NCBI GenBank assembly: GCA_012845835.1 | Contig: JABAKD010000002.1 | Location: 22,565,699 to 22,629,698 of the forward strand | Length of the DNA stretch: 64,000 nt | Reading direction: 5' to 3' | DNA from: Undaria pinnatifida | Taxonomy: Eukaryota; Sar; Phaeophyceae; Laminariales; Alariaceae | Part shown: positions 1-64,000 of the stretch, one piece after another | How the letters are laid out: each line of letters begins with the position of its first letter | Position numbering within the stretch: the first letter of the stretch is position 1 | The notes under the pieces: generated by a model | Database searches by the model: none | What the model saw: the letters and a program-made list of their open reading frames with translations, nothing else | What the model was told of the DNA's origin: nothing | Translations under genes and position numbers: made by a program

Positions 1-105
1 AGACCGTAGGAACGCCGCAGGAACACCATAGGAATGCCGTAGGCAGGCCGTGGGAATACCGTGGGAAGGCTGTAGGCAGGCCGTGGGATGGCCGTAGGCA
101 AGTCC
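1..105. repeat. 11-bp minisatellite in USP intron
   Basis: About nine imperfect 11-bp units of the form gccgtaggcag, running from the left edge to about 105. It lies in the intron upstream of the first visible USP exon. Confidence 0.8.
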
Positions 106-199
106 CCACCTATCCACCCACTCACCCACCGCCCACCCGTAAAACAGTTGACGTTGTTCCCGTCGTTTTGCGCTTCTACTAAACAAAAAAAAACAACAG

Positions 200-2221
200 A
201 CGAAGCGCAAGGGTAACACTGTCGCAGAAAAGCTGGAGCAGGATGGAGCCTCCTTGGAATCCCTCGGCCTCGTGGTACCCGGCGCTTCTAATCCGGCTCC
301 TTCCTCGACAGCGACGGCATCCACGTCGGCGTCCGACAACGTGTCCTCCTCCTCCGCCTCCTCCTCAAATCCTAACGTTTCTACAAGCGGCGCCGGCGGG
401 GCCGGCACCGCGGCTGCTGGCGCCGGAGCTGGCGCGGCTGGCACCGCGGCTTCCACCGCGCCTCCCCACATTGAGCTCTTGGCTAGGGTCGTCGGCGAGA
501 CCCCCGGCGGTCGCACGGAAGGGGCCACCAAGGGGCAGAAAAAGGAAGACCGTGGTTCTGCCAGTAGCGTGGGCGCGGGCGGGGGTGGCGGTGGGGGCGG
601 CGGAATGAGCAGCCTGGCGGCCACAGTAGCGGGGAAGGTGGAGGCTGGAAGGGCTGCTGCCGCTGGGGTGGCCGGGGTTGCGGTTCGGAAAGGGGGCGAG
701 ACCGCGGCCGCAGCCGCGGCTGCGGCGGCTCCGCCGACGCCGACGCCGCCCGCCACCCCTGCCCCCGCTGACTTGATCGGCATGGAGGATCTCCTCGATG
801 GTTGGACCGAAGACGAAAACCCTTCCCGATGGCAGAGCCTGGCAGTGCCCTCGGAGCACCCGGGGACCGTAACCGTGCTGCGCAGCAAAGGTCGAAGCGA
901 TTGGAGGCAACAGCAGGAACAGCATCGAGAGCGGGAGCCGATACCGCCGTCGCCCCCGCACGGCGTGAGAGACGCGACTGAAGCAGCGGCGGTGACGGCG
1001 GCGATAAGCGTATCAGCGGCCGGCTCAGCGATGTCGCAGGTCACCGATGCGATTCGACCACCAGGAGGTAGTGCGGGTGCTATCGGCGGCGACAGTGGCG
1101 GTGGCGGCGGCGGTGGAGGGCAGGGCGATGTCCAGGAAGCCGTCGACGCGGGAACGGGGCCGAAGAGGCTCTCCTTCCGTCGGCCCAGCACCTCGAGCTT
1201 GGGGGTGTCGAAGACCATTGGGCGCTCGCAGTCGTCTTCGTCCTTTACGCTTCCGACGCGAATGGGTCGGCGATCGTCGCGAGTACCGCCAGCGGAGGAG
1301 CAGGGCGGGGGCGGGACCGCAAGCGGTGGGTCCCCTGCTGCTTCGGCGGTGGCAGCGGGGGGGACGGCGGGGGGGGACCCGACGACTGGGGATGATACCG
1401 ACCGTCGATCGCAGTCGCCGTCGCCCTCGATGAGGGCCACGCTTGACGCGCTGCTGCCGAGCGGGCGCGAGCTGCGAGTGCCGCCGCCGCCGCCACTAGA
1501 ACCGCCGCTCCCGCACAAGGCGGATATGACGCTGGCCGGCGACCCCGCGTCTTCCTCCTCTTCGTACCAGCTGCACGCAGACGGAGCTGGGGGAAGCGGT
1601 GCAGGCGGTGGTGGCGCTAGCGGCGGCGGTAGCGGTAGCGGTAGTGGCGGCGGTGGTGGGAGCGGAGGCGGGAGTACCGTCTCCTCGCTGACTTCCTTAC
1701 CCTCCCTCAGCAGCCTCCTGGCATCCGCGGCGCAGAGCGGGAGGGGGGCCGCTGCCGCCGCCGCGGCCGCATCCTCCTCGGGCGTGGGGCACGTCGAGTC
1801 CGGTAACGGGGCGTCCCCAGGGGCAACCGCCGCCGCCACTGCTGCCGACGCCCCCACGCCCGCGGCGGAGACGGTGGGCGAGCCGCAACACATGGACCAG
1901 CTTTTCGACATGCTCGAGATCGACCTGGGTGTAGGCCGGGGCGAGCTGAGGTCAGGTCGGGAAAGGGGCGGTGGCGGCGATGTGCGCCACAATATATCCC
2001 TGCCTGCGCCCCTGCTTGGGGAAGCGGGGGTGGGTTCTGAGGCACCGGGAGATGACCTCGGCGGGAGACTCGATCCAGAGAACAGAGGCGTTGGTGGGGG
2101 GAGGGGGCGGCAGGGCTGGGGCGGCGCGGCGGAAGGCTGTGCGGGAGCTGTACGGGGCGTGTTCGGGGGAGGTGCCGAGGCAGCCGTCAACCATAATGCC
2201 TCGCTGTGGCGCATTCTTCAG
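200..2221 (+). other. USP exon: 674-codon low-complexity N-terminal region
   Basis: First visible exon of the USP gene, open for 2 kb and ending CAG|GTAGGG. It is dominated by Ala, Gly, Ser and Pro runs with a few ordered islands, such as DLIGMEDLLDGWTEDENPSRW and MDQLFDMLEIDLGVGRG. The last residues (NHNASLWRILQ) splice in phase 0 to ALPVDPTVVRNL and give the LWRIL...P.DP.V pattern expected of this USP class, which fixes the frame. The exon may hide a small unrecognised intron, because low-complexity DNA gives no stop codons. The acceptor at 199 has an A-rich tract, so that boundary is the weakest. Confidence 0.65.
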
Positions 2222-5200
2222 GTAGGGCTGGCGCGGCGCGGTGCTGCGTTGGTTTTGTTCCGTGTCGCCTTAGTGTGGCTTAGCCTAAGCCTAGAGGAAG
2301 TGTATCTAAACCATGTGACAATACGAGTAATTGTTTTCGCTGCTAAGGGCCGTTCGTAACGAACACCAAGAATGCCAGGAATCGTGACGAAAAACACGTG
2401 ACGTTTTTGCCAATCGTGCTACCTTTTCAGGAGTCCGGACTTTGAATCATTTTGACATTTGAATCGTCTCACATCAAAACCGTTGTCAGGATTACTGACG
2501 GAAAAAAAAACAGGATTTTGTTTTTCAAACGTGGCATCTCAGAATTTCAAGATGCCAGGAATGGTTACATCTGTCAGGGTTCGTGATTTTTTGCGATCGT
2601 CAGGAACGAAACTTAGAGGACAAGCTGCTTCAATTTTGAGTCAGATATGTGCGCAATAGTACAACGGGTTTAATAACTAAACTACTTGGAAGTTTTATCG
2701 ATCACTCAATCGGTCGATTTCACAGCTGACATAATAACCCCCTTTGAACCCAACTAATTTTTCGGGGGCTAAACTACTTGGAATTTGTATCGACCACTCA
2801 ATCGGTCGATTTCACAACTGACATACTTGCAATAGTTTTATGATCTCTTTTTCGTTGATACAACTCCTGCACAACCCCGCCGACGTTTTTGGGGGAAAAC
2901 TGCGTGGCATTAATTAGCATCGACCACTCACTCGGTAAGTTTCACAGCTGATATATTGTTTGCAATAGTTTTATAAAACTCGTATTGGTTGGTTTGCCTT
3001 GGTGTGTTTGTTTCGTTCCAGGCTCTCCCGGTAGATCCGACCGTCGTGAGGAACCTGCGAAGCCTGCGCAAGGCGGAGACGAGCTGGAACGCCCTTCTTG
3101 ACCCCAGCCGGTGCTACAGATTTGTCTACGCACTTCAGGTGACCTTCGTCGTTGTTGTTGTCGGTGGTGGTGGTGGTGGTGGTGGGGAGTGGGGATGGTA
3201 TGTGTTAGTGCTGGTGGTGGCGGTGGTGGTGGTATTGGTGGTGGTGGTGGTAGTGGTGTTGTTGTTGTTGGTGGTGGTGTTGGTGATGTTGCCGCTGCCG
3301 CTACCGCTGCTATGGTTGGTGTTCATGTGGCTGGAGTCGTGGGCCTGCAGGCGGGAAGGAGGAGCTGGCGTGGCAAGAGATTGACACGCGACCATCCATG
3401 AAATCACCAACAATCGGCATCAGCAGTAACGAGAGGCTCGCCCGAAAACACCCCCCTCGCTCGCTCCGCCCCTGCTGCCACGAAACGCAGTGAGCCTCTG
3501 ACGGTTTGGTGCGTGTGCTCACGAGTTAGCCCGGCTCGCACTCCTGTCCCCCTGCTGGCCTTTACTTTCTGCCGCAGGTTGTGGATGCTTTCTGTACCTC
3601 GAGGGCCAATTTGTCAGGGCCGAAGGCTGCTGAGGTTGTGCTGGCTTGGACGTTGCGCTTCTGCAATCTCGGTGGTGTGGCTCATCTTGTCTCCTCGCTT
3701 AAGGTGCCCGCCCACCAATTGTTGCTGGTTTGGTGTGGTGTGGTTTGGCTTGTTTGGTATGGCTTATTTTGGTTCGTTTTCGTTTGGTCTGGTGTGGTTT
3801 GGTTTGGTTTGGTTTGGTTTGGAGTGTGTTTGGTTTGCTTTGGAGTGTGTTTGGTTTGGTTTGGTTTGGTTTGGTTTGGTTTGGTTTGGACTGTGCTTGG
3901 TTTGGTTCGGTTTGGTTCGGTTTGGTTTGGTTTGGTTTGGTTTGGTTTGGTTTGGTTTGGTTTGGTTTGGTTTGGTTTGGTTTGGTTTGGTTCGGTTGGT
4001 TGGTTGGTTGGTTGGGTTGGTCTGGTTGGGTTGGTCTGGTTGGGTTGGGTTTGGTTCGGGTGGTTTGGTTTGGTTTGGTTCGGTTTGGTTCGGTTGCAGG
4101 AGTCGTAGTAGTGGTAGTAGTAGCGGTAGAGTTATTAGTAATCATGGTGCTAATAGTATCAAAAGCATGGTCACCTCATGGCCTCTCGCCCGTCGTGTGC
4201 TCATGCCGAGAGACTATCTAACGCGTGTATGGATACCTGTTGCGGCTCGGCGCAGGCTGTTCGAGAAACGATCAGCGCGGCCAGCGCAGCCGGGGGGGCA
4301 TCGACCGACGTGTCGAGGCTGGAGGCGTGGACGCTCAGCGCAGCGCTGCTGTCGAGGGTGCTTCACCGCTTTTTTCAGCTGGACGTGGCCTACTTTGAGG
4401 TGGGAGATTGTTGACCTATCGCGACGGTAAAACACGCCTCTTTTTCTGTCGATGGTAACAGCCAAGTTGTTGTCTTGATCGCCTGTTACCTCGATGGTAC
4501 GTGGGCTTTCCTTCCTTCTACGTTCCTTTGCCTACTTTTTTATGTTTGTGTGTGCTTGTTAATTTTTTATCAGGTCTTCCCGAAACCAACAATTGATACT
4601 TGAAACCACTTTCTCTAGGACCCTTTTATATTTGATAAATTGACCTTTCTCGTAATAGTTTTGTTTTACTTTGGCTTTTTTTTCTTTTTTTTTTTCGGTC
4701 CTGTGCTCCTCCCTTCTTTCCAGACGTGCTCTCCCGCCGAGAGATGGTCTCCCGCGACCCTCTTTCATGCCTCTCCGCCGACATTACTGCCCAAGGAGCC
4801 CGTGGGGCACCAGGAGAAGGAGAAGGCGAGCTTTTCCTTGCCCAAGATCGCTGGCGCTACTAGCAAGGTGCGGCCCGCGACCAGACCAGACCAGGCTAGG
4901 CTGGCGCAGAATGGTTTGTTTTTTGTTTTATGCGAGTTTTGTCGTTTTTTTTCATAATTTCGTTTTTTTTTGGGCTGTAGGTTTGCGTTCCCCCACTGAC
5001 GAAAGTAGTCGTAGTTTGGCGAGCGCTGTCTTCGCACATCATAGCTGACTAGCAAGGCGGACGAGCAGATAAAAAAGTGAGTTACGTTCTCGTGACGAAC
5101 CCCTCCCCCCCCCCCTCCCCCCTCCCCCGAAGGTCCCCGTCACCCCGCCCTCCATGCGGTGCACACGCGTACCGGTCGCCCGACCCTTGCGGGAAGAGAA

Positions 5201-8200
5201 CATTGTACGTCGCGACGTAGCTCCTCCTGTTTTAACCCATGTGCCCCCGCTCGAAAACGGCAGCTCCCCTACAACTCCTAACTGCTGAAAAGCCTAAACC
5301 CCAACAGCACTCGTGCTGATATATACTGACCCCTGTCGGACCTGCACGAACCATTTTTTGGAGAAGAATACTTGAGAATAATTTGGGTTATAATGTTTGC
5401 GGTAATGAAAGGCGATCGCCTCCATGTGTGACGGCACTACTCTGTAGCTGCTAGCCTGACAGCCACGGTTACCGTAGTGTCTTATGCTTGTGCGGCCTGC
5501 TATATCTGCTGCAACGTGCGCTCGCCTTTCTACACGATGATTGCTCGGGAGAAACTCCTGCCGGGGGGGGCTAGACCACGTTAGTGAGGCGTATATGCAT
5601 ATGCCACTCTCTCTACAAACCCACTATTTTGTTGGAAAGTTTTTTGCTCTAGACCTGCACGCGCTTTTTCGCAGACATCTTTCTTGGAAATCGTCAGGGC
5701 TTTTCACGGGTCAGGTCGAGTCAGGGTCAGCCGTTCCGAACCGCAATATGAAAACCTGCTGACCCGACCCGACCCGACCCGACCCGACCCGACCGTCCCG
5801 TCCCGTGAGATTTCAAGCACCTCCTGACCCGACCCCACTCGACCCGCGAGACTCGGGTCACGACCCGTGAATATAGCCCTGGAAGTAGTGTCCAAACATA
5901 TTTTCACCTTAGACCTGCACCCACGTTGGTGCGGATAAATTACTTGGAAACAGTGTGGGATATGGTTTGAAGCACAGTAGTTCAAGACTCTTCGATTTTT
6001 TGCCTCCGTGTGTGACGACTCGACCCCCTTCCCCAGGAGCCCCCAGCTGTCGAGCCAGACGCGGAGCAGCCTCGGCCTCCAGCTGCCGCGATATGGCTGG
6101 AGTCTGTGGGAGGAGAGGTGCTCTCCGACTTGGTGTACCTCCTGCTGTCGCTCCTCCGTCAGGTAAGACACGGCAGATTGGCAGATTGGAGTTTTCTTTT
6201 GGTGATTGGTGACATGGAGGAAACGCTAGGAGCTGAATGGATGAAAACGTTTGGGCGAATGGTTGGTTGGGTGATTGGGTTAATGGTTGAATGATTGATG
6301 ACATGTTTTGGTGATTTGATTTTTTCAGAGATGGGCTAGGGTTTTTGTGTAGGTACCTATTTCATTGGTATTTCCTTTGGGGCAAACGCTGTTTTTTTTT
6401 TCTTCTGGTGCCCCCTCCGTCACTCTCCGCACTCCCCATTACACCAATCACCCCCCCCCCCCTTCCTTCCCCCCTTCAATTTTCCGCGCACGCAGAGCGT
6501 TCCGATCAAGCCGCTAGTGTCAGCCGTCGCGCACGTGCTAACCCTCGTGGCGGCGCTGGCCGGCGGGGTGGCCGGGGGTACACAAATCCTCGAGCGACAC
6601 CCGGCGCTCGGCAGCCTCCTGCGCGCCCTGTTCGTCCGAGTTTCGAACCGATCGGTGCGCCGCGCCGCCTGCGCGGTGCTTTTTCGCGCTTCACACTGGC
6701 AGGCCCTCGGGCGTGACGCAAGCGACACTGCGGCGGGGGGGGACAGGGATGACGGAGCGGCGGCGGCGGCGGCGGTAGCGGCGATAGCGGTGGGGGCGGG
6801 ACCGGCTGCGGCGACGGCGGCTGCGGTGGCAGCGGCATCGACGGCAGCAAGGCGTGCGTCTGCGAGAGCGGTGACAAGGAGCAGCGGGCTGGCACACGTC
6901 CTGCTTGGCTCCCTAAGGACCGACCTGGCGCGGGTGAAGACGACGTCCTCTGCGCGCTGTGGCGGTGGTGGCGGTGGCGGCCGCGGCCGTGGGCTGTGCG
7001 TCGGGGGGGGGGGTGAGCTGTCTCCGATGCACCGGGCAAGGGGAGACGCGACGCCAATGAACGATAAGAATAATGATTGCAGCGGGAACGGGGAAGGGCT
7101 CGTGCCCGTGGTCGTGCCGCGTCTGCATCTGGTGGAGGTGACCGAATTTGTAGCTGGGCTCGTGCACGTCATGTTGGAGAGCGCTCCCACCGCCGCCGCT
7201 GCCGCTAGTACCACTGGTGCCGTTGGTACGGAGCAGCATGTTCCACCAGTAAGCAATGGTGCTCCCTGTGAAAGTACGAATGGCTCCGCTCCTGCGATTC
7301 CGCTGCAACAGCAACAGCTACTTCCCGATATTCGCGTCGGTGGTGCCCGAGCGCCGGCGCTGCCGGCGAAGCCGCCTCAACCGTCGCAACTGTTTCCGGC
7401 CGTACCATCAACGGGTGCTGCCGCCACCGCCGTCTCCACGGGCGATGGGAGGACGGCCGTTGGTAGCATTGAAGGCGTGGAAGGAGGAGGGGGAGGGGGT
7501 GTGGGGGGTGCGGACTTACCTGATCATGGATCATCCGCTGCGGCTGCTGAATGGCTCTTGGAGGAGGCGGCCAGGCGGCTGGCTGGTCACGAATTCACGG
7601 AGACGTTCAAGTGAGAAGGGGCGCGACGGCGGCGGTGGTGGTGACAGTAGTGGTGGCGTGGTTTCGGTTGCGTCGCGCTCGAAAGGGTTTCGCGGCTGGC
7701 CTTTTTAACGCCTTTGCAGCTGGAAACACGTTTTTGGTAAAAAATTACTTGGAATTAGTATAGGGAGGGGTTTGAGGGCTCTAAAGGGGTTAAATCGAAC
7801 GCGTTTGTGTGAGCGGGCTTGCGGGTTTTTGACCACGCAGGCCGCCACCTTCAGGGCGATCCATGGCTCGGCTAGAGCGAGGGCCTTTTATTGGTGCTGT
7901 GCCCGATAGAAACGATCGACGGTTGGGACTCTCGGCCGTTGAAACGCTCACCGCCGCGCCGCTTATTCGCGCGCCCGTTCCTTGTATATGCCCGCCTTGG
8001 TTATGATCGATTACCCCCCTCCCTCCCCCTCTTACTCCCTCACTTCCTCCCAGGTCGGATGCCTCGGACCGCCTCCTGGTGAGCCTCCTGCACGCGCTGA
8101 CGGTCGCGGTGGCGGGGTCCGGTCGCCGAAAACGCCTTGCGGAAACCCTTTTCTCAAGCTTGGCTTCGGCGTCCCCTCCCCCCTCCTCCACACCTGCCTC

Positions 8201-11200
8201 CTCTGCCGCACTACTGCCGCGCTCTGGGCTGATCCGCTTCTTGTACGAGGGGTGTCTGTTTCCGCCCGCCCGCGACCAGGACTCGACCGGAGATCAGGCA
8301 GGCTCAGGCTCTGCTGGCAGCAGCACCATGGCTGTCCCGCCCGGCGCGTCGCCTGCGGCGACGGGGCTGCCTGCGGCAGTGGCGGCAGCGGCGGCGGCTG
8401 TGGCGGAGAGCTCCCTGGGCCCTCGGTGCAAGAAGCGAGAGTCGAGGCGGGCGGCGTTCGCCCTCCTGTCGGCCCTGTGTCGCGGGGAGGAGGCGCACCT
8501 ACGGCGGGCGTTCGTCCTTCTTGGTGGCCGCGACCTCATGACGAAAAGTTTTCTGGATTCTGACGGTGGCGATGACGAGAGTTGGCCAGTCGCAGCAGCA
8601 GGTGGTGGCGGCGGTGGCGATGGGAGATGGGGTAGGGGGGCGGAGACTGTAGCGGTGGCTGCACCGGCGGTGACGCCGACAGGGGCGGCGGTAGCGGAGG
8701 CCGTGGCTTTGGACGACTTGTCCGGCGCGGGGTCGGGCGAGCCGTGGGACTACGACCCCACGAGCGTGCTGAAGGAGTCTGGACAGCACGTCGGTCTGCA
8801 AAACCAGGTTCGCGGTCTCGTTCTCGGTATTCCGACTAGGATCGAACTAAATCACATGCTGGCCTGGCCCTTATATTTTAGCCGCAACCGTGGCCGTAGC
8901 GAAGTCTTGCGGGAATGGCATATGTAGGAATCGTTCGCTCGCTCGCTTGCTGGCTGCTGACTCGCGTGCATTTGCTGGCTCACTTGCATTTTGCTGGCTC
9001 GCTTGCATTTGCTGGCTCGCTTGCGTTTGTTGGCTCGCTTGCATCTGTTGGCTCGCTTGCGTTTGCTGGCTCGCTTGCTTTTGCTGGCTCGCTTGCTTTT
9101 GCTGGCGTGCTGTCGTTTGCTGGCTCGCTTGCTTGTGTGATCGCTTCCCTTCGAAGTCGTGGTTCGATGCTCGGCAGGTGTATAAAGGGGACGCGTGCGT
9201 GGGTCAACCCCCTTCCCTTCCCCTCCCTCACCCCACCCGACCCCACTTCACCTCACCGTCTGGTGTCCACGTTTTTCCAGGGAGCGACTTGCTACATGAA
9301 CTCCTTGCTGCAGCAGCTGTACCACGTGCCGAAGTTCTCTCTACGGCTGCTCGGCCTGGCGCCGGATCGACGAGTGGACGGGGAAGGAAAGAACGGCCCC
9401 CTCCAGGAAGAAGACGAGGTGCTCCTACAACTCCAGGTGCCCCTTTAGGTGTATAATTATGTTATGAATACCTGGTACGAATTATATACTTATGTATATT
9501 GGGTACGTCGCGTTTTTTTGTTTTGGTTTTAGCGCTTCTTCGCGTTTTGTTTTTGGTGTTTTTGCTTCTTGCACAATGCGCTTTCTTTTTTTTTTAAGGC
9601 CGTCTCTTATAACATCGTTTTTGTATTAAAAAACACGTTTTCGAATCGCATTGCCGGTTTGCAAATCTTACAAGACCTGAAACGGGTGATTTTTTAGGCT
9701 TCCATTTTCGGACATATTTTTCTGATCGCCCCCCCCCAAAAAAAAATGGAGGCCCAGTTTCACCCATAATCGTCGCCGAAAGTGGCATCTGGATTTGGTT
9801 TCCATTCGACATGGTAGGCACCAAGCGCGGTGACAAGCCAAAAACAGCCGTAAGCAGTAGTAGTGCAAGACACAAGACTCGCATCAGACATGTCCATCTG
9901 CTCAGCAAGCAACACGTATCATAGGCGTACTCGAGATGCTGCTGCTTTGTCCCGCTACCCACTTGCACACACCTCGGACCTCACCACGAGCCGATAGGAT
10001 GGGATAGTGATGGTAACGACTACGAAAGCCTTGCCAGTCTCTTCGCAGTCGCGATTGCAGCATTCGCCAAACACAAGCACACGCACACACTGCTCGTACC
10101 GAGGACGAAGACAGCCGCCGTCCGCGACATGTCGTTGTTGACGCACGACATGGACGGGAGCGAGGGGGAAGGCAACCCTCCTCGCGTGAAGCGCACACGG
10201 CGTATGTTCCCTTGCCCCACCTACAAAGCTTCGTCTGCGTGTACGCGCTGAGATGCTCTGGTGCGGCGTACTCGTACGAATACACGTAGTCGAGCGATCG
10301 CCGTTATTGAGTGTTTCGCTCGAACTATGTCCAAAAACACCACGGTAAGTTCGGGTTTAATTATAAGGGTTGTCAATTCAATTCTGCCCGTCTGGTTCTG
10401 CGACCCGAAAATCATCTTATGATCGGAACAACGACCCCGCTCTAAGATGGCCTTCTATGCCTTGTTTCATGCGTGTTTTTTTTTCTGCGTTTCATGCATC
10501 CGACGCGCTTCTGTGTGTGTTTTCGTGTTTTGTGTTTTCCTGTGTGTTCTTGTTTGCCTTTTTTTTGTTTTTGTTCTCGTTGTTTTTGTTTTTGTTTTGT
10601 CTATGCGCTTGCTGGAATGGAGATGAAGGCATCGCAGTGGTCGGAGGAGATATGTAGGCGGTATGTTTACAGGTTACGCTATTTTGAGCAATTTCCGATT
10701 TGGCTTGTAACGCTGAACACGACACAGTCCTTGCATCGTACCAAAGGGTGCATGAGGAACGGGCCGCTGCTTCGCCCAACCCCTCGCCCCTGCAATCCCC
10801 CAACCCCCTCCCCTCCCACCCCGACCCGCCTCCGTGCCTCGTGGATGTGTCTTGTGTTAGGTTCTGTTCGCGTCGCTCCGAATCTCCCAGCGCAAGTTCT
10901 ACGATACCAAGCCGTTCTGTGGCGTGTTCATGGTGAGCCCAGCGCGGGGGAGGGGTGGGGTTAGGGGGAGGGGGGGAGGGGTCGGAGGTGGGGTGGACGG
11001 GGGGTTCGAAGAATGTGGAGGAGGGGATTGCGGAGACGGAGAAAGGGTCTCTGTACGCGTGTCCTGCTGACTCCTATACCGTTACGCCCTTTCGTGTACT
11101 TCTTTCTGCTTTATAAGTGGGAATTGTCGACTTTTGTTTTGCGCGTTCGGACACCGCGGATGCATGCACGCGTGCATGCACTCACACGGGCACGCTCTTG

Positions 11201-14200
11201 GCGTCTCTGCGTCCACCGGTCTACCATAGCGTGTGTATGCGCGTTTTAACGCGAATCGACGGGCGAAATAAATTATTATTTATTGATTGCATTTTGTTGT
11301 TGATGTTCTCACCCAGACAACATCCGTGGCAGTTATTTATGTATATTCAAAGGGTGCTACATCTGTAAAAACGATCATTCGGCCGGTGTATCACGCAGCT
11401 TGCAAAGATGAGTATCGACCCTAAATTTATCGAACTCCCAGCTGACGTATTTGTATTATGTTTATAAAATACTTGACCCTCCTCGCGATAAAAATGAAGG
11501 CATGCACCGTAGTCTCCGGGTTGGGATGGAAAATGCAGTCGCCCCCGCCTCGACTCGGTCTCGACTCCACTCGACCTACTCTCGATCTGATGTCGACCTG
11601 TCTCGCTTCCCCAACAGGACTACGACGGGCAGCCTTTGCGCCACGCGGAGCAGAAGGACGTGAACGAGTTTTGCACGCACCTCATGCACAAGCTGGAGAG
11701 GAGCAGCAAGCCGGCCGGCGAGCTCATCGACAGGGTTTTCGGGGGGAAGCTGGTTTACCAGATTATTTCAAGGTAGGGCCTACCTGACCCGAACCGCTCC
11801 GACCCGATCCGACGCGACCCGGCCCGACCCGACCCGACCCGACCCGACCCGACCCGACCCGACCCGACCCGACCCGACCCGACCTGACCCGACCCGACCC
11901 GACCCGACCCGACCCGACCCGACCCGACCCGACCCGACCCGACCCGACCCGACCCGACCCGACCCGACCCGACCCGACCCGACCCGACCCGACCCGACCC
12001 GACCCGACCCGACCCGACCCGACCCGACCCGACCCGACCCGACCCGACCCGACCCGACCCGACCCGACCCGACCCGACCCGACCCGACCCGACCCGACCC
12101 GACCCGACCCGACCCGACCCGACCCGACCCGACCCGACCCGACCCGACCCGACCGACCCGACCCGACCCGACCCGACCCGACCCGACCGACCCGACCCGA
12201 CCCGACCCGACCCGACCCGACCCGACCCGACCCGACCCGACCCGACCCGACCCGACCCGACCCGACCCGACCCGACCCGACCCGACCCGACCCGACCCGA
12301 CCCGACCCGACGCGACCCGATCCGGACCCGACCCGACCCGACCCGACCCGACCCGACCCGACCCGACCCGACCCGACCCGACCCGACCCGACCCGACCCG
12401 ACCCGACCCGACCCGACCCGACCCGACCCGACCCGACCCGACCGACCCGACCCGACCCGACCCGACCCGACCCGACCCGACCCGACCCGACCCGACCCGA
12501 CCCGACCAGACCAGACCAGACCCGACCCGACCCGACCCGACCCGACCCGACCCGACCCGACCCGACCCGACCAGACCCGACTCAACCCGACCCGACCCGA
12601 TCCGGACCCGATCCGGCCCCAACGGGCCGTCTTTTTTTTGTAAGTTGGACATTTCGATCCCGTCGACCTTGGTATTTTACATTTAGTGTTATGATCTTGT
12701 CGGTCGTCTTCTACGGTCTGATATGGTGTTCGGGTTTGTTTGTTCTTTTGCCCGATGTGTTGGTCTACTTTTTTATCGGATTTGTTTTTAACAATTCTTG
12801 CAATGTTTTCTGTTTGTTTTTGTTTGGTCTTCTTGTCTGGTCTGCTATGACGATGATGACGACGATGGTGGATGACGATCGCGGTGCCACTGGCCATGAC
12901 GACGGTGACGGTGACGACGGTGACGACGATGATGGCGATGGCGATGATGCGTGGCTGCAGGGACTGCGAACACACATCGGAAAGAACAGAGCCCTTTCTC
13001 GTGCTCACGGCAGAGGTCCAGGTGAGAAAAAACGACACGTTTTTTCGTGGCGTACATTTCACGCCAAGCGAGCGACTCGGGGAGGTCGTAACTCGCGCGC
13101 GCTGCGATACACACGCACGCGGCTAATTAGCCCTACCCTTCGTCCTCAAACGCTCAGCCTTACCGTGCTCTCCCCCGTGCCCGCCCCGACTTCCTCTGGG
13201 CAGGACAAGGACTCCTTGGAGGGGAGCTTGCAGCTCCTCGTTGCCGGAGAGATGCTGACGGTGAGTCCTAACGCGCGCCTCGGGTTGGGGGGATGGGGGG
13301 GGGGTACTCATTTCATACCTAGCCGTATACGACCCTCGCGTCACTACAATGCCGGGACGGAACACGCCGGGTTTTTAGCCGACCAGGCAGACATCGCGTG
13401 CACCAAGTGCGAAGCGCCGTGAGGTGTTTTGGCGAGTCGCGCGAAGGGTGAGCTGCATCCTACTCAAAAACGATTGTGAGGCGGACTTCCGCGCCTGGAG
13501 CCGGGAGGGAGTGGAGGATTGGAACTCCTTTTCCTGCTGCAGCACTTTTCCCCAACTCTGGTTGCATCTAGAGTCTTCCCCTGCAAGAAAGTTCCTACTA
13601 GTCTAATTCCAATTATTAATAGAGTTTCTCGTGAACGTGGGGTGCAAGGTGCAGTTTCAATGGAGTTACGGTGGAGGTTCAGGTGGGGAAGTAGGGGGTG
13701 GGGTTGGGGCGAAGAGTGGGGTGGGAATGGGGGGTGGGGCGCGGGAATATATGTTGCTCACCTGTGGGTGGTTGGTTCCTTCTTCGAACGGATGCATCCA
13801 CTCTTCCTCTTCCTCTGTCTTTTCCGTTCATTCGTTCTCTCGCTCTCGCTTTTCTCTCTCTCTTGCTCTCTCTCGCTCACTCGCTCTCGCCCTCTCTTTC
13901 ACGCTACTCTCTTTCTCTTTGCCAATATACACGTTTCATTCTCTTTCTTTCCCTCTCTACGTATCTCTCTTGTTTTTGGCAGGGAGACAATTGCTACCTG
14001 TGCGAGAAGTGTGGCGAGCGCGTGACGGCGCAGCGGCGGTGCGCGATAAAGCAGCTGCCGCAGACCCTCATCGTGCACCTGAAGCGTTTCGAGTTCGATC
14101 TTAGCACCATGAGCAGACACAAGCTCAACCACCGATGTTCCTTCCCCATGGAACTCGACATGTCTCCCTGGACATTAGAGGTGTGGCTGGGGCGAGAAGG

Positions 14201-17200
14201 GGGAGGACGAGGAGGGGGGGGACGAGGGAGGGGGGGAGGGGGCGCTCTTGATACAGCAAGAGCACCGTGTTTGGCGTTGTCACTGTGTTAGCACTAGCAG
14301 CAGGATAAGCGTTATAACGTGAGCAAGTGTATTGGCGTCACAATTAGTACTGACTTAGCAGTAGCAGTATTTTCATTAGTAGCACTAGTGTGATCATCAT
14401 ACCAGCATGTGGCGTTAGCAGCGTGTTTTTGTTCGGTTTCTCGGTCCCGTTGCGCGATGCTGCCGAAGGCATTGTCTTGTATTTTGCGCGGCTTGTCTGG
14501 CCTTTTGGGGATATTTTTGGGTGTCATGCCTCGCCCTAATGCCCCACTTCCCCTCCCCCTCCTTCCCCAAACAGAGCATCCAAAAACAGCATGACGCGCC
14601 CATGCCGGGAGGAGGGTCGGAAGGCGCCGAGGAGGCCGATAGCATCGCTGACGACGCCAACCTGGCAGCAAACCCTGCGGCAAACATCCCCCTCCGAGGT
14701 AGAGGCGCAAGTGGTGATATCGATCGTAACAATCACGATGATGATGGTGATGACCATGATGAACATGCTCATGGTTATGATGATGATGATGATGATGATG
14801 ATCATGACCATGGCCATGGTGTTGCCTCGTCCGGCGACGCTCGGGGTTACGCTCATTCCGCCGTTGCTGGTGCTGCTGTTGTGTCGCGGCGGGAGGGTCG
14901 GGAGGAGGAGGGGGAGGACGGCCAGGAGGGGGAAGAGGAGGAGGAGAACGAGGGGAAGGAGGCAGAAGGACTTGCCGGTGATGGCGGGGGAGAGGGTCGG
15001 CCTCGGTCTCACCTGCCCTCCCGCAAGACGTTTCGCCCAAGCGAAGATAATGGTGGCGACGATGAGGGTGCAGTGGCAGTAGCGGCGACTGTGGTGGCGG
15101 GGGGGTCGGGGGCGGCGGGGAGGGAGAGGAGAGTGGGTGATGATGGAAGGTCGCGGTGGATGCCATCGTCGCCGTGCTCATCGTCAGCATCGTCGTCGCC
15201 TAATCCTTCGTCTTCCCCGTCAACTTCCTCGTCGTCGTCCTCCTCCGGGGGGGTGGGTGTGGAGAGTGCCTCGCCCATCGCCGGCGATGGGGGTGGCGGT
15301 GGTGCTGATAGGGGTAGCGACGACGAGCGAGAAGAGGATGAAGAGGGCGGCCGTGACGGTGGTGACCGTGGGGCACGAGGAACGGGGGGAAGGGGGCGAG
15401 AGGCAAAGGGGCGAGGGCCGGGACCGGCGGGAGCGGAAAATTTTTCGGCCAGGCCGGTGGATAGAGACGCGGTTCCCACTGGGTACAGGCTGAAGGGTAT
15501 TGTGGTGAGTTTGGAACTGTGCGAGAGAGGGAAGAGAGGGGGGGGGGTTAAACACTGTGTGTTTGGCGCTATGAGTTTACGAGTGTTTGCACTACTGCTT
15601 TACTGTACCAGGTAGTTGTTTAGTTCGACGAGGGTGGGTCCTTGCGTGGGTGCTTGCGTGGATGGGTGGGTGGGTGGATGGGTGGGTGTGTTGCTATTCC
15701 GTGCCTGTAGAGATACCAGGTGTGCTATCGACAGTTACTTTTAACAGTGCTTGCGTGGGTGCTTGCGTGGATGAGTGGGTGGGTGGGTGGGTGGGTGGGT
15801 GGGTGTGTTGCTATTCTGTGCCTGTAGAGATACCAGGTGTGCTATCGACAGTTACTCTTAACAGCGCAATGTTAGTGTTCACGACACCCGAGAAGCAGTT
15901 TACCTTTCGACGACCAAGACCTTCCCAACAGGTGCGAGACGGAGGTATTTCTGTACTTGATGCGTGCCTCTGTCTGCTAACCCTCCCCTCCCCCCCCCCT
16001 TCCTTCCCCCTTCGCTGGTTTGAATGGTTGTGTGCCCGCGAATTAAGGCTCATCAAGGTACCGCCGATCACGGGCACTGCTACAGCCTCATCCGTGTTGA
16101 CGGAGACAGGTGGCTCGAGTTTAACGACCGCCGCGTTACCCCGTACAACCCGGCTAACATCCCCAGAGACTGCTTCGGCGGAGCTACGGTGCCCGAGGTC
16201 TGTTGCAGTGTGGGTGGTGTTGGTGACGGTGGTGGTGCTGTTGTATTGGTGTTGGTGTTGGTGTTGGTGCTGACGGTGGTGTTGGTGCTGTGTTGCAATT
16301 TTGGTGCCCCCCGCTCTGTAAGCTGCACCGTTGCTTTTTACACCTACCGTCGTCCCCATCCCCGCTCTCACCTCGGCCTCCAAATAACATTGGCGTCGAC
16401 TCCCACTGTTTCCAAAATAGCTTGTTAATACAGAGTGTGTTGGTTTTGTTGTGAGGGTGGTGGTGGTGATGGTGTTCATGTGGATGTTGGCGTTTGCGTG
16501 TGTTGTGGTTTTGGTTGGTGGTGTGGTATGTTGATGCTGGAGTTGGTGTTGATCTTGGGTGATAATATGTGTTAACGTTGGTATTGGTGTTGGCGCCGTT
16601 TGGTATTGGTGTTGATGTCGGCGTTCTTCTTCGCTCAACAATCTCTGTGTTGGAATATTTGCCCCCTCCTCGCGTTGGACCTCCCGACACAGGCCGGAAA
16701 CCCTGAAGTTGTGGGCGCGGGAAATCTCCACGAGACCAATGCCTACCTCCTCCTCTACGAGCGTACGCCAGCGCCAACGAGCAGACACCGGGGCCGCTCG
16801 CTGAAGCCGTCTATGGTGCTGCCTTCGGCTGCCAGCTGGAGCGCCATACCCCCCGAGACGTCTCAGTCTAGTCACGAGCAGGCCCCTGGTGCGTCCGCGG
16901 TGGCAGCAGAGGCGGCGACTGGAGGAGTTGGGGGGGAAGCGTTGGCTTTGGCCGCGGGACCAACGACATCGTTAGCCTTAGGGTCGCCACGTGTGTTGTC
17001 AAACGGTGGTGCTGCTTACGCCGCGGCTACCTCTGGCGGCTCATCAACGGTGGCAGATGGCGGTGGCAATAGTGGTAGTAACGTGGAATTCCCCCCCGTC
17101 GGAGAGGAAGGGGCATCGACTGAACCCGCTACTACTTCTGCCGCCGCGGTTGCTGCTGCTGCTCTGAAAGAGCGCGCTTCCCGGGAGTCCGCGGCGGAAA

Positions 17201-20138
17201 AATCGAACGGTGCCGCGCCGCTCGCGCTTGAAGCGAGGAGCGTGGAGGAGAGTTTGGTAGGAGGAAGGCGCAAGCAGTTTAGCGGGCGGACGGAATCGGC
17301 AGACTGGGGCTGGAGCTCCGACTGCGGCGTGAGGTAAGAGGGGAATGGCGTGAGGAGTGAAGGTTTGGGGAATGGGGGCGGGTGCTTGGGGCCTCGGTCG
17401 CTCGTTTGCGAGCTCGCGAGGTCACCCGCCCACGGGTTAGCGTTGTGCGATATTTCTATTTTCCTCCCGTAGGGTAGCGCGGGGGCGGGGGGCACACACG
17501 AGCGCATACACACGAGCGCATACGAACGAGGGCAGCGTAAACGTCCCACGCGCGAGAAGACACCGTAGCTCTTGGGTCAGTGGTGCTTGCCCTATCAATT
17601 TCGCCGTCGGCATCGCCCCCCCCCCCCCCCCCCCCCGCGTGCGCGCGCGCCAACCTCACCCCTCCACCCCGAACCCCAACCCAACACCCAACTCAACCCC
17701 ACTCCCCTATAAAACCCCAATCCCATTTCCCTCACCCCCCCACCCCCCCCACTCCAACCCTACCTTTGTTCCACCCCCACCCCCCATCCATCCCCTCACC
17801 CCCGCTAATGTGCCTGATAGCCACCATCGCTTGCTCCTGCTATAGCCACCATCGCTTGCTCCTGCTGTTGCTTCTGTTCGCGTTCTCTTTTCTTTTTTTC
17901 TCTCTAGGGCCGAGCGGTCGGGGGGGGGCGAGGTTTACATGTCCCTGGATGTTCTGAACCAGGTTTGGACGGCGGAAATGGCGTTTCTTCGCGACATGTA
18001 CCTGCTCGACGCCGACTTCTTCCGGTTCGTGTGGGGCTTGCTCCAGCAGCCGGAGGCCGCGGCGGCGGCGACCGCCTCCCTGGCGGTCCATGCCGGGACG
18101 AAGGTGTGTTAGGGGAGGAAGGGGGAGGGGGGTCCATGAATTTTGTGCGTGTCTGTGATTTGGGTATGTGTCCATAATTTGATGCGTGTGCCCCGTCATT
18201 TGGACATCACTGCGTCCTTTGTCTCGGGGGGCGGGGGGTGGATCCATGTTATGTGTGTGTCTATGATTTGTGTATGTGTCCTTGGTTTTTTGTGTGTTTG
18301 TCTATGATCTATGATTAGGGAATTCCGGTACTCTTCCTCTCGGATGCGACGGTCGGATCCTGACTACTCACGTCCTCTGCCCGCACCTTCTTTTTTTCTC
18401 CCATCACGTTCTAAATTTCCTCGTCGCGGCGTTCGTTTTGGTCGCCGAACGTACAGGTCGCCGTGGAAATGGTGGCGCACGCACGAGCGAGCTCGTGCGT
18501 CGGGCCGTGGTGCGGCCGTCTGTCGCAACTGGTCGGGGCCCACCAGCACGCTGCGGACAGCGTCTTGGCACTGCTCGCTGCCGGCCGAAGAGAAGGGTCT
18601 AAGGTGCGTCGACGGTAGCGGTAGCGGTATGATCCGCATGAGGCGTGTGAGGCATCATGTATGAATTTGGGGCGTTGGTTTTGGTATGTGTGCGCGGATG
18701 TCTGCGCCCGCGGGGGTGGGGGGGGGGGGAGGGGGGGGGCTCGAATGTTGCCGGTAAGGTTATTTCTGCTGCCTGCACGTCTCGCTCCCGTTCGTGGTAC
18801 CCGCTGACAGTAGCGCAACACCACGGCCACGTTATTCTCCGACCGACGTTGCACGGTGTCGTTTTTTTTTTTACTGCTGACGTATTTTGTTATGCCCCTC
18901 GTTTCCACTCACTAGCACCACCCCCACCCCCTTAACCCCTCCCACCATTGCCGATAATGCTACCGCAGGCCGGATACCTGAGAGACGTTCTAGTTTCCTG
19001 CCCGCGGGCATCAACCCGCGCGGCGTTCGAACGCCTCGCTACGGACGCCGTCGCCCACGCCGACACGGAGGGTGATCAGGCCGGGGCGCTGTCTCGAGTC
19101 CTACTAGAGCTTCTGGACGAGACTTCTCACGGAGCAGCGCGTGGTGCTTCTCCGGGGGGACTAGCTCATGTTGCAAGGGTGGTATCAGCAGCGGCGGCCG
19201 CCCCTGGTGACACCCAGCGCGCAGTTCTGATCGCCGGACAGGCGGTACCCCGCCTCCTCAACTGCCTGAACGCTCGACACGCGTACGAGATTAACGCCTC
19301 TCCGCGCTCGAACGCACAGTCGTCGCCGGCGACCGTGCCGGTAGGCGGGGCCGCGGCGGCTGCAGCGGCGGCAGCGGTGGCCCAGGCCCAGGCGCTGCAG
19401 AACGTGGGGGGTTTCGAGGCTGTCGTGAGCGCGGTCGAGCGCTTGCTCGCCGGGCCCGGTTTCAGCGTGGAGGTGGCGCTGGGGGGCGCGGAAGGGGCGG
19501 ATTCTGTGACTGACCGGAAGTTTCTCCTGGCCGCGCTCCAGGCGTGCCCTCACGAGGCAGCGGGCCTGCTCACCCACCTCGTGTGGCGTGGATCGCGGGC
19601 GGGTGTAGGAGCGGGGGTGACGGAAGCCTCGGCTGTTGAAGATGGCCGAGGGGATGGTGGGATATCGGGAGTGGACAGGTTTCCGACCGCCGAGGAAGAC
19701 AATGGTGCCCGGCAAATCGGAGAGCGAGCCCTCTCGGCGCTTTTGGACATAGTGGTGGACGCGCGGCGAGCGTTGCTGGGGACGAGCAGCGCGGCGGCGG
19801 TGGCGGCCGCGGCTCCGGGGTCATCGCAATCGTCGGCGGTGACAAACGCGGCCTTAGAGTTTAGCTCCGCCATGGGAGTCCTTTCGCGCGTCTTGCATCT
19901 GCGCGATGGCGAAGTGCAAGATAGGTTAGAGGTAGCGCTAGGACGGCTGGCGGCGACGACGCGGGGGGGCGAGGAGGAGTGGAGGTCGGGAGGAGGGGGG
20001 GGAGGGTGTGGGGGGGGTACGTATCAGACGGGGAGGCTATTGGCCAGCCTGTTCGTGCACATCCCAGAGGCGCGGCCGGTGCTGTCTAGGTCGCCCCTCT
20101 TCCAAGGGCCGCGGCGGCGTGCCGAGCCATACGCTTGA
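200..20138 (+). CDS. Giant ubiquitin-specific protease, USP9X/USP24/USP34 type (5' end outside window)
   Basis: Cysteine protease that removes ubiquitin from substrates; this family has a USP domain between long helical (ARM-like) arms. Exons: 200-2221, 3022-3138, 3578-3703, 4256-4399, 4724-4867, 6037-6162, 6496-7610, 8054-8807, 9281-9436, 10861-10932, 11618-11772, 12961-13021, 13204-13260, 13983-14180, 14575-15504, 16048-16197, 16693-17333, 17908-18103, 18457-18603, 18969-20138. All junction phases agree and give 2826 codons plus TGA. Seen: Cys box GATCYMNSLLQQLY (Cys about residue 1520 of the visible part), Gln/Asp-box-like QKDVNEF, CEKC knuckle, LIVHLKRFEF, His box GHCYSLIR (about 2069), EFND, and NAYLLLYER. 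Exons 2-8 and 18-20 are helical, as in the USP9X arms. The model starts at an internal acceptor (branch-like tctactaaac, then cag), so the true N-terminus lies to the left. Family assignment is firm; which paralogue is not. Confidence 0.9.
2665..2985. repeat. Three tandem copies of dispersed repeat D1
   Basis: Three related units in USP intron 1, with cores near 2690-2735, 2770-2845 and 2905-2975. Each has actacttggaa-like sequence, then atcgaccactcaatcggt, ttcacagctgacata and (in two) gcaatagttttat. Relatives occur at 11392-11475, 39878-39945 and, inverted, 43183-43325. No coding capacity is seen. Confidence 0.65.
3148..3305. repeat. GGT/GTT trinucleotide tract
   Basis: Imperfect GGT and GTT trinucleotides fill the 5' half of the intron after USP exon 3022-3138. 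The open frames across it (Val or Gly runs) are repeat artefacts. Confidence 0.85.
3727..4095. repeat. TTTGG pentanucleotide satellite
   Basis: About 370 bp of tttgg units with ttcgg and gttgg variants in the USP intron between exons 3578-3703 and 4256-4399. A multiple-of-five unit keeps several frames open and yields spurious Trp/Phe/Gly/Leu proteins. Confidence 0.9.
5718..5885. repeat. CCCGA-type repeat with flanking unique arms
   Basis: Begins cacgggtcaggtcgagtcag, then a pure gaccc run (5759-5793), then gtcccgtgagattt..aagcacctcctgacc and gactcgggtcacgacccgtg. The same order, including gtgagatt and cacctcctgacccg, recurs at 40325-40530. It is therefore a mobile or dispersed unit carrying the pentamer, not a simple microsatellite. 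Confidence 0.7.
8054..9436 (+). other. USP exons 8-9: start of catalytic domain, Cys box
   Basis: Exon 8 (8054-8807) ends YDPTSVLKESGQHVGLQNQ. Exon 9 (9281-9436) continues GATCYMNSLLQQLYHVPKF. Together they give the canonical GLxNxGxTCYMNS signature, with the nucleophilic cysteine codon TGC at 9290-9292. The intron falls exactly between NQ and GATC, one residue block before the active site. That intron (8808-9280) carries an 18-19 bp minisatellite. Confidence 0.92.
8930..9170. repeat. 18-19 bp minisatellite (ttgctggctcgcttgcg)
   Basis: About 11 units of ttgctggctcgcttgcgt in the intron just before the catalytic-Cys exon. In one frame it reads FAGSLA repeatedly, which is a by-product of the unit length. 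Confidence 0.88.
11392..11475. repeat. Dispersed repeat D1 copy
   Basis: Contains gcagcttgcaaagatgagta, tcgaccctaaatttatcgaa and cccagctgacgtatttg, shared with 39878-39945 and, in reverse, 43270-43325. It lies in the USP intron before exon 11618-11772. Confidence 0.6.
11785..12615. repeat. Roughly 820-bp CCCGA pentanucleotide satellite in USP intron
   Basis: An almost perfect gaccc array of more than 150 units, starting 13 bp after the donor of exon 11618-11772. A few phase slips (gaccga) and variant units (accag, tccgg) mark subdomains. The antisense strand reads as long Arg-Val-Gly-Ser-Gly open frames, which are not genes. Confidence 0.95.
12843..12955. repeat. GAC/GAT/GGT trinucleotide tract
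   Basis: An imperfect acg/atg-rich tract immediately before the acceptor of USP exon 12961-13021. It replaces the usual pyrimidine tract on the + strand, so the acceptor rests mostly on frame and phase agreement. Confidence 0.6.
14575..15504 (+). other. USP exon 15: 310-residue acidic/His-rich insertion inside catalytic domain
   Basis: Lies between MELDMSPWTLE and YRLKGIV, where related USPs have a much shorter linker. It contains a dense Asp/His tract (DDDDDDDDHDHGHG, about 14740-14820), Glu/Gly tracts, Ser/Pro tracts and Arg-rich stretches. It ends in conserved RLKGIV, spliced at GTG|GTGAGT to AHQGTADHGH. It is a multiple of three, and both ends rejoin the fold in frame, so it is probably a disordered loop rather than an annotation artefact. 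Confidence 0.8.
15641..15865. repeat. Recent 109-bp tandem duplication in USP intron
   Basis: Copies at 15641-15748 and 15750-15865. Each has cttgcgtgggtgcttgcgtg, a tgggtggg run, then an almost identical segment including gtgcctgtagagataccagg and gctatcgacagttact. They differ mainly in the length of the gtgg tract. Confidence 0.9.
16048..16197 (+). other. USP exon 16: catalytic His box
   Basis: Encodes AHQGTADHGHCYSLIRV followed by WLEFNDRRVTPY and CFGG. The general-base histidine is codon 16075-16077, and the third catalytic position is the N-D of EFND. The usual GHYYS reads GHCYS. The acceptor (gcgaattaag) is not pyrimidine-rich directly upstream and the donor (GAG|GTCTGT) is weak, but phase and homology fix both within a few bases. 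Confidence 0.88.
16203..16640. repeat. GGTGTT-rich intron repeats
   Basis: Two blocks (16203-16300 and 16440-16640) of imperfect ggtgtt/ggtggt units fill most of the intron between the His-box exon and exon 16693-17333. No coding sequence is seen. Confidence 0.75.
16693..20138 (+). other. USP exons 17-20: end of catalytic domain and C-terminal arm
   Basis: Exon 16693-17333 holds the last USP strand (NLHETNAYLLLYERTP), then about 190 low-complexity residues. Exon 17908-18103 has VWTAEMAFLRDMYLLDADFF and FVWGLLQ, as expected just after the USP domain in the USP9X/34 class. Exons 18457-18603 and 18969-20138 are helical, leucine/alanine-rich arm sequence. The stop is TGA at 20136-20138. A Gly-rich tract near 19980-20020 could hide a mini-intron. 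Confidence 0.82.
17808..17868. repeat. 27-bp tandem duplication before acceptor
   Basis: Two adjacent copies of atagccaccatcgcttgctc plus ctgct, upstream of the polypyrimidine tract of USP exon 17908-18103. Confidence 0.85.
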
Positions 20139-22989
20139 GACAGCGGTGGTGGTATTTGGGAGAGGATAATTGATTGTTTTTAGTTCGGAGAGGGCATGTA
20201 AAGCGCAGGTTGTTGCCATGGTTCCCTCTCTGCCACCCACCCCCCCCTCTCTCCCTCCCTCCAAGAGTGGTGGAGTGGAGGGGTGGGTGCGGCACGTACG
20301 CGTAACGCGACGCGGCGTAGATCGTTGCGGCGGTCGGCGCGGCTTTGTTGAGAACTGTGCTGCGCCCTCCCGGTGTCCGTTAGGAGTGGGTGAAGTGGGT
20401 GCTGCTTTCTGCTGGTCGTGACCGACCGACCGATAAGTCGTCGGACAAAAATGAGATTCCTTAGACGAAGCGCCTGCTTGCCTATGGGTTTGCCTGCCTT
20501 CTTAGCTTGCAGTCTGCCTGCCTGCGCCAGCAATGCTTGTGTGTGGTTTATGTTTTGTTTTCGCAATGACAGCGGCAGTAAAACCAGCAGCCGCAGCAGC
20601 AGCGGCAGCAGCAGGGGCGGAAGCAGGGGTAGCAGAAGAAGCAGGGGCGGAGCAGGGGCGCAGCAGACTGCCCGGGGGATGGGGGCGAACGAGATCTGTA
20701 GAGGGACTAATGTTTTGAAGAAGGGATAGAACAGAGAGCGTGGCGCAGTGTAGGGTAAGGTTGGGTAGCGTAGGATAAGCAATATTTGTGGCTAGTTTTG
20801 TCTTCGCTGGCTTTTTGTTTTGGCCTGCACGCGGGCTGCAGACAGTCAAGTTAGAGAGGGGTATGGGCAACCGTCCCGTCCCGTCCCGCAGCTTGCATGT
20901 TTTGTAGGCGGCTGAGATGTTGTGGCTTTATTTTGACGTAATGGAGTCTGGAGCGAGTGGAGGGACGGAGACGGTTCGCATGGGGGGGCGCGATGATGCG
21001 ATGCCGGCCTTCCGAAGACCCTCCGTAAAAATGTACCCATGATACAGTAGTAGTATGGTAAAATTTATAGGTCCCCTTCCTTACACAAAGCCACAATATA
21101 TATACTGGTTGAAAAATATTCCCCTTTAAAGCCCAAAAACTCTCCCTATAGGAATTCCAACCATTTCCCCCAAACACGAGTTTCAAGCTGTAAAGGCGTT
21201 AACCCCCCCCCCCCCCCCTGCCTGGTTGGTGAAAACCCGACGTGCTCCGTCCCGGCATAGTAGGGATGCGAGGATCTGTGGTCACACGACTACGGCCATG
21301 CCCAAATTGAGTACCCTCCCCCTCTTACGGTCATACGACCACAGCTATCCAAAAAATGAAAACACCCCCTCCCCCCCAACTCTTCGGTCAATGCTGCTGT
21401 GTGGCGTGGTTGTCATCGTCCGCCTGCCACTGTTTATGCAAAGCGACCCCTTTCGCATAGACCCGTATCGTAAGTCTCCGGTAACGAACCCACCGGCGGA
21501 TGCGTGCCCCGAAAGCGGGGTGGCATCTGCTAGACCCTCTCCCCGCGCGCTCCGGCCGAATCGATGGATTTTGTGTTCCTGGCCCAACAGCGCACGGTTA
21601 CTCCCTAGAGTTTACTCGGATTCTGCTACTTAAACGGGAATAGCGTGCTCTTTCCACCGTGTGTTAAGCCGTGCTCGTTGCACTATGCAAGAAGCCGTGC
21701 CCGTTACTCGAACAGTTAGGGGGCGTGATTGAATTCAACTTTGATTCCAGTACGCGAAAATGCCCCTTTTGGAACCTGTTTGGCAAGAAATACCTCGTAC
21801 TCTGGCACAAAGGTTGGCTGGCATGCTCAAGAGCGATCTATAGCGAGCGCCAGACGCGCATGCATCTCCCCACCTATCAAATGTTGTAAATTCGCACCAG
21901 GTTCGTCCCAGCGCGAATCGAACACCCTAACAAGTACTTGGCACGAAACAGGCGCCCTGGGCAATACAGTAAAAAGTTGATTTCAAGATAGATAGCCATG
22001 ATTTCATTGAGATCATCGCTGTTGTTAAGGAATTAGTGGGGCATTAGTCCGTCTGACCACTTGCAAGAGGTCAACCAATAGCTTACCCGAACTAAGCTTT
22101 GTAACACTCTTTCCCCCTGAAACGGCGGGATAGCAGGTCGGCGAAATATACGGGCGGGCCTGTCAATATCCAAGCGGTTTCATTTCCTGGGTATACCTTC
22201 GAAGGCATGTGAAACCCTTTTATATCCAGCCGTATCCCATGTCATACGCCTTGTTAGGCTCCCAGGGGAATACCACGACACTAGCCCACTCAATTGGCTC
22301 AGCGGAGCACGAAAAGCTATACTTCCACGGACCGATATTCCAAAACAAACAAAAACGTGCGTCCGGTTTTGTGCGTTCGTATCCGCTAGATAGCCTGTCC
22401 GCTTTCGAGTCGCATAGGAGACGAGCTACTCGAATGAATTTGAATACGATATTTCCAATCACCCAAAAGTCCGTCGTGGTCATAAACAAACGCTGCAACT
22501 TTACGATGCAGTTCCAACCTACCCTTTATAATATTAACACGAGTAAGTCCATCGTGCCGCCACGCGTCGCGTTTGTTTCTTCCTCTGGAGTCCCCCAAAG
22601 CGGTTCGTTCACATACATGGCAAAAAAAAAAACAGCCAAAACGCCCCAAAAAAGGCTCCAGTACAAATTCGTACCGGCAAAGAGAGGCTGGTGAGGCCGA
22701 AGCGCCGAAACGAGACCCAAGACAGGTCGAATGGGGCCCTGGGCAAAAGAATCCCGACAGAGGCCGAACGCAGGTTCAAAAGGGATGGAAAAGAGGCGCC
22801 CGAAGGAGGCCGAATGAAGAAAAATAGACCGACCCTTCTTAAACCTTGGGTACATGTTTTAATTTTTTTCATCGCGCATACAAGGTGCAGTTTTTCCGCT
22901 GCTCGCGTTCGATTTCCATTGCATTTTAATGCCGAAAAAGGGGGCCGAGAAGAGGCTAAAGGATGGAGGTGCAAGCGGGTGGCGCCGGG

Positions 22990-23232
22990 ACAGGCATATA
23001 AAAACGGCGCTGTGAATACAACTGCGGCGCGGAGTCGTTCGAGAGCCCTTCCGCCTGCCATTCCGTCGGGTATCGTTTTCGTCCATCATGTCGCCACGTA
23101 ACCCGCCGAGACAGGCGAAAAATACCGCACTATGACTTCAACTGCGGCGCGGAGTCGTTTGAGAGCCCTTCCGTCGGTCATTCTTCCGTCGGTCTCATGT
23201 TCGTCCATCATGTCGCCACTTAACGCGGGGAA
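22990..23232. repeat. 120-bp tandem duplication
   Basis: Copies at 22990-23109 and 23110-23232 share caactgcggcgcggagtcgt, gagagcccttccg and cgtccatcatgtcgccac. Divergence is modest and no ORF is preserved. Confidence 0.85.
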
Positions 23233-23644
23233 ACAAACATTTTCAAACACACGAAATTCTCCAATCGTCTTCCCCCCCCCCCCTTAACCCTTCCCGGCAT
23301 TTTAGGAATGCCAGTGTTTATGGTCATACGATTACCGTCATGAATGAAAAGAGTACACACACACCCTCCATCGCCATCTTTTTTTGGCCATCCGTCACTT
23401 TGCTTTGCTCCAAGCTCAACTCGTAAGAGCTTTTCGCACTCACCGACCTTCTGGAAAGGCCGTGATCACCGGTGCCAACCCATCTCATGCCGGTTTCCTT
23501 CAGCTTTATCGCACATAGAGTGCAGCATTCCCACTGCTTGTCGAATCTCCCCAAAGTTTGCTATACATAACTCACGCTCCAACGTGTTCAGCGACACGAT
23601 ATCATGTCGCTGAAAACGCGCAAAAAAACGCCTTTTGTATATTC

Positions 23645-23800
23645 ATTTTTTATCCTCCGGCCGGTGGGCAAAAATAAAGCTTATGCTCATCACACTTGCC
23701 CATTGTTATATTAGACTACATCCGAGACTTGAACCCCGCCACCCATGCCAGCGGAGGTAAAAGTTGACCTATTGAGCTACGCACTGATCATACGAGGTTT
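23645..23800 (-). mobile_element. tRNA-derived SINE (head with box A/B, conserved tail)
   Basis: Read on the minus strand, it starts with a tRNA-like head holding box A (tagctcaatagg, about 23785-23775) and box B (ggttcaagtctc, about 23745-23735). It continues to gtgtgatgagcataagcttt, atttttgcccaccggccgga and ggataaaaaa. The last block is shared with 32328-32395, 33770-33842 and 33901-33975. The head does not form a good acceptor stem, so this is a SINE rather than a working tRNA gene. Confidence 0.6.
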
Positions 23801-24080
23801 TGCACTAGTCTATGGCACAGCAGTAATGAAATGAACACGCGACCCAAAAAAAAACATAACACCGGTACTTGGCAGCATTTCATTACCCGCGGCCTAAGTG
23901 TTTAATATGAACCAACGGCGAGTGGGAGGCAAACGGAAAGGCCTACACTAGACTATACATGCACTAATGGCTTGTGGGACACCCCACCTTTACTAAAAAA
24001 AATGATCTACAAAATGGGTGCGAACCCCGCCCACCCACCAATCTACCCCGCACGAAACGAAACGCAACAAAACACAAAGG

Positions 24081-24093
24081 AGCAGCAGCAGAA

Positions 24094-24147
<54 letters not shown>

Positions 24148-24150
24148 GAA

Positions 24151-24199
<49 letters not shown>

Positions 24200-24225
24200 C
24201 AACAGCAGCAGCAGCGGCGGCGGCG
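24081..24225. repeat. CAG/AAG trinucleotide tract
   Basis: About 48 triplets, mostly cag with interspersed aag, ending in a short cgg run. It lies in intergenic DNA; the Gln-, Ala-, Ser- and Leu-rich open frames over it are artefacts. Confidence 0.9.
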
Positions 24226-24580
24226 GCGGTATGGAAGTGCTCACGGCTGGCGAATGCCCCAGGACAAGCACGCAAAGCGCGCAGAGCCGATACCATCCAA
24301 AGCACAAACAAAAAAACGACATAAAAAGGACCCCCCCCGTGTCCTTCCAGCCTTGACTCGGCCGTTAGCGCATTTCTTACTCCACCAAGCCCATAACCAA
24401 CAAAGGAGGAGGAAACCGCAGGCCAGCGCCCTCCTCATTCAACCCAACCCTACCCTTGCGCTGGGTATAACCCCCATCCTGCACCCTGCACAGCCAGCCC
24501 TCCCCCCCCTTTCCGTCCGTCCCTCCCTCTATCCTTCCCTTCCCTCCCTCACCCCCCCCCCCTTTTCCAACCGTACTGTA

Positions 24581-24764
24581 GAACTCCCACCGCCCTCTGC
24601 GCGAGGAGGTCGATCGCAAGCTGGGCGGGCGAGAGATCGGTGAACCTTCTCATGCCCCCTCCCCCCTCACAACTATCCTACGGAAATGCGGAACTCCCGC
24701 CATCTTACGCGAAACTATCCGCTGCAAGCTGGGCGGGCGACAGATCCGTGAATCTTCTCACGCC
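24581..24764. repeat. Tandem duplication of the galactosyltransferase 3' coding end
   Basis: Copy A (24581-24655) and copy B (24691-24764) share gaactcccgcc, cgcaagctgggcgggcgaga-type sequence and gatccgtgaa.cttctca. Copy B contains the real stop codon (24705-24707) and the last codons, TDLSPAQLAADSFA. Copy A lies downstream of the stop on the minus strand and would read TDLSPAQLAIDLLAQ. Confidence 0.85.
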
Positions 24765-27700
24765 TCCGGAGACCTCCCCCGTTCGACAATATCTACTCTT
24801 GTACGATACCTGCGCGGCGTTCATCGCCCGCAGCACCGCGCACAACGCGTACCCCTGCCTTACCCCCGTCGCGGCGGGGACGTGCTCCTCCGTCATCTCC
24901 TCCTTCCCCTGCGGGTTTGTCCGCCGAGGGTGCACTCGGAGCGTTGCCATGGGGCTCAACATGTAGTCCGGGGGGGGAAGCTGGAGGGCGTCCGCTGAGC
25001 AGGTGAAGAACTCGTGGTTGCTCTTGTGTCGCTTACCGAACATGTACGTGCCGACTCGGTAGAGCTACGCACGACACGGTTTAGCGCGAGCAGGTGGCCG
25101 AACCGAACCGAAGCGGCGGCGGCGGCGGTGGAGGGGGTAGAAGGGGGGGGAGGGGGAAGGGAGGAAGCGGGGTGGAGCGGGGGATCCGGAGATCAGGAGG
25201 GGGGGGCAGAAAATGTGACCAACAACGAGGACACTCCTACCACCAAAGAGTAGATATAATGTGTATATAAGTTGACAGATAGACAGGCCTCGTAGATCGA
25301 CAAATACAGACAAATACCAGGTAGGCCTCAAAGTTCCCATATGCAACAAGCAGAAGAAATATATGAATATCACTGCTTGCGCGTGTAGGTCTACCAAACT
25401 ACCCCCCTCCCTCTCGTCGGATCGGATGTGGGATATCTTTTGTACTCTTGTCCAGAGCGCGTTGCGCGGCTCACCTGGCAGTAGTGCACGATTGGAGGAA
25501 TGTACTCGCCGAGGTTAGCCACCGCAGAGGCATCGCAAGCTTTCGTCCCTAAACGGTCCACCAGAGGCCAACCCTCGCTGGCAGCCATGCTCGAGTCCGA
25601 TACCATCAGCCCGTACGCCACGCGATGCCGCAAGCTGCCAATCACACGCAAAAGGAGGAAGAGACGGAGAGCACACGTTAGATGAACAAAAAAGAAGACA
25701 AAAACAGCAAAAAAGTATACACTTTTATTTTTCAAAAGTAGGAAAAGTTTAAGATCGATCCCGTACAAGGTATTTTTCCGTTCGGTGCGGCTCGTAGCAC
25801 CGGTGTCGGGCAGAGACAGCCAGAAATCCGCCGCACGGCGCCTCCGTCGCAAACGAACTACCCCCTCCCTCCCCCCCCACGACTCCTCCCCCTCCGTCTC
25901 CTGTTCCCTCCCTTCTCCCTCCCTCTCCCCTGCCGCCCTCCTCCCTCCCTCCCCCCTCCCGTCCTCCTCCCTCCCCCCTCCCGTCCTCCTCCCTCCCCCC
26001 TCCCGTCCTCCTCCCTCCCTCTCCCTCTCGCCCTCCCCCTCCCGCTCCTTTCCCTCCCTCCCCCCCTCCCGCCCTCCTCCCCATACAAGAAACTCACATC
26101 ACCGTCACCATATTTACCTCCACCTTCACCTCGGATATAAAGGCATGTGCGTGCACAAACCTAACCACCGAAGAACATACGTTCACTACAGTGCCATAGT
26201 AATACTTTATTGACATTTCTCCGAAAGCTTTTTTTTTCTTCCGCTAAATTTTCGCTGAGAAAATACTTCGCTGAGTTGCTTTCTGCCGAAAACAAAATGA
26301 CGTGAACTTTTTGTTCGCTACTATATACAATGTTCCCCTTTCGGGACGGGTTTAAAAAAAAATTGATATCCCCGGGGCGTCTTAAGTCCAAAAGGGGGAA
26401 AACAGGCGTTTCAATGATATCTGCATCCAACGATGTCTACAGGTGGAGAGCGACAGTAGTACCCTGGTACTGCTTTCGCTGCTGGGGTATGCTTCGTATA
26501 CCTGGTATGAGGTCCGACGATGTGTGTTTGACTGTTGCTTTGGCACGTCTTAATGTTGCCGTGGTTCGACCTCCTGCTGCTGCTGCGCAGCAGCAGCAGC
26601 CACACACACGTACACTGTGACTACGGGCACAAACGCGAGAGCTTGGAGCACGGCTGCCGTTGTATGGTTGCTGCTGTACTGTTGTACACTGATCTTGTGG
26701 CTACGAGGCTGAGAGGGGGCTTTAGCACAACAAAAAAAGAGGCTTTTCTTGATCATCTTGTGAGCCTATTGCAGCACACACTCCACGTACGTACGAAGCA
26801 CACAAACATAACACACAAAAAAGCACCGTCCGTGCCCGTTACGAAAGAGTGTTGCTGGTGCTGTGTGGTGCTGTATAGCAGACAGCAGAGAGGGTAAAAG
26901 CAAATGGACGGATGATGCTGTACAGCGGGTGGGAGAGGGTCGGAGAGCGGAGCGAAAACCAAAACGTGAGAGGGGGGCAGGCTATTTAACAAAAAAATAT
27001 ATATTGGGGTTTCCATGCACCTTCTCGGCTCAGCGAGGCAGAACACACAACCGCTTGACAAAAAGAGCAAGCTCAGCGACGTCTGATGCTCTGAGCACCG
27101 TCACGGAGCTCGGCCGGGATCGATCCAGACATGCGTCGTACTGTACCGATGGGAGTCTTGCTTGCCTCGCAGCTGAAAGCACGAGAAAACAACCTCGGTC
27201 GCCGGAGAACAGCAATCCAGAGAAAAAATGTGCATATTTTACATATATACACATATTTCGTCATCACTCAACTCACTTGAGGTGTGCGGCAGCGATGCAG
27301 AAACCGTACATCTCGGCCAAGATGCTCTGGTGACCCTTGTACACCCTCGCCGCAAGACCTACCCAGAGGTCCAACACCCTCGCCCAGTCTCGGGGGTGCA
27401 TCATGTAGGGGGGGCCCACGGGGTACACCGCAGCTGCCTTCTGTACGGAAACCTGTCCATGGGTGCGAGAGACATATGGTCATGGGTTTCATGCCTATTA
27501 TTTTTGTAAAATACTCTAAAATGCCATTGCTTCATATTTTTCAACAAAAAGGCTTTTCCGTATAACCGGGAAAATTTTTCAAGTCCTCATTTTTTAGCCG
27601 TTTAGGAGTCCGATGGGGTACATACACTCTTGCCGCCTCCTGCGCGGAAACCCGCCCACGGGCGAGAGCGGCGTGGGTGTTAATCGGCCTCTCGTACTTT

Positions 27701-28160
27701 CTTTGCGAAAACCTAAAAAAAAAATCTTTTTCAATGATATGGAGAAGCATATTCGCAAAATAACGTTTTCATTAGTATTATAACGCATTCCCGCAAATCC
27801 GAGGGGTTTTCCACGCGTCCCCGGTGTGCATCATGTAGGGGGGGGCGGGGGGGGGGGGGGGTACACAACTGCCGCTTCCTCCGCGGAAACTTGTCGACGA
27901 GTGCGAGTGGCATGGTCATGAATGTCTAGAAATGAATACCTGGCCCTTTCTTTGCGAAAATCTAATATATCTATATATGAAGGCTTTCCGGCCAATCCAG
28001 GAAAAAAATCGACCGGTATGCAACCCCAGATTTTAGGTGGGTAGTAGTAGTAGTAGTTGTAGTTGTAGTTGTAGTTGTAGTTGTAGTTGTAGTTGTAGTT
28101 GTAGTTGTAGTTGTAGTAGTTGTAGGTGAGTTATAGTTGTAGTTGTAGTAGTAGTAGTAG

Positions 28161-28191
<31 letters not shown>

Positions 28192-31100
28192 ATTTGGTTT
28201 TGTACCGGCTGGATTGTTCTCCTCGGATGGACTCTTGCACGTGGCGAAGCTGAGGTCTGGCCGTCTCTGCTCGTGAGGCGGCGGCGGCACAGCTGCCAAT
28301 CGGCGACGATATTTGACCCGGACAAAAGCGCGTGGCATCACAACAGACTACGCCATAAATCACGCCATAGCAAAGGACTTATATACAAAAAAAAACATGC
28401 ACTCAGGTAAAATAAAAGAAAAACGCTCGACCAGCAGCGCCCCCCTCCCCTCTCGCTCCCCTCCTCCCTTCCTTCCCCCTTGCCACGCCCCCACTCCTCC
28501 GCATTCGTCGCACCTGTCTAGCAGGAGTATCCGGCCCTAAATTCTCCGTGATTTCTGGCAAGTCTTTCCAAGCCGCCCACACGCCCCCCAGCCCGTAAAA
28601 CTGCCCCACCGGATGCCCCTCGACTACCCACTCCGGGCCTTTTGCCATTTCCTCCTCATGCCACAGCATTCGCCGTGAGTCCCCTGGTTACGTGGGGAAA
28701 GGTCAGCGGGGGTGTGGAGGGGGTTAAGAGGGGGGGAGTGCGGGGGGGGGGGTGCACGGGCGGGCGGGATAGGGTTGAAGGGGTTGAGCGCGGGTGTGGG
28801 GAGGGGAGGGGGGGGGGGAAGTCCCACTCCGCCAACAAAAAAAAGGATGCGTTTGAAAACTCCGAAGAAACGATTCCCCCCTCCCTCGCCCGCCCTTCCC
28901 TCCCTGTCCCTAAGAGAAAACACGAAAATTTCCAGCACGCATGCGTCCGCTGCGAACCAAAACCTCAAATCGCAGCAGCCCATCCACGCCTCACCGACGT
29001 TGGGCGATAGCTTGGACATGAGGATCATGTCCGGGTCGATGAGAGCTATTACCGCTTCAGACACCGGGGGTTTGGCGTTTTTGAGGAAGTGAGCCATCCC
29101 GTTCGGCTTGTTGTAGAAAAGGAACCTGTCGCGCGAGTCGGGGATCGGGGGTAAACAGGGCCGGGGCGATTACTTTTTCTTCGTGAGTTTCTAGTCCATC
29201 ATGCATTCCTTGCTTCGTGCAGTCCTTTCTTCATTAGATTCCGTTCTTGATGCATTCATTCATTCCTCCATTTCCGTTCTTGCAGATATTCGTCTATTCG
29301 TCCATTGTTTTCCCCATTCGCTCAGGTATTGATTCGCGCGTGTCTTCCTTTCTTCCTTCTTTCCTTTCTAATTTTGCTTTCCCTCCTGAATCCCTTCGTT
29401 CTTGCCTTCTAGCCTCCCTCCCTTCCTTGCCCCCTTCTTGACTTCCCTCGTGTCACACATACCACAATATTGTAATATATAAAGGGTAGAGCGGGGGAGG
29501 GGGGGGGGGGGGGGGGGGGCTTCTCTATTCCCAACGTCGCCGGGCTTGACTCACTCTTCTCCCGTCTCAGGGTCTAGGCTGTAGTCGGGCGTGAAGTGCA
29601 CCCGGAAGCGGTCGGGCTGCTTGTCCATCACAGCCTGCAATTCCCTCTTCTCCTCGTATGAGCACCCGCTGGCGACCCGCGTTACGGCACCCTGGTCCAC
29701 AATCTTTGAATACGACGAAAAAAGGCATAATTTACAAAACAAGGAAACCCACTTAAGGTGTGAGATCGAGGATTTCGAAAAATGACACAAGGAAGGCGTG
29801 TTTTTTACATTCAAAACAAAAACGAAAACGAAAAAAAACGCAGCTGCGTAATCGAGGAGTTCGTCGGAACAAATATTAGGAAGATGTGTGTGATACGTCG
29901 ATCGCGCGTTTTACAGGCTGTACATGGCTATTTATCACCACTGCTCCATTTTTCCAACATGATATAGTGCAAATGCTGCCCGAGGCAAATGCTGCCTGAG
30001 GCCGATTCACGAACGAATTAACTTGGTACCTGGTACATATACTGCGTGAAAACGTTTTTGCACATATGATTAGCCGAAGCGAACGCGCGGTGGCTCCTAT
30101 CCCCCGAAGGTCGGGTCCCTGTGGCGGCCCCCGTGGTATCGGGATGAAAACCCGGCTGCCCCTCGGAGGTGCGCGCAACCAAATCGCGTGTTTCGGAGTG
30201 ACATACTGCACCCGCCAACTTTGAACACACCCACACACGACCAACCAACTTACAACCGACACCATAAGCGCCGATGCCAAAATTGGCGCCAAGGCGCGGC
30301 TGCTGTTGCCTTGAAAGAAGTCAACGTCATAATCGAGTTTGTCGTAACAGGTCAGGCCCCACAAACTCTGTGGTCGAAAATAAAGTCTCACGGAAAATAC
30401 ACTGAGCAATAACTGTCCAGAAAAAAAGAAACGTGGATTTCCAGTTTCCCGTTACCACCGCTACGCGAGCCCGCCGCAATGCCCTTGTTGCTAATACCGC
30501 GGAAAATTGCAACCTACGACGTACCGCGGCCTACATTACTACTCCCAGGCTTTTGTCGCAGACTCGCCGGGTTCCACCGCAGCTGCGGAGCTGAGAGGTT
30601 TGATGGCCGTCACGACTCCAGCACCCACAGGTAACCGTCTTCCTCCCCACGTCACGGGGGAGGGAGACGGCTACCTTTGGGTACACGATAAGCAACTGCC
30701 ATCTCACTCTTACTTGTTGTCGCGACGGAACCCGGTGAGTCCCCGGCGAAAGGTTGTGTGAGTAGCCAGCAAGGTAGTGGTAGTAGATAGCAGCCTCCGC
30801 AGAACTACCGCAGCAACGAGGGCGACGCTACGGGCACGCGTGCGCGTAGCGGTGCTTATACACTAGGAACTGAATTTCCACGTATTTGCTCGATAGTCTT
30901 TTCCAGCGTCATAGTTCCAATTTCGGGGTTAGGCGCTTTCGATAGCCGTCACAAAGTGGGTCCAACCCTGACAGGCGTACTAAAGCGACAACTCCAAAAT
31001 CGGCGGCAAGGCACTGGCGAAGACTATCGCGCAAAAGAGCGGAGTTCCAGTTCCCATTAGCACCGCTACGGGAGCCCCCGCCACAATGCCTTCATTGCTG

Positions 31101-34100
31101 ATGCTACCGAGATTGAAAGTTACCACCATGACCTACTTTTGACTACTCCCAGGCTTTCGTCGACGACTTGCGGGGTTCCACCGAAGCCGCGGAAGTGAGA
31201 GGCTTGAGACGTCAGCCACCAACAGGGTACGCAGAGGTAGCCGTGTGCCTCCCGATTTCACGGGGAGGAAAACAGTGACCCCCGGGAATATGTTTTAGCA
31301 AACTGCCGTCTCAACCTCTGCGTCTCCACGGCCGCGAAGGAACCCGGCGAGTCGCCGACGAAAGCTTGGATGTGGTCATGTGGGTCGCGGTAGTAGCTTG
31401 CGTAGATGCTCCCCAGTACCTGAGAGAAAAGTAAAGTATTTTCGAGAGAAACACTGAAGGTACATCGTGTACTCGGAGTACTTCGGGGTCATGTGCTGAT
31501 AATACTGCATGTACTCGCAGTATTTCGGGGTTCTGTACTGCAGATACTCCCAGTCCTTCAAGTATTTCGTGGTTCGACACTGTTGTGGAATACTCCAGAT
31601 TCTTCAAGTATTTCGAGGTTCCGCACCTTTTATACTTGCAGCAAGTACTGCTCATACTGCAAAATCCTGCAGTATTTCGCCATTTCGTACTTTCGAGGTG
31701 AAGCAATCTTGGAGTATTTCAGGGTTTCACACTGCGAGGTACTGCAGATGGCAATAGTACTGGGAGTGTTTTATTCGTACGCTGCAGTATTTCGGGATTC
31801 AATACTGTACTTTCATAGGTGCATACTCAGCATACAGCACAGTATTTCGGATGTTCGTAAATGCCGGCGCGGCTTATACTCGGAGTTTAGTACTGCTCAT
31901 ACTCCCAGTACTCGCAGTGTTCCGGCCATTAGTACTGTCCATACTCCCAGTACTCGCAGTATCCCGGCCACGAGTACTGGCAATACTCGTGGTACTCGCA
32001 GTACCAAAAACACTTCAAACACTCCAAGTACAGTTGGAGTACGGACTATGCTGGGAACATCTGCGCATCCTTGGTTAACGTCGGCGTGAGAGCTGGTGCT
32101 TGTTTGGAAGTGCTTTTCGTGGCAAGAGACTGCTGTTGTGGCCGCGGTTCAGGCTCAGGCTGAGCTTAGGCCTCCGCCTCTGCCTGCGGCTGCGGCTGCA
32201 AATACGGTTAAGTTTGCGCGCCGGCTGCTGGTTCTCGTGTTGATGACGTAAAACGAAAACAATCAAGATGGGTGTGCGGACTCTCGTGTGGGCATTATGT
32301 GCGTCGGTTTTCGCCTGCTTTATCGTTATCTTTTTTTTTTCTTTTTTATCCTCCGGCGGATGGGGAAAAATAAAGCTCTAGCTCACCACACCCGAGGGCC
32401 AACGCCCGAATGGGTAGGGTGGACCGTAACTGGACCAAGTCCGGCGGAAGGCCATCTCCCATGGCCAGGGGTTTTGTTAGTGGGTGAGCTTGCGCAAGTC
32501 CCACACGGTGATGTCTTGGTACTTTGATTTTTCCGTGAATTTATTTTTTTCTTTCTTTTTTTTCTTTCCCCTTCTTATCCTTATGAAGGGAGTCTTGCAT
32601 GGTGGGTAGGTGACCAGCCTGTTTTATTTGGCCCTCCCAGTCTTCCTTCTTTTACTTGTTTCTTTTTTCCGGGGTATTTTTTCCCTTTCTTTCCCCCTTG
32701 CATGTCCATTTTGGCTCATGCTCGGGGTATGTTTCTATCTCCCGAGCTTTGGCTCCCCTTTTTATTTATTTATTTATTTTGTCTTGGTTTTCTTTCGTTG
32801 CTTCTCTCTTTTACAAGGTATTTTGGTTTAATGAGAAGAACACAAAGGGGGGAGGGGGGGAAACAGGAGGAGTAGAAGGAAAGCCGTCCAAGGGAATGGG
32901 GGCAGGGGGGGCAACAGGAGGAATAGAAGGGAGACCGCGGTGGACGAAGGCAGGAAGGAGATGGCAGACAGGGTAGCAAGGTACCAGGCCGACTAGTAGG
33001 TACATAGCACTTTTCGTCTTTTTCTGGGGTATTTTTTTCCCCTTTGTTCCCTCCTTGCGTGTCCAGGTTTTTGGCTCGTGTTCGGATTATCTTATTTTGG
33101 TTTTACTTTACTTTATTTTATTTCATTTTATTATGTTTCTTTTCCGAGCTTTGGCTCTCCTTTCCGGTTGGGTTGTTTCTTCGATCTCCCCTTCATTTTG
33201 TTTGTTTCATTTTTTGTTTTATTTTATCTTTGTTTTTATTTGTTTTCTTATTATTATTTTGTTTTTGTTTTTGTTTTTGTTTTTGTTTATTTCGTATTTC
33301 TCTCTTCCAATGTATTTCTGTTGCTGACGTATGTATGTTGTGCCTGTCGTACCCAGTACTAGGGCATGACATTGCGTTGTCGAATGCATTACGATGCATT
33401 ATCTCTGTGTCGTAGCTTGTGACCACAGAGCTGATCTTTCTAGGGTGAAGAATCAGTACGGACACTGGGTGTGCTGGATGTCGACGAGTAGAAGAACGGT
33501 TTAATGTGAAGAACACACACACACACTACCCGGAAAGATGATATTCCGGGTGGCTATCTCCACCGAAACTGACCCTCAGGGGACAGGCCGGGTCGATATA
33601 CACACGCATCCGTATACAACGGCAGCTTGCGCTGCCGGGGTTGTAACGAAGACCACTGATAGGGACAGCTTACGCGCTATACCTACAATGGGACCCGAAG
33701 GGTGCGCCAGCTAGCGTTGGGCTGCGAAAGCAACTGAGTTAAATCGACACACGAGGCGTATGAAAATACGTGGAAGTGTGGTGAGCTAAAGCTTTATTTT
33801 TCCCCATCCGCGGGAGGATGAAAAAAAAAAAAAAAAAAAAAAATTAGCTCACCACACTTCCATCGTTATCGTTATCGAAGCTAAAGCTTGTCGGGCCTCA
33901 TTTTTTTTTTTTTTTTTTTTTTTCATCCTCCGGCGGATGGGGAAAAATAAAGCTTTACGAGCTCACCACACTTCCACGTATTTTCATACGCGCCGTGTGT
34001 CGATTTTCATACGCGTCGTGTGTCGATTTTCATACGCGTCGTGTGTCGATTTCATACGCCTTATCGTACCCAAACGTTCTTCGTTTCGATGTCCAACACT

Positions 34101-34558
34101 ATTAATAATCATATTAGACTGTAGCACACAGAGGGGAGGAAAGTACGTTGCTCTCCGAAAATAACACTAAAAAAGCAGTATTAATAGACTAGTTCGTACG
34201 TACATACCTCGGCTGAATTGAAGAGCATGATGGACTGGTAGTTCTGGTACGGCGAGCAGTCAGTGGAAAATACCACGTGTATGTCCTCAGACGACCTCGG
34301 GGTAGGAGGGATCCCCTTCCCGATCCCTGCCCAGATCAGAGGGGAGACAGCCTCCGAGTCCACTGGTGCGTCTCTACTCGACCACATCCCCGGGTCGCCA
34401 TCGCCGTCCGTCTGCTCGGGAGAAGGCGGCGGACGCCTACCCACGAGTGTGAGCGCCGCAGGAAACGCGAGGGATAGGAGCACTAGCGCTCCGTAGAATA
34501 GGTACCGCTGGATATTTGGTCGCCCTGCCCCTTGCCTGGGCTTTGAGCGCCGACGCAT
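24705..34558 (-). CDS. Peptidyl-serine alpha-galactosyltransferase-like (GT96/SERGT1 family), type II membrane protein
   Basis: A Golgi/ER enzyme family that adds galactose to serine in hydroxyproline-rich glycoproteins of algae and plants. Exons on the minus strand: 34558-34208, 29703-29555, 29125-28995, 28683-28514, 27452-27277, 25634-25475, 25064-24705. Phases match at every junction and give 498 aa. Seen: basic N-terminus, then one membrane segment (about residues 18-40, IQRYLFYGALVLLSLAFPAA), HVVFSTDCSPYQNYQS, HFTPDYS, FYNKPNGMAHFLKNA, the DxD-type motif DPDM (197-200), YPVGPPYMMHPRDW, SILAEMYGFCIAAAH, ASEGWPL, and IVHYCQ followed by MFGKRH. These occur in the order seen in SERGT1-like proteins. 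The GT95 arabinosyltransferases are the nearest alternative. The start is the first ATG before the membrane anchor. Confidence 0.88.
25868..26085. repeat. C/T-rich 19-25 bp repeats
   Basis: ccctcccgtcctcctccctc-type units in the intron between galactosyltransferase exons 27452-27277 and 25634-25475. On the gene's strand the tract is purine-rich. Confidence 0.8.
27277..27452 (-). other. Galactosyltransferase exon 5
   Basis: Acceptor gacag|GTTTCC, donor AA|GTGAGT. Encodes VSVQKAAAVYPVGPPYMMH, PRDWARVLDLW and SILAEMYGFCIAAAH, the most family-diagnostic stretch. Two decayed duplicates of its 5' part lie upstream in the intron (27604-27675 and 27818-27920). Confidence 0.9.
27604..27920 (-). pseudogene. 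Two decayed duplicates of galactosyltransferase exon 5
   Basis: Copy 2 (27604-27675) reads VSAQEAARVYVPH where exon 5 reads VSVQKAAAVYPVG, and its acceptor AG has become GG. Copy 3 (27818-27920) reads VSAEEAAVVYPP, then a poly-C-expanded Pro run, then PPYMMH. Its AG survives, but one base is lost after it, so splicing there would shift frame. Flanking intron pieces (ctttctttgcgaaaa, aaggcttttccg) are also shared among copies, showing tandem segmental duplication of exon plus intron edge. Confidence 0.8.
28038..28192. repeat. GTAGTT / GTT microsatellite
   Basis: Hexamer gtagtt units followed by a pure gtt run, in the intron between exon 4 and exon 5 of the galactosyltransferase. Confidence 0.9.
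30252..31382. repeat. Diverged 0.4-0.5 kb direct duplication in galactosyltransferase intron 1
   Basis: Copy 1 (30252-30778) and copy 2 (30964-31382) share, in order, ccaaaattggcg.caaggc, ttccagtt.ccc.tta.cacc, gctacg.gagccc, actactcccaggctttcgtcg-like sequence, gggttccaccg.agc.gcgga and gaacccggcgagtc. Copy 1 carries about 110 extra bp. No intact reading frame spans both, so this may be a fragment of an unknown transposon. Confidence 0.75.
31427..32045. repeat. Irregular minisatellite of agtatttcggg / tactcgcagt units
   Basis: About 600 bp of units (roughly 20-50 bp) built from cagtatttcggggtt, tactcgcagtac and actcccagtact. It lies in galactosyltransferase intron 1; no gene is seen. Confidence 0.8.
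32328..32395 (-). mobile_element. SINE tail copy
   Basis: Minus strand reads gtgtggtgagctagagcttt, atttttccccatccgccgga and ggataaaaaagaaaaaaa, the shared SINE tail. A tRNA-like head was not recognised upstream. Confidence 0.5.
32660..33240. repeat. T-rich imperfect duplication
   Basis: Copies at about 32660-32800 and 33010-33240 share ggggtattttttccctttc-like, cttgc.tgtcca and ttttggctc.tg.tcgg, then ccgagctttggctc. A gggga/caggaggaatagaagg tandem lies between them (32845-32955). Confidence 0.7.
33440..33525. repeat. Dispersed repeat D2 copy
   Basis: actgggtgtgctggatgtcg, then agtagaagaacggtttaatg and tgaagaacacacac. A matching block lies at 39634-39700 (tggttgtgctgggtgtagat, aacagtttagcgtgaagagc). 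Confidence 0.55.
33741..34062. mobile_element. Tail-to-tail SINE pair forming a long inverted repeat
   Basis: The left arm 33741-33842 (+) runs aaatcgacacacga.gcgtat, gaaaatacgtggaagtgtgg, tgagctaaagctttattttt, ccccatccgcgggaggatg, then a 23-A run. The right arm (34005-33901, minus) has the same order and ends in a 23-nt A run. The spacer (33843-33900) contains another partial antisense tail (ttagctcaccacacttcc). The right arm continues into three 23-25 bp direct repeats (catacgcgtcgtgtgtcgat) to 34062. Confidence 0.8.
34208..34558 (-). other. Galactosyltransferase exon 1: signal anchor and first catalytic motif
   Basis: 117 codons: MRRRSKPRQG-type basic cytosolic tail, hydrophobic anchor, Pro/Asp/Ser-rich stem, then EDIHVVFSTDCSPYQNYQS and NSAE before the donor GAG|GTATGT. 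The next exon is 4.5 kb away, across an intron full of repeats. Confidence 0.88.
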
Positions 34559-35098
34559 TACGGAGCCGCCCCCGGGCCTTGCACTTGCTGGGGCAATGAT
34601 CAGCTGAGTGAAACACGGCTTCTTCTCTAGGGTGCTTCCCTCCGCTTCCCTCCACCTTCTCTACTGCTGGTTTCGAAACGGAATCGCGAAAGGATTTCTC
34701 CGCCTTTAAAGCGATACTGGCTAGCTGTACTCCCTGTGGGGCCTCAATGCCACAACGTAACCAACCAATCAATACACACTCTCTGCTGCGGTTTACCGTG
34801 CGCCCTCTGCCTCTTAGACTATCTCATCTCTGACCTCGTCACCGCTGCCACCCCAACAAAGAACAAAAATAAAACCGCCTCCCAACACACCTGAAACCCC
34901 TCTGGAGCCATCGACGTATCGACGTTCGTTCGTTGCTATTGTTCACGCTCTTCTCAACGGTGGTTCAACTACACGCGGCATTGCCACTAGCGGAGCCCAG
35001 CGTCCCGGAGTGTATCCGAAAATTACAGCTACGACCCCCGAAAAGGTAAGGAGGAGCCACGCGCAGCTGAGGCTTGAACGCCTGCTGCCACTGCTGCC
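34559..35098. promoter_or_regulatory. Divergent promoter region between galactosyltransferase and coiled-coil genes
   Basis: 540 bp between the two start codons, so both 5' UTRs and both core promoters must lie here unless 5' non-coding introns exist. No TATA box is obvious close to either ATG. An in-frame TGA at 35075-35077 upstream of the coiled-coil ATG supports that start. Confidence 0.6.
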
Positions 35099-38000
35099 AT
35101 GCATGCTGAAGAAACTTCTGCTGCTGCCGACCTAAGCAGCACAGATTTAGGCAGCCCGGAAAGGCGGGAGGAACCGCCTGTCTCGCCCTCTTCCAGGGGC
35201 GAGAGCGCTTCATCCCTGGAAAATTATTCGGTGGCGGTGGAAGACGACGACGAACATATCCAGGAATCCCAGCCTCGCACCCGACGCCGACGCCCCGGCA
35301 GCGCAGGCAGTGTGGCCGACGAAGAGACACCGGGCCCCCAAAAAGCGTCCAGCAAGAAGGATGATGTCACGGCTTGGTTGTCCCTAGGGAAGCAGGCAGC
35401 GGAGTCTAAGTGTCGCGAGCTCGAGGCCGAGCTGGTGGAGGCCCGGCATGAACTGACTAAGCAGGACGCCAGGTTCGTGAGCTGTGTGTGATGTGCGGTA
35501 CGGTGTGGTATACATGGCCGTGGTCGCGGCGAAGGACTGGCTGAACCCACCATACTTGTTTGTTTATTTGGTACATTTATTAATAACCAGTGCTCCTCTC
35601 ATTCGATGCTACGATAGGCTATCGGGTGTGCTGGCTATATACGTCGTGTACCAGGTCTAGACAACACATCATACCTCTGTAGCTCTGTCGTGGTATGATA
35701 CCAGGCACCAGGTACATTCCATTGGCACGCAATGTTATACCAGCAGGTACCAGGTACATCGTGGTCATGTTGGCACACAGCAGTACCCTGTATGGCATGA
35801 CGGCCTTATCCGCGTCTATGTGCCAGTACAGCAGTATTACAGAATACCTTTGGTACAGAGCACCCGGGACGCTTGGTGTAGTGTGAGAGACGAAGTCAGA
35901 AATAATGTGCTGCCCACCCTTGTCCGGTCTACCCGTACCAGATGCTACGCGTATCATATATATGGTAACTGTGACTGATGCTGCACTACTAGAAGTAATC
36001 CGTCGATTTCGTATGACGTTATACCAGATAATGTCGCGCAGTACGAGTAGTACTGCTGATCCCACAGGCGCACTTGGTAGGTGAATTCGGGCAGGGTGGG
36101 TAGATTAGGATAGGATAAGGTAGGGTAGGGTAGGGTAGGGTAGAGTAGATGACGTTAGTGTAGGGCAGATCAACGCAGGGTAGAGTAACGTAGATTAGGG
36201 TGGGGGGGGTAGGATGAGGTTAGGGTGCTGCTTTTACATCATTCCATCCCAGCCGAAGACGGACTATAGTGCGCACAAGAACCGATCCCGGGGATGTACG
36301 GAGAGTCGAGGGTTGTGACCTTTCGTCTTCTCGCTCGAAGACCAGCAACCAAGACACGAAGCGGTTGGTTTTCAATGCGTAGCGCGGTATAAACACTGTT
36401 GTGCCGGTGCCTGGCCCATGAAAAATCATATTTAATAGTTTTGCTTGTGAGCCCTATCGGCCGCGGAGAAGGCTATATTGTATTCAGTCTGACCGGAAAT
36501 CAATTATCCAAAACACGGTCTTCACATCGCTCTCTCGCGCGTGCACGGCCTCAGCCCTGATACCAAAAAGGAACGATGCTACAGCAGTACTTCCCGAAAG
36601 GGACGCGTGGTCAATGGTCAAATGACTAAGGCAAGCAAAACATCAGTACCCCTCCCTCCCCGACGGTGCTCCGTTCCGGCTTTGTAGGTGATGCGAGGGT
36701 CTATGGTAATACGAAACGGCTACGTGTGCATGAAATGAGTACGCCCCCCCCACGATTCTCCGTCTCGAAAGGGACGCCTAGTCAATGGCCAAACGACGAC
36801 GGCAAGCAACAACTGAGTACACCCCTTCCCCCGCCGTCTTCGTTTACGACGGTCCGTGCACGAGGAGGGTTCCATGCCTCCTGCGTGCGGGTGGAATTAT
36901 AGTATTTTTTTGGTTTTGTTTTATTTTATTCATCCATTTATTATCCTCGCACTATTAATACTTTCGCCCTCACTCCTAGTAGTAACTCAGATCCGAGGTC
37001 GCATAGCGGGCCGTCCTCCCCCCTCCCCACTACCGTACGTGCCTTAATTTTTATCGCGAGAAGAGTTCAGCTTTTGTTCCCTCGTCGACTCGCGTCGAAT
37101 TGTACCTACCCACGCTGCTAGCCGCTCTCGGCAGTTGATCCCTTCTTTGCATTTTTGCAAATATTATAGTAAAAATCTCACCACGGTGGGAATCGAACTC
37201 AAGGACCAACGCTAGTCGCATTCGACGGCAACCACTACACCACCGGGGCGACCGGCTATAATATACACATATCTATGTAGTTATTGTCTACCAGGTAGAT
37301 ATCATGACCCACGCGAGAGGCTGTCACCATCCCGCCGTGCCTCCACCATTTATGATGTGCGCTGCCTTTTTAGCCTGTCTTGGCGGTCTCAGGCAAGATT
37401 ATAGTTGAGTAGATTACGTGAGAACAACTACCGGTACTACTGTAATACTACCCGCACTATATTATTTTAGTAATCCCACTGTTGTTACATTGCTACTGCT
37501 GCTATTTGTTCCACAGTACTCCCAATTACCGATATTTCTACTTTTACTACTACTGCTACTACGTCAACCGCAAAAACAACAACCGCTGTGTTTTCTCTTT
37601 ATCTTGCGCAGCATGCGGGTGGCTCGCGAGAAGATTCGACACCTAGAAGCGGAGAACAAGGGGCTGCTAGCGGCGGCGGAGTTTCGGGAAAAGGAGGCAT
37701 GTTCCGTGAAGGAAGGGGCGAGCATCGCGGAGGAGCGATCCCACGCCAACGAGAAAGCGTTGGCGAACGCTCTGGAACAGGCACGTCCGTTAAGTTTCTT
37801 GTCGACTGTTGTTGGAGGCTGTTGGTAGGCTGTTTTTGCCTACCTGCCGTTGCCTGCCCGATAGGGTCTCGTGCTGTTAGAGGCTGCTTGTCGGCTGTAT
37901 TTCCCCCTCCCTGCCGTCGCCTACCCTGTAGTTTCGCTCCTTTTTCTTGTTGTACTGCTTTTGCAAATTTTTCTTGAGGGGCTACGAAAACGGCTTGTCG

Positions 38001-41000
38001 AACTTGTGTTGAATATCTACGATATAATACATGCACAAAGTAACTACTTGTATGAATACGTATATACAAGTACGTGAAAAGTGAATAGAAAAAAACCTTT
38101 TATTTAGAACGGACCGTCGGTTTCATCCAGTTTGCTGGCTGGCAACGCTAGGCCCCGGAATCGATCACCCTCTCGCCCTCTCCCCCTCTCCCGGGCTGGT
38201 GAAGTGGTGCGCTGAAAACGCCGGCTGAATCAAGCATGTTTGCATGTTTGCCCTTTCGTGCTCCGCTTTGTGCTTCGAAAAGTCCCTCCAGTCTTTCTAC
38301 TAGTACGTACGAGTTTTTATGCCCTGGTATGTGTTATGTGCATGCGAAAGAGTATTACTGGATTTTTCCACATGACGGGGGCATCATATTGTGGGATTAC
38401 CAGCGATAGCGTTCCCAGGCAACAGCAGTAGTTGACATATTATACTATTCTGTGACCTGCTTGGAGTGGGGGGTACGTTATTCTGTAACCCGCTTGGAGT
38501 GGTAGGTTGGCCAGCGTTTTTTTGTTTTATTTTTCGGACCGAAGCAGCGTGGGTGCTGTCCTCAACCCGTGTACCTGGTAAGCCTTCGCTCTGTTTCGGG
38601 GACAGTATATTTGGAATTTGTGTAACATATACCAGGTATATGCTCGTACCTGATGTGCTTCTACGTGCAGCAGTGCGGTTGTAGAAGGAACGCCGCGTCA
38701 TTTTGGAGGTGACCTACTTATATTTATACAAGGGTATCGCAGTATAAGGGTTAAGGGGATACCTGTTCCGCCATACGTACTATTTTTTCAAGCACAGGTG
38801 TGCTGGTATTAATAGCGGTAGTTGCAGCTTTCTTCTGCCAGCTCTAGCTGTCGTTTGCCCTATGTTGTTTATTTTGTCTGATTCATTTTTTGTCTGCTGC
38901 TCAGCTCCTTTTATACTTCTTCTGCTCCGCCTGTATGCGGCGTGTGAGGGGGAGCGCGCGCTGGCACCCACAGCAAAATGCTTCTCCGTTTTTTTGCGGC
39001 CTCGCGCTGTTTGCTCGTCTCCCCGCGCCCGCTCTCCCGCCCGCTGAATGCCGCTGCTTTTGCAGCTACTGCTGCTGCTGCTGCTACAATACTACAATTG
39101 TCATTACTGCTGCTGCGACTGCCGCGTCTAGTCCCCCCACTCCGTCTGCTTCTGCTGTCTTGATTCTGGTTGTGCTTTTGTTGTGTTTTTTTCTTTTCGC
39201 TTTCGCTTCTGCGGGTTCGAGCAGCTCTCGGATTCCGGCGTATCGCAGTCTAAAAAGCTTGTGGAGTTGGCGGAGGCCACGGAGCGGCTGAAACAAACAC
39301 GGGAGGCTTTGGAACGGGCGGAGAGACTGGTCTTCGAGCAACGACAAGAAGGTATTTTATGAAGGCTACCAGGTATACTGCTGTTCGCTAACATATTATT
39401 TCAGGGGGGTCACGAGGAGAAACCTCTTCGCCTTTCAGCAGCTGAGGAACATTCGGACCAGTGACTGCCCAATTTCCTGACTAGTGGTTTCACAATAAAC
39501 GCCGCCTTTAGCCTTCGTGTCCATTGTGCTTGGCATTGCGTGGCCAGAGCACCTTGGCTGTTTGTGCAATCTGTGTCTCTGTCTCGGAGTTTTCGGCCGC
39601 AGAGAGAGATCGTCTCTCTGAGAGGCATGGGCACGAAGACTGGTTGTGCTGGGTGTAGATGGGTGGAAAAAACAGTTTAGCGTGAAGAGCACACACCGCC
39701 TGACACGAAGTAGCAGAACTGTTTCGTTACGCTGCTCCCTTTTTAGGTGTGAGGTACAGATCCGCTCGAGCGGCTACGAAAAAGGGTGTATTATACTCTT
39801 AATATGATGTCGTCGCCTTGCTATTTATATACCTGGTACCGTATACAATACAGGACACTATGCCTGGTATACCAACGCAGTTTGCAAAGATGAATATCGA
39901 CCCTAAGTTTTTAATGGACTCACAGCTGACATATTTTTGAATATTTTTTGTAACACACAGGACATGTGTACGTTATAACATTTTTAGGACCCATGTTGAG
40001 CGAACGAAGAAAACACCGATGCGATATTTTCATGTTTCAGGCGACAACGTACGAATAGGAAGGGCGTGTGGTAGTAGGAGATATGTAGGCACCACCATGC
40101 TGCACGCCAAATGTGGCGCAGCTACGTACGTTCTGTGCGGGGGGACACACCCCCTGCCCCCGGCAACTCGCCTCTCCGTGTTGTCGGTGATGTAATCGTA
40201 CGTTTTTTTTTTTTGGCTTTTTTCTTCCTTGATGTGCAGCTCCAAAGCGGTTGAGAGCATGAGCAGTAAGTAAGGATGTGCACAGTACAGTAAGAAATCC
40301 AGGACCCTGGTATACTCAAGGCTTATCGAGGGTCGGGTCAGTCCTCGCGGCTCGAGTCGAGTCGGGCCGGATCAAGGTGACCCAACCCGACCCGTGAGAT
40401 TTGGAACCGTCCCGATCCGACCCGTGAGATTCCGAACACCTCCTGACCCGACTCGAATCGACCCGCGAGATTCCAAAAACTTTCGGACACAACCCGCGAG
40501 TCGGGCCATGACCCATGAAAGCCCTGTTTACACTGAACTTAGCGTGGAACGCATCCATCCCCCAATAAGCCAGCCTGGACCAGATTTATTTTCTAGATTT
40601 ATTTTCTAGTGCGTAGTACAAGGTCGTATATGTCCTCGGTTTTATAGAGGTGTCCTCTCTCATAGGCGTCGCACGGTTTCCCTGTCATCTCTTGCGCGAC
40701 GCTCGGCTTGGCTCTGCGCGTGGTGGGGCGGGGCGCGGTGCCGATTTGGGGTTGCGCCGCCTTGGTGGGGGAGAGGGGGGTGCGACGTTGCGTCCGCTCA
40801 TGTAACGGGTACGGTTTTGTCCCCTCACGTTTGCGGTTTTTGTATCGGGTGTATCCTCTCGTGAAGCGTTTTCATGCCATCGTTTTTAGCGATCTCATAT
40901 TTTTGTGCAATTTGGCGTGCTTTTCATGGAGCGGTTTCATCCTTTCATGTAACCTTGCATTCTTTCGTATGTAATGGTTTTATTCTCTCATGGTAACCGT

Positions 41001-44000
41001 TTCATCCTCTCATGTAACGATTCCGTCCTCTCATGTAACGGCTCCATCCTCTCATGTAACGGTTTCATACTCTCCTGTATCAGTTAACCGTTTCATCCTC
41101 TCTTATAGTGGCTTAATCACGTGATGTATCGTACTAATAGTGTTACGTGGTGTGACCTGCAGCACGAAGCGCTGCCGTCGTATAGACCGTATAAGCGGCA
41201 CGTGGCTACCTAAGGATGGAGACAGGAAAAGGCGTGGTGGTCTCAGTTTTTTTTATTTCTGAGACTTTGGCCGTTTTGTCGTCCCTCGATAGCGATAGGC
41301 GGGGGTGGAGACTCGACACTAGCGCCGTTCCATGCTGCGGTACAGCAGTGGAAGGCTTCCCTTAGTGCCGGCATGTGCCAGCCCCAAATACCGGCGCTAT
41401 TCAGGGCACCCGCACTATTGGGAAGAGGGTTGCTGAGTCGTTCTACGATAGCCCCCCCAACTTTTCTTTCCCGAAATCGCCGGTTTTTTAAGCCAGATCT
41501 CGGCCGTATCTCCTGCAGTACGGAGCCCCTTGCCACGCCGACGTCATCGCTCGATAGTCCTTTGCAAACAAGAAAATGTATCAAGATCATTATATTCATA
41601 GCATCCTTCCTCGTGTAGAGCGGCCATGAAACGTTCGTGAAAGAAAATCGGGATTTTTTGTGGGCGGGTATCAATACAGAGTTACTAGAGAGAGTTCCGG
41701 TGGTGCCAAGCGATTTTCACCAGCACTGTAGAAGGCAGTGGCACTAATTCAACCTGCACTAATGGCAATAGCCCCCCGCTGTGCATGCTACAATGGACGA
41801 TCCATCCTACGCAAAGGGGCGCAGCAGAAGTTTCTAAGAAGTTTCTGAGATCCTAGCACGAGGAGCTCAATATATCACCCGAAACGTGACCTAGAAGGCA
41901 TTCGCTCGCGCAATCCGACCGACACTTGTGTGCGCTACGTAGTCGTACAACAAATAATACTCGTGAGCGTATCAGGATGGCCGGTAGTTCCTCACAAGAG
42001 GAGGTCAACCGGACACATGTATCAACATTGTCAACATCATCAGAAACGTTTGGTTCGAAAAGTGCAACTCTTGCCGTTGGATGTGTCAGGCGGGGTATGT
42101 TCATGTTTCTTAAGATTGGAGGGGCTACTCAATCGAGGGGCCTGTTCTCACACACGACACATGTTCGTGTTTGGGTGTGTAGTGGTAACCCTTTGTGGGA
42201 CCCGTTCATACTGCAGACGAAAAAGCGACGAGCGCGATCTCAATCTCAAGCGTCTAGGAAACGCTTGAGGCAAAGTCGAGTGTCGTAGTGCCCCACGCTT
42301 GCCCTTGCAGCTTCCTGCGTCGTAGTTCGAGCGCATCTTCTACACGAGCAGCTGGGATTGCCTCATGCGGCCGATGCTGTTATCAAGTGACTTTTTTCTT
42401 CAGTATTTTGCGTCTGAAGGGTGAAGTCTGAAGGGGTTAATGGTATATTCTGTCTTTGTATGTGCAGGTGCTTGTACCCAAACGCTCCATTTTTTTTTTT
42501 TGTCTCAGGTATCCGCGTGTGAGGGGAGATATATTGTTTTCTCCATCCCCGCCCCCGATTGTTTCTGTTAACTCCGTCCATCCCCAGCCGAGTGCTCTTT
42601 TTGTAAAGTTTCATGCCCGTCGCTCCATCCACTCCCGGCCGAGTGCTTTTGTTAAGTTTCATCTCCGTCGCTCACCGCCGTGTGGTCGTACGGCGTTGTG
42701 CTGTTGTGCCGTGCAGTGCTATCGTATTGCTTCGTGCTTTCGCGTTCTGCCGTGCTGTTCGTAATCGCGCCCGGCTGTTGTTTCGCGCCGTGCCGTCTGT
42801 CGTACGTCGTGTTGTCATGTCGCGTTGTGCTGTTGTCGTGTCGCGCCGTGCTGCTACACCATGTGCTGTCGTATCTTGCCTGTTTTTAGCGGACGAGAGG
42901 TTGTCCGAAGAGGAGCGAAGGCGCGCAGAGACGGACGCGCTGCGGCAAAAGCTGACTCGCGTGGAGCGCAAAAACACAGAGGTAACTGGTATCTGGGATG
43001 CCATCGCGCGAGTTGTACCTCTGCATTTGTAGCGTGGTGTATGTGCAGGGCGGAGCGTGCGAAAATACGCTTTTTGTTTGTCTGTCATATGCTGTCAGGG
43101 CGTGTGGATGGGTGGGTTTGGTGGGTGCGTGGGTGGGTGGGTGGGTTGGTGAGTGCGGTTTTTACTACATAACTAAATTGTTGTCTTTCATAAAATGTGG
43201 AAGTCGGCATGTTTTTTACTTTCAAGTACTTTGTATATATTTTATCAAATTACTCCAACAACGTCAGCTGTGAGTTCGACGAATTTAGGGTCGATACGCA
43301 TCTTTGCAAGCTGCGTATTATACCTGCCACCCATTTTTACGAGTTTTAGTCGTGGTGGATCAAATTGTCAATTTTTCACAAGTAAAAACGCTAATTTTTT
43401 ATCGGAATAAAAAGTCCGTAGGTGTCCTGTGTGTTTAGTGTTTGCGCGTCTGTGCCGATGTGTTTGTTGTGCGGGTCTGTGCGATTCGTTTCGTTTGGCG
43501 AACGACGCTGTTTTTGTTTGTTTCGCTGTTGTCTGCCTGACTTTCTGGTCCAGCCGCAATGTTGATGTTGACGTTGATTGACCGCGATTTTTATTTCATA
43601 GTTTTAGTGTAACGTCGTCCCTGTTACGCCTCACTCTATTTTTCTACATAGGTCTTCTTATGTCCTTGCTGGCACGATATTACACAAGATAGATAGCGCA
43701 GTTCGTATTATACGTACAGCAATAAAACGATGCAGCTGAACAATGCAGTAAGTTGACGCTCCTTGGTACCAGGTATGGAGGGGGAGGAACGGGAAGATTC
43801 AATACCGTCTCATCCCTTGTTGTCTTTGGCATATTCCTTTTCGCCGACTAATGTGACGCCCCCCCCCCCCCGCCCTCACGTATGTCCCGCGCATTCCCCC
43901 CCCCCCCCTCATGTATGCCCCGCGTAACCTGGTTCGCGCAACAATTTTTTTTCGCAGCTAATGGCGAAACAGGCGGCAGGACGGCTGGCGAAGAAAATGC

Positions 44001-44143
44001 GAGGAAATTTCGGGAGAAGTAGCACGTTCTGCGCGTCGTTCTGCAGCTGCTTCCGTGGAAGGCCGGTCTACCGACGGGTGGCCTCGCCGGCGCCGGTTGC
44101 CGCGCTCGCCCCCGCCGCGTTAGATAGCCCGTGGCTTACGTGA
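35099..44143 (+). CDS. Coiled-coil protein of unknown function
   Basis: Exons 35099-35472, 37612-37780, 39225-39351, 42890-42981 and 43958-44143 join with matching phases to give 315 aa. Residues 1-90 are acidic/Ser-rich with an Arg patch (TRRRRPGSAGS). Residues 95-255 are a nearly continuous charged heptad coil, e.g. KCRELEAELVEARHELTK, VAREKIRHLEAENKGLLAA, SKKLVELAEATERLKQTREA and EERRRAETDALRQKLTRVE. The C-terminus is a basic stretch (LAKKMRGNFGRS), a Cys-rich patch (FCASFCSCF) and an Ala/Pro tail. The start is the first ATG after an in-frame TGA. The junction after exon 2 needs a GC donor (CAG|GCACGT). The family is not recognised; the coil suggests a scaffold or cytoskeletal role (inference). 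Confidence 0.7.
36570..36845 (+). mobile_element. Two truncated LINE 3'-end modules
   Basis: 36594-36655 (cgaaagggacgcgtggtcaa, tgactaaggcaagca, agtacccct) and 36768-36830 (cgaaagggacgcctagtcaa, ggcaagcaacaactgagtac) match the 3' end of the LINE fragment at 53703-54435, which reads RKGCVVNG..TKA on its coding strand. Between them is a second module type (gctccgttccggctttgtag.. aaatgagtacgccccccc), also seen near 21240 and 23300. They lie in intron 1 of the coiled-coil gene. Confidence 0.6.
37187..37256 (-). other. tRNA-like sequence (box A and box B), probably SINE or pseudo-tRNA
   Basis: The minus strand has ccggtggtgtagtggttgcc (a box A very like tRNA-Asp/Gly/Glu) and gagttcgattccc (box B) about 35 bases further on. 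The T-stem has mismatches and no seven-base acceptor stem with correct spacing forms, so a functional tRNA is unlikely. It lies in intron 1 of the coiled-coil gene. Confidence 0.4.
39634..39945. repeat. Dispersed repeats D2 and D1
   Basis: 39634-39700 matches 33440-33525. 39878-39945 (gcagtttgcaaagatgaata, tcgaccctaagtttttaatg, cacagctgacatattt) matches the D1 family. Both lie in intron 3 of the coiled-coil gene. Confidence 0.55.
40325..40530. repeat. CCCGA-type dispersed unit
   Basis: Degenerate pentamers with cgacccgtgagatt twice, gaacacctcctgacccgact and cgcgagtcgggccatgaccc, colinear with 5718-5885 but without a long pure array. Confidence 0.7.
40925..41115. repeat. 22-bp minisatellite
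   Basis: Units of catcctctcatgtaacggtt, about seven copies, in the large intron before exon 42890-42981. The rest of that intron (41.2-42.3 kb) has two moderate open frames (minus 41674-41243; plus 41926-42288) with no recognised motif. Confidence 0.85.
43183..43325 (-). repeat. Dispersed repeat D1, inverted copy
   Basis: Reverse complement carries gcagcttgcaaagatgcgta, tcgaccctaaattcgtcgaa and ctcacagctgac, then ttgataaaatatatac. It is the closest relative of the 11392-11475 copy. Confidence 0.6.
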
Positions 44144-44574
44144 TGGACCGCCGCGGGCTGTGGCTCGATGTGTTGTGTTTTTTTGCGCCATTTGCCGACT
44201 ACTCGTACTATTAACATTAGAGGTGGACGAGGGTGGATGCTTGTTTGGTTTTGTTTGGATTTGGTTTGGTTTGGTTTTGTGTCGGTCGGGGGGGGGGGGC
44301 GGTCGGTTTTGTTTTGTTTTGTGTTTTTCGCTTTTGAGAGATACACGACAGACACTACATTACATTTCATTGGCCTATCAGTGCACTATACTGAGGCAAG
44401 AACGGAGCACCCTTTTCAGTAGCAGTAGCAGCAGTAGCTTCTTTCCTACCATGGTCGTATTTTCGAAATCGTATGGTACCAGTATGTATGTACCTCTTAT
44501 GTATGTACTGAATGTTTTGTGTCGTGCTTGCCGCAAGTACACGTGTCCGCGGAAGCGAGGTCCGCGCGGTGCTG

Positions 44575-44700
44575 AATCGGAATTGCAATCGGAATCGGAT
44601 TCTGAATTAATCAGAATCGGAATCGCACTCGAAATCGGACTCGCGCTCGGAATCGACATCGGAATCGAAGTCGGAATCGGATTCGAAATCGAATGAGGAG
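44575..44700. repeat. GGAATC hexamer-like repeat
   Basis: Imperfect tcggaa/atcgga units about 430 bp downstream of the coiled-coil stop codon. Confidence 0.8.
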
Positions 44701-44940
44701 TTAGCATCGGACTTCTCTTCGGAACCAGCAACCACCAGCCAGCCAGCCAGCCAGCCGTATTTTCCTCAACACCGTGTGCTAGCCGTGACCACATTCCACT
44801 ACTCTTACATAGCCCGTGGTCTAGCGCTATTAATATTAATACTTGTTGGGTTTCCGCTAACGGACGCGAACCGAAAAAAATAAAGTATCATGATTTGAAA
44901 TGCGGTATCCATCGTTCGACCGCCTTTTTCGTTTAGCTGG

Positions 44941-45115
44941 CGTCTTGCACTGCTGCTGGTGCTGCGGTTGCTTCTGCTTCTGCTTCTGCAGCCGCTGCTG
45001 TGTACCGGGTACAGGGCCCAGGCCGCGATAGGCGAGATAGCCGCGTTGGCCGTGGTGGTCGAGAAGGCCGAGATTATCTAAGCTCGCCTAGCCAAGGCGC
45101 GATATCATAGGCGAT
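44941..45115 (+). other. Possible alternative terminal exon of the coiled-coil gene
   Basis: Two good acceptors follow a pyrimidine-rich stretch: tttcgtttag|CTGGCG at about 44936 and tctgcttctgcag|CCGCTG near 44990. Both are phase 0 and so compatible with exon 42890-42981. The second would encode a short helical end (AAIGEIAALAVVVEKAEII, stop at about 45080). The first encodes an Ala/Ser run, then an Arg/Gly-rich tail. Neither is proven; exon 43958-44143 already gives a complete protein. Confidence 0.3.
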
Positions 45116-48100
45116 TTATCACCCGTCCACCCAAACTACATATTTTTTGGCGGAGGGGGACGGCTCCGAAGTTTGCCACTAGGGTATTCGTTTTCGCCCT
45201 ATCTCGATTGAGGAGGTTTTTTTTTTTGGGGGGGGGGTTATAGAGTCTTTGGTCCCCCCACGCGCGAGAGAGGGAGAGAAAGAGAGCTGTTTTTTTCCGT
45301 GCGTCGGCAACCCCTCCCCACCCACACCCCATGGTGTTTGTGCCGTGTGTGCCTTGTCATACTATTCCATGCTGCTGGTATTATTGGTGGTAATAACGCG
45401 CTTAAGTATTCGTTCTTGGTTGGTCGGCCTTTTTGCTTTTCTTTTTTTCTCGTTTCTGTTTTTGTCCGCGTGGGCCCTTCTCACTGACGAGGCACCGGCC
45501 GAATCTACGTCGACCGGGATGGCACGATACGACACACAATGCGACACAGCATTTTTTTTTTTTTTATTGTGCTTTATTCTCGAATGCTTCTTTTTATTTT
45601 ATTTTCCGGTTCCAGGGTCTTCCGTTTGTGATGGCTTGATTGGTTGGTTGGTTCGTTGATTGCCTACTTGGGTGGCAATCTGGGTGACTGCCTGGTTAGC
45701 TCCTGGTTTTGACTCGATTGAGAGTTACTTTTGAATAATCGTGCAGCTGTTTACCGCGGACAGCCGGTAGCCGCCCCCCGCCCTCCACCTTGTACACACG
45801 CACGCGTTTTTTGTGTACTGGCTCAAGTCAGCCCAGACAGACGAAAAGCGCTCGCTGGCGTTAATCGATCGCCGCAACGAGAGTCCAGAAGTTGACGCGG
45901 CGGGCTAGCCCCGCCTTGTGTTGCTTGTGTTGTCACGAGAGGCGCTGGTCGCCGGTGGGAACAAGCAAGCGCGGGTTTAGTCATTTCTAGCACGCGTTTT
46001 TCGTTCTTGTTTTATATCGGGGGAGCGAGCACAAGGAGTTAACGGGGTGCCTAACTGTCTGACTTTAACGGGCCTGTCACGGCGTGGACGCGGGTGGGGT
46101 GGTTGGAGGGCAGCATGATGGGGTTTTGTGGAGTGGGGTGGGGTGTGGGCGTGGGGGGGTGGTATTTTGTTGCTTGATCAGTGGGTTGATTTGATTTATT
46201 GCGTGGTTAAGTGGTTGATTGACGACCATGAGCGCGTTAATACGGCACCGATACCGAAGCTCGGTATAGTTTTTCTCTGGTCGTGACATGTGGTCGTGTC
46301 TTTGCGGTCTGTCCGACTTTCTGCCTGCGATAGGTATAGACCTAGACCACGCACGTAGTCACGTGACTGAGTGGTCTACTTGGGTAGCGCTGTACAACTA
46401 ACAGCCCGTCTGGCCCCTCGATCTCAAGCCACGCGTGGCTCACGATTTTTCTTCCTCAAACGGTCCCAAAACGATTGACGCCCATACTTCGACGGAATAT
46501 CGACTGCTAGCACGCACACACCGACCGACGGCCTGCGCCAACAACTGTTTGGTTTTGGGGTGCTCTGTGCGTGGGCCTACGTATATATACGACGGCTGCT
46601 GCTACTGATACTGTGTAGAATTGCATAAATGGTTCAATCCAACGGCAATCGTATTCACAGTGCAACGTACAGAAAGACAAGACGGGTTCCTTTAGAGCTC
46701 AACCAAAAATGTATCATCCAGACCAACAATATGATCCCAAACGTGTGTTCGCTCGTGTCCGCTCGTAGCTGAACCCCATCGAGTTTTCGATTCTCGGGTT
46801 TCGATTACTGGGCCTGGCCACCCTGCGACGCTTGCAAACATCCACTCCATTGGACATATTTCATCGAGTTACTGACCCTCACGAAGTTTCAGTCGTTTTG
46901 GCGCCGCGTGCTGCGTGTATAGTTGTGGTTAAGTCGGCAGTGCGTGAACCTTCTCGGATTCTCCGCTCATGGAGATGTCAACACACAAAACGCTATTTCT
47001 CACAACAACAGCAGTATCACCCCGCCATCCTTCTTCAACGACTGCGGCCAGCCTATATATGTAGCGAGACGTCTCGCATGCAGTCCCGAAGAGTCAGGAG
47101 CAGAGAACGGCTCTTAAAGGCACTCAAAGAGTTCGTCCCATGAAATTCCGAGCAAGCGAAGGTGTGGACAGGCTTCATTGTGCGTATGATGTAGGATGTG
47201 CTGACTTCCACGTGGTGTCTTGCAACGGAGCTCTAATAAAAACCACCTTCATTTCGTCCGTAAACCGCCACAACAAAAAACAACTCTCTAAAAGAACAAG
47301 CGCGGTGACGAAAACTACATAGCCGGCGTGCATTTCAGGCAATACGTACTATAGTAATCGCATACATATACATACTTGATACCGGGTACTAGGTACTACT
47401 GCTGTTATTGTACCTGACAGGGTATAGTCTATACACTACCTGGAGTATTAATAGTAGCAGTTACGCCGAGGCTGCAGCCCGCATTTTTTTTTCTGGCGTT
47501 TTTATCGCGGCCCCGTTTTTCTTTTCTTTCAAGCGGACGGACGGAAAGACTGTCGAGCGGGACGGACATACCGACGGACGGACGGATACCGACAGACACA
47601 CGCAAAGGCTGCCGAGCCGCACCCACTCCCCTTTCTTGCCAACGCCGGCATCTATCAGCCAATATTGGGAGCAGAACAGGGAGGAACCATGGCAATCACT
47701 TTGTTGGTTTTGTAGTTATGATAAGTGGACAAGACACCAACCGCATAATTGCCACAGCCACAGCCACAGCTACGACATCGGCCACAACTACACGCTAAAC
47801 CTCAGCCACAACCACAACCGCAACCACAGCTACAGCTACAGCTTGAGCGACAACTACGAGCCGCAGCCTCTTCAACAGCCAACACCTCGAGCTGGCAGCC
47901 AGGCAAACGCTTCTTTCTCTGTCTGCCGTCGCAAGACCAAGACTCGATCGCCAGTCCCACCACACACCCAAAAAAGAAAGCAAACCAAAAAGGAAGGCTC
48001 ATTCACCCCTCCCGCAAAATTATTGATACGTAAGTACGAGTAACAGATACCGGTCGGTATATGGATGGTACTCTTTATTGCCTACTACTACTGCCGCTGT

Positions 48101-48425
48101 ATAACTGTATTTACGATCAACAATTGTCAACAAACTTCGTAGACCTACCCTTCTCGTACAAACTAAAAATAAATACTATCTATCTGCAGGCAGATGAGAC
48201 GCTAGCCGCTCTCCTTCCAAGCAGCCGGTGAATAGCGGTACTAATACTTCCACCGGTACAACTGGCAGTACCTACTCCTGTAACTTCATATTTGTTAACA
48301 AACCTTGTATGATAGACCCTCCTGTACGCTGCACGGGCAAACCGGGTAGCAAAGAGCAAACCAGGAAACGCGCTAAGATCAACGCCACCTGCCCGCCATC
48401 CCCCCGCCCCCGCCGGTGCGGCGGT

Positions 48426-48760
48426 TTTTGACTATCGATAGTCAACCGTCGAGATTGACGATCCATCATCATCGGGAGCTGATACCTGGTAATCGAAAAC
48501 CGATACCTGGTAATCGAAAACCGATACCGGTAGTTGATGGTCAATGACCGATACTTCATACCGGTGGTCGACATTGGCTAACCGGAAAACGATAGTCGAC
48601 TGCTGCCAATCGATAGTCGACTGCTGCCAATCGAGAGTCGGAAACCAATAGTCAATACTCGGAGAATTGATACCAGGTACCTGATAGAGGACAACCGATA
48701 CCGACAATTGACAATCGAAACAATCGACACGCACAACACATCGAGAATCGATGGACGAAA
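48426..48760. repeat. Minisatellite of cgatacctggtaatcgaaaa / cgatagtcgactgctgccaa units
   Basis: Two unit types, each duplicated in tandem, are embedded in 330 bp of related aatcgat-containing sequence. Confidence 0.8.
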
Positions 48761-49461
48761 ATCGAAAATCGCTCGCCACTATATGTCCTAATCACACAAG
48801 ATCGTAGATTCCCGGCGATACCTTTACTAAGAAAATATCCCCCAAAAATAATACCGGTAAAGCCGTTATATACCGTTTCGGGGAATAACCCCCTTCCTTT
48901 GATATATATTTGTATATTTAGGCCTACCCCCGGCACAAACACGCGCCCAAAAGTCATACAACCAACCGCGCCGCCGCACACGAAATGACAAAACGACATA
49001 AACAACAACGCTCGCTTCGTGCAGGAAAAACAAACACAAAGCAAAATTTTGCGGCGAGCGAGGGCCGGCGGGGGAAGGGGGGAAGAGGAGGGGCAGGGGG
49101 AGGGGGCGAGGGGCGCGGGGGAGGGGGAAGGAAACAAGAAAACACAACGCACACACAAACAACAAATGGACCCAAAATGGGCCAAAAAACGCACACATGC
49201 CTTGTAAATATCAAGTAGCCCAGGGGCAAGCCGCGCACGCACAGAGTGAGCCTACAATCACCACATCGTTTCCGATTTTTGGCCATGTCCTAAAAAACAA
49301 ACGTTTTCCCCCGAAAAACGAAACGAAGCGAATCGAATCGAAATTAAAAGGAACACAGCGGAAAAGAACCGAGCCGAACGGGAACGGTGAATCGCGAACC
49401 GAACCGGGCGTGGAAAGAACGCAGGCGAAAAAAAACACCCAAGATGTGTTTACACATCGTA

Positions 49462-49505
49462 CGCCAGGCTACGCTAGGCTACGCTAGGCTACGCTAGGCT
49501 ACGGT
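49462..49505. repeat. 10-bp tandem repeat
   Basis: Four copies of aggctacgct. Confidence 0.9.
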
Positions 49506-50576
49506 ACGGAAGAGTACTGCACAAACCAAGCCATCCGTACACAAGTAGGTGAGTTGAGAGTGAGCCGCCAAACGCCATGCATACACAAACAACGCCACCA
49601 TCGCCATCATCACCACCATCACCAATTCTTAAAAAACGAACACAGGCCAAGGGCAAGACGCAATAGGCAAAATAATAAAATAAGGCAGAAAGCAAAAGGC
49701 AGCGCACGGCAACGACACCAACACGTGCAGCCACTCTACAAACATGCGCGAAAAAAATAGATCGAACGATGCTGCCTGCGCACACATAACCAGAACACCC
49801 AACCTCAATCCATGGATTCATCGACTGCTCGACTTATCTATGCATCCATCCACTGATTCATCGGTTCATCGATTAATTGACTATCGATTCATCAATTCAC
49901 TGGTTCTAGATTCATCGTGTGGCCGCGATTCATCGATCCAAAAAATAGAACAACAAAAAAAAGACAACCTCGCCATACGCCGCTGAACACGCTCATTCAA
50001 ACGCATTTGAGGAGAAAAAAAACGTCGGAGCCGACAAAAGAACAGTCATTGCCAAAACAATCAAAATTGACTCGCGCGCATCACAAGGGGGGCAAGGAAG
50101 AGGGCGAGGCCAGGGAGGGGGGAGGGGGTCTGCGGGACCATTAACAAATACGCAGAAACGCCTGCTCTGATCCCGACTTTCACGTAAGCGTCGGCCGCCG
50201 CAGCGACCGCCAAGCCCTCAATCACCGCTTCCCTTCCAACGTTCCGGGACAGCGGGAGGCGGGAGATGGGAGGGGAGAGGGGCCGGGGGCACTGTCATTG
50301 CATCCTATACAAATTCCAAGCAGTATGTCTCCAAAAGCGTAAGGGCAGTTCTAAAGGGGGCAGAATTTAACCCCCGGACCCCTCCGCGAGATGAGATGGG
50401 AAATACGCTCACACGCACACAGCGGTCGAGAGACAAATAACACCCCCCCACGCACGCAGCATCTTTCTAGAAACAAACGCACTCCTCAAAGCCTCAAATC
50501 CACCAAGTAGCCCAACCCAAAAACAGCCGAAACGGAATCAGATTATTTCAAACCTAGTTACAGTCAAGGGCCCAGA

Positions 50577-50983
50577 CCAATAGATGGGTTCGATCGATCA
50601 AGTCGGCTGACCCAACAATCGACCAACGCACCTGTAACAAAAACAAAAAGCGTAAGGCAGCGGCCAAACCGTTCCCTCAATAGGTCGGTCAACAATCGGT
50701 CGATCAATCGGTTCATCAATCGGTTCATCAATCGGTTCATCAATCGGCCAATCATTCCGTCCATAGATCGGTCCATCAATCGACCCATCAATCCGTCGAT
50801 GACCTAGTCAACTAATCAGTCCACCAATCTATCAACCAATCGGTCGACCCTTCGACCGACCAACCCGTCGACCAATCGGTCAACCAATCGGTCGATAAAA
50901 TCGGTCCACCAACCGCTCAATCAATCGCTCCATCAACTAATCTATCAATTGATCAATCAATCCACCAATCAATCGATCAGTCC
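50577..50983. repeat. ATCAATCGGTTC-type repeat in DENN-gene 3' UTR/flank
   Basis: Degenerate 8-12 bp units (atcaatcggttc, accaatcggtcg) extend to within one base of the DENN stop codon at 50985, so the transcript's 3' UTR would begin inside the repeat. Confidence 0.85.
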
Positions 50984-50984
50984 A

Positions 50985-53900
50985 TCAAACGATTTCGTCC
51001 GGTCCGACGAAAGCCAACGTCTGGGCTTTCCAAGACACCGGCCTAGACGAACCAGAGCCGACGGATCTCGGTCCTCCCAGCATACTCGCGCCGCCGAGGC
51101 TCAAGCTGCTCGGAAGGCTGGCTAGTGCGCTCGACCTGATCGCTAGCCTCCCGTTGTTGGGCTGGTGCCGAATCCTCTGCAAGGACAGGATGCACGCCTG
51201 CTCTCCCCCCCCGCCCACCAAACAGTGCAGCGCCCACAAATACGCAAGACAACGCAAGGTAAGGTAAGGTATAGTAGCGTACGATGGGGTCGGGTAGGGT
51301 GGGGTAGGGCATGGCAAGGCAGGGCAGGGCAGGGCAGGGTAGGGTAGGGTAGGGAAGGGTAGGGTAGAAAAGGGTAGGGTAGGGCAGGGAAGGATAGGGT
51401 AGGGTAGGGAACGGTTCGGTGCAGTAATGCAAAGTAAGGAGTGCAACGATACCGTACGAAAAACAAACGAAAAGGAACGGAACGAACCGAACCGCAACGA
51501 AGCCTTAACGCAACACGAAAAAAAGCATTCAATAACGACACTCCAACAACCCATTATGTCATGCTTCTTTCACAACATCAACATCAACAACAGCAATATT
51601 GAAAACGACGCCATTGATAACGATGACTACGAGAACACCACCAACACCACCATTGCCACCATCACCACCAGCAGCAACACTACCACTACCAACACCAACA
51701 CCAGCGCCAATACCAACAACACCAACATCACCAAGTTTGCCACCAACAGCATCACCAATAACACCAACACCAACACCAACACCACCGCCCCCACCACCAC
51801 CACCACCACCAACAATAATAACAAAAACATATTTTAACCTGGACGGTGCAGAGGAGGTCCGCCCGAACCCGCGCATCCCGCTTGTTCTCCACCCACGCAT
51901 GTCGCGTCTCCATGTGGTCCCGGAACACGCTCAACACCACCTCGGCAGAAGCATCCGCCAGACGGAGCTCGCACCACAGCACGCCCACGAGCTTCCGCTT
52001 GCGCTTCTTCTGTTTCTCCAGCCCAAACAAGCTGAACAGGGACACCCGAGTGCCCCCCTGCGTTTCCTTCTGCTTACCGCGATTTTCATTACAGCGAGCG
52101 CGTCGGAACAGCATACACATCCCCCGAGCATAGCACCAAGCGCGGTTCGGGGGCGGGAGCGGGCGCGGGCGCGGGGGCGGAACCGGAGGCGGAGCCGGTG
52201 GTGCGGCACGGTGGGGACGGGGGAGGAGGGGGGGGATCTCGTCAACCATAAGGGCTCGCGGCGCGCACAAAAAAGCAGGGCACCCCGGTCGCCACGAGGT
52301 ACATAGCAATCTATTCCAGCGACGACGCGCTACTGAAAAAACGGGAAACATCGACACACCCCCGCCCGTGCTCCCGCCCCCGCCCCTCCGTTCTCGTCCC
52401 CTCCCTCCCCCCCTCCGTCCCTTCCCATCCTTCTTCCGGCCTCTCCCCCCCGATTCCCCTTTCCCTCCCTCCCTTCCCCCTCGTGCGATAACCTTAAGCT
52501 CGACGTAGAGCCTCTCCCGTTCTTCCACCAAGCGCTCGGCTGCCTGCCGCTGCACCGGTCCCGGCTGGCCCCCCAGCCCGCCCCGAGCAGACCCCATCGG
52601 CGACGACGACGCCGACCCCCTCCGCAGCCCCGACAGCCCAAGGGTGGCCAGCATCCCGGACGTCAGGCCAATGTTAGCGCCGTTTCCGAGCTTTCTCATC
52701 GCGCCCGTCACCGAGTTGTGCCTAAACAGAGGTGGTCACGCGTCGTCGGGTAACGTTAGGAGGGGTGGAGGCGCGTGCTGCGACAGAAAGTCATCCCACG
52801 GAAGGAGCTGCAATTTTTCGGGCCAATCGCTTCTGACCGATTGGGCTTCTTAACTATGGAACTATTGGTTACTACGACAATTTCACCACAATGGTTCGGT
52901 TTTTAGGACTCGTAGTTGGTCGGGTTTGCGCGGACGAAGGAATGCCTTCGAAGTCATGTTTCGGGCGAGAACATCGAGCCTCCTAACGTTAGGAACTCAG
53001 AAAATTCTCAGAAACTTTTGCTGCACCCTTACCGTGGATGGCTTGTAGAGGTAGCACTTTCTTGCCCAAACATTTTTCTTCGCAATGACGGGAGCCCCAC
53101 AACCCTTGTGGACCCGTGTTTAGCGACAACAAAAAACGACGACTGCGATATTTTCGAGCGTCTGACCAGTAACGTAGATTGACCGCGCAGCAAGTACAAG
53201 TACGATCATGCTGCCTGCCTGCGCCCGTCCCGTACGACGAGTCTTTGCATCATTGTTGTCGTTCGGACACCAACTATACTTATACATCATCGCTAACCAG
53301 TGGCCGGTGCCGAAAAAACCATCAAATTTCGTCGTCAATTCTTCCCTCTGTACTCTCCAACATGGGTGATCCAACATGGGTGATCCAAGATGGTTGATAC
53401 AACCCGCAATCGTCGGAATTTCGGAATGTTTTTTTTTTGCAACAATTTTTGTTGAATACTTGAGGCACATGGGAGTGTCCATCGGGTACATATCGTGGCA
53501 CCTTTTTTCCACCCATTTTTTTTTTTTTTCTTGTAGAACTCCTCGAGTGAAGAGCCCAAGAAAAAAATGGTGCACTTCTATCTCACCACGCGTATGGGGT
53601 GAGGTGGGGTAGGGTTGGGTGGGGAAGGTGTAACCGGCGGGGAAAAGGAGAGCGTCAAGAGAGCGTAAGGCGTGTTTCGATTGTGCATGAGGCAAGGGGG
53701 TGAGGGGGGGGGGGGCGTACTCATTTGTTTCTTGCCTTAGTCAATAGACCATTGACCACGCACCCCTTTCGAGATGGAGCACAGTTCCCACTCCTAATAG
53801 AGTCACCTCCAACATTTGGGCGCTTATTACGCTTTTTCCATATGTTACATAGAAACTATTTGATTATTCCATCCCCGTCCTGTTTCGCCGTATGCGGCCA

Positions 53901-56900
53901 CCATCTATCTCCTAGGATAGCGATCGTTTTCTCGCTACTCTCTAGTCTACTAAACTCCTTTATGTCACATACGTCCAATTTCCTCATCCCCTCCTCTAAA
54001 CGCATCCCGTTCCTCCTTGTATATTTCACATTCTCCTACTACGTATATGAGCCCTAATCTCTACGTATTGTTGTGCCACACGGGCACATATTTGTAGTTA
54101 CGTCCTCCTCCCGACTACTGATATATCTCTTTCTTTTTTCTGGTAGGTCCAGGTTCCCTACACGGAATCGCAATTTCAGCTTCTTCGCGCAGTCTATTGG
54201 GCCGTGCAGATACGGTTTCATTCCAATATCTTCGCTCAACCCCCCGTATATCTCTAAATGCTTCTCCTTTTTCACCTTATTTCTTATCGCTTGCCTCTCC
54301 CTTTCTCCTACATGTTCTTTCTTTTACTTCTGTCTTGTACCCGCCAAACTTCTCTACAGACAGTACCTCTTCTTGGTCCCTCCCTAAAGCCTTCCATATT
54401 TTCTCGACTGCGTTATCCCATCTTGTTCATGGGATGAGGGGGGACTCGGCGGCGTGAGAAACAACACGATAAACTTGCCTCAAAACGCGTGACCTCAACG
54501 ACCCAACAGGGCTGCTCGAGGCGCCTCCCGGAACGTAAGCACCAGCACCACTCCCACTCGCCGCCGCCGCCGCCGCCGCCGCCGCAGCAGCAGCAGCCGC
54601 GGCACCCGACGAAGACTGTTCGCCGGTAAGAGACCTTGGCGACGACGCACACGAGCCGTTACCGTTCATCGGCGACACCGTAACCCCGGCCGGGCGCGTG
54701 GTGCGAAGCCACTCGGTAACGTACGTGAATGTCTTGTTGAAGTGCACTCTCGCCAGGTGTTCCTAAAAAGAAGGAGGCGGAGGCGTGGGAGGGGGAGGGC
54801 GGTGAGGCATGTCCGTCAACCCACCAAATCACTAACCCCACGTTGTGAGGACGGACTACATGTGGTTAGAATGACAACATGTTTGCATCGGATTGCAGTG
54901 TGGAGGCGAGTCGTGAGGCGAGACTGGCCGAACGTTTGCCTCTTTCTCCTTCACAAACTACACCCCCCCTCCTTCCACCCTCCCCGTGCTCCGTTTCGAA
55001 TGCAACGCGTGGCCAATGGTCAAACGAATAAGAAGGCAAGCAACAAATGATAACTCCTCCCTATTCTTCCACACACCCCTCCCCCATTTCCTCCTCCCCC
55101 CCCCCCCCTTCCTTCTCCCATCCCCCAACCCCCCCTTCACTTCCTCTCCCCGCCCCTTAACCCCCTCTACAGCCACACCCACGGTTTAGCGAAAAAATCC
55201 TTCAACTTAGTATAGCTGCCAGTCGTCACGATTTAAGCCACCAACTTGTTATCAGTCTGACTAATTGTTTGTCGCTTCCCACAAGTGTCGACTATCCGAC
55301 TTATAGAGTTTCCATTTTCGTAGGGAGGATTGTTCAATGCGGGCAGGTACTTTTTGTACTTTTTCTTGTTTGGGCGTGGCCCCAACCGGCCGGGAGGGGC
55401 TGATATGGCTCGCTCCTCTCGGCAGACTCAAGTCGGCAAGTCGGCTGGTCATCAGTTGGCTTCGCCAGCCAACTAGCCGACTCACGGCAGTTAGTTGGCT
55501 AACTGCACCTGCCGATTAGTTAGTAGTCGTGAAATCCAGCCAGCTCACAGGTCTAGCAGAGAAATTAGAAATTAGGGTGGAATCATTTTTGCAGCCCACC
55601 TTTCGATGTTCGGTCAAGCCCAGATCCTTCCACAGCCTCAGCGCTTCATCCTCGTGCACCGCCAGGTCGAGGAACGCGCCCCCCTATTTTATTTTATTTT
55701 GCGACAAAAAAATCCAGCAAGAGAGAAAAGTTTCTCGCTAAAACGTACCATAGGCACCAACACAAAACTCAAAACAAACACAAAAAACCAATGCCACAAC
55801 CAAACCAAACCAAAATCTAAACAAAATCAACCCGTGACCGAATCAAAACCAAAAAAAAATCAACGCCATAATCAACGCCAAAACCCAAGCCAAAAAAAAA
55901 AACAAAAACAACACCCATCACACCCAACACAAAAAACAATGACACTACAACCAACGCCAAAATCAAACCCAAACCCAAAAACCCAAAAAAACAAAATCAT
56001 TTCATGTTTCCGTCTACCTGGCACATTTTTTCTGCCCATGGCAGGTCACCTTCTCCGCCTCTTGGTCTCTCCGGAGTAACAAAAAAAATAACAGAGAGCA
56101 GCTAACCCCCGTATCCCCGACCCCTTGCCGCCCAAAGCAACGCAGCAATCATCCCCACCGCCACTACCTTACCTGAAAGAGCACCCAAAACTTGCTCCGG
56201 TATACCAAGGGAGTAAACGCGCGAATCCACAGTTCGAAGACCTGGCCACAAGAAATAAGAAAGAACGCACCACGTTTTACAACTCAGTCGGTCGGTCGGT
56301 TGGTCGATCAGTCCGTCGGTCAGTCGGTCGGTCGCGCAGTCAAATCCATCGGTCGGTCAGTCAGTCAGACAGTGAGCCAGCCAGTCAGTACGTCAGACGG
56401 CAGTCAGTACAGTATGTCAGGCAGTCAGTCAGTCATTTAGTTTGACGGTGAATCGGTCGGTTGTAGAGTAACTGCGTCGTTCAAATTGATATTGGCGCCT
56501 GTGTCGGTCCACGTTTTGATTCGTCTATCGGTCGGTCCGTTGTTCGGTCGGTCGTCGGTCGGTTCTCTGTCAGTTGATGGGTAAAGACGTCGGTCGGTTG
56601 GTATTTGCCGTGGTCGGTGTTTTTTTATTGGTCAGTCGGTTGGCCGGTCCATCGGTGGACCGGTCGTGAAAAATGCCGACTGGTCGGCTTTCGCGCTGGT
56701 CGGTCGGTACTTGCGTTACGTTCGTCAGGAGTGGTCAGTCAGTCGACCCATTGCCCAAGCCACAACACAAAAAAGACACACTTTACATGCGACAAAGGGC
56801 GCACGTACAGGCACAGGTACAGGTACAAACACATACCTGCGCGCGGAGCTCCTCGAGGCGCATCTTCCGCTGCTTCGCCGCGACGCGCCTCTCAAGCCAC

Positions 56901-59158
56901 CCCCTCACCGCCGCTTGCGCAAGTATTACCAACTCCCGCACCACCTTGAACGCGTGTCGGCAGTTTCGCCCACGCGCTACCGCCTGCAAAACACAAAAAA
57001 AAAACATCGAGGTGCGTACACACAATATTCAACATAAGGGTGTTTTGTGAGATACCAAAACTGGTTGGGTCGAAAAAAACACGTACTATAAATACAAGCT
57101 GGTTCCAGGAAAAAGCATCAAATTCCACCTTCGGGCAGTTCAGAACGCAATCCGTTGAATATGTCAAAACAAAATATATCCAAATGACCGCATGAACAAG
57201 GGGAGCACATCGGTGAAGAGGTTTTTGGCGTGCGAGTTGTAGTTCGCGAGATATGGGCATTGCTCTTATTGCTTGGGGAGGCGTTATTTCGTAGGGGTTT
57301 AAGCTTCCCATAGTAAAATCAATATAAATTGTATTCAGCCCATGCATCGGTCAACACGGCGAGTATTTTGACACTAGACATGTTAACATGATGGCATCAG
57401 CAATGGAAAGATGTCCATGGCACTTATTTCGTTCGGCGAGCCGTACAAGGCTGTTGAAGGAAACGTCTGCCAAAGTAACTAGAACAATGTATTGGGCTCT
57501 TTGAGAACAAACCCCACGTACATCTTTCGTTTTCACGGAATCACTTTAGCGCCCGGATCCAACAAGAACTGGGAAACGAAATTTGGCAGGGTTGTTCACG
57601 ACGAACATACAAACATCGTGAGAACGGCATTTTTTATTTTATACTCCAAGTATATTTTTTTCGTCTGTAATTTTGGATCAAAGTTGCCAAAAATAAATTT
57701 AAAAAACTGTTAAAATGTACCTCCTTTACCAAAAAATCACTTTTTCAAAAAAGGCCAACACGACGTTTTTTCGTAAGGTCATGAACAGCCCTGCCATTTT
57801 TTTCCTTTCCCACAATAGTTTCAGTTACGGCGCAAAAGCCTGAAGCCAAAACATTTCTGCTCTCGCTAAAACACCAGCTCGCAATAGCGTTGAAACCGAC
57901 GAGGGTCATAAACCCATTGCCAATACAAAACAACACAACACTGTATATACTTCCAAGTATACAACACAACGGCATACGCCACGGTCTCCTCCCCGTTCAA
58001 ATCTCTCATCACATTCGGGCACAAAGAATCACACGTTCGTCCCCCTCCCCCCCCCCTTCCCCCCCCCTTCCCCCCCCAAACACACACCTGGTCATAATAA
58101 GTCCACAGCCCATCCCAACCCAAGCAAAACCCACGTCACCCCAACCCGTCATAAAAGAACAAACTAGAGGAACAGTTTTTTTTTTTTTCACCAGTTCATG
58201 AAATAGTTCACGAGTCCACGAATTCACGAAACAATCAACAACTAACCGCTACCAGCGCCGCGCCGCTGCAAAGGCTATCTAACCCGTTTCCAACTCCTGA
58301 AATGATCCTAGTCTAATTCCAAGTTATTTGCCCCCATGCCGGGAGTGCGGTGCTAAAACGGTTAATAGACTTTGTCCAGTTTCGACAAAAAAATTGAAAC
58401 ACGCTTAAAATTAACCCTATCACGGAGGGCGACACCATAATCAGGACCCACGACATACACAAAAAAACTTCAGCCGTCACCCGTGCCGTCAAGCCCGTCA
58501 CCGGGGTCGTCAATCGCGTCACCGGGTCAGGTACAGCCGTCGCCGGTGCCGTCAAATGCGTCACCGGCGCCAGCACGGATATCTTCCACCAGAGCACACA
58601 AAAGAAAAGAAAAGAGGGCCACACTCCTTGAAAGGTCAAAACACACCAAAAAACAAAAATCGGAGCGTTGTGAGTGATTCCTGTGCGAATCGAGAAAATT
58701 ACGGGGGGGGGGGGGTTACGACATTTTTTACTTGGTTTTAGTAACCCCTCCTCCCCCCCCCCCCCCCGTCTGGCTCCTTACCGCGAGGGTAGTTACTACT
58801 GCGAGGATAATAAATGGGATGAAAAAAAAAAAAATGGTCCAGATTGCTATGTTATGAAGGATGAAAGTAATCAGGATCCCCGCGATACACACAAAAAAAA
58901 CATATATTCCACCGTCATTACGAACCACATTTGGTACCGATTAGTTGCTACTACAAATAACATCGTCCGCCGTACATAGCCTTAACCCCGGGAAAATTAT
59001 CGGAAAAAGACGAAACAAACGCACCAACAGCAGTGTGGACCGGCAACCATCAAAGTAGCATGTCAAGTTGGGGGGCGCTATTGATAGTGTCAGCCATCAA
59101 CCAGTGCACAAATCTAATCTGTAACAAGTCGTAACAAACGCTACTACTGCTACTACTG

Positions 59159-59237
<79 letters not shown>

Positions 59238-59272
59238 CTCTACTGCTACTACTACTGCTACTACTACTACTG

Positions 59273-59317
<45 letters not shown>

Positions 59318-62300
59318 GTGCACCTGTACGATGATGGCATCATTCCTCATTCGAACGAATCGGTGCCGGAGCATCAGCATGCGGTGCCACGCCTGCAGCT
59401 TGCACACGCTGCGCGCGCGGGTGGTCGATGCCCGTCGCGCCATGTGCCCCCTGTAGACCCGCTGGATGTCTTTGACCAGGGTGATGATCGACAACAGCAT
59501 CGACCGGTCCTGTTAGGCGCCAAATGAACAGGAAACAAAAAGCGAAGAGAAAGCAAGCAGGGGTGGGGGGATGGCGGTGGGGGGGAGGGGGGGGAGGGAG
59601 GATGGGAGAAGGGAGGATGGAAGAGGGGAGGAGGGAAAGGGGGGGGAGGAGGCGGAGGAGAGGTAGAGGAGGGGGGTGGTTTCAATATCTTGTGCGCGTG
59701 TAGACTATCTGTGCCGCCTAAATGCCGCTTGCTGCGTGCCGCTTAACGTTGCTGCCGCCGCCGCTGTTTTACCCTGCAACACATGTTGCTACCACTGCTT
59801 CTATTATTGTATGCCATCACCGCTATTTCGCCCAACCATTGCGTGGCAGTCACAAACCACAGCACCGTGCCTATGAAGTACACGCGTGACCACGTCTACG
59901 TCCCCTCTTCCTTCTAGCTGGCAAGGTGTCCGCCCCTGCCTCCGCACGTCTACTCTACCAGGAATAACACGCCAGCGACGCAACCACCGTCTAGCGTCCT
60001 AGCCAAAAGCAACAACACTCGACAATGGCCCCCTCCGCCAACCCCACGTCCTGCACCCCCCCCCCCGTTCACTCTCCTCCCCCCCCCCCCCCCCCCCTCT
60101 CTTCCCCCCTCTCCCTCCGTCCATGTTTATATATCTCCCCATGACCCAGTCACCCTCTTCTCCTTCTCTCCTCTGCAAGCATCTCTTTTGCTCTCTAGCC
60201 CCTTCTATGCGTAGAAGTATCTTCCTACCCCCGCCCCCCATTGTGTATATATCTCTCCAGCCCCTCCATAGTTGCATAGCTCCCTCCCCCTTCTCCTCCC
60301 CGCCTTGTCTCTCTTCTGTCCTTTCTCTCTCTTCCTCCCACCCCCCTCCTCCCCTCCCTCTCCCTCACCTTGATTGTGGCCTGTCCATTCCTCCAAGCTC
60401 TCGAGATGATCGCCGCAGCCTCCTTTTTCGCCTTGAAGGACGTCTTGCCCTGGTGCATGCGGTACAAAGCCTGCCCACAACGACCAAGCAACCAAGCAAC
60501 CAACCCACCGAGCAGATAAACCAACCGATCAACCGAGAAACCATGTGATCAACTAAACGAGCAACCAACTAACCAACCAACCGAGCAACAACAACAGCAA
60601 CAACAACAACAACAACAACATCCAATCAATGTCGACTGTTGATTGAGTTGTGGTTGAGTTTTAATTGAGCGTTGATTGATTATTCGTACAGTGTTTGACT
60701 GAGAATTGATTAAATGGTGAGTGAGTGTTGAGAGACCGTTGATTGAGTATTGAGGGAAGGGTTGACCGAGCAACGTTTGAGTATTAATCGAGTGTTGATT
60801 GAATTATCATCAAGTGTCGTTGGATTGAGTGTTGGTGGAGTGTCAAAGGAGTGCTGGCTGAGTACTGACTGGATGTTGGCCGAGCATTACTCCCGCCTCC
60901 CGCATCCCCCCCCTCCATCACACCGACGCACCTGCAAGGAAACCAGACCCTTGAGCACAGACTCCGTTTCCTTTCTCTCGTGGCTTTTCGCCTGCTCCGC
61001 GACAAGGATCGACCCGGCGCGGGTACCCCGCCTCGACGCGCTGCCGCCGCCCCACCTGGCGCCGCTGAGCAGCCGCTGGTGGTTAACGGAGGACACGTTC
61101 CTGTCGCCGAGAGAGGGGGGGGGCAGAGAGGGGGGGAAGGGGGTGGGATGGCCGGACTAGGGAGTTTCAGTTATGGCAGGGTCAAGAACAACGGAGCGGC
61201 TCGTGGGCTCTTATACCGGTGTGTAATGGTATGACATATACTGGCGCGAATGGTTATGTACTGGTAAGAACTGGTATATGCCGGAATATACCGGTGGTTA
61301 GCGGAGGACGTGCTTGTGCCGCTGACATAGAGGGGGGGGGGGAAGAGGGGGGGCGTGTCAAGCAGTGGTGGCGTCGCGAACGGGGATCCATTTGTGGAGT
61401 AACATACCGGTATATACAGGTGCGTTTTGGTATACAAGCTTGCCCTTCGAAGGAGATGCGGTTGGCTTGAATCCCGGGAGGTGTCTTGAGTTGAAAAAGG
61501 GGATAAAACTCTTGTAAAAACCGAACACAAAACAACTACGAGCCATATGGCAGGTAACCGGACAAGTAACACCGACCAGCGCAAACGACTTTATAGCTCA
61601 AGTCTATACTGGCACGTGTTGGCATATACTGGCACATATTGACATAATATGTACTGGAAATATATACTGGAAATCTGGTGGGTAAGGGAGGAACCCTTCC
61701 TACCAACCGAGAGAGGGAGCGTGTTCGGCAGTGGCAGCGTCAAGAATAGCGGGGCGGTTCACGGAGTTACTTACACTGGTATCCTGGGTATACCGGTAGA
61801 AATTTTGGTACACAATTGGTACTGGTATATTCTGTACTGGTATATACTGGTATATACTGGAGACACGATACATACTGGTGTGCTGGTAAAGTGGTGCGTA
61901 CTGGGATACTGGTGCATACTGGTATAAACTGGTGCCGACCACACCACCACCGTCACCACCGCCACCACCACTACCGCCATCACCACCACAACCATCCGGC
62001 ACGTACCGGTGTTGGTCGGGAGTCTTGAACAGCCTCTTCGCCCAGCGCACCGTCCCGTAGCGGTCCTTGTTGAGCCGTGGGAAGGACAGGCCGTAGGCGT
62101 ACTGGCTCCCGTCGTCAGGAAGGCCCCAGTTAGACGGAGCCGGCGGGCTGAACATCTGCGTAGCATCCGCATGCATCCGCAGTTTGTGGTCAGTATTAAC
62201 GCGAGGGGTGCAAAACAAAACAAAAAAGCGGCAGAAAACAGGAAACAAGACCAAAACAAAACGTAAAAGGAACGGAACGGAACGAAACGGTAAAAAACGC

Positions 62301-63663
62301 AGCTAACAAGAAACAGAAACGAATGGAATGAAACGAAAATATATCAAACGTAACGTAACGTAACGTAACGAAACAACACAAAACGACCCCCCCCCCCCCT
62401 TCCTCCCCCCCCCCTCCTCTCCCCGCCCCCCCCTATCCCCTACCTGGTTGTGCGCATCAGAGAGGTCGTTAAGGAACGGCGTGTCCTTCTTGATGGGGTT
62501 GGTTTTGCTCCGGTTAAGCTTGGCCGCGATGCTCTCGTCGAAAAAACGGACTTCAGGAGGTGTTGGGGTGGCCGTTCTTTCCTCCAAGAACCTCTCGAAC
62601 ATCTGGCTGTCCAGAAACGCGCTCATGAACACGTGGCTCGACTCCGGCTATTTGTTGGGGCAATGGTGGTGTTGTTGTGGTGGTGGCGGCGCGGCGGGGA
62701 CGGGGGCGGTCGTGTTAGTGTTGGTGTTAGTGCTGGCGTGGGTAATGATGTTGTCGACGTTGTGCGATTTCGGTGTAGTGGCGGCATTAACGGCCGCGGC
62801 ATAGACAGGCGGCGAAACGAACAAGCGACAGCAGCAGCAGCAACAGCAGCGACAGCAGCAGCCGCAACAGCAGCAGCAGCAGCAGAAGCGGCAGCAGAAG
62901 CGGCACATCCAGAAGATGCAGCAACATATGGGCGGGAGCTGGGAGGACATCGTCATTGTGTAGGGTGGGTATACGCCGTTCCACTGAAGGTAGTAGACTG
63001 CAAACAACCCCAAAACCCTCAAAGGCGAAACACTCGCTTCCCCTGCCTCCCGCAGAAACACGAACCCACACAAACAACTAACTCCCCACCCGCACGACTT
63101 CCTCTCCGCGCTCCTCCCCGCGCGTGCCCGCATAAAAGGAGGGAAGCGAAGACACCAACATCCAAATGCTATAAAAAAAGCAACAAGCAACGAAAAACAA
63201 CATGAGCAAACTAAACACAACAACACCAACAACACCGCCAACACCTGCCACGACCAACACGACCAACATGACCAACACCGCCAACACGCACCCCACCGCC
63301 AACCACCACCCCCACCACCCCCACCACCAACCCCCCCCCCCAACATTACCACCACCAACACCACCCCCACCACCATCACACGCCCCGTCCTTCCCCCCGC
63401 CCCTGCCACCCGACCAACATCGCCCCCCCCCCTCCCACCCCCCACCAAATTTATCTTACAAGGTGGCCGCAGCTCTTGAGGAACGCCTCCTTCTGGAAGA
63501 GGTTCTCAGGGTAGGGGGTGGTGCTGGTAGGCATGACTACATGCGCCAGGTATCCGCGGAAAATGGAGACGAAGAACCTCAAGAATGCCGCACGGATCTC
63601 AGAAGCACTGAACCCGTCTGGTGCGTTGGTGTGATTCGCCGGGTCGAGGATCGACGTCGAGTC
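50985..63663 (-). CDS. DENN-domain protein with multiple IQ motifs, C-terminal 722 aa (5' end outside window)
   Basis: DENN proteins act mainly as Rab GEFs; IQ motifs bind calmodulin-like proteins. Exons on the minus strand: 63663-63460, 62647-62444, 62155-62007, 61100-60932, 60470-60369, 59509-59324, 56983-56837, 55683-55600, 54762-54479, 52721-52493, 52057-51839, 51176-50985. All phases agree (723 codons including TGA). Seen: dDENN sequence (IRAAFLRFFVSIFRGYLAHV, FQKEAFLKSC, FLDSQMFERFLEER), then YGLSFPRLN. About six IQ-like motifs span visible residues 240-387 (SLQALYRMHQGKTSFKAKK, IISRAWRNGQATI, DIQRVYRGHMARR, KLQAWHRMLMLRHRF, IIVQAVARGRNCRHAF, LAQAAVRGWLERR). A C-terminal region of unknown fold follows (FLDLAVHEDEALRLWKDLG, KLVGVLWCELRLADASAEVV). 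The dDENN call is firm; Rab-GEF activity is inferred. Confidence 0.85.
51290..51420. repeat. GGGTA/GGGCA pentamer repeat
   Basis: gggta/gggca units in the intron before the last DENN exon. On the gene's strand it is a ccctac-type pyrimidine-rich tract about 120 bp upstream of the acceptor. Confidence 0.85.
51560..51832. repeat. ACCAACACC-type repeat
   Basis: caccaacacc/aaccaccacc units occupy the intron immediately after DENN exon 52057-51839. Confidence 0.85.
53703..54435 (-). mobile_element. 5'-truncated LINE (non-LTR retrotransposon) C-terminal fragment
   Basis: Minus-strand translation, with frameshifts, gives KIWKALGRDQEEV, KLKLRFRVGNLDLPEKRKRY, a CPCG knuckle followed by GECEIYKEERDA (CxC...C zinc-knuckle spacing), EKTIAILGDRWWP and RKGCVVNG..TKA, then a 3' end of atgagtacgccccccc. 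This is the typical C-terminal end of a LINE reverse transcriptase ORF. It is broken by frameshifts and stops and therefore inactive. It begins about 45 bp into the intron after DENN exon 54762-54479, in the same orientation as the gene. Confidence 0.75.
54985..55055 (+). mobile_element. Truncated LINE 3'-end module
   Basis: cgtgctccgtttcgaatgca, gcgtggccaatggtcaaacg, aaggcaagcaacaaatga: the last roughly 70 bp of the same LINE family, antisense to the DENN gene in the intron before exon 54762-54479. Confidence 0.6.
56280..56745. repeat. GTCG/GTCA tetranucleotide-like repeat
   Basis: cggtcggtcggt and cagtcagtcagt units in the intron between DENN exons 56983-56837 and 55683-55600. Confidence 0.85.
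57000..59060. other. Large DENN intron, no gene seen
   Basis: The 2.3-kb intron between exons 59509-59324 and 56983-56837. It has moderately AT-rich unique sequence, poly-C/poly-G runs (58040-58080, 58700-58770) and gtcaccgg repeats (58478-58565). No ORF has recognisable content. Confidence 0.6.
59148..59317. repeat. CTA/TAC trinucleotide repeat abutting a donor site
   Basis: About 56 triplets, mostly cta with some ctg/ctc. It ends 6 bp from the exon edge at 59324, so the intron reads GTGCAC then (TAG)n on the gene's strand. Confidence 0.92.
60475..60880. repeat. AACCAACC and GTTGATTGA-type repeats
   Basis: caaccaaccaa/caacaacaa units (60480-60622) followed by tgttgattgagt units (60630-60870) in the intron between two IQ exons. 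Confidence 0.8.
61078..61745. repeat. Three copies of a DENN exon edge and flanking intron
   Basis: 61078-61126 is the real exon start plus acceptor (ggtggttaacggaggacacg, ttcctgtcgccgagagaggg). Copies at 61283-61335 (ggtggttagcggaggacgtg) and 61676-61725 (ggtgggtaagggaggaaccc, accgagagaggg) are decayed. Each is followed by a related gtcaag.a..gcgg segment and then by atactggtata-rich DNA. Confidence 0.7.
61780..61945. repeat. ctggtatata-type repeat
   Basis: Imperfect actggtatat units in the intron after exon 62155-62007; similar units are scattered from 61210. Confidence 0.8.
62444..63663 (-). other. dDENN exons
   Basis: Two 68-codon phase-0 exons. The first ends KEAFLKSCGHL|GTAAGA and the second begins PESSHVFMSAFLDSQMF, giving the classic EAFL..K...S..F...F...Q.F..F pattern of the downstream DENN module. 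uDENN and cDENN should lie to the right of the window. Confidence 0.88.
63190..63450. repeat. CCAACACC / CCACCACC tract
   Basis: A C/A-rich repeat occupying the intron just downstream of dDENN exon 63663-63460. Confidence 0.85.
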
Positions 63664-63711
63664 CTATCGATACCACAGGGAAAGGGGGGGGTGACAGCGG
63701 GTGTGGGAGGG

Positions 63712-63810
63712 GGGGAGGGGGGGAGGGAGGGAGGGAGGGAGGGAGGGAGGGAGGGAGGGAGGGAGGGAGGGAGGGAGGGAGGGAGGGAGGGAGGGAGGGA
63801 GGGAGGGAGA
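63712..63810. repeat. GGGA tetranucleotide microsatellite
   Basis: About 24 gggagg/gaggga tetramers about 50 bp upstream of the acceptor of exon 63663. On the gene's strand this is a pure tccc pyrimidine tract. Confidence 0.93.
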
Positions 63811-64000
63811 GAGGAGGGGAGTCGTTCAGTTGGTGCAGACGGTGGAAGGCGCAAGGGCGAACAGGCAACATACCAAGTAGGCGGTATAGTCCATAACAAC
63901 ACAAACTAAATGCCAGGTACGCGTACCAGTAATATACCAGGGTCGACGGCAGTCCATATGTATACAAAGTGCGCACAAAATATGTGTAGAGCAAACGTAA

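Follow-up and report, generated by a model that had tools for sequence, protein, structure and literature searches.

In a potato RdRp gene, a tandem duplication across an intron-exon boundary made a new intron, as outlined by Ma, Lan and Niu (2016, PMC4974935). Exons duplicated in tandem, and mutually exclusive exons with them, are in general outline well described in animals (PMC9013439), and accounts of brown algae describe, for shuffled LRR exons, exon duplication inside genes.

Here we report an array in a 64,000-nucleotide stretch of Undaria pinnatifida DNA (the window). The array consists of three diverged tandem units on the minus strand, each composed of an intron end and the start of one and the same exon, and this three-unit duplication is real. 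Unit 1 contains the start of the real exon, and units 2 and 3 (copies 2 and 3) are decayed. The units are direct copies holding both an intron end and an exon start, which is how a partial-exon tandem duplication is recognised, with the caveat that the intron part of pair 1/2 is non-significant by itself.

The HPAT-like gene and its three units

A protein model was joined by eye from minus-strand open frames at about 24.8-29.7 kb of the window. The joined protein matched PF23452 (HPAT) in Pfam (E 5.1e-07) over residues 154-226 only, with 29.8 bits against a curated cut-off of 23.9 bits. No NCBIfam family was found at E up to 1, and nothing meaningful was matched in the PDB. The predicted gene product is HPAT-like (PF23452); HPAT and serine galactosyltransferases are kin. 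The name galactosyltransferase comes from the sequence-only reading and would be a putative one. The predicted limits of the real exon, which begins at residue 152 of the model, are placed by an open frame (27273-27479), by the splice motifs located around it and by the Pfam match, starting at the exon's third residue. Its numbering as 'exon 5' presupposes one further exon upstream. The putative host intron carries the donor CAG/GTGCGA and the acceptor ACAG/GTTTCC (slash, splice site). A GTAGTT microsatellite of about 25 units (28041-28188) adjoins unit 3 inside this intron.

Table 1. Positions in the window of the array, its host exon and intron, and other local duplications
Feature	Position	Strand	Description	Basis
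Unit 1	27387..27602	-	real exon start and adjoining intron	self-alignment, shuffle test
Unit 2	27603..27816	-	decayed copy with GG in place of the acceptor AG (27653-27652)	alignment, shuffles, splice motifs
Unit 3	27817..28030	-	decayed copy; AG one base off its original place (27891-27890), frame interrupted by the C tract; outer limit (~28030) approximate, the GTAGTT repeat coming next	
Real exon of the HPAT-like gene (putative limits)	27277..27452	-	176 nt, phase 0 entry, GTGAGT after its end	open frame, splice motifs, Pfam match
Putative intron upstream of the real exon	27453..28513	-	contains the two decayed copies	splice motifs
Further local direct duplications	22983-23235; 15689-15863; 36592-36836; 2697-2991; 18123-18297; 5641-5959		most outscore the array	

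The units, of about 215 bp each, align in register, with an intron portion of 140-165 nt in each. A 54-nt segment occurs as three direct copies (27424, 27623 and 27862); compared with the central copy, the two on either side show 67% and 74% identity. Exon-like sequence in the units as cut is 49 nt long (copy 2) or 74 nt long (copy 3), the exon itself measuring 176 nt. For each pair of units, local scores were compared with those of 2000 dinucleotide shuffles, C/G runs of at least 6 being masked. Whole units scored 50 (pair 1/2), 51 (pair 1/3) and 61 (pair 2/3), the respective shuffle maxima being 36, 29 and 33; not one of the 2000 shuffles attained the score of any pair. The self-alignment outside the poly-C, named beforehand as the check, thus showed similarity above chance. 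Exon parts alone were also well above chance (3, 0 and 0 of 2000 shuffles attaining the score for pairs 1/2, 1/3 and 2/3). For the intron parts alone the outcome was mixed: the shared intron flanks claimed by the sequence-only reading were borne out for pairs 1/3 and 2/3 (2 and 0 of 2000) but pair 1/2 by itself was at chance level (425 of 2000). This last value is what speaks for chance similarity produced by the C tract; the masked shuffles refute such an artefact for the entire array, no match scoring at least 20 arose when the masked window was shuffled ten times, and we regard the probability of this explanation as practically nil. The array was not among the repeats reported by Tandem Repeats Finder at a score of 50.

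In the genome (511,146,479 bases in 68 contigs), all six matches of the joined protein at E up to 0.01 were pieces of the HPAT-like gene itself, and a paralogue was therefore rejected as the source of the copies. A dispersed repeat was likewise rejected, since the 721-base region matched only itself in a genome search that skips very common words. The exon alone gave one extra genome match (E 0.065, 38% over residues 5-38), probably due to chance. Scanning the genome with the PF23452 profile produced no match, a result which is uninformative because 14 control genomes gave none either. Viral and prokaryote collections yielded 9 and 91 pattern matches respectively, none of them confirmed as relatives.

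Decay of the outer copies

Both outer copies have lost the original AG at the expected place. In copy 2, the acceptor site reads GCGG/GTTTCC compared with ACAG/GTTTCC in the real exon, the GG being the counterpart of the AG at 27454-27453. The corresponding site of copy 3 is ACAAGTTTCC, with ACAAG in place of ACAGG. Two acceptor lesions had been proposed from the sequence, AG to GG in one copy and a one-base loss after AG in the other: the first is confirmed for copy 2, while the change in copy 3 would most simply be a G-to-A substitution, which places an AG one base downstream with no loss of a base. Copy 3 had also been said to read PPYMMH and VSAEEAAVVYPP in frame. This does not hold: a C15-G-C8 tract separates the two, VSAEEAAVVYPP belonging to frame 0 and PPYMMH to frame 2. 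Since the assembly may have the length of this tract wrong, the acceptor change is more secure than the frame break. Direct copies, unit alignment, masked shuffles and acceptor comparison together support the description of the locus as decayed tandem duplicates crossing a splice site; the feature had been correctly located and in part over-interpreted.

The copies are most likely skipped in splicing and decaying as intron. They might instead have kept some activity, either competing weakly as acceptors or being spliced in as alternative segments: copy 2 has a CAG/GAG twelve bases inside which keeps the frame, and a candidate AAG/TTTCC is present in copy 3, though the frame is not kept there. 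A clear donor was not seen in either copy and copy 3 would be out of frame, and we judge a present activity of this kind to be quite improbable.

Selection on the copies was assessed by comparing their exon and intron parts. Between copies 2 and 3, the exon start is identical at 24 of 29 sites; pairwise, identical intron sites number 28 of 46 over 50 nt (p 0.071) and 61 of 85 over 100 nt (p 0.325), and the adjoining intron is identical at 20 of 38 on the MAFFT alignment. The contrast between exon and intron is absent in pairs 1/2 and 1/3 (p 0.41 to 0.81). The exon parts of copies 2 and 3 thus do not appear robustly better conserved than their intron parts, as would be the case under drift, and the figures may give at most a hint of past constraint on these two copies. 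Sites shared by copies 2+3, 1+2 and 1+3 number 5, 2 and 1 in the exon and 4, 3 and 11 in the adjoining intron. The former favour a closer 2+3 and the latter a closer 1+3, two conflicting signals on the order of duplication. Distances between copies vary from 0.20 to 1.09 by region and pair, too unevenly for the copies to be dated.

A partial exon and its probable origin

The exon-like parts end far short of 176 nt and are directly followed by the intron part of the next unit. No counterpart of the exon's 3' part (the last ~100 nt) or of its donor was found in copy 2 or 3; a mutually exclusive exon would be complete and have both an acceptor and a donor, which is true of neither copy. The real exon would be the source of the array, since the copied segment begins where the protein family match begins.

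The locus had been proposed to hold relics of mutually exclusive exons, and a related explanation would have whole exons, mutually exclusive or cassette, duplicated, used and later deprived of their 3' parts and acceptors. Protein-like text does survive in the copies (VSAQEAARVY and VSAEEAAVVY) and the MAFFT contrast between exon start and adjoining intron leans the same way, but pairwise this contrast is non-significant, and the region folds no better than shuffles as RNA (17 of 20 shuffles folding at least as well). The units abut and the 3' part is absent twice, so that a whole-exon origin needs a near-identical loss twice, independently. Relics of mutually exclusive exons are therefore not retained, and the broader explanation is in our view very unlikely. 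The other proposal, a failed exon duplication, applies only loosely, the duplicated part being a partial exon without donor.

We consider it highly probable that a partial-exon duplication across the 3' splice site gave rise to the array, the outer copies having become intron, lost their AG and drifted. Two local duplications of about 215 bp would have spanned the 3' splice site of the host intron. A full exon with a donor would then have been possible only from the copy joined to the remainder of the exon; the sole complete exon lies at the inner copy, and transcripts spliced to the inner acceptor would therefore have stayed functional. The two outer copies would have turned into intron, and with the original AG lost and the sequence drifting the outcome would be a lengthened intron and no new exon. 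Counting against this partial-exon origin are the chance-level intron parts of pair 1/2, the conflicting order signals and the hint of constraint on the MAFFT alignment. It is very unlikely that copies 2 and 3 once contributed translated exon starts, as alternative segments with other donors, before their acceptors were lost, or that they still compete as weak acceptors and thereby tune the gene.

Local duplications and comparison with known systems

The masked window was compared with itself for copies 100-500 bp apart with a score of at least 20. Among the 11 matches, three fall in the array and eight elsewhere, at seven places; six of these eight outscore the array's best. One of the eight, at 24566-24767, is a second duplication in the HPAT-like gene itself: at its 3' end, the final part of the last reading frame (MRRFTDLSPAQLA / VRRFTDLSPAQLA) recurs immediately downstream (24566-24659 and 24676-24767, 71% identical).

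Nine stretches of 10 kb were sampled from the genome at round coordinates on contigs 1, 2, 13 and 26. By the same self-comparison, stretch L004 gave six matches of score at least 20. The eight others were scanned with a different tool and without shuffle control (L007 and L009 from 5 of 8 families): by reading, six of them (L005-L010) each hold one or more direct pairs that are not simple repeats and lie 100-500 bp apart, and two (L011, L012) hold none. Diverged direct repeats were seen at L009:502-1252 and 3690-4841, L010:1166-2123 and L004:6693-8311, most of their spacings falling within 120-490 bp. Local duplications are common in the window and look frequent in the genome, and their frequency in the window supports an ordinary local-duplication origin of the array. 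The host genome appears rich in local duplications and the array changes no model; it is a readable case of intron growth by duplication over the intron's own 3' splice site, after which the outer acceptors decayed. How often introns grow longer in this manner could be learned from a count across the genome.

Compared with systems already described, the array shares with the potato case, as that report presents it, a duplicated unit made of the 3' end of an intron and the 5' part of the next exon. In potato, however, ten nucleotides distinguish the copies, and RNA reads prove that the inner intron is spliced with both exon pieces retained. The copies of the array, by contrast, are old and have lost their acceptors, and the exon starts that were copied have apparently turned into intron. 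An intron gain of the potato type is disfavoured here because the expected AG is lost in both outer copies. The array resembles the animal systems, so far as their general account goes, in having copied exon sequence inside an adjacent intron, but here only part of the exon is copied, without its donor. With the LRR exons of brown algae, as outlined for them, the array has in common the duplication of exons inside genes; those exons are complete, 72 bp long and of phase 2, and they are used and undergo alternative splicing, in contrast to the partial copies of the array. The array is thus ordinary for this genome, a fresh example of an already described kind of duplication.
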